Under the pieces are notes generated by a model. That model saw only the letters and a program-made list of their open reading frames with translations, was not told the DNA's origin and ran no database searches. Of a stretch of DNA of 20,528 bases, positions 1 through 20,528 are shown one piece after another. The stretch comes from a virus: positions 1-20,528 of IMG/VR virus record IMGVR_UViG_3300020056_000209, one strand, 5' to 3'. The translations under genes were made by a program, and so were the position numbers. Within the stretch, counting starts at the first letter, position 1, and every line of letters begins with the position of its first letter.

Positions 1-3000
1 TACGATGTAGAGAAACAGTTTTATCGAGTTATGTTCAAGCCCGGCTATGCCATTCAGGCAAGAGAGCTTACGCAATTACAAACAATGCTCCAAGGCCAGG
101 TAGAAGCTTTCGGAGATAATGTATTTAAAGAAGGTTCAGTTGTAAAAGGATGTAACTTTACAGAACTTGATGACCTTCAATTCGTTAAAGTTAACGATGG
201 CCCGTCCGGATTTAATGTAACATCTTATATTAGTGGTCCTGCTGTAGAAACACTTCAGGGTCAAGAAGTTGAACTCGATTATGTTTATGAACTTGTTGGT
301 CAATCAACAGGATTGAGAGCAGAAATTGTTCAAGCATCAACAGGTTTCCAAACAAGACCACCAGATTTAAACACATTCTATATTAACTATTTAAATACAA
401 CATCAGCGGCAACTCAATTCCAAGCTGGTGAAAACCTTGTAATTAACAGACACAAATACTTAAGAGGTACAACTCAAGAAACTCTTACATCTGAACCAGT
501 CATAACTCAAGGACTTGCTGTAAGTGCAGGTATTAGTACTCCTCATGTAGGTAAGTCTTTTGGTATCGAAGCTGCTCCTGGTATTATATTCCAAAAAGGT
601 CATTTTATCTTTGTTGCCGAACAGAGACTTATTGTTGAGAAATACAGCAATTCGCCTAACGATAAATCTGTAGGTTATTTAGTATCTGAATCACTTATTA
701 ATGCTTTACAAGATTCAAGCCTATACGACAATGCAAACGGTTCTAAAAATGAAAACGCACCGGGTGCTGATAGATTAAAACTTGTACCTACGCTCACAGT
801 TAAAGATACATCAACTGCAGCTGCAGATTCTGACTTCTTTACATTAGTTCGTTATCAAAACGGTAATGCAATTACTGTTCGCGACGTTTCACAATATAAC
901 GTATTAGGTGATGAACTTGCTCGAAGAACATACGAAGAGTCAGGTAATTATATTTTAGAACAATTCCCATTAAGTACTGATGACCGTATTCCTGAAGGTC
1001 AATCTAATACAGAGGTCCAAGTTATTGTAGGACCTGGTACTGCTTATGTCAAAGGTTATAGAATAGAAAATTCTGGAGATCGTGCATTTACAATTGACCA
1101 AATCGCAACGACTGAAGAAATTACAAACCAAAATGTTTCTATGGAATATGGTAATTATCTTGAAGTTGAAGATACGGCAGGTTGGAACGGAAAATTAGAT
1201 ATTGGTCTTGGTTCTGCAGCAAATCCTCAAACATCTTCAAACCAAGATATGGGTGATGTATATGTTCAGAATTTAACAAAGAATAGAATTTATTTACATA
1301 GCGGTTCTTATAGTGGTGTATATAATTTATCAGACTTAGATAGATTCAGCGACGGTAATGGTTATGTTCAAGTAAAACAAACTGGTGCTGCTCCTTTATT
1401 AAGAGAAACAAATAAAAAGGCATTAGTTTTTGATACAGGTGTAAATGGATTATTTGGAACAAACAATACGCTGATTCCTGTAAGAGCTTATGTTCCTGCT
1501 ACACATTCCAACGGAACAATTACTTTAACGGCAAACCCAGGTGAAGATTTTAATTGTTCACAAGATGACATATTAGTTGTTGATAGTTCTTCAGTACAAC
1601 ATGATGCTACAACATCAACTGCATTAAATAATTCACAGCTGAATATTCAAATTTCTAATACAGCTGCCACGAATGTGTCAGTTTATTATAACAAGAGATT
1701 AATTGGTTCAACCGACGGTGTTGACCCATATAATAAAGTTGTAAGATCACCTTATATTAAATTTGCATATAATAATGCGCAATCCAAATACAGTTTAGGA
1801 TTCCCTGATGTATTTGACATTATTAGTATTGTGGATTCTTCAGGCGAAGATTATTCAAACAGCTTTAGATTAAGAACAAATCAAAAAGATACTTATTACG
1901 ATATTTCATATTTAGAATATATTGAAGGCAGACCTCAACCGTCAGGAACAATGACAGTTCAGTTAAAAGTGTTTCAAGTCAATACATCTACAGGTGAACA
2001 CTTCTTCTCAATTAACAGCTATCCTAATTCATTAGAAGCTTGGGAGATTCCTTCTTATGTATCTGGGTCAGGAACAGTTTATAATTTAAGAGATTGTTTT
2101 GATTTCAGAGCACATGTGAATAAAGATGCTTCGGCTGATTATAATAATACAAGTGCAGGTTCTGCTCCTACAATTTCTACGCAAGTTGGAACATATGCTT
2201 TATCGTTTAGCAATGTAGGACAACCGTTAACTCCTGCTGCACAGCAATCTTTACAAACAGATTTAGAATATTACTTAACAAGAATTGATACTATTGCTTG
2301 TGATTCTTACGGAAACATCAGCCTAATCAAGGGTGAAGAAAACAGAAACGCGGTTCCACCAAGAATAGGAACAGACAAGTTAGCAATTGCTAACGTTGAG
2401 ATTCCATCATATCCTGCACTATCCAAGAAGCAAGCTGAAGTTCTCCGTAAAGGAGATTACGCAATCAGACCAAGAGCAACTGGTATTAAAGCTTATACAA
2501 TGAAAGATATGCACAATCTTGAGAAGAAGATTGATAACATGGCATATTATATTTCATTGAACCAATTAGAATCTGAAACTTCAAACTTGGTTATCAGAGA
2601 TGAAAACGGTTTAAACAGATTTAAGAATGGATTTATTGTTGACCCATTCAACGATTTAACTTTATCTGAAATTAGTCATCCACAATTTAACGCATCAGTT
2701 CCATTTAATCAAAAGATTTTAACTCCATCGTTAAAAACATTTGCTTTGGATTTGATTTACGATTCTTCAACAGGTTCTTCTGTGTTCCCAAGTACCGATA
2801 ATGGTAAAGCGGCAACAATTGGAAGAAACTCGAGTGTTGATATTATCGAGCAGCCTTATGCTTCTAACTTTAGAAATTGTGTTTCTAATTTTTACAAGTA
2901 TGTAGGTGATGGAATTATTTCTCCACCTTACGATGCTGCTTATGATACAACAGTTAACCCTGCATCTATTGATATTGACTTAACTGAACCTTTCCAAGAG

Positions 3001-5388
3001 TTCGTTGATAGTATTCAAGAGTTCATTCCGATGACTGATACTTCAACAACGACAATGTTTGAAAGAGACCCAGGTCGAAGAGGAAGAAGAGGAGCAGGTA
3101 CACAGACACAAACAATCACAACAAGAACAAGTGAAATTACAATTGACGGTAGCACAACAACCGAAAACTTTGTTGGTGAATTTGTATCTGACTTTAGATT
3201 CCAACCATTTATGGCATCAAGGGATATTAAAATCTATATGTCAGGTTTAAGACCTAATCAAAGACATTACTTCTTCTTTGATGGTATTTCTGTTGATGCT
3301 CATGTATTACCAGGTTCAATTACAGCGGATTCAATTGATGAAGTTGAAAGATTTGGCGAAAAGGGTGATGCAGTTGAAACCGATGCAAACGGTGTATTAA
3401 GAGCGGTCTTCCATTTACCTGCCGAAACATTCTATGTAGGTGATAGGGTATTAGAAATTGCTGACGTAAATCAATATTCAAGTATTGATAGTGGAGCAAC
3501 ATCAAAAGGATTCGTTACTTACCGTGCATACAACTTCAGTGTTGAAAAGACAAGTTTAACAACATCTACAAGGTCACCGAACTTTGATGTGAATACGACA
3601 ACAACAATTAGAAATGTTGCTCGACGTATTCGAGGTAGAGATCCTCTTGCACAAACATTCTTTATTAAGAAAGGTATGGGTCAAGGTTCAAACTCTGTTT
3701 ACTTATCAGAAGTTGATGTATACTTTAAACGTAAGCCTGATGGAACGATAGGTGGTGCAAACGCTAATGCTGCACTCAACGGTATCACACTTCAGATTCG
3801 TGAAGTATTAAATGGATATCCTACAAACCAAATTCTACCATTCTCTGCGGTTCATAAATTACCAGCAGGAGTAAGTGTATCTGAAGATGCTTCAGTCGCA
3901 ACAACATTTGAATTTGAAGCACCTGTTAGATTGGACGTTGAAAAAGAATACGCAATTGTTCTTCAGCCTGATGCATCAGATCCAAATTATTTAGTATATA
4001 CATCTAAGGTTGGTGGTACTGATTTAACACCAGGTGATACTCAAGGTGCTGCTATCGTTCAGGATTGGGGAGACGGTGTATTATTTACTTCAACTAATAA
4101 CAGTGCATGGTCGTCATATCAGGATGAAGACGTTAAGTTTACAATCAGAAGACACAACTTCAATTCTTCAACAGGTACTGTAAGATTAACAAACAACAAA
4201 AACGAATTCTTGTCAGTTACGGATATCACAGGAAGGTTTACACCGGGTGAAAAGATTTATCAAGCAAAAGGTTCTTCAGGAACAGTTGGTGTCACAAACA
4301 ATAGTAAGACATTAACAGGTACTGCATTATCAAGTGTATATGCTGAAGGCGACTTCATGATGATTGAAGGTGGTAATCCAGTTGTGAAAGGATTATATAA
4401 AGTAGTCACAATTGTTAATGCTGATACATTAACTCTTGATAGACCTTGGCCAATTACAACAGGTTCAGCAAATGCAACTCCTGTAGTTGTTGGTGATTTA
4501 TGTCATTACGATTTAAGAAATCCATTTGAAATGCATTTAGAAAATTCATCGGTTAGTTCTTCTAAAGTATTTACTGTAAGCGATCCTTTAGATGCAACCA
4601 CTAAAATTCTTGGAATAGATAGTGGTAATTCTGCTGATATAGCATCAATTGATAATATCAATTTAAGTTATGTTCAGCCTATGATTATGAAAGCTGCTGA
4701 TGATGTTTCTAAGACAACATTATCAGGTACATTCGTTCCACCTGATGATGTAAATATAACATATGATATGCCAATGGCTTTCAATGATAATAATCACTTT
4801 AGTACAGACGGTGTTATTATTTACAGTATGTCTAACGATCCTTCAAGAACAAAAGTATTTAAAGTAAATGTTGGACTTGAGAATGGCAGCAACGTCACAT
4901 CAACTCCATTTGTTGATATTGAAGCATCTAAATTAATTGCATATCAATATAAGATTACGAATAGTGCTGATACAACAGCAAAGTATATCAGTAAGACTAT
5001 TGAGTTAGCTGAAGATCTTGATGCTGAAGATTTCAATTTAATTCTTTCTGCTTATCGTCCAAAAGGAACAGATATTAAAGTTTATATCAAAGCTCAGAAC
5101 GGATATGACAATGATGAGTTTGATAATTTAGCTTGGACTGAATTAGAATTATTTGAAGGAGTAGGTTCATTCTCAACGGCGACACAATTACAAGATTATA
5201 GAGAATTTAAATATAGAATCAATGCTTCAAATAAGGTAAGTCAATTACCTTCTGAACCATTTACATATACATCACAAGCTGGTGTATTCCAAGGATTTAA
5301 GAGATTCCAAATTCGTATAGATATGTTATCTCCAAATATCCATAATGCACCAACACTTAAGGACTATCGTGGTATTGCACTTACGTAG
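1..5388 (+). CDS. DUF4815-like large virion structural protein, 5' partial
   Basis: The reading frame is open from the first base of the window, giving 1795 codons before the TAG at 5386. The ATG at 31 is unlikely to be the start: it has no ribosome binding site, and the ten codons before it (YDVEKQFYRV) run straight into FKPGYAIQARELTQLQ, the motif that normally lies some way inside DUF4815-type proteins of T4-like marine phages. From the first codon, the DUF4815-like part covers roughly residues 1-900. An Arg/Gly-rich linker (GRRGRRGAG) lies at residues 1022-1033. A C-terminal half, rich in predicted beta structure, carries DPLAQTFFI near residue 1214, a common motif in phage baseplate and tail proteins, then a jelly-roll-like stretch ending in IRRHNF near 1387. 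No membrane segment or catalytic motif is apparent. Family resemblance and neighbours suggest a baseplate or proximal tail-fibre component. Its exact place in the virion is inference. Confidence 0.85.
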   Translation, partial: YDVEKQFYRVMFKPGYAIQARELTQLQTMLQGQVEAFGDNVFKEGSVVKGCNFTELDDLQFVKVNDGPSGFNVTSYISGPAVETLQGQEVELDYVYELVGQSTGLRAEIVQASTGFQTRPPDLNTFYINYLNTTSAATQFQAGENLVINRHKYLRGTTQETLTSEPVITQGLAVSAGISTPHVGKSFGIEAAPGIIFQKGHFIFVAEQRLIVEKYSNSPNDKSVGYLVSESLINALQDSSLYDNANGSKNENAPGADRLKLVPTLTVKDTSTAAADSDFFTLVRYQNGNAITVRDVSQYNVLGDELARRTYEESGNYILEQFPLSTDDRIPEGQSNTEVQVIVGPGTAYVKGYRIENSGDRAFTIDQIATTEEITNQNVSMEYGNYLEVEDTAGWNGKLDIGLGSAANPQTSSNQDMGDVYVQNLTKNRIYLHSGSYSGVYNLSDLDRFSDGNGYVQVKQTGAAPLLRETNKKALVFDTGVNGLFGTNNTLIPVRAYVPATHSNGTITLTANPGEDFNCSQDDILVVDSSSVQHDATTSTALNNSQLNIQISNTAATNVSVYYNKRLIGSTDGVDPYNKVVRSPYIKFAYNNAQSKYSLGFPDVFDIISIVDSSGEDYSNSFRLRTNQKDTYYDISYLEYIEGRPQPSGTMTVQLKVFQVNTSTGEHFFSINSYPNSLEAWEIPSYVSGSGTVYNLRDCFDFRAHVNKDASADYNNTSAGSAPTISTQVGTYALSFSNVGQPLTPAAQQSLQTDLEYYLTRIDTIACDSYGNISLIKGEENRNAVPPRIGTDKLAIANVEIPSYPALSKKQAEVLRKGDYAIRPRATGIKAYTMKDMHNLEKKIDNMAYYISLNQLESETSNLVIRDENGLNRFKNGFIVDPFNDLTLSEISHPQFNASVPFNQKILTPSLKTFALDLIYDSSTGSSVFPSTDNGKAATIGRNSSVDIIEQPYASNFRNCVSNFYKYVGDGIISPPYDAAYDTTVNPASIDIDLTEPFQEFVDSIQEFIPMTDTSTTTMFERDPGRRGRRGAGTQTQTITTRTSEITIDGSTTTENFVGEFVSDFRFQPFMASRDIKIYMSGLRPNQRHYFFFDGISVDAHVLPGSITADSIDEVERFGEKGDAVETDANGVLRAVFHLPAETFYVGDRVLEIADVNQYSSIDSGATSKGFVTYRAYNFSVEKTSLTTSTRSPNFDVNTTTTIRNVARRIRGRDPLAQTFFIKKGMGQGSNSVYLSEVDVYFKRKPDGTIGGANANAALNGITLQIREVLNGYPTNQILPFSAVHKLPAGVSVSEDASVATTFEFEAPVRLDVEKEYAIVLQPDASDPNYLVYTSKVGGTDLTPGDTQGAAIVQDWGDGVLFTSTNNSAWSSYQDEDVKFTIRRHNFNSSTGTVRLTNNKNEFLSVTDITGRFTPGEKIYQAKGSSGTVGVTNNSKTLTGTALSSVYAEGDFMMIEGGNPVVKGLYKVVTIVNADTLTLDRPWPITTGSANATPVVVGDLCHYDLRNPFEMHLENSSVSSSKVFTVSDPLDATTKILGIDSGNSADIASIDNINLSYVQPMIMKAADDVSKTTLSGTFVPPDDVNITYDMPMAFNDNNHFSTDGVIIYSMSNDPSRTKVFKVNVGLENGSNVTSTPFVDIEASKLIAYQYKITNSADTTAKYISKTIELAEDLDAEDFNLILSAYRPKGTDIKVYIKAQNGYDNDEFDNLAWTELELFEGVGSFSTATQLQDYREFKYRINASNKVSQLPSEPFTYTSQAGVFQGFKRFQIRIDMLSPNIHNAPTLKDYRGIALT

Positions 5389-5396
5389 AAAATATT

Positions 5397-5582
5397 ATGA
5401 CTGATAATTTAAATAGAGATAAATCCGGAGCAGTACTTAATACAGACCTCGCAGCCTTAAATAAATATAAGGTAGAAAGGAATTTGTATCGCAAGGTCGA
5501 GAGAATCCAAAATGACTTATGTGATATCAAAAGAAGCATAGTTGATATTTACGAAAGAATAGAAAAACTGGAAGAAAGATAA
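5397..5582 (+). CDS. Small coiled-coil protein (61 aa)
   Basis: This short gene sits 8 bases after the DUF4815-like gene and one base before the tail-fibre gene, so it is probably co-translated with both. The protein starts MTDNLNRDKSGAVLNTD and continues, from about residue 22 to the end, as a charged amphipathic helix with hydrophobic residues spaced like heptads (VERIQNDLCDIKRSIVDIYERIEKLEE). There is no signal peptide or transmembrane segment. I recall similar tiny proteins with an 'RDKxGAVLNTD' start in the same place in marine T4-like phages, usually annotated hypothetical or structural. An oligomeric coiled-coil connector or fibre chaperone is plausible but unproven. The upstream Shine-Dalgarno is poor (TAGAAAAT), which fits coupling to translation of the preceding gene. 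Confidence 0.8.
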   Translation: MTDNLNRDKSGAVLNTDLAALNKYKVERNLYRKVERIQNDLCDIKRSIVDIYERIEKLEER

Positions 5583-5583
5583 G

Positions 5584-6828
5584 ATGGCTCGTAATATAGG
5601 AACAATTAATACATCACAAACCTTTCAGAATTGGTTTGATAAAACGAATGATCTCGTTGAAGAATTGCGAGACAACATTATCACGGCTTCTTCAAGTGGA
5701 GATTCCACAACAGGTGATGCAACTTTAATTGGAGATTTTACATCAACCAATTTAATCGCAAGTACATTACTTTCATCTAACGAGATTGCTGCGGTAGGAA
5801 GTTTAATTAATTTCCAAGATCCTATACAAATTACAGGTACTTCTGCTACAACAGCAACATTCCTATATGCAGGAACAGGTGGTCAAACAAGATACACTGA
5901 TGGTAATTTATCTTGGGATGTTGGATTAGAAAGTTCTAACCCAGGCAATTTTATTATTGATACTGGAGCAGGTCAAACTAAATTAGAATTATCAGTCGCA
6001 GGTACATTAACGGTACCTAATCTTATTGTGACAGATGTTATTTCTGCGAATACAATTTCATTAGGCGGTGGCGGTTCAGGTTTAAACTCTGATGATATTG
6101 ATGAAGGTACGCAGAATTTATATTTTACTGATGCAAGAGCAATCGGAGCATTCACTGGCGGTGACGGTATTAATATCGCAACTGATGGAACAATTTCATT
6201 TGACGGTGAAGGTAAATTAACCACTTATGAAGGTGATGAATTTAGAATAGCAGGTTCAATGGGTGCTGCTGGTATCAAAGCTTATATAGATGGAGCATAC
6301 TTAAGCGGTGTTGGATTTGGAAGATTAAGATGTGATTGGTCAGGTAATACTTATGATGTATTAACTTGGCTCCCATCAGGTATTGATGTAAATGGTTATG
6401 GTCGTTTTGAAGATGACGTAAGAATTGATAACGGCGATCTTGTTGTAAGAAATAGCTCTAACGATATTACGGCATTCATAGACAATAGCGGTAATGGTTA
6501 TTTTACAGGTGATGTGACAACAAACGGAAACGCATCGGACGAAAGATTAAAGGAAAATATTGTTCCTCTTGAAAAAGGATTAGGAACAGTAGAACAAATT
6601 AAAACGTATACATTTAACTATAAAGATAGACCTGAGGATACATTACCTGGTGTAATTGCTCAGGAGATTGAACAAATTTTACCGGAAGTGGTTTATGATA
6701 TTGAAATGGAGGATGATACTTACAAGGCAGTAAGATATCAACAAATAGTGCCAATACTTGTTAATGCGATAAAAGAATTAAGTGATAAGGTAAAAGATTT
6801 AGAAAACCGTCTTGAAAAGGACAGTTAA
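5584..6828 (+). CDS. Tail fibre protein with C-terminal S74 intramolecular chaperone
   Basis: The 414-residue protein has three parts. Residues 1-50 (MARNIGTINTSQTFQNWFDK onward) form a helical head typical of marine myovirus fibre proteins, likely the attachment end. Residues about 50-315 are low-complexity Ser/Thr/Gly/Asn beta repeats, including the fibre motif DEGTQNLYFTDARA near residues 172-185. The last 97 residues are an S74 (endosialidase-type) intramolecular chaperone starting at SDERLKENI and ending in a heptad helix (VNAIKELSDKVKDLENRLEK). In this family the chaperone trimerises the fibre, then cuts itself off using a Ser-Lys pair; here these would be Ser318 and Lys323. The start ATG follows GGAAG, about 9 bases upstream, and one base separates it from the previous stop. 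Receptor binding by the shaft or tip is inferred from the family. Confidence 0.88.
   Translation: MARNIGTINTSQTFQNWFDKTNDLVEELRDNIITASSSGDSTTGDATLIGDFTSTNLIASTLLSSNEIAAVGSLINFQDPIQITGTSATTATFLYAGTGGQTRYTDGNLSWDVGLESSNPGNFIIDTGAGQTKLELSVAGTLTVPNLIVTDVISANTISLGGGGSGLNSDDIDEGTQNLYFTDARAIGAFTGGDGINIATDGTISFDGEGKLTTYEGDEFRIAGSMGAAGIKAYIDGAYLSGVGFGRLRCDWSGNTYDVLTWLPSGIDVNGYGRFEDDVRIDNGDLVVRNSSNDITAFIDNSGNGYFTGDVTTNGNASDERLKENIVPLEKGLGTVEQIKTYTFNYKDRPEDTLPGVIAQEIEQILPEVVYDIEMEDDTYKAVRYQQIVPILVNAIKELSDKVKDLENRLEKDS
6535..6828 (+). other. S74 self-cleaving chaperone domain of the tail fibre
   Basis: The segment encodes Ser318 to the C-terminus. It shows the family signature SDERLKENI, the later block PGVIAQEIEQILPEVV, the VRYQQIVPILVNAIKEL block and a terminal coiled coil. 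The Ser-x4-Lys spacing equals that of the catalytic pair described for endosialidase chaperone domains. The mature fibre would therefore end at about residue 317. Confidence 0.85.
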
Positions 6829-6842
6829 TTTAAGATTGGTCT

Positions 6843-6850
6843 TATAAATA
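6843..6850 (+). promoter_or_regulatory. T4-type late promoter (TATAAATA)
   Basis: An exact match to the T4 late -10 octamer lies in the gap before the giant gene. In T4 this element is read by RNA polymerase carrying the phage sigma factor gp55 and the sliding-clamp co-activator, and no -35 element is needed. Transcription would start near 6856, leaving a leader of about 24 bases with the ribosome binding site inside it. Confidence 0.75.
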
Positions 6851-6863
6851 ATAAGTAATACCA

Positions 6864-6870
6864 AAAGGGA
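6864..6870 (+). promoter_or_regulatory. Ribosome binding site for the giant gene
   Basis: AAAGGGA ends nine bases before the ATG at 6880. It is one of the two clearest purine-rich sites in the window and supports this start. The only other in-frame option would lie far into the conserved N-terminal head. Confidence 0.65.
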
Positions 6871-6879
6871 AAAGCATAA

Positions 6880-9800
6880 ATGGCAAAGATTTCAGAACTA
6901 GGTTCCATTACCGGTGCAAATACCAGGTCGGAAGACCTGTTCGTCATTGTTAACCTTGTCCAAGGTGACGACGGTACAAAGAACATTACTAGGAAAGAAC
7001 TTGTTGAAGCAATTCAGTACGAGATCTTTTCTAGAATTACTATCACTGGGGGAACAATCTCCGGTGTGGTCATGTCTGACTCACGATTAAATAACGTTGA
7101 GATTGATAATTCCGAAATCGAAGATACTGAATTTGTTCGTGGTTCAATTGACGACACAGTCATAACAAACAGTACTGCTAACAATATCACAATGACATAT
7201 AGTAGTTTCCAATTTGGAACACTGCTTGATTCTTCTGCTAACAATTTAACAATTACTTCATCTGACTTTTCACAAGGCACAGGTAATAATAACGTCTTTG
7301 AAAATACAACTTTATTAGACGGAAGTGCTAATAATTTTGTCATTACCGATTCTTCAGTAAACAACGCAGTCATTACAGATTCAACTGCTAATAATATTAT
7401 TATTACGAATTCTGAGTTTAACGACGGCACGGGTAATAATGTTGTTCTATCTAATTCTACAATTGATAATTCTACATTCAGAGATGGTACTGTAAATAAT
7501 TCGGTCATCGAGCAATCTGATTTCAATAACGGTGAGTTAGCAGATTCAATAGGTACAAACATTCAGCTTGACAATTCTTCATTTGCTGAAGGTACTATTA
7601 CAGATTCAACAATGTCTGATTCTGTCATTCTTGACAGTACAGCAAATAATATGGCAATCACCTCTTCTACTTTCACAAGTGGTGATATCTTTGACAGCAA
7701 CGCAAATAATGTAATCATTACAAATTCCGAATTTAATGATGGCACAGGTAATAATGTCACATTAACTAATTCAACAATTGATGATTCATTAATTTCAGAT
7801 AGTGAAATTTCTAATACCTCTTTCACAGGTACAATGGCAAATGTTGTTGCTCAAAACTTACAAATTACAAGTTCATCTGCTGACGGATTATCTTCAAACA
7901 ATTCAACATTTGATAATGGCGAACTTTCTCAATCAACATTCTCAGGCGGAGTAATTAATCAATCCAAGCTTGTTGATTTTGATATGGAACTCAATAATGA
8001 ATTTGAGCCTCCAATGGATGATGAAAGTTATTTCGCAATTCGTAACGAAAAGACAGGTGATACTGAACAGATTAACTTCGGTCAATTATTCGACGAAATA
8101 TCTAAGAAAACCTCTCAAGCATTAAAGGTTCACGTTGATGCAGGTTCAGGTGACGATAGTTTCCCTGGTACTCAAATGCAACCTGTTAGAACCTTAGAGA
8201 AAGCTTTTGAACTTTGTTTAGAAAAAGCAGGTGGCGAACTTAATCGTAACGCAATTAATAACTCCGTTCACATTTCGGTTGGACCAGGAACATATTATAC
8301 AAAAGGTAATCTGCAGTTACCTGATGATTGTTCCTGTACTTCAACCTCAGGTCAGTATGCAACAGTCATTGAATTAGAAAAAGGATACGAAAATAATAAC
8401 GGTATTCTTGTAGGTTCTGGTTGTTATGTCCAAGGATTTGCATATCAGAATTTCCAAGTTGATAACTTTGATTTCCCAGAAGGCGGATTCGCGATTGCTT
8501 ATCGTCCTGGTGCCAAATTATTACGTTCTCCATACTTAAGAGATAGTTCACAGTTATCAAACTTCTTAAGACAAGATGTTGAACCACCTCTTAACCCTTA
8601 TAACAGCAAAGGTACGCTGGCTGACCTTGGTAGAGAATTTACTTTAAGTAATATTTCTGACCCAACAAAATTTGCTCTTGATGATGAAATTGAATTCTCA
8701 TCTGGTGCAATCGGATTTGTATCTTATGTTTCTGAGATTGCTTCTGATAGCAAGATTCACGTAAGGAACTTAAAAAACAATCAAGGGTTTGCTGTAGGAG
8801 ATACAATAGTTTCTGAATCTGGTGGTACTGCTGTAATACAATCAATCGGTATTGACGATTTCCCAAACAGGGAAGTTGGTCGAGGCGGTGGTTGTGTACT
8901 TGCAGATAGAAGAGTACTTGATACTGATTCATTATATACCTACGTACTTTGTTTTGGTTTCACACCTCGTTCACAAAACGGTATAGGATATGTGGCAAGA
9001 GACGGTGCTGGTGTTAACGGTATTGGTTCTCTGTCAATCTTCGTTCGTTGCGCGTTCTATGCTCTGAACGGTGGTCAAATGACATTGAACAACTCAGGTA
9101 CACAGTTCGGTGATATCTCTATGAGGGCAAAAGGAACAACTCAGTTCTTTGCTCCAAAATCAACAAGTGCAACAATTATTGGTAATACAGCATTTGCTGA
9201 TACGATTGATGACAATGCAGATGCAATTATTGATGACGTTGTAGATTACTTAACATCTAATACAGCAAACGGTGGATTAGGTTATAAAGAATACGATTCA
9301 GACAAATGTTTAAGAGATGCAGGTATTGTTCTTGACGGTACTGCATACGATGTTGCTCTTGATACAAACTATTGGGGTAGATTAGGTGGTATTACTTATA
9401 GGTCTCCAATCAGTTATGTTGTTCCAGGCGAACAGCTTGAAGAAACAAAAGGTGCATTAGAATACTTAAGAGATAGAACAAAAGAAATATTCATCTCAGG
9501 TAGTTCAGCAATTAACGAAAGAGTTGAAAAGTCGTTTAGTGAACTTTTAAATGTCCTTGAATACGGCGAAGAAAATATAAACCCAATTGTATGGTCCGAG
9601 ACATCGGTACCTCGAGTGGCTTCTAGAAGGTTATTACAAGACAACTCTGAGTTCATTAAAGATGAATTAATTGACTGGATTGAAAACAATAACGAATTCT
9701 ATGCTTACGATAGTGCAGCTTGTCGACGTGATGTTCAAGATTACATTTTACCTGCTGTCACTAACGATATGTTATACGAAACAAATTATAATGCTGTCAC

Positions 9801-12800
9801 TGCAGGTCGTGCATATTATATGGCAACAGCAAAAACTGTTATGGAAAATCAGAACAATGAAACAGTTGCTGCTTACCGTAGATTAAAGGACCAAACAAAC
9901 GAATTAATTGACGGCGATTCATATCTTGCTTCTCAAAGGCTTGATGATGGATTCGACGAAATTCTACAAATCCTTGAAAATAAAGGAACACAGTTTACAC
10001 CTACTGCCGCTACTTATGACCCATCTACTGGTTTATCAGTTATCACACTCGGCAGCGGCCACGGTTTAACAAAAGGAAGAAAGGTTCTTCTGAAAACTGG
10101 CGGCCTCATATTTACATGCGATAGAGATAATAATACAACAAGACATGCATATCCTCGAGCTTCTGACCCAGCTGCAGGTACTCCAATCGAAGTTATCGGT
10201 TCAACTGATACAAAGATTGTGATTAATGTCGGTAAGTCTGATTTAATTGATAATCATACTTTTGTAGAATCTTTAACAAATGCTGTTTCTATATTAGGTT
10301 CAGAAATTACATGGAGCGATTCTTCAAGTATTCCTGCTGATAAGAGAAGCGCAAGAAAACAATTACAAGCAAATAGAGAATTCTTACAAGAATTAGTATT
10401 AGGATATATTGACGATACATACTTCAGATATAATTCTGATAAGTGTCAGAGAGATATTAAATCTTATATCCTACCTGCGGTTGAAAGAGACATCTTAACA
10501 GGTTCAAACTATAATGCAATTCAAACAGGTATTGCTTATCGTTCAGGTACTGCTCTTGCTGACAATGTAATTAATGAACAGTTAGTAGAAACAACTGGAG
10601 CAATTAATAACTTAAAAGATAGAGTTAAAATAAATGGTGGTCAATCAGGATTCACTGTAAGTACTGCTTCTTATGACCCAGCAACTGGAGTATTTACTGC
10701 CACTGTTGGTGCAGGACACGGACTTGTGATTGGTGATTTTGTTAACTTTGCTGATGAAGGTATTACATTCAGTTGTGATATGGGAAGCGGCCAACAAAAT
10801 CATACTTCACCTCAAGCACACCATCCTTATTACAGAAAACCTTGTCCTATCACAGGTGTAACAGATACAACTATTACAATGAATGTAGGAACAGGTGGTA
10901 CAGGTCAAGCTGCTCATACATTTGTATCAGCGGTCGCAAATGCAATTTATCCTTCAATGTTGAGAGGATTAGATTATACTCCAACCGATGCATCTTACGA
11001 TCCTACAACAGGAAGGTTTGAAGCAACTATCGGTCAACACGATTTACATCCTGGAGATTATGTAAAATTCCTTGAAGATGGAATTACATTCAGTTGCGAT
11101 ACAGGAAGCGGACCTACAAACGATGCAGTTCCAAATCCAGGACATCCTTTCTACAATCATCCTTGTCCTGTTCATTCAGTGACAGCAACAACTATTGTAT
11201 GTTATGTAGGAACAGGCGGTACTAACGATCATACATTTGTATCTGCGTTAGCAAATGCAATTACTCACGTTGTCGGAATTACTGATAAGGCATCAGAACA
11301 TCGTTCAGATGAAGCATTTGATAAAATTGTTGGAATACTCAATAGTTCAAATAAAACTTATTCAACATCAACTGCTTCTTATGACCCAGTCACAGGATTG
11401 TCAGTATTAGATATTGGCAGCCACGATTTACAACCAGGTGATGAAATTATTATTGCTCCTGAGAGTTTAACATTTACTTGTGCAACTGATGGTAATGCAA
11501 CACAACATTCATACCCAACAACTACAATTACTCAGTTTACGCCAACTGCTGCTACTTACGACCCAGCAACTGGAGTATTCAGTGCAACAATAGGTTCACA
11601 TAAATTACAAGTTGGTGATCTTATTGAAATTGCTCCTGAGTCAGTTACATTTACTTGTGACTTAGACGGTAATGTCACAGAACATTCTTATCCTGAACCA
11701 CATCATCCGTTCTATAAGAAAAAGATTGCATTAACTGCTGTCACAGCAACAACGATTACTTGTAATGTAGGTGCTGCGATAAATGGCGGTGGAGCTCATA
11801 CATTTGTATCTGCTCTAACAGGTTCTATTGAAGGTGAAAGACAACATCCTGCATATAAGAAGCCTGTCGTAGTTGCTGCTACAACAAACACAACGATTAC
11901 TTTAAATGTAGGTACATCAACTGATACATCAGTACATACATATGTATCTTCAACAGCTAACAATATTAAATCTGCTAAGTATATTTCAACATATACTCCA
12001 TACAACGCAACCTATGATTCTGCGACTGGAGAGTTTGTTGCTACAATCGGATTACACAATCTTGAAGCAGGCGATTATGTAATGATTAAACCTGAGTCAG
12101 TAATCTTTACTTGCGACTTAGATGGAAACCTTACAGAACATGCTGCTCCACAGGCTCACCATCCTGCATATAAGACACCTGTTAAATTAACCGAGGTGAC
12201 AACCGATACAATTACAATGAACATCGGACCAGGTCCTGGTGGTGCCCATACATTTGTTAGAGCGGATGTAGGTGCAATTGATTCTGATGCGTTAGTATTT
12301 ACTGACCCTGCATCTCATGTTCAACATTATACACCAACAACCTCTACATACGATCCTGTCACAGGAATCAGTGTTGTCACAATCCCAGGACATAATTTAA
12401 CAACTGAAGATTATATTGAGTTTGCTCCATATTCATTTACATTTACTTGTTCGTTAGACAGTAATGCAACTGAACATCATTACCCAAGAAAAGGTGATGG
12501 TAATTACAGAATGCCGATGGCAATCACAAATGTTGCTGGAGATGATATTACAGTTAACGTAGGAACAGGTTCTGGAGGAACTCATACATTTGTATCTGTT
12601 GAAAAGGATGCTGTATCTAAAGTTACTTACAATTCTCAAGGTCAATACGCAAGAGAACAATTACAAATTAATAAAGACTTCTTGGCTAAGGAAGTATCTC
12701 ATTACCTAGAAACAAATTACTTTGTATTTGATGGTGAGAAATGTTCAAGAGACACAGGTTATATTCTTGATGCGGTAAGACGAGATGTTGCTACAGGTTC

Positions 12801-15800
12801 TAATTATCATTCTGTATTTACAGGATTAGGATATCGTATTGGAACAGTCGGAGCTCGAACTGTTGTTGAAGACCAACTTACAGAAACAGTTGCTTCAATC
12901 AATTATATGAAAGATACCGTTCTTGCTGATGCAATTGTTGCCGCTGATGCAACAGCAGTATCAAGAGTCACAGTTGCATTTGATGAAATTATTGATATAA
13001 TGCAAAACGGTTCAGGCAATGCAAATCCATTAGGATACGGTACTGCTGCTGAGGTTAGTGCATTACATACAATAGGTTCAAATGCTTTAATCAATAACAG
13101 AGCATTCTTACAGGCTGAAGTCACAGCATATATTGCTCAAGAGTTCCCAACATTAACTTACGATATTGCTAAATGTGAAAGAGATACAGGTTATCTTGTA
13201 GATGCAATCGTATGGGATGTAAGATTCGGTTCAAACGCAGCCGCAGTTAATTTCGCAAGATTGTATTATGAAAATGCAATCAGTGTATTACCTGAAGACC
13301 AAAAATTACCTACAGCAAAAACTTGGGAACATTTGGCAAATGTTGCTTATAACATCGCAAGAAATGTTGCTGTCACACCAACAACAGGAAATGCACAAAC
13401 TCAAAATACATCTTTATCTGATGCAGGAGTTGAAGTAGGTGAAGCGGTAAGAGCAGGAATCAATGTCACAACTCAAATTATTAGAGATGACAATTTAAGT
13501 TCACTACCTACTCTGAATGAAGGTAATGTTGAAACTGCACTTGTTGGTTCAGTAAATGCAATTGATGGAATAACAGAAAATCTACAAGAATCAGTAATTG
13601 ATTACTTGAAAGACGAACATAACGGATTACCGTTCAAGAAAGAAGTTTGTGAAAGAGATGTTGGTATTATCATCGATGCAGTATCAAGAGATATTGAATA
13701 CGGCGGTAATGAAAATACAGTTGAAGTATTTGAGTATTACTTCAAGAGATTCAATACAACATCGGCTGATTACGAACAACTACGTTCAACCAATGTTCTT
13801 CCAATTGAAGTCAAAGGTCAATTTAAAACATTATCCGATTACGAAGATACAGCAAATGTTTCAGGTTTAAGAGAATCAATTAATGTTCTTCCTTATAATC
13901 AACGCATTCCTACAAAGCAAGCATTTACTTTACTTGCTGATAAGGCTGCTGAGGTTGTGACAGAGCTTGGTGCAGGTAGTTCTTCATTCACTCAATACAG
14001 CCCAACAAACGCAAGCTACAATCCTGCTACTGGAGTATTTACCGCTGAAATCGGTGCTCATAGTTTAGGAGTTGGTGATAAGATTTGGTTAAAGCCTAAC
14101 GGAATTACATTTAGTTGTGATATGGGTGGCGGTCCTGCGAATCATACTTCGCCTCAACCACATCATCCTTATTATAACAAGCCTGTCACATTGACTGCTG
14201 TCGGTGCAACTTCAATTACAATGAATGTAGGAACAGGTGGTTCAGGTCAACAAGTTCATACATTTGTTTCTGCTGACGCAAACTCAATTAGTGAAGGTCC
14301 ATATCAAAATACAGATGGAACTGCTGCAAGCACAGCAACAGGAACTGCAGTACATAATTTAATTGATACAATTGCTCAGTTAGTTGATAAGGTTAATATT
14401 GAAGATGATGAAATGCCTGTAATTACAAAGGCAAGCTTTGACCCTAACAGAACATTAGCAAGAAAACAATTACAACGTAACAGAGACTTTATCATCGAAG
14501 AAGTTCAAGGATATCTGAAAGATCGTTATTATGTCTTTGACGGTGATAAGTGTAAGAGAGATATCGGTTTATTAATTGATGCAGTTGGTGTTGATATATT
14601 AACAGGTTCTAATTACAACGCAGTGTTTAACGGTCTTGCATACAGAATCGGAACGGTTGGTGCTGATGCTGTAATTAACGAACAGTTAACAGAAACAGTT
14701 TCAGCAATTAAATACGCAAGAGATCTTTGTGTAGCTGCCGTTACTGACTCTGCTATGAAAACAAGAACAACTGATTCATTCAATGAAATCATTGATATCA
14801 TGACAAATGGCAGTGCTGCTGCAGATACAATCGACTTTACTAATACGGCGCCAAACTTCAACAGGTTAAGTGCAAGGTCTCAACTACAAAATAACAAAGC
14901 ATTCTTACAGGCTGAGATTACAGCTTGGCTTGCTGCGAACAGGCCAAGTCATACATACGATGTTGCTAAATGTGAAAGAGACTTAGGATACTTAATTGAT
15001 GCAGTATCACATGATATCCAGTTCGGCGGAAACTTTGCTACAATCAACGATGCAAAACTGTATTTTGAAAATGCAGTATCAGTATTACCTGAAGACCAAC
15101 GCGAACCAACCGCAGCTGCTTTCTACCATATCGGTGATTGTGCTGAGTTAATTGCTTTAGATACAGATATCGGTGGATTGAAATCAGTAGGTAATGCTTT
15201 AACTCAAGACTTTACTTCAGGAAACGCAGGTGCATCGGCCGCTGCTGCAGTGGAAGGTTTATTTGATATTGTTGCTTCTTCAATTGAGAACAATACATTA
15301 CTTATGAATCCGCCTCATGAAAAACCTGATGCAACATTATTCAATGCTGTGAACGCAGGTGCTCAAGGTGAAATTGAAAATGTTAAGTCAACTGTTCAAG
15401 GTGGAGTACTCAATCATCTATCAACATACTTTGAAGTACTTCCATACAGTGAAGCAAAATGTCGAAGAGATACAGGTTATATTGTAGATGCTGTTGCACA
15501 CGATATTCAATACGGTGGAAACTCAGCAACAGTTCAAACTGCAGGAATGTATTTTGAAAATGCAATTAACACTGGATTACAAATCGAACAAAGAATGGGA
15601 ACAAGAGATGCATTCTTACACATGGCAAAAATTATAGAACATGTTGTAGGTGCTAAACCAATTACAACAACTTTATTCCCAAGAACGAAGAAATACTACA
15701 CAGGTGATATTTTAACACAATACGAATATTGGAATGGAATTCATTCTTATCAATCAATCGAAGAACAGGATGTAGCAGTACATGGTGCAAACCCTGATAC

Positions 15801-17769
15801 TTCAATCGCAGCAAGACGACTTGTTGAAATTGTTGCTAACGCAGTTGACGATAAGGTTGAAGTTAGAAATACTATTCCTGATAGAATTGATATTGAGCAA
15901 ACTTGGATGGGTGCTAACTATATTGCTTCTAAAGAATTGGTTGAAAGACAATCAGATGTATATGCAAACGGTGTAATTAGTTATCTAACAACTGCACATA
16001 ACGGATTAAGTTTCGCAGATGCAAAATGTCGAAGAGATATTGGATTCTTAATTGATGCAGTATCGCATGACATTCAACATGATACTAATTTTGCTTCAAG
16101 ACAGGCAGCAGGTATTTACTTCGAGAATGGATTATCAGTACTTCCTGCAGATACAAGAAAACAAACTGCTTCAATATACAACTTCCTTGGCGATGCAATG
16201 GAACAAGTTGTTCAAGAAGCACCTGTCACAAACGCAAGTAGTTATACATTAACTCCTCAAGACTTCTCAGGAGTTGCTGCGACAGCAACTGAAGGTGCAA
16301 GAGTTCACGAATTGATTGGATACGTTGAAGATGTAATTCACGAAAATGATGTTGATGAATTACCTGCTATTGAGAAAACAGCAACTTGGATGGCAGCTGA
16401 ATTATCAACTGCTGCTATTACAATTGATGACAATTCTGAAGAACTTGCTTCTGATGTGACTCAACATATTAACAGCAACTTTAATGTACTTGATTACAAT
16501 AAAGCAAAATGCAGAAGAGATACTCAATACTTACTTGATGCATTCAGCTTCGACTTGAACTACGGTGGTAATACTGCTTCAAGATGGAATGCTGATTTCT
16601 ACTTCTGGAATCAAATTTACAGATTGCCTGAGGATCAGAGAATACCTACTGCGAAATCATATCGTCAATTAGGTAGAATTTGTAAGGATATCGTATTAGG
16701 TGAATACCCAGGACAATTAACATTAGGTGAAATTGGAACTGATATTGAAAGTAAGAAAGTTGAATCACTTGCTAATATCTTCTATAACACTCAATTGTAT
16801 AATGATACCAAGTACTTACCTGTTAAGGAAGAACCTGATTACACATACAGTCAATCAGCGTTTACTGATGCATTAAATGTAATTGAACAAAGGAAAGAAG
16901 GTTTACAAGAAGATACTGTAAGATTCGTTAATGCTACTTACGACTTCATTGATATTAACTTAACAAGACGTGATGCAAGAAACTTATTAACCGCAGTTAT
17001 GAATGACTTCAAATATGAAGATCTTCAAGTACCTGTTCCAAGTTATACAACAAACGGAAATCAGAATGCGGTTAGAACATTTACTTCAACGTTCTTTGAT
17101 TACGACGGAACTCATGTGTTCCCAGTATTCAATCCTGCTAACCCAGCGCTGAAACTGAAATATAAAGGTTCACTAAATGATGTTGCTGACCTAGCAACGT
17201 TAACAGGAATGAAACCAAACTGGGCATATATTGTTGCGACTGATTATGCGACAAGCTTCTATGCTGGAGATATATATTATTGGAATGGAACACAATTCAT
17301 CAACGCAGGTGCAAACAATACTGACTTGTTAGATGCGTTCACTGGCTCATGGGATAGAATGAGAGATTATCTTGTAAACAATCTATCACCTGATACTGAC
17401 CACTCAGCAATGATTGAAGGATTATTTAATGATTGCTTGAAGGACAATGTACTGAGACCTAACACATTGGTATTCGGATCATTGGTTGAATCCATTGCTC
17501 ACCAGTTTAACGGTGCATCAGCAGGTGTTAACAGAAATGCTCTACCTCTGAACTTCAGAAACTTAGGTGCTGCTATTTCAGCGGTTGCTTCGGTACTGAA
17601 TGAGGATGGTGGTAGAATTCGTTGGTCAGGAGCTGATGAATTGAATAACCAGTACTTCGCAAGAGGTCTGAGAATTAACGGTAGAACAGGTCGAATTGAA
17701 GGTCGACCATTTACATCTTCTGTAAGAAAACTCGCAAGAAGAGCTTCAAACAGTAGAGCAGTAATATAA
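6880..17769 (+). CDS. Giant modular virion protein (3629 aa): beta-helix, helical CxRD repeats, beta cassettes
   Basis: This is an uninterrupted 10.9-kb gene. The head (residues 1-50, MAKISELGSITGANTRSEDL) resembles N-termini of other marine myovirus fibre and baseplate proteins and is probably an anchor. Residues about 51-367 form a degenerate beta-solenoid. Residues about 417-761 form a pectate-lyase-like parallel beta-helix (HVDAGSGDDSFPGT, SVGPGTYY, then NGIGYVARDGAGVNGIG). Residues about 800-3387 hold twelve helical CxRD modules (family B) interleaved with beta-rich Cys/His modules (family A). The end (about 3522-3629: ESIAHQFNGASAGVNRNALP, DELNNQYFARGLRINGRTGR) is a compact block I recall as conserved in giant proteins of T4-like cyanophages. 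There is no signal peptide, transmembrane segment or obvious enzyme active site; the beta-helix could be a glycan-binding or degrading spike, but I see no catalytic triad. It is transcribed late from its own promoter. A long tail fibre or baseplate appendage is the best guess. Confidence 0.88.
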   Translation: MAKISELGSITGANTRSEDLFVIVNLVQGDDGTKNITRKELVEAIQYEIFSRITITGGTISGVVMSDSRLNNVEIDNSEIEDTEFVRGSIDDTVITNSTANNITMTYSSFQFGTLLDSSANNLTITSSDFSQGTGNNNVFENTTLLDGSANNFVITDSSVNNAVITDSTANNIIITNSEFNDGTGNNVVLSNSTIDNSTFRDGTVNNSVIEQSDFNNGELADSIGTNIQLDNSSFAEGTITDSTMSDSVILDSTANNMAITSSTFTSGDIFDSNANNVIITNSEFNDGTGNNVTLTNSTIDDSLISDSEISNTSFTGTMANVVAQNLQITSSSADGLSSNNSTFDNGELSQSTFSGGVINQSKLVDFDMELNNEFEPPMDDESYFAIRNEKTGDTEQINFGQLFDEISKKTSQALKVHVDAGSGDDSFPGTQMQPVRTLEKAFELCLEKAGGELNRNAINNSVHISVGPGTYYTKGNLQLPDDCSCTSTSGQYATVIELEKGYENNNGILVGSGCYVQGFAYQNFQVDNFDFPEGGFAIAYRPGAKLLRSPYLRDSSQLSNFLRQDVEPPLNPYNSKGTLADLGREFTLSNISDPTKFALDDEIEFSSGAIGFVSYVSEIASDSKIHVRNLKNNQGFAVGDTIVSESGGTAVIQSIGIDDFPNREVGRGGGCVLADRRVLDTDSLYTYVLCFGFTPRSQNGIGYVARDGAGVNGIGSLSIFVRCAFYALNGGQMTLNNSGTQFGDISMRAKGTTQFFAPKSTSATIIGNTAFADTIDDNADAIIDDVVDYLTSNTANGGLGYKEYDSDKCLRDAGIVLDGTAYDVALDTNYWGRLGGITYRSPISYVVPGEQLEETKGALEYLRDRTKEIFISGSSAINERVEKSFSELLNVLEYGEENINPIVWSETSVPRVASRRLLQDNSEFIKDELIDWIENNNEFYAYDSAACRRDVQDYILPAVTNDMLYETNYNAVTAGRAYYMATAKTVMENQNNETVAAYRRLKDQTNELIDGDSYLASQRLDDGFDEILQILENKGTQFTPTAATYDPSTGLSVITLGSGHGLTKGRKVLLKTGGLIFTCDRDNNTTRHAYPRASDPAAGTPIEVIGSTDTKIVINVGKSDLIDNHTFVESLTNAVSILGSEITWSDSSSIPADKRSARKQLQANREFLQELVLGYIDDTYFRYNSDKCQRDIKSYILPAVERDILTGSNYNAIQTGIAYRSGTALADNVINEQLVETTGAINNLKDRVKINGGQSGFTVSTASYDPATGVFTATVGAGHGLVIGDFVNFADEGITFSCDMGSGQQNHTSPQAHHPYYRKPCPITGVTDTTITMNVGTGGTGQAAHTFVSAVANAIYPSMLRGLDYTPTDASYDPTTGRFEATIGQHDLHPGDYVKFLEDGITFSCDTGSGPTNDAVPNPGHPFYNHPCPVHSVTATTIVCYVGTGGTNDHTFVSALANAITHVVGITDKASEHRSDEAFDKIVGILNSSNKTYSTSTASYDPVTGLSVLDIGSHDLQPGDEIIIAPESLTFTCATDGNATQHSYPTTTITQFTPTAATYDPATGVFSATIGSHKLQVGDLIEIAPESVTFTCDLDGNVTEHSYPEPHHPFYKKKIALTAVTATTITCNVGAAINGGGAHTFVSALTGSIEGERQHPAYKKPVVVAATTNTTITLNVGTSTDTSVHTYVSSTANNIKSAKYISTYTPYNATYDSATGEFVATIGLHNLEAGDYVMIKPESVIFTCDLDGNLTEHAAPQAHHPAYKTPVKLTEVTTDTITMNIGPGPGGAHTFVRADVGAIDSDALVFTDPASHVQHYTPTTSTYDPVTGISVVTIPGHNLTTEDYIEFAPYSFTFTCSLDSNATEHHYPRKGDGNYRMPMAITNVAGDDITVNVGTGSGGTHTFVSVEKDAVSKVTYNSQGQYAREQLQINKDFLAKEVSHYLETNYFVFDGEKCSRDTGYILDAVRRDVATGSNYHSVFTGLGYRIGTVGARTVVEDQLTETVASINYMKDTVLADAIVAADATAVSRVTVAFDEIIDIMQNGSGNANPLGYGTAAEVSALHTIGSNALINNRAFLQAEVTAYIAQEFPTLTYDIAKCERDTGYLVDAIVWDVRFGSNAAAVNFARLYYENAISVLPEDQKLPTAKTWEHLANVAYNIARNVAVTPTTGNAQTQNTSLSDAGVEVGEAVRAGINVTTQIIRDDNLSSLPTLNEGNVETALVGSVNAIDGITENLQESVIDYLKDEHNGLPFKKEVCERDVGIIIDAVSRDIEYGGNENTVEVFEYYFKRFNTTSADYEQLRSTNVLPIEVKGQFKTLSDYEDTANVSGLRESINVLPYNQRIPTKQAFTLLADKAAEVVTELGAGSSSFTQYSPTNASYNPATGVFTAEIGAHSLGVGDKIWLKPNGITFSCDMGGGPANHTSPQPHHPYYNKPVTLTAVGATSITMNVGTGGSGQQVHTFVSADANSISEGPYQNTDGTAASTATGTAVHNLIDTIAQLVDKVNIEDDEMPVITKASFDPNRTLARKQLQRNRDFIIEEVQGYLKDRYYVFDGDKCKRDIGLLIDAVGVDILTGSNYNAVFNGLAYRIGTVGADAVINEQLTETVSAIKYARDLCVAAVTDSAMKTRTTDSFNEIIDIMTNGSAAADTIDFTNTAPNFNRLSARSQLQNNKAFLQAEITAWLAANRPSHTYDVAKCERDLGYLIDAVSHDIQFGGNFATINDAKLYFENAVSVLPEDQREPTAAAFYHIGDCAELIALDTDIGGLKSVGNALTQDFTSGNAGASAAAAVEGLFDIVASSIENNTLLMNPPHEKPDATLFNAVNAGAQGEIENVKSTVQGGVLNHLSTYFEVLPYSEAKCRRDTGYIVDAVAHDIQYGGNSATVQTAGMYFENAINTGLQIEQRMGTRDAFLHMAKIIEHVVGAKPITTTLFPRTKKYYTGDILTQYEYWNGIHSYQSIEEQDVAVHGANPDTSIAARRLVEIVANAVDDKVEVRNTIPDRIDIEQTWMGANYIASKELVERQSDVYANGVISYLTTAHNGLSFADAKCRRDIGFLIDAVSHDIQHDTNFASRQAAGIYFENGLSVLPADTRKQTASIYNFLGDAMEQVVQEAPVTNASSYTLTPQDFSGVAATATEGARVHELIGYVEDVIHENDVDELPAIEKTATWMAAELSTAAITIDDNSEELASDVTQHINSNFNVLDYNKAKCRRDTQYLLDAFSFDLNYGGNTASRWNADFYFWNQIYRLPEDQRIPTAKSYRQLGRICKDIVLGEYPGQLTLGEIGTDIESKKVESLANIFYNTQLYNDTKYLPVKEEPDYTYSQSAFTDALNVIEQRKEGLQEDTVRFVNATYDFIDINLTRRDARNLLTAVMNDFKYEDLQVPVPSYTTNGNQNAVRTFTSTFFDYDGTHVFPVFNPANPALKLKYKGSLNDVADLATLTGMKPNWAYIVATDYATSFYAGDIYYWNGTQFINAGANNTDLLDAFTGSWDRMRDYLVNNLSPDTDHSAMIEGLFNDCLKDNVLRPNTLVFGSLVESIAHQFNGASAGVNRNALPLNFRNLGAAISAVASVLNEDGGRIRWSGADELNNQYFARGLRINGRTGRIEGRPFTSSVRKLARRASNSRAVI
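7030..7980 (+). repeat. Asn-ladder beta-solenoid repeats in the giant protein
   Basis: Residues about 51-367 repeat short units such as STANNITMTYSSF, ANNLTITSSDF and GNNVVLSNSTID, with regularly placed Asn-Asn and alternating hydrophobic residues. This is what a right-handed beta-solenoid with stacked asparagines looks like. It resembles pentapeptide-repeat solenoids but does not follow their A(D/N)LxX rule. The role is probably a stiff shaft segment next to the anchoring head. Confidence 0.7.
8128..9162 (+). other. Parallel beta-helix domain of the giant protein
   Basis: Residues about 417-761 begin with VDAGSGDDSFPGT followed by a PVRTLEKAFELC helix, the usual entry to pectate-lyase-like phage beta-helices (Asp/Gly-rich cap, then a helix that shields the end). 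Later coils include SVGPGTYY, GSGCYVQGF, GYVARDGAGVNGIGSLSIF and LNNSGTQFGDISM. The coil turns are rich in Gly and Asn. Such domains often bind or cut host surface polysaccharide, but no catalytic set can be recognised here. Confidence 0.7.
9991..10290 (+). repeat. Family A beta cassette, copy A1
   Basis: It runs from TQFTPTAATYDPSTGLS to HTFVESLTNAVS (about 100 residues). It carries the FTCDRDNNTTRHAYP core but lacks the HHPxY block found in other copies. It lies between B copies 2 and 3, in the loop between an ILQILENKG helix and an ARKQLQANREFLQ helix. Confidence 0.75.
10648..11268 (+). repeat. Family A beta cassettes, tandem copies A2 and A3
   Basis: A2 is 10648-10950 and A3 is 10969-11268. 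Both belong to the subtype with FSCDMGSG or FSCDTGSG in place of FTCDLDGN. A2 has NHTSPQAHHPYYRKP. A3 has NDAVPNPGHPFYNHP, so the first His of the usual pattern is Asp in A3. Both contain a second Cys in the KPCP or HPCP turn. They follow the LKDRV helix of B copy 3. Confidence 0.75.
11353..11979 (+). repeat. Family A nested cassette: half copy A4, full copy A5, half copy A6
   Basis: A4 (11353-11529) has the first half of the module and stops after QHSYP. A5 (11530-11838) is complete, from TQFTPTAATYDPATGVF to ALTGSIEGE. A6 (11839-11979) supplies only the second half, from HPAYKKPVVV to HTYVSSTANNI. A4 plus A6 make one complete module, so A5 appears to be inserted in the loop just before the HHPxY block. 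Confidence 0.75.
11980..12621 (+). repeat. Family A beta cassettes, copies A7 and A8
   Basis: A7 is 11980-12282 and A8 is 12319-12621. Both have the FTC(D/S)LD(G/S)N core followed by TEHxxP. A7 keeps QAHHPAYKTPV; A8 has KGDGNYRMPM there. After A8 the helical scaffold resumes with QYAREQLQINKDFL. Confidence 0.75.
13990..14298 (+). repeat. Family A beta cassette, copy A9
   Basis: It runs from TQYSPTNASYNPATGVF to VHTFVSADANSISEG. It belongs to the FSCDMGGG subtype and keeps NHTSPQPHHPYYNKP. It lies after the LLADKAAEVVTELG helix of B copy 6, a different loop from that used by A1. Confidence 0.75.
17443..17766 (+). other. Conserved C-terminal block of the giant protein
   Basis: The last 108 residues follow the repeats without resembling them. 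They contain SLVESIAHQFNGASAGVNR, EDGGRIRWSGADELNNQYFA and GRIEGRPFTSSVRKLARR. I recall this block as conserved at the ends of other large marine myovirus virion proteins. It probably docks or trimerises the protein and ends in a strongly basic tail. Confidence 0.65.
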
Positions 17770-17785
17770 AATAGGATAAAGAAAA

Positions 17786-18211
17786 ATGCCAATTACAACT
17801 ATACAAACATCGCAGGCACCTGATGCAAAACCGGTAGCGGTCAATAAGGTTGTCTCTACAAACTGGCAAGTTCTTGCGGATGTTCCTAATTATGAAGTTC
17901 CTGAATTAGTTTTCGGTGGTTCAACAACAGTTGAGCCTGGTGTAGGTGAAATTATTTCGCCATTAATTTTATGTAATACAACGAACAGTACTGTTCTTGT
18001 TGACGTAAGAATGCACAGAGAAGATTTAAATGCAGAATTTTATGTATTAAGACAACTGCCAGTGCCAGGTTATCAAACAATCCCGATTCCACTGAACGGC
18101 CAATTTTTAAAGAGTGGTGATACGTTAGAGATTTTAGCGGATACTGATTTAGCAGTTCACGCAACATTATCTTTCACTCAAGGTCAGTCAGAGGAAGACG
18201 ATGTTGTTTAA
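17786..18211 (+). CDS. Small virion protein (141 aa), predicted beta-sandwich
   Basis: The gene starts 16 bases after the giant gene, with AGGA at 17773-17776 as a reasonable ribosome binding site. The protein (MPITTIQTSQAPDAKPVAVN onward) alternates short hydrophobic strands and turns (ISPLILCNTTNSTVLVDVRM, LKSGDTLEILADTDLAVHAT) and ends in an acidic tail (EEDDVV). This pattern fits a small Ig-like beta-sandwich. I recall similar proteins of this size next to fibre genes in T4-like marine phages, annotated only as structural. No catalytic or membrane feature is seen. It may be a fibre collar or decoration protein, which is inference from position. Confidence 0.8.
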   Translation: MPITTIQTSQAPDAKPVAVNKVVSTNWQVLADVPNYEVPELVFGGSTTVEPGVGEIISPLILCNTTNSTVLVDVRMHREDLNAEFYVLRQLPVPGYQTIPIPLNGQFLKSGDTLEILADTDLAVHATLSFTQGQSEEDDVV

Positions 18212-18215
18212 TAAG

Positions 18216-18223
18216 AATAAATA
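18216..18223 (+). promoter_or_regulatory. Candidate late promoter (AATAAATA)
   Basis: One mismatch from the T4 late octamer TATAAATA, in the 50-base AT-rich gap before the collagen-like gene. Initiation would fall near 18229, leaving a 33-base leader. The same octamer also occurs inside a coding region at 5460, so the match alone is weak; the intergenic position is what supports it. Confidence 0.4.
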
Positions 18224-18246
18224 TATTATTAATAAAACTTGAATTT

Positions 18247-18251
18247 AAGGA
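18247..18251 (+). promoter_or_regulatory. Ribosome binding site for the collagen-like gene
   Basis: AAGGA lies ten bases before the ATG at 18262 and fixes this start. An in-frame TAA lies just upstream. Confidence 0.6.
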
Positions 18252-18261
18252 AATAAACTAA

Positions 18262-20528
18262 ATGTCTTTTGGAACACTAACAGGAAAAAGTCAGTTAATA
18301 GGTTTCGGTAATCCGCAAGCCTTTCCAATTACGCTTGACCCCGTCGTCTATGAAGGCGCGGTTGTTTACGCTGATAATGATAAGCTGTATTTTTCTGATG
18401 GTACACAATGGGTCGAGATACAAGGTGGCGGTGGTACCACAGTCGATGCTATTCTTCCATTTGCATTTATTCGAGTTGACGACACAAATGCAATTACAGG
18501 TACAGGAATCTCATCTTCGAATTGGGATGCAGTTAATGGTACATTAGACTTTACCTTTAGCGCTGCTCAACCTGACACAGATTATACGGTCGTAACTGAT
18601 GGTGAGCTTAATGACGATGGTCGTTTAGTATCAATTCAAAGTAAAACAGTTAATGGATTTGAAGCTTCATTCTATGACAGCAATGGTAATGCAACAACTC
18701 CGTCTACATCAAGTGCATTTGCTATTATGGTATTTGCATCTGACCCTGTCACTCAAGTAGGTAATGGTCAGCAAGGTATTCAAGGCGCAACTGGTGCTCA
18801 AGGTTTACAAGGTGATTACGGTCCTGGATTTGAAATCATCGGTTCAATCGCAGGTCCTGGTGACCAATCTTCATTAAATACAGCATTCCCAGGTGCAACA
18901 ACAGGTCAAGCTGTAGTTGACCAATCTGATGATACTCTTTGGATTTATGATGGAGCAAACTGGGTTAATATCGGTTCGTTCCGTGGAGTTCAAGGTTTAC
19001 AAGGTTTCATTGGACCACAAGGTGTTCAAGGTATATTAGGTAATGAAGGTATTCAAGGTGAAAGAGGATTCCGCGGATTCCAAGGTGTTCGTGGTGTTCA
19101 AGGCTTCCAAGGTGTTCAAGGTCTATTAGGTTTCCAAGGTACACAAGGTCGAGCAGGACCTCAGGGTATTCAAGGTACTACAGGTATCCAAGGTGACTTA
19201 GGTATTCAAGGAACACAAGGACGTGCAGGTCCACAAGGTATTCAAGGTTTCACAGGTATTCAGGGTGATGTAGGTTTACAAGGTTTCGTCGGTTCATACG
19301 GCGGTGTATCATTTGAGTTTGATTTTGATACTGGAGTTATTGCTCAAAACCCAGGTGCTAATGAGTTCGCAATTAACAACTCAAGCATATCTGCTCCTAC
19401 AGCTTTATTCATCAATAATACCGCTAAGAATAGCGCGGATCTTGAAGAGTTATTTGACTCAATTGATAGTGTTGAAGGTGATGTTAAAGGTTATATCCAA
19501 ATTACAAACATTGCTGATAATCAAAAATCCGTTACTTACGCAATTTCAAATATTACTGATAATGTTGGTTGGCATACATTCTTTATCAGTCACGTTGTTT
19601 CAACAGCATCGGTTTCAGATTTAACATCAAGTCCTGCTTGTATCATTTCATTTACAAGAGTTGGCGATATTGGTTCTCAAGGTATTCAAGGTATCAATGG
19701 TATCCAAGGTTTCACAGGTATTCAAGGTGATGTCGGTCCTCAAGGAACTCAAGGTATTCAAGGACCTCAGGGTACACAAGGAATTCAAGGAACACAAGGT
19801 TTACAAGGTCGTGCAGGTCCTCAGGGTCTACAAGGAATGCAAGGTCTTCAAGGTAATGACGGTATTCAAGGACATATCGGATTTAGTGGTGGCTTAACAT
19901 TTGATTGGGACTTCGTCAATTCAACAACAGAAGGTTTCCCAGGATTAAATAGTTGGTTAATTAATGATGGCGATGTGACTCAGGCAACCACTTTATACAT
20001 CGACGATTTAACAAACACAGGCCGTAGAGTAGACGGTTTATTTGACTTCTTAGATACATTAACAAGTGAACCTAAAGGTCAAATTTTTATTCGTACTCCA
20101 AAAGATACGACATCTGATGACTATGAATTTGTAATTTATAACTTTACAAATTGGACTTGGTCAACATCAGGAACAGGAAAAGATTGGGGTCATTTTGATA
20201 TTGAGTACGTAGCAAGTAGTACATTAGGTGGTACTGATGCAAGCCCAGGTACAAGTTGGCAGAATGGTGCGGTTGCTACTTATGGTGCAACATCAATTAT
20301 TGATTTTATTCCAAACGGTCAACGAGGTATTCAAGGCTCACAAGGTATTCAAGGTTTACAAGGTGACTTTGGTCCACAAGGTACGCAAGGTGCTCAAGGT
20401 CCTCAAGGAACAACTGGTATTCAAGGTTTACAAGGCTTACAGGGTCTACAAGGTGAATCTGTTCAGGGTACTCAAGGTACACAAGGTGTTCAAGGACTGC
20501 AGGGATTACAGGGACTTCAAGGTTTACA
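18262..20528 (+). CDS. Collagen-like fibre protein, 3' partial
   Basis: The frame stays open from the ATG to the window edge, giving 755 complete codons with no stop. Residues 1-170 form an N-terminal region with a short beta motif (KLYFSDGTQWVEI) and a beta-rich domain. Four collagen-like stretches (about residues 171-189, 242-348, 471-544 and 686 onward) alternate with globular domains (about 190-241, 349-470 and 545-685). The collagen stretches are Gly-x-y triplets with Gln very common in the third position (GIQ, GLQ, GTQ, GVQ), as in other phage collagen-like proteins, which cannot rely on hydroxyproline. The protein is expected to be a trimeric, extended fibre. The globular domains may be trimerisation or receptor-contact modules. 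It lies in the late cluster with its own ribosome binding site and a possible late promoter. The full length and C-terminal tip are unknown. Confidence 0.85.
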   Translation, partial: MSFGTLTGKSQLIGFGNPQAFPITLDPVVYEGAVVYADNDKLYFSDGTQWVEIQGGGGTTVDAILPFAFIRVDDTNAITGTGISSSNWDAVNGTLDFTFSAAQPDTDYTVVTDGELNDDGRLVSIQSKTVNGFEASFYDSNGNATTPSTSSAFAIMVFASDPVTQVGNGQQGIQGATGAQGLQGDYGPGFEIIGSIAGPGDQSSLNTAFPGATTGQAVVDQSDDTLWIYDGANWVNIGSFRGVQGLQGFIGPQGVQGILGNEGIQGERGFRGFQGVRGVQGFQGVQGLLGFQGTQGRAGPQGIQGTTGIQGDLGIQGTQGRAGPQGIQGFTGIQGDVGLQGFVGSYGGVSFEFDFDTGVIAQNPGANEFAINNSSISAPTALFINNTAKNSADLEELFDSIDSVEGDVKGYIQITNIADNQKSVTYAISNITDNVGWHTFFISHVVSTASVSDLTSSPACIISFTRVGDIGSQGIQGINGIQGFTGIQGDVGPQGTQGIQGPQGTQGIQGTQGLQGRAGPQGLQGMQGLQGNDGIQGHIGFSGGLTFDWDFVNSTTEGFPGLNSWLINDGDVTQATTLYIDDLTNTGRRVDGLFDFLDTLTSEPKGQIFIRTPKDTTSDDYEFVIYNFTNWTWSTSGTGKDWGHFDIEYVASSTLGGTDASPGTSWQNGAVATYGATSIIDFIPNGQRGIQGSQGIQGLQGDFGPQGTQGAQGPQGTTGIQGLQGLQGLQGESVQGTQGTQGVQGLQGLQGLQGL
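18772..18828 (+). repeat. Collagen-like Gly-x-y segment 1
   Basis: A short run of six triplets (GIQGATGAQGLQGDYGPG) between the N-terminal domain and a small domain with LWIYDGANWVNIG, which echoes LYFSDGTQWVEI near the N-terminus. Confidence 0.7.
18985..19305 (+). repeat. Collagen-like Gly-x-y segment 2
   Basis: About 107 residues of continuous triplets such as GVQ GLQ GFI GPQ, ending GSYGG. The units are 9-base near-repeats of the GGT-ATT-CAA type. The block GRAGPQGIQG occurs twice within it. Confidence 0.85.
19306..19671 (+). repeat. Duplicated globular domain, copy 1
   Basis: Residues about 349-470. It starts VSFEFDFD and contains INNSSIS, TALFINN, LEELFDSID, VKGYIQI and a WHTFFISHVVS strand. 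These line up in order with the second copy at 19894. Confidence 0.65.
19672..19893 (+). repeat. Collagen-like Gly-x-y segment 3
   Basis: About 74 residues of triplets (GSQGIQGINGIQG onward), again containing GRAGPQG, ending GFSGG before the second globular domain. Confidence 0.85.
19894..20316 (+). repeat. Duplicated globular domain, copy 2
   Basis: Residues about 545-685. It starts LTFDWDF and contains WLINDGDVT, TTLYIDD, VDGLFDFLD, PKGQIFI and a WGHFDIEYVAS strand, matching the order of elements in copy 1. It is about 19 residues longer than copy 1. Confidence 0.65.
20317..20528 (+). repeat. Collagen-like Gly-x-y segment 4, cut by window end
   Basis: At least 70 residues of triplets beginning GQRGIQGSQ and still running at the last base. 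It contains one register break (GESVQGTQG), where the spacing between glycines is five instead of three. Confidence 0.8.

Follow-up and report, generated by a model that had tools for sequence, protein, structure and literature searches.

Structural proteins of tailed phages are decorated by Ig-like domains, beta domains that the virion proteins carry as dispensable additions. A different architecture is found in Si3 of the beta' subunit of cyanobacterial RNA polymerase, where the small HABAS beta domain is inserted within its own copies up to six levels deep (PMC11515920, PMC13114784); this nesting is described as ancient and following the bacterial tree. For most giant virion proteins of marine T4-like phages, the annotation goes no further than structural, tail fibre or hypothetical. 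In this study we analysed a giant protein encoded in a viral DNA of 20,528 nucleotides (the window), and offer a readable grammar for such proteins: a backbone of helical B domains that appears to belong to the phycobiliproteins, a family of light-harvesting proteins of cyanobacteria, and self-nesting barrels, the A modules. The closest family members are the giants of cyanophages (S-PM2p088/p218, P-SSM2 gp7 and PHROG 701/5342), which share the same A and/or B, but S-PM2 has fewer or no A modules and P-RSM6 has deeper nests. The literature searched does not describe these cyanophage giants as phycobiliprotein-like.

The open reading frame at 6880-17769 (plus strand, as are all features below) encodes a protein of 3629 amino acids that holds every A and B module. 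It matches PHROG 701/5342/4527, which are virion structural and tail proteins, and its N-terminal region (aa 57-219, 7048-7536) consists of pentapeptide repeats (Pfam PF13599, phrog_15350). A DUF4815 gene and an S74 fibre gene precede it, and by gene order it does not occupy the T4 gp7 position directly after gp6; this position was found for the giants of P-SSM2, P-RSM6, S-MbCM6, S-SSM4 and S-SCSM2R. The relatives in P-SSM2, P-HM2 and S-WAM1 bear the annotation gp7 or baseplate wedge. Neither psbA nor psbD was found in the contigs of the relatives of the window phage, and the major capsid protein of one relative is about equally near to those of Sinorhizobium phiM12-type, methylotroph and cyanobacterial phages. 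The giant would belong to the virion of a T4-superfamily phage, and it is encoded in the tail fibre/baseplate gene region. The window model was of moderate quality (pLDDT 69, pTM 0.45), and domain orientation is not readable from it. Whole-model Foldseek matches to fibronectin and cytokine receptors (TM < 0.2, rmsd > 17 A) were rejected as strings of beta domains, and a match to iota-carbonic anhydrase in the PDB profile search (E 0.007) was rejected as short (43 residues).

The B profile located eleven cores, each with a cysteine: B1 (9184-9438, Cys 810), B2 (9610-9864, Cys 948), B3 (10336-10590, Cys 1189), B4 (12631-12885, Cys 1955), B5 (13069-13323, Cys 2099), B6 (13543-13797, Cys 2257), B7 (14440-14694, Cys 2558), B8 (14860-15114, Cys 2698), B9 (15352-15606, Cys 2861), B10 (15913-16167, Cys 3050) and B11 (16396-16650, Cys 3211). 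The twelfth copy (16858-17016), placed by the profile and motif positions, is degenerate and lacks the cysteine (TRRD, with RRD at about aa 3362); the Cys-less cases listed in homologous loci are likewise the terminal copy. Successive cysteines are separated by 138, 241, 766, 144, 158, 301, 140, 163, 189 and 161 residues. The spacings given in the preliminary description, 138-189 residues without A and 241, 766 and 301 across A, were exact when recomputed from these positions.

Profile searches confined the A modules, each about 100 residues long, to the three long B-B gaps. One module lies in the B2-B3 linker (9994-10287, 106 bits); in the related loci L009 and L042 a nested A interrupts it. 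Two modules come first in the G-H loop of B3, which joins the final two helices of the domain, at 10651-10947 (120 bits; missing from L046, L038 and L053) and 10975-11262 (118 bits; missing from L038 and L053). Then follows an outer module whose N part (11359-11523, profile 1-55, aa 1494-1548) and C part (11839-11967, profile 55-96, aa 1654-1696) are separated by a complete inner module (11536-11829, aa 1553-1650, 129 bits; missing from L051 and L053); the rejoined outer module scores 97 bits. Two more lie in the B3-B4 linker, at 11992-12279 (124 bits) and, last, at 12328-12615 (115 bits), so that the seven A pieces in the 766-residue gap make six modules. The remaining module is in the G-H loop of B6 (13996-14289, 124 bits; missing from L036, L038 and L042). 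The A modules had been proposed to occupy at least three different loops. Three gaps do hold them, but the sites are of two kinds only, the G-H loop within a B domain and the linker from one B domain to the next, and the B3-B4 gap has both. These sites were read from alignments because assignment by distance is unreliable for longer repeats.

Comparison with 78 related loci showed that the B copies are collinear (twelve, sometimes eleven) and that A modules are gained or lost at fixed positions, for which clean empty sites are seen as counterparts. All twelve B copies are present in 45 homologues. Empty-site alignments were obtained for gaps 2, 3, 5, 6, 9 and 10; in gap 6, for example, the empty site is a loop without an insert, AHTPTTGNSLTQDT. 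The G-H loop of B5, empty in the window, is occupied in L056, L071 and L073, that of B9 in L056 and L071, and that of B10 in L056. The A content varies among homologues in gaps 3, 5, 6, 9 and 10, and every complete homologue examined has A in gap 2 and in the linker of gap 3. Since the A slots are common to the 45 complete homologues, the pattern does not reflect chance. AlphaFold2 models predict A as beta-rich (about nine strands) and B as helical, in separate domains. Because gap contents vary and the models separate the domains, A is neither always fixed in place nor inseparable from B. These results support the earlier proposal that A is a portable beta cassette on the B scaffold. The beta and helical nature of the two parts agrees with the models, and that the cassettes are displayed, in analogy to Ig-like decoration, we infer. 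The preliminary description had recognised neither the insertion of A modules into one another nor what the scaffold is.

The nesting in the window is a single case of a wider arrangement: one nest here, depth 3 in L056 and depth 5 in the cyanophage P-RSM6. A complete copy in a loop of another copy, with an un-nested homologue, constitutes self-nested insertion, and this is found for A, which would join RNA polymerase Si3 as a second example of domains nested recursively. As in HABAS, a small beta domain sits within its own copies; the fold and the protein are different, and the presence of phage A varies among relatives. The nesting is thus polymorphic, and the insertion process is open to study. 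Unlike Ig-like decoration, to which it is similar in placing dispensable beta domains on virion proteins, A belongs to another sequence family and lies inside helical domains and other A modules, not only appended. The fold of A resembles, in the models, the endosialidase beta-barrel and E1 FCCH. Its nearest structures are E1 FCCH (Z 8.6) and the phi92/K1F endosialidases (Z about 8, about 75-82 residues), values within the range of common arrangements. Profile matches were below the Pfam cut-offs, both for the endosialidase barrel (PF12195, E 0.003, 17.9 bits; cut-off 35) and for E1_FCCH (PF16190, 12.6 bits; cut-off 29.5). The endosialidase barrel is likewise part of a larger tail protein, but A is multi-copy and self-nesting, and no catalytic domain was seen in the giant. 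Barrels of about 100 residues, probably of this type, are inserted in some G-H loops, in B-B linkers and, recursively, in four loops of the barrel itself, and could accumulate through duplication and in-frame insertion. The ends of the barrel would be adjacent to each other, which is the likely reason that an insertion would leave the host domain undisturbed.

The A pieces might instead be degenerate tandem repeats from unequal recombination, in which partial duplications or deletions mimic nesting and no barrel is discontinuous. Un-nested tandem arrays do occur (11 modules in L079), and token-shuffle and junction nulls proved weak or ill posed when applied to one protein at a time, with only P-RSM6 clearly below chance; we dropped them as a measure of significance in favour of a test in profile coordinates. 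In that test, the halves of interrupted modules abut to the residue at 28 of 28 junctions, and the junctions fall at only four profile sites (20-26, 53-57, 69-73 and 80-85), 27 of the 28 being in predicted loops. Removal of the inner A in silico restored outer modules scoring 32-109 bits, the outer module is intact at the corresponding position in un-nested counterparts (gap 3 of L053, gap 2 of the window, gap 5 of L071/L084), and both parts of split modules retain in the models the strand pattern of unsplit A. Tandem repetition is thus very improbable. A similar question concerns the scaffold, since B could be a helical repeat of separate origin that arrived at Cys-x-Arg-Asp and a globin-like arrangement by convergence. 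The motif (C 93%, R 98%, D 99% in 569 unique B hits) falls on the bilin-attachment motif Cys84-x-Arg86-Asp87, and hhalign gave a collinear alignment of B with phycobiliproteins (P 5.6e-7) with C/R/D on C84/R86/D87. A large share of the score is due to the motif helix, however, and block-shuffled alignments reached a mean of 27 and a maximum of 37.5 against the actual 37.3. The alignment starts at about phycobiliprotein residue 29, so B lacks the N-terminal X/Y helical hairpin, and it also lacks the PGGNAY loop, the bilin-contacting loop being shortened. The L056 model superposes on the phycobiliprotein fold with a VIA-align Z of 13.5 (rmsd 2.0 A, 131 residues), although helical models reach Z of about 13-14 without relationship; the search with the window model returned no phycobiliprotein, perhaps because its B copies are of low confidence. 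Against convergence, of the 83 B repeats without A, 16 matched the phycobiliprotein family PF00502 (best E 1e-4), the sole family matched by more than three of them. The window score, 17.5 bits in B1 (9190-9357, E 4.1e-5), is below the Pfam cut-off of 22.2, which is exceeded by three phage giants, S-PM2p218 (38.8 bits, E 1.1e-9), S-WAM2 (26.6 bits) and G006 (24.9 bits), one of them matching across profile 33-150. Phycocyanin alpha chains were the only repeated family in the PDB profile search, with every Cys aligned to Cys84 (E 0.11-0.92). Convergence is therefore unlikely, and as judged from profiles and models the B scaffold is homologous to phycobiliproteins. The backbone would consist of about twelve tandem domains descended from, or of common ancestry with, the phycobiliprotein globin-like fold, which differ from phycobiliproteins in their tandem array and in the barrels in the G-H loop.

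The best explanation overall, with a probability of about 0.74, is that the giant is a virion protein of a T4-superfamily phage in which recursive barrels on a phycobiliprotein-like array make variable host contacts. Most likely it is a tail/baseplate protein, and the barrels would project from the backbone, so that the contacts of the particle with the host surface would be variable and might involve sugar binding. B domains are present in S-PM2p088 and p218, and mutations in these related giants (S-PM2d088 and S-PM2d218) were selected during co-culture with Synechococcus (PMC9910659). In K1F, barrel loops discriminate hosts (PMC12632334). A purely structural giant, whose barrels make a baseplate or fibre component thicker or longer without taking part in host recognition, is a tentative but reasonable alternative: it agrees with the gp7 or baseplate wedge annotations, the location of the P-RSM6 and S-MbCM6 giants after gp6 and the invariance of certain A slots. 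However, a surface role fits better with the way relatives gain and lose barrels and with the mutations selected with the host. It is also conceivable that the B domains bind a linear tetrapyrrole at the invariant Cys, as a tail biliprotein and the missing acceptor for phage bilin enzymes such as CpeT. In S-WAM2, ACG-2014e, Sf-CH1b and S-PM2 a CpeT gene is found a short way upstream of a giant, and among 20 records eight have CpeT and four a bilin reductase. Because the lyase CpeS was absent from all 20 and the bilin-contacting loop is shortened, bilin binding is not favoured on this sequence evidence and seems quite unlikely. The ten contigs of window relatives hold no bilin genes, but they are fragments, so the survey neither supports nor excludes a link to the B domains. 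What role the invariant bilin-attachment motif plays in phage tail proteins, some from phages with bilin genes, is a question raised by these results.

The tree of A modules clusters by slot, with 13 changes against 60.9 when shuffled, and since the modules mostly group in this way, movement of A appears to be rare. The tree shows vertical inheritance for most slots. One clade (support 98/99) spans gap 6, the G-H loop of gap 3, the nested position of gap 2 and gap 10, indicating a single sub-lineage that has spread to new slots.

The open reading frame at 6880-17769 encodes a giant protein of 3629 residues containing helical scaffold modules with a Cys-x-Arg-Asp motif (B) and beta modules of about 100 residues (A). 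The spacings of its eleven B cysteines are 138, 241, 766, 144, 158, 301, 140, 163, 189 and 161; recomputation from the protein gave exactly the figures of the preliminary description. In the profile search, the three long gaps were the only places with A modules.

A had been proposed to be a portable beta cassette on the B scaffold. A search of viral contigs yielded 78 loci encoding relatives of the giant, and these were scanned with A and B profiles made from the window's own copies. With these profiles, all twelve B copies were present in 45 proteins. In these 45, gaps 1, 4, 7, 8 and 11 (gap n being the interval between B copies n and n+1) never held A modules and gap 2 always did; gap 3 contained between three and seven pieces, and the A content of gaps 5, 6, 9 and 10 varied. 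A gap grows by about 100-108 residues with each A, and gaps without A keep 136-202 residues. In alignments of relatives, gap 6 lacks A at three loci (L036, L038 and L042), the first loop of gap 3 holds zero, one or two A modules, and gaps 5, 9 and 10 occur both empty and filled. The comparison of homologues thus bears out the proposal: A is present or absent at the same sites, and the twelve B copies are kept. No A module was detected in S-PM2p088, with five B domains, or S-PM2p218, with four, while in P-RSM6 A was matched 22 times. A alone occurs in 325 records of cyanophages or marine phages, where the annotation of its genes is structural, tail or baseplate protein.

In AlphaFold2 models (window residues 901-2018, pLDDT 69; residues 1869-2520 of the relative at locus L056, pLDDT 78), B has about six helices and A about nine strands. 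There are two kinds of A site: the loop joining the final two helices of a B domain, called G-H after phycobiliproteins, and the linker to the following B domain. In the L056 model, the B helices aligned with phycobiliproteins by VIA-align (Z 13.5, rmsd 2.0, 131 residues; 12.4 for allophycocyanin), and the helix after the A cluster lies within the aligned range and completes the phycobiliprotein fold. Phycobiliproteins were not returned for the window model, in which the B parts are of low confidence.

Sequence comparisons agree with this placement of B. Of 83 A-free B repeats, 16 matched PF00502, the best at E 1e-4, and every other family was matched by at most three. Phycocyanin alpha chains gave most matches in a PDB profile search, though weak ones (E 0.11-0.92), with the B cysteine on Cys84. 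The B profile aligned with 22 phycobiliproteins fetched from genomes at P 5.6e-7; the score of 37.3 exceeded that of column shuffles (maximum 24.3), but block shuffles keeping the motif reached 37.5. The Pfam cut-off for PF00502 was exceeded in S-PM2p218 (E 1.1e-9), S-WAM2 and another phage giant, G006, and all PF00502 matches in 20 phage records fell within giant frames of 2880-8573 residues. In 569 unique B hits the motif keeps Cys in 93%, Arg in 98% and Asp in 99%. Neither the X/Y helices nor the PGGNAY loop is present in B. A literature search of partial coverage did not find phycobiliprotein-like arrays described in phage structural proteins. The S-WAM2 record (KU686211) encodes several different giants with PF00502-like domains, in frames of 4781, 3226 and 3446 residues.

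In fold comparisons, A came closest to the E1 FCCH domain (Z 8.6) and the barrels of phage endosialidases (Z about 8). Among Pfam families it weakly matched PF12195 (E 0.003) and PF16190 (E 0.15), both times below the cut-off; A therefore resembles these domains and is not a filed member. In 327 unique A modules (e.g. 11536-11829), three residues are invariant (a Cys, a Pro and the His of HTF), and a second His is kept in 97%; these residues possibly form a metal or fold-stabilising site.

A modules are also inserted into A modules. In the window, a complete module splits the outer module at residues 1494-1696 at profile position 55, and the equivalent module is unbroken at L051 and L053. L009 and L042 have a split at position 20-22 in another outer module, which is in one piece in the window. 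Gap 5 of L056 and its relatives holds a three-deep nest (splits at 84 and 72), the counterpart of which is un-nested at L071 and L084. When complete modules were removed and the remainder rescanned, outer modules were restored, giving depths of 5 in P-RSM6, 4 in Sf-CH1b and 3 in S-RIM32, S-SSM4 and P-SSM2. The split halves are adjacent in profile coordinates at 28/28 junctions, which fall at only four sites. Predicted loops hold 27 of the 28 junctions; since loops make up 65% of positions, this count alone is modest evidence. Tests against simple order-shuffling nulls were weak for single proteins. Recursive self-insertion as such is already known from the HABAS domains of cyanobacterial RNA polymerase Si3, which share it with the A modules and reach six levels (PMC11515920, PMC13114784).

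In a tree of 125 A modules, its resolution limited by the small number of columns (98), the modules cluster according to slot (13 label changes versus 60.9 in shuffles), indicating that they are mostly inherited in place. One clade (98/99) unites the modules of gap 6, the gap 3 G-H loop and gap 10 with the nested module of gap 2: one sub-lineage has spread to new sites, largely the polymorphic ones.

The giant is assigned to PHROG virion and tail families. In the early phase of co-culture with Synechococcus WH7803, selected mutations arose in the related S-PM2 giants 088 and 218 (PMC9910659), and the K1F endosialidase barrel binds sialic acid, its loops discriminating hosts (PMC12632334). From these points, the best inference is that A may have a surface-contact role. 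Bilin binding by B domains is possible but not favoured. In S-WAM2, Sf-CH1b, ACG-2014e and S-PM2 (L087, L098, L099 and L126), a CpeT-like lyase gene is located a short distance upstream of a giant that carries phycobiliprotein-like domains; CpeS was found in 0/20 phage records, and neither CpeT nor bilin reductase in contigs of the window's relatives.

Sixteen tRNAs are annotated inside the S-PM2p218 giant frame (8929-20268 of L126, AJ630128). As ARAGORN finds none in it and the frame is open, they look like an annotation error. In the window, the giant is preceded by a DUF4815/VrlC-type gene (1-5388), whose closest full-length relatives are in Sinorhizobium phages phiM7, phiM12 and phiN3 (33%), not cyanophages, and a tail fibre gene whose product has an S74 chaperone domain at its C terminus (5584-6828). 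It is followed by a 141-residue ORF (17786-18211) without a match in PHROG or Pfam and a collagen-like tail fibre gene with long GIQG-type repeats (18262-20526), which continues past the window end.
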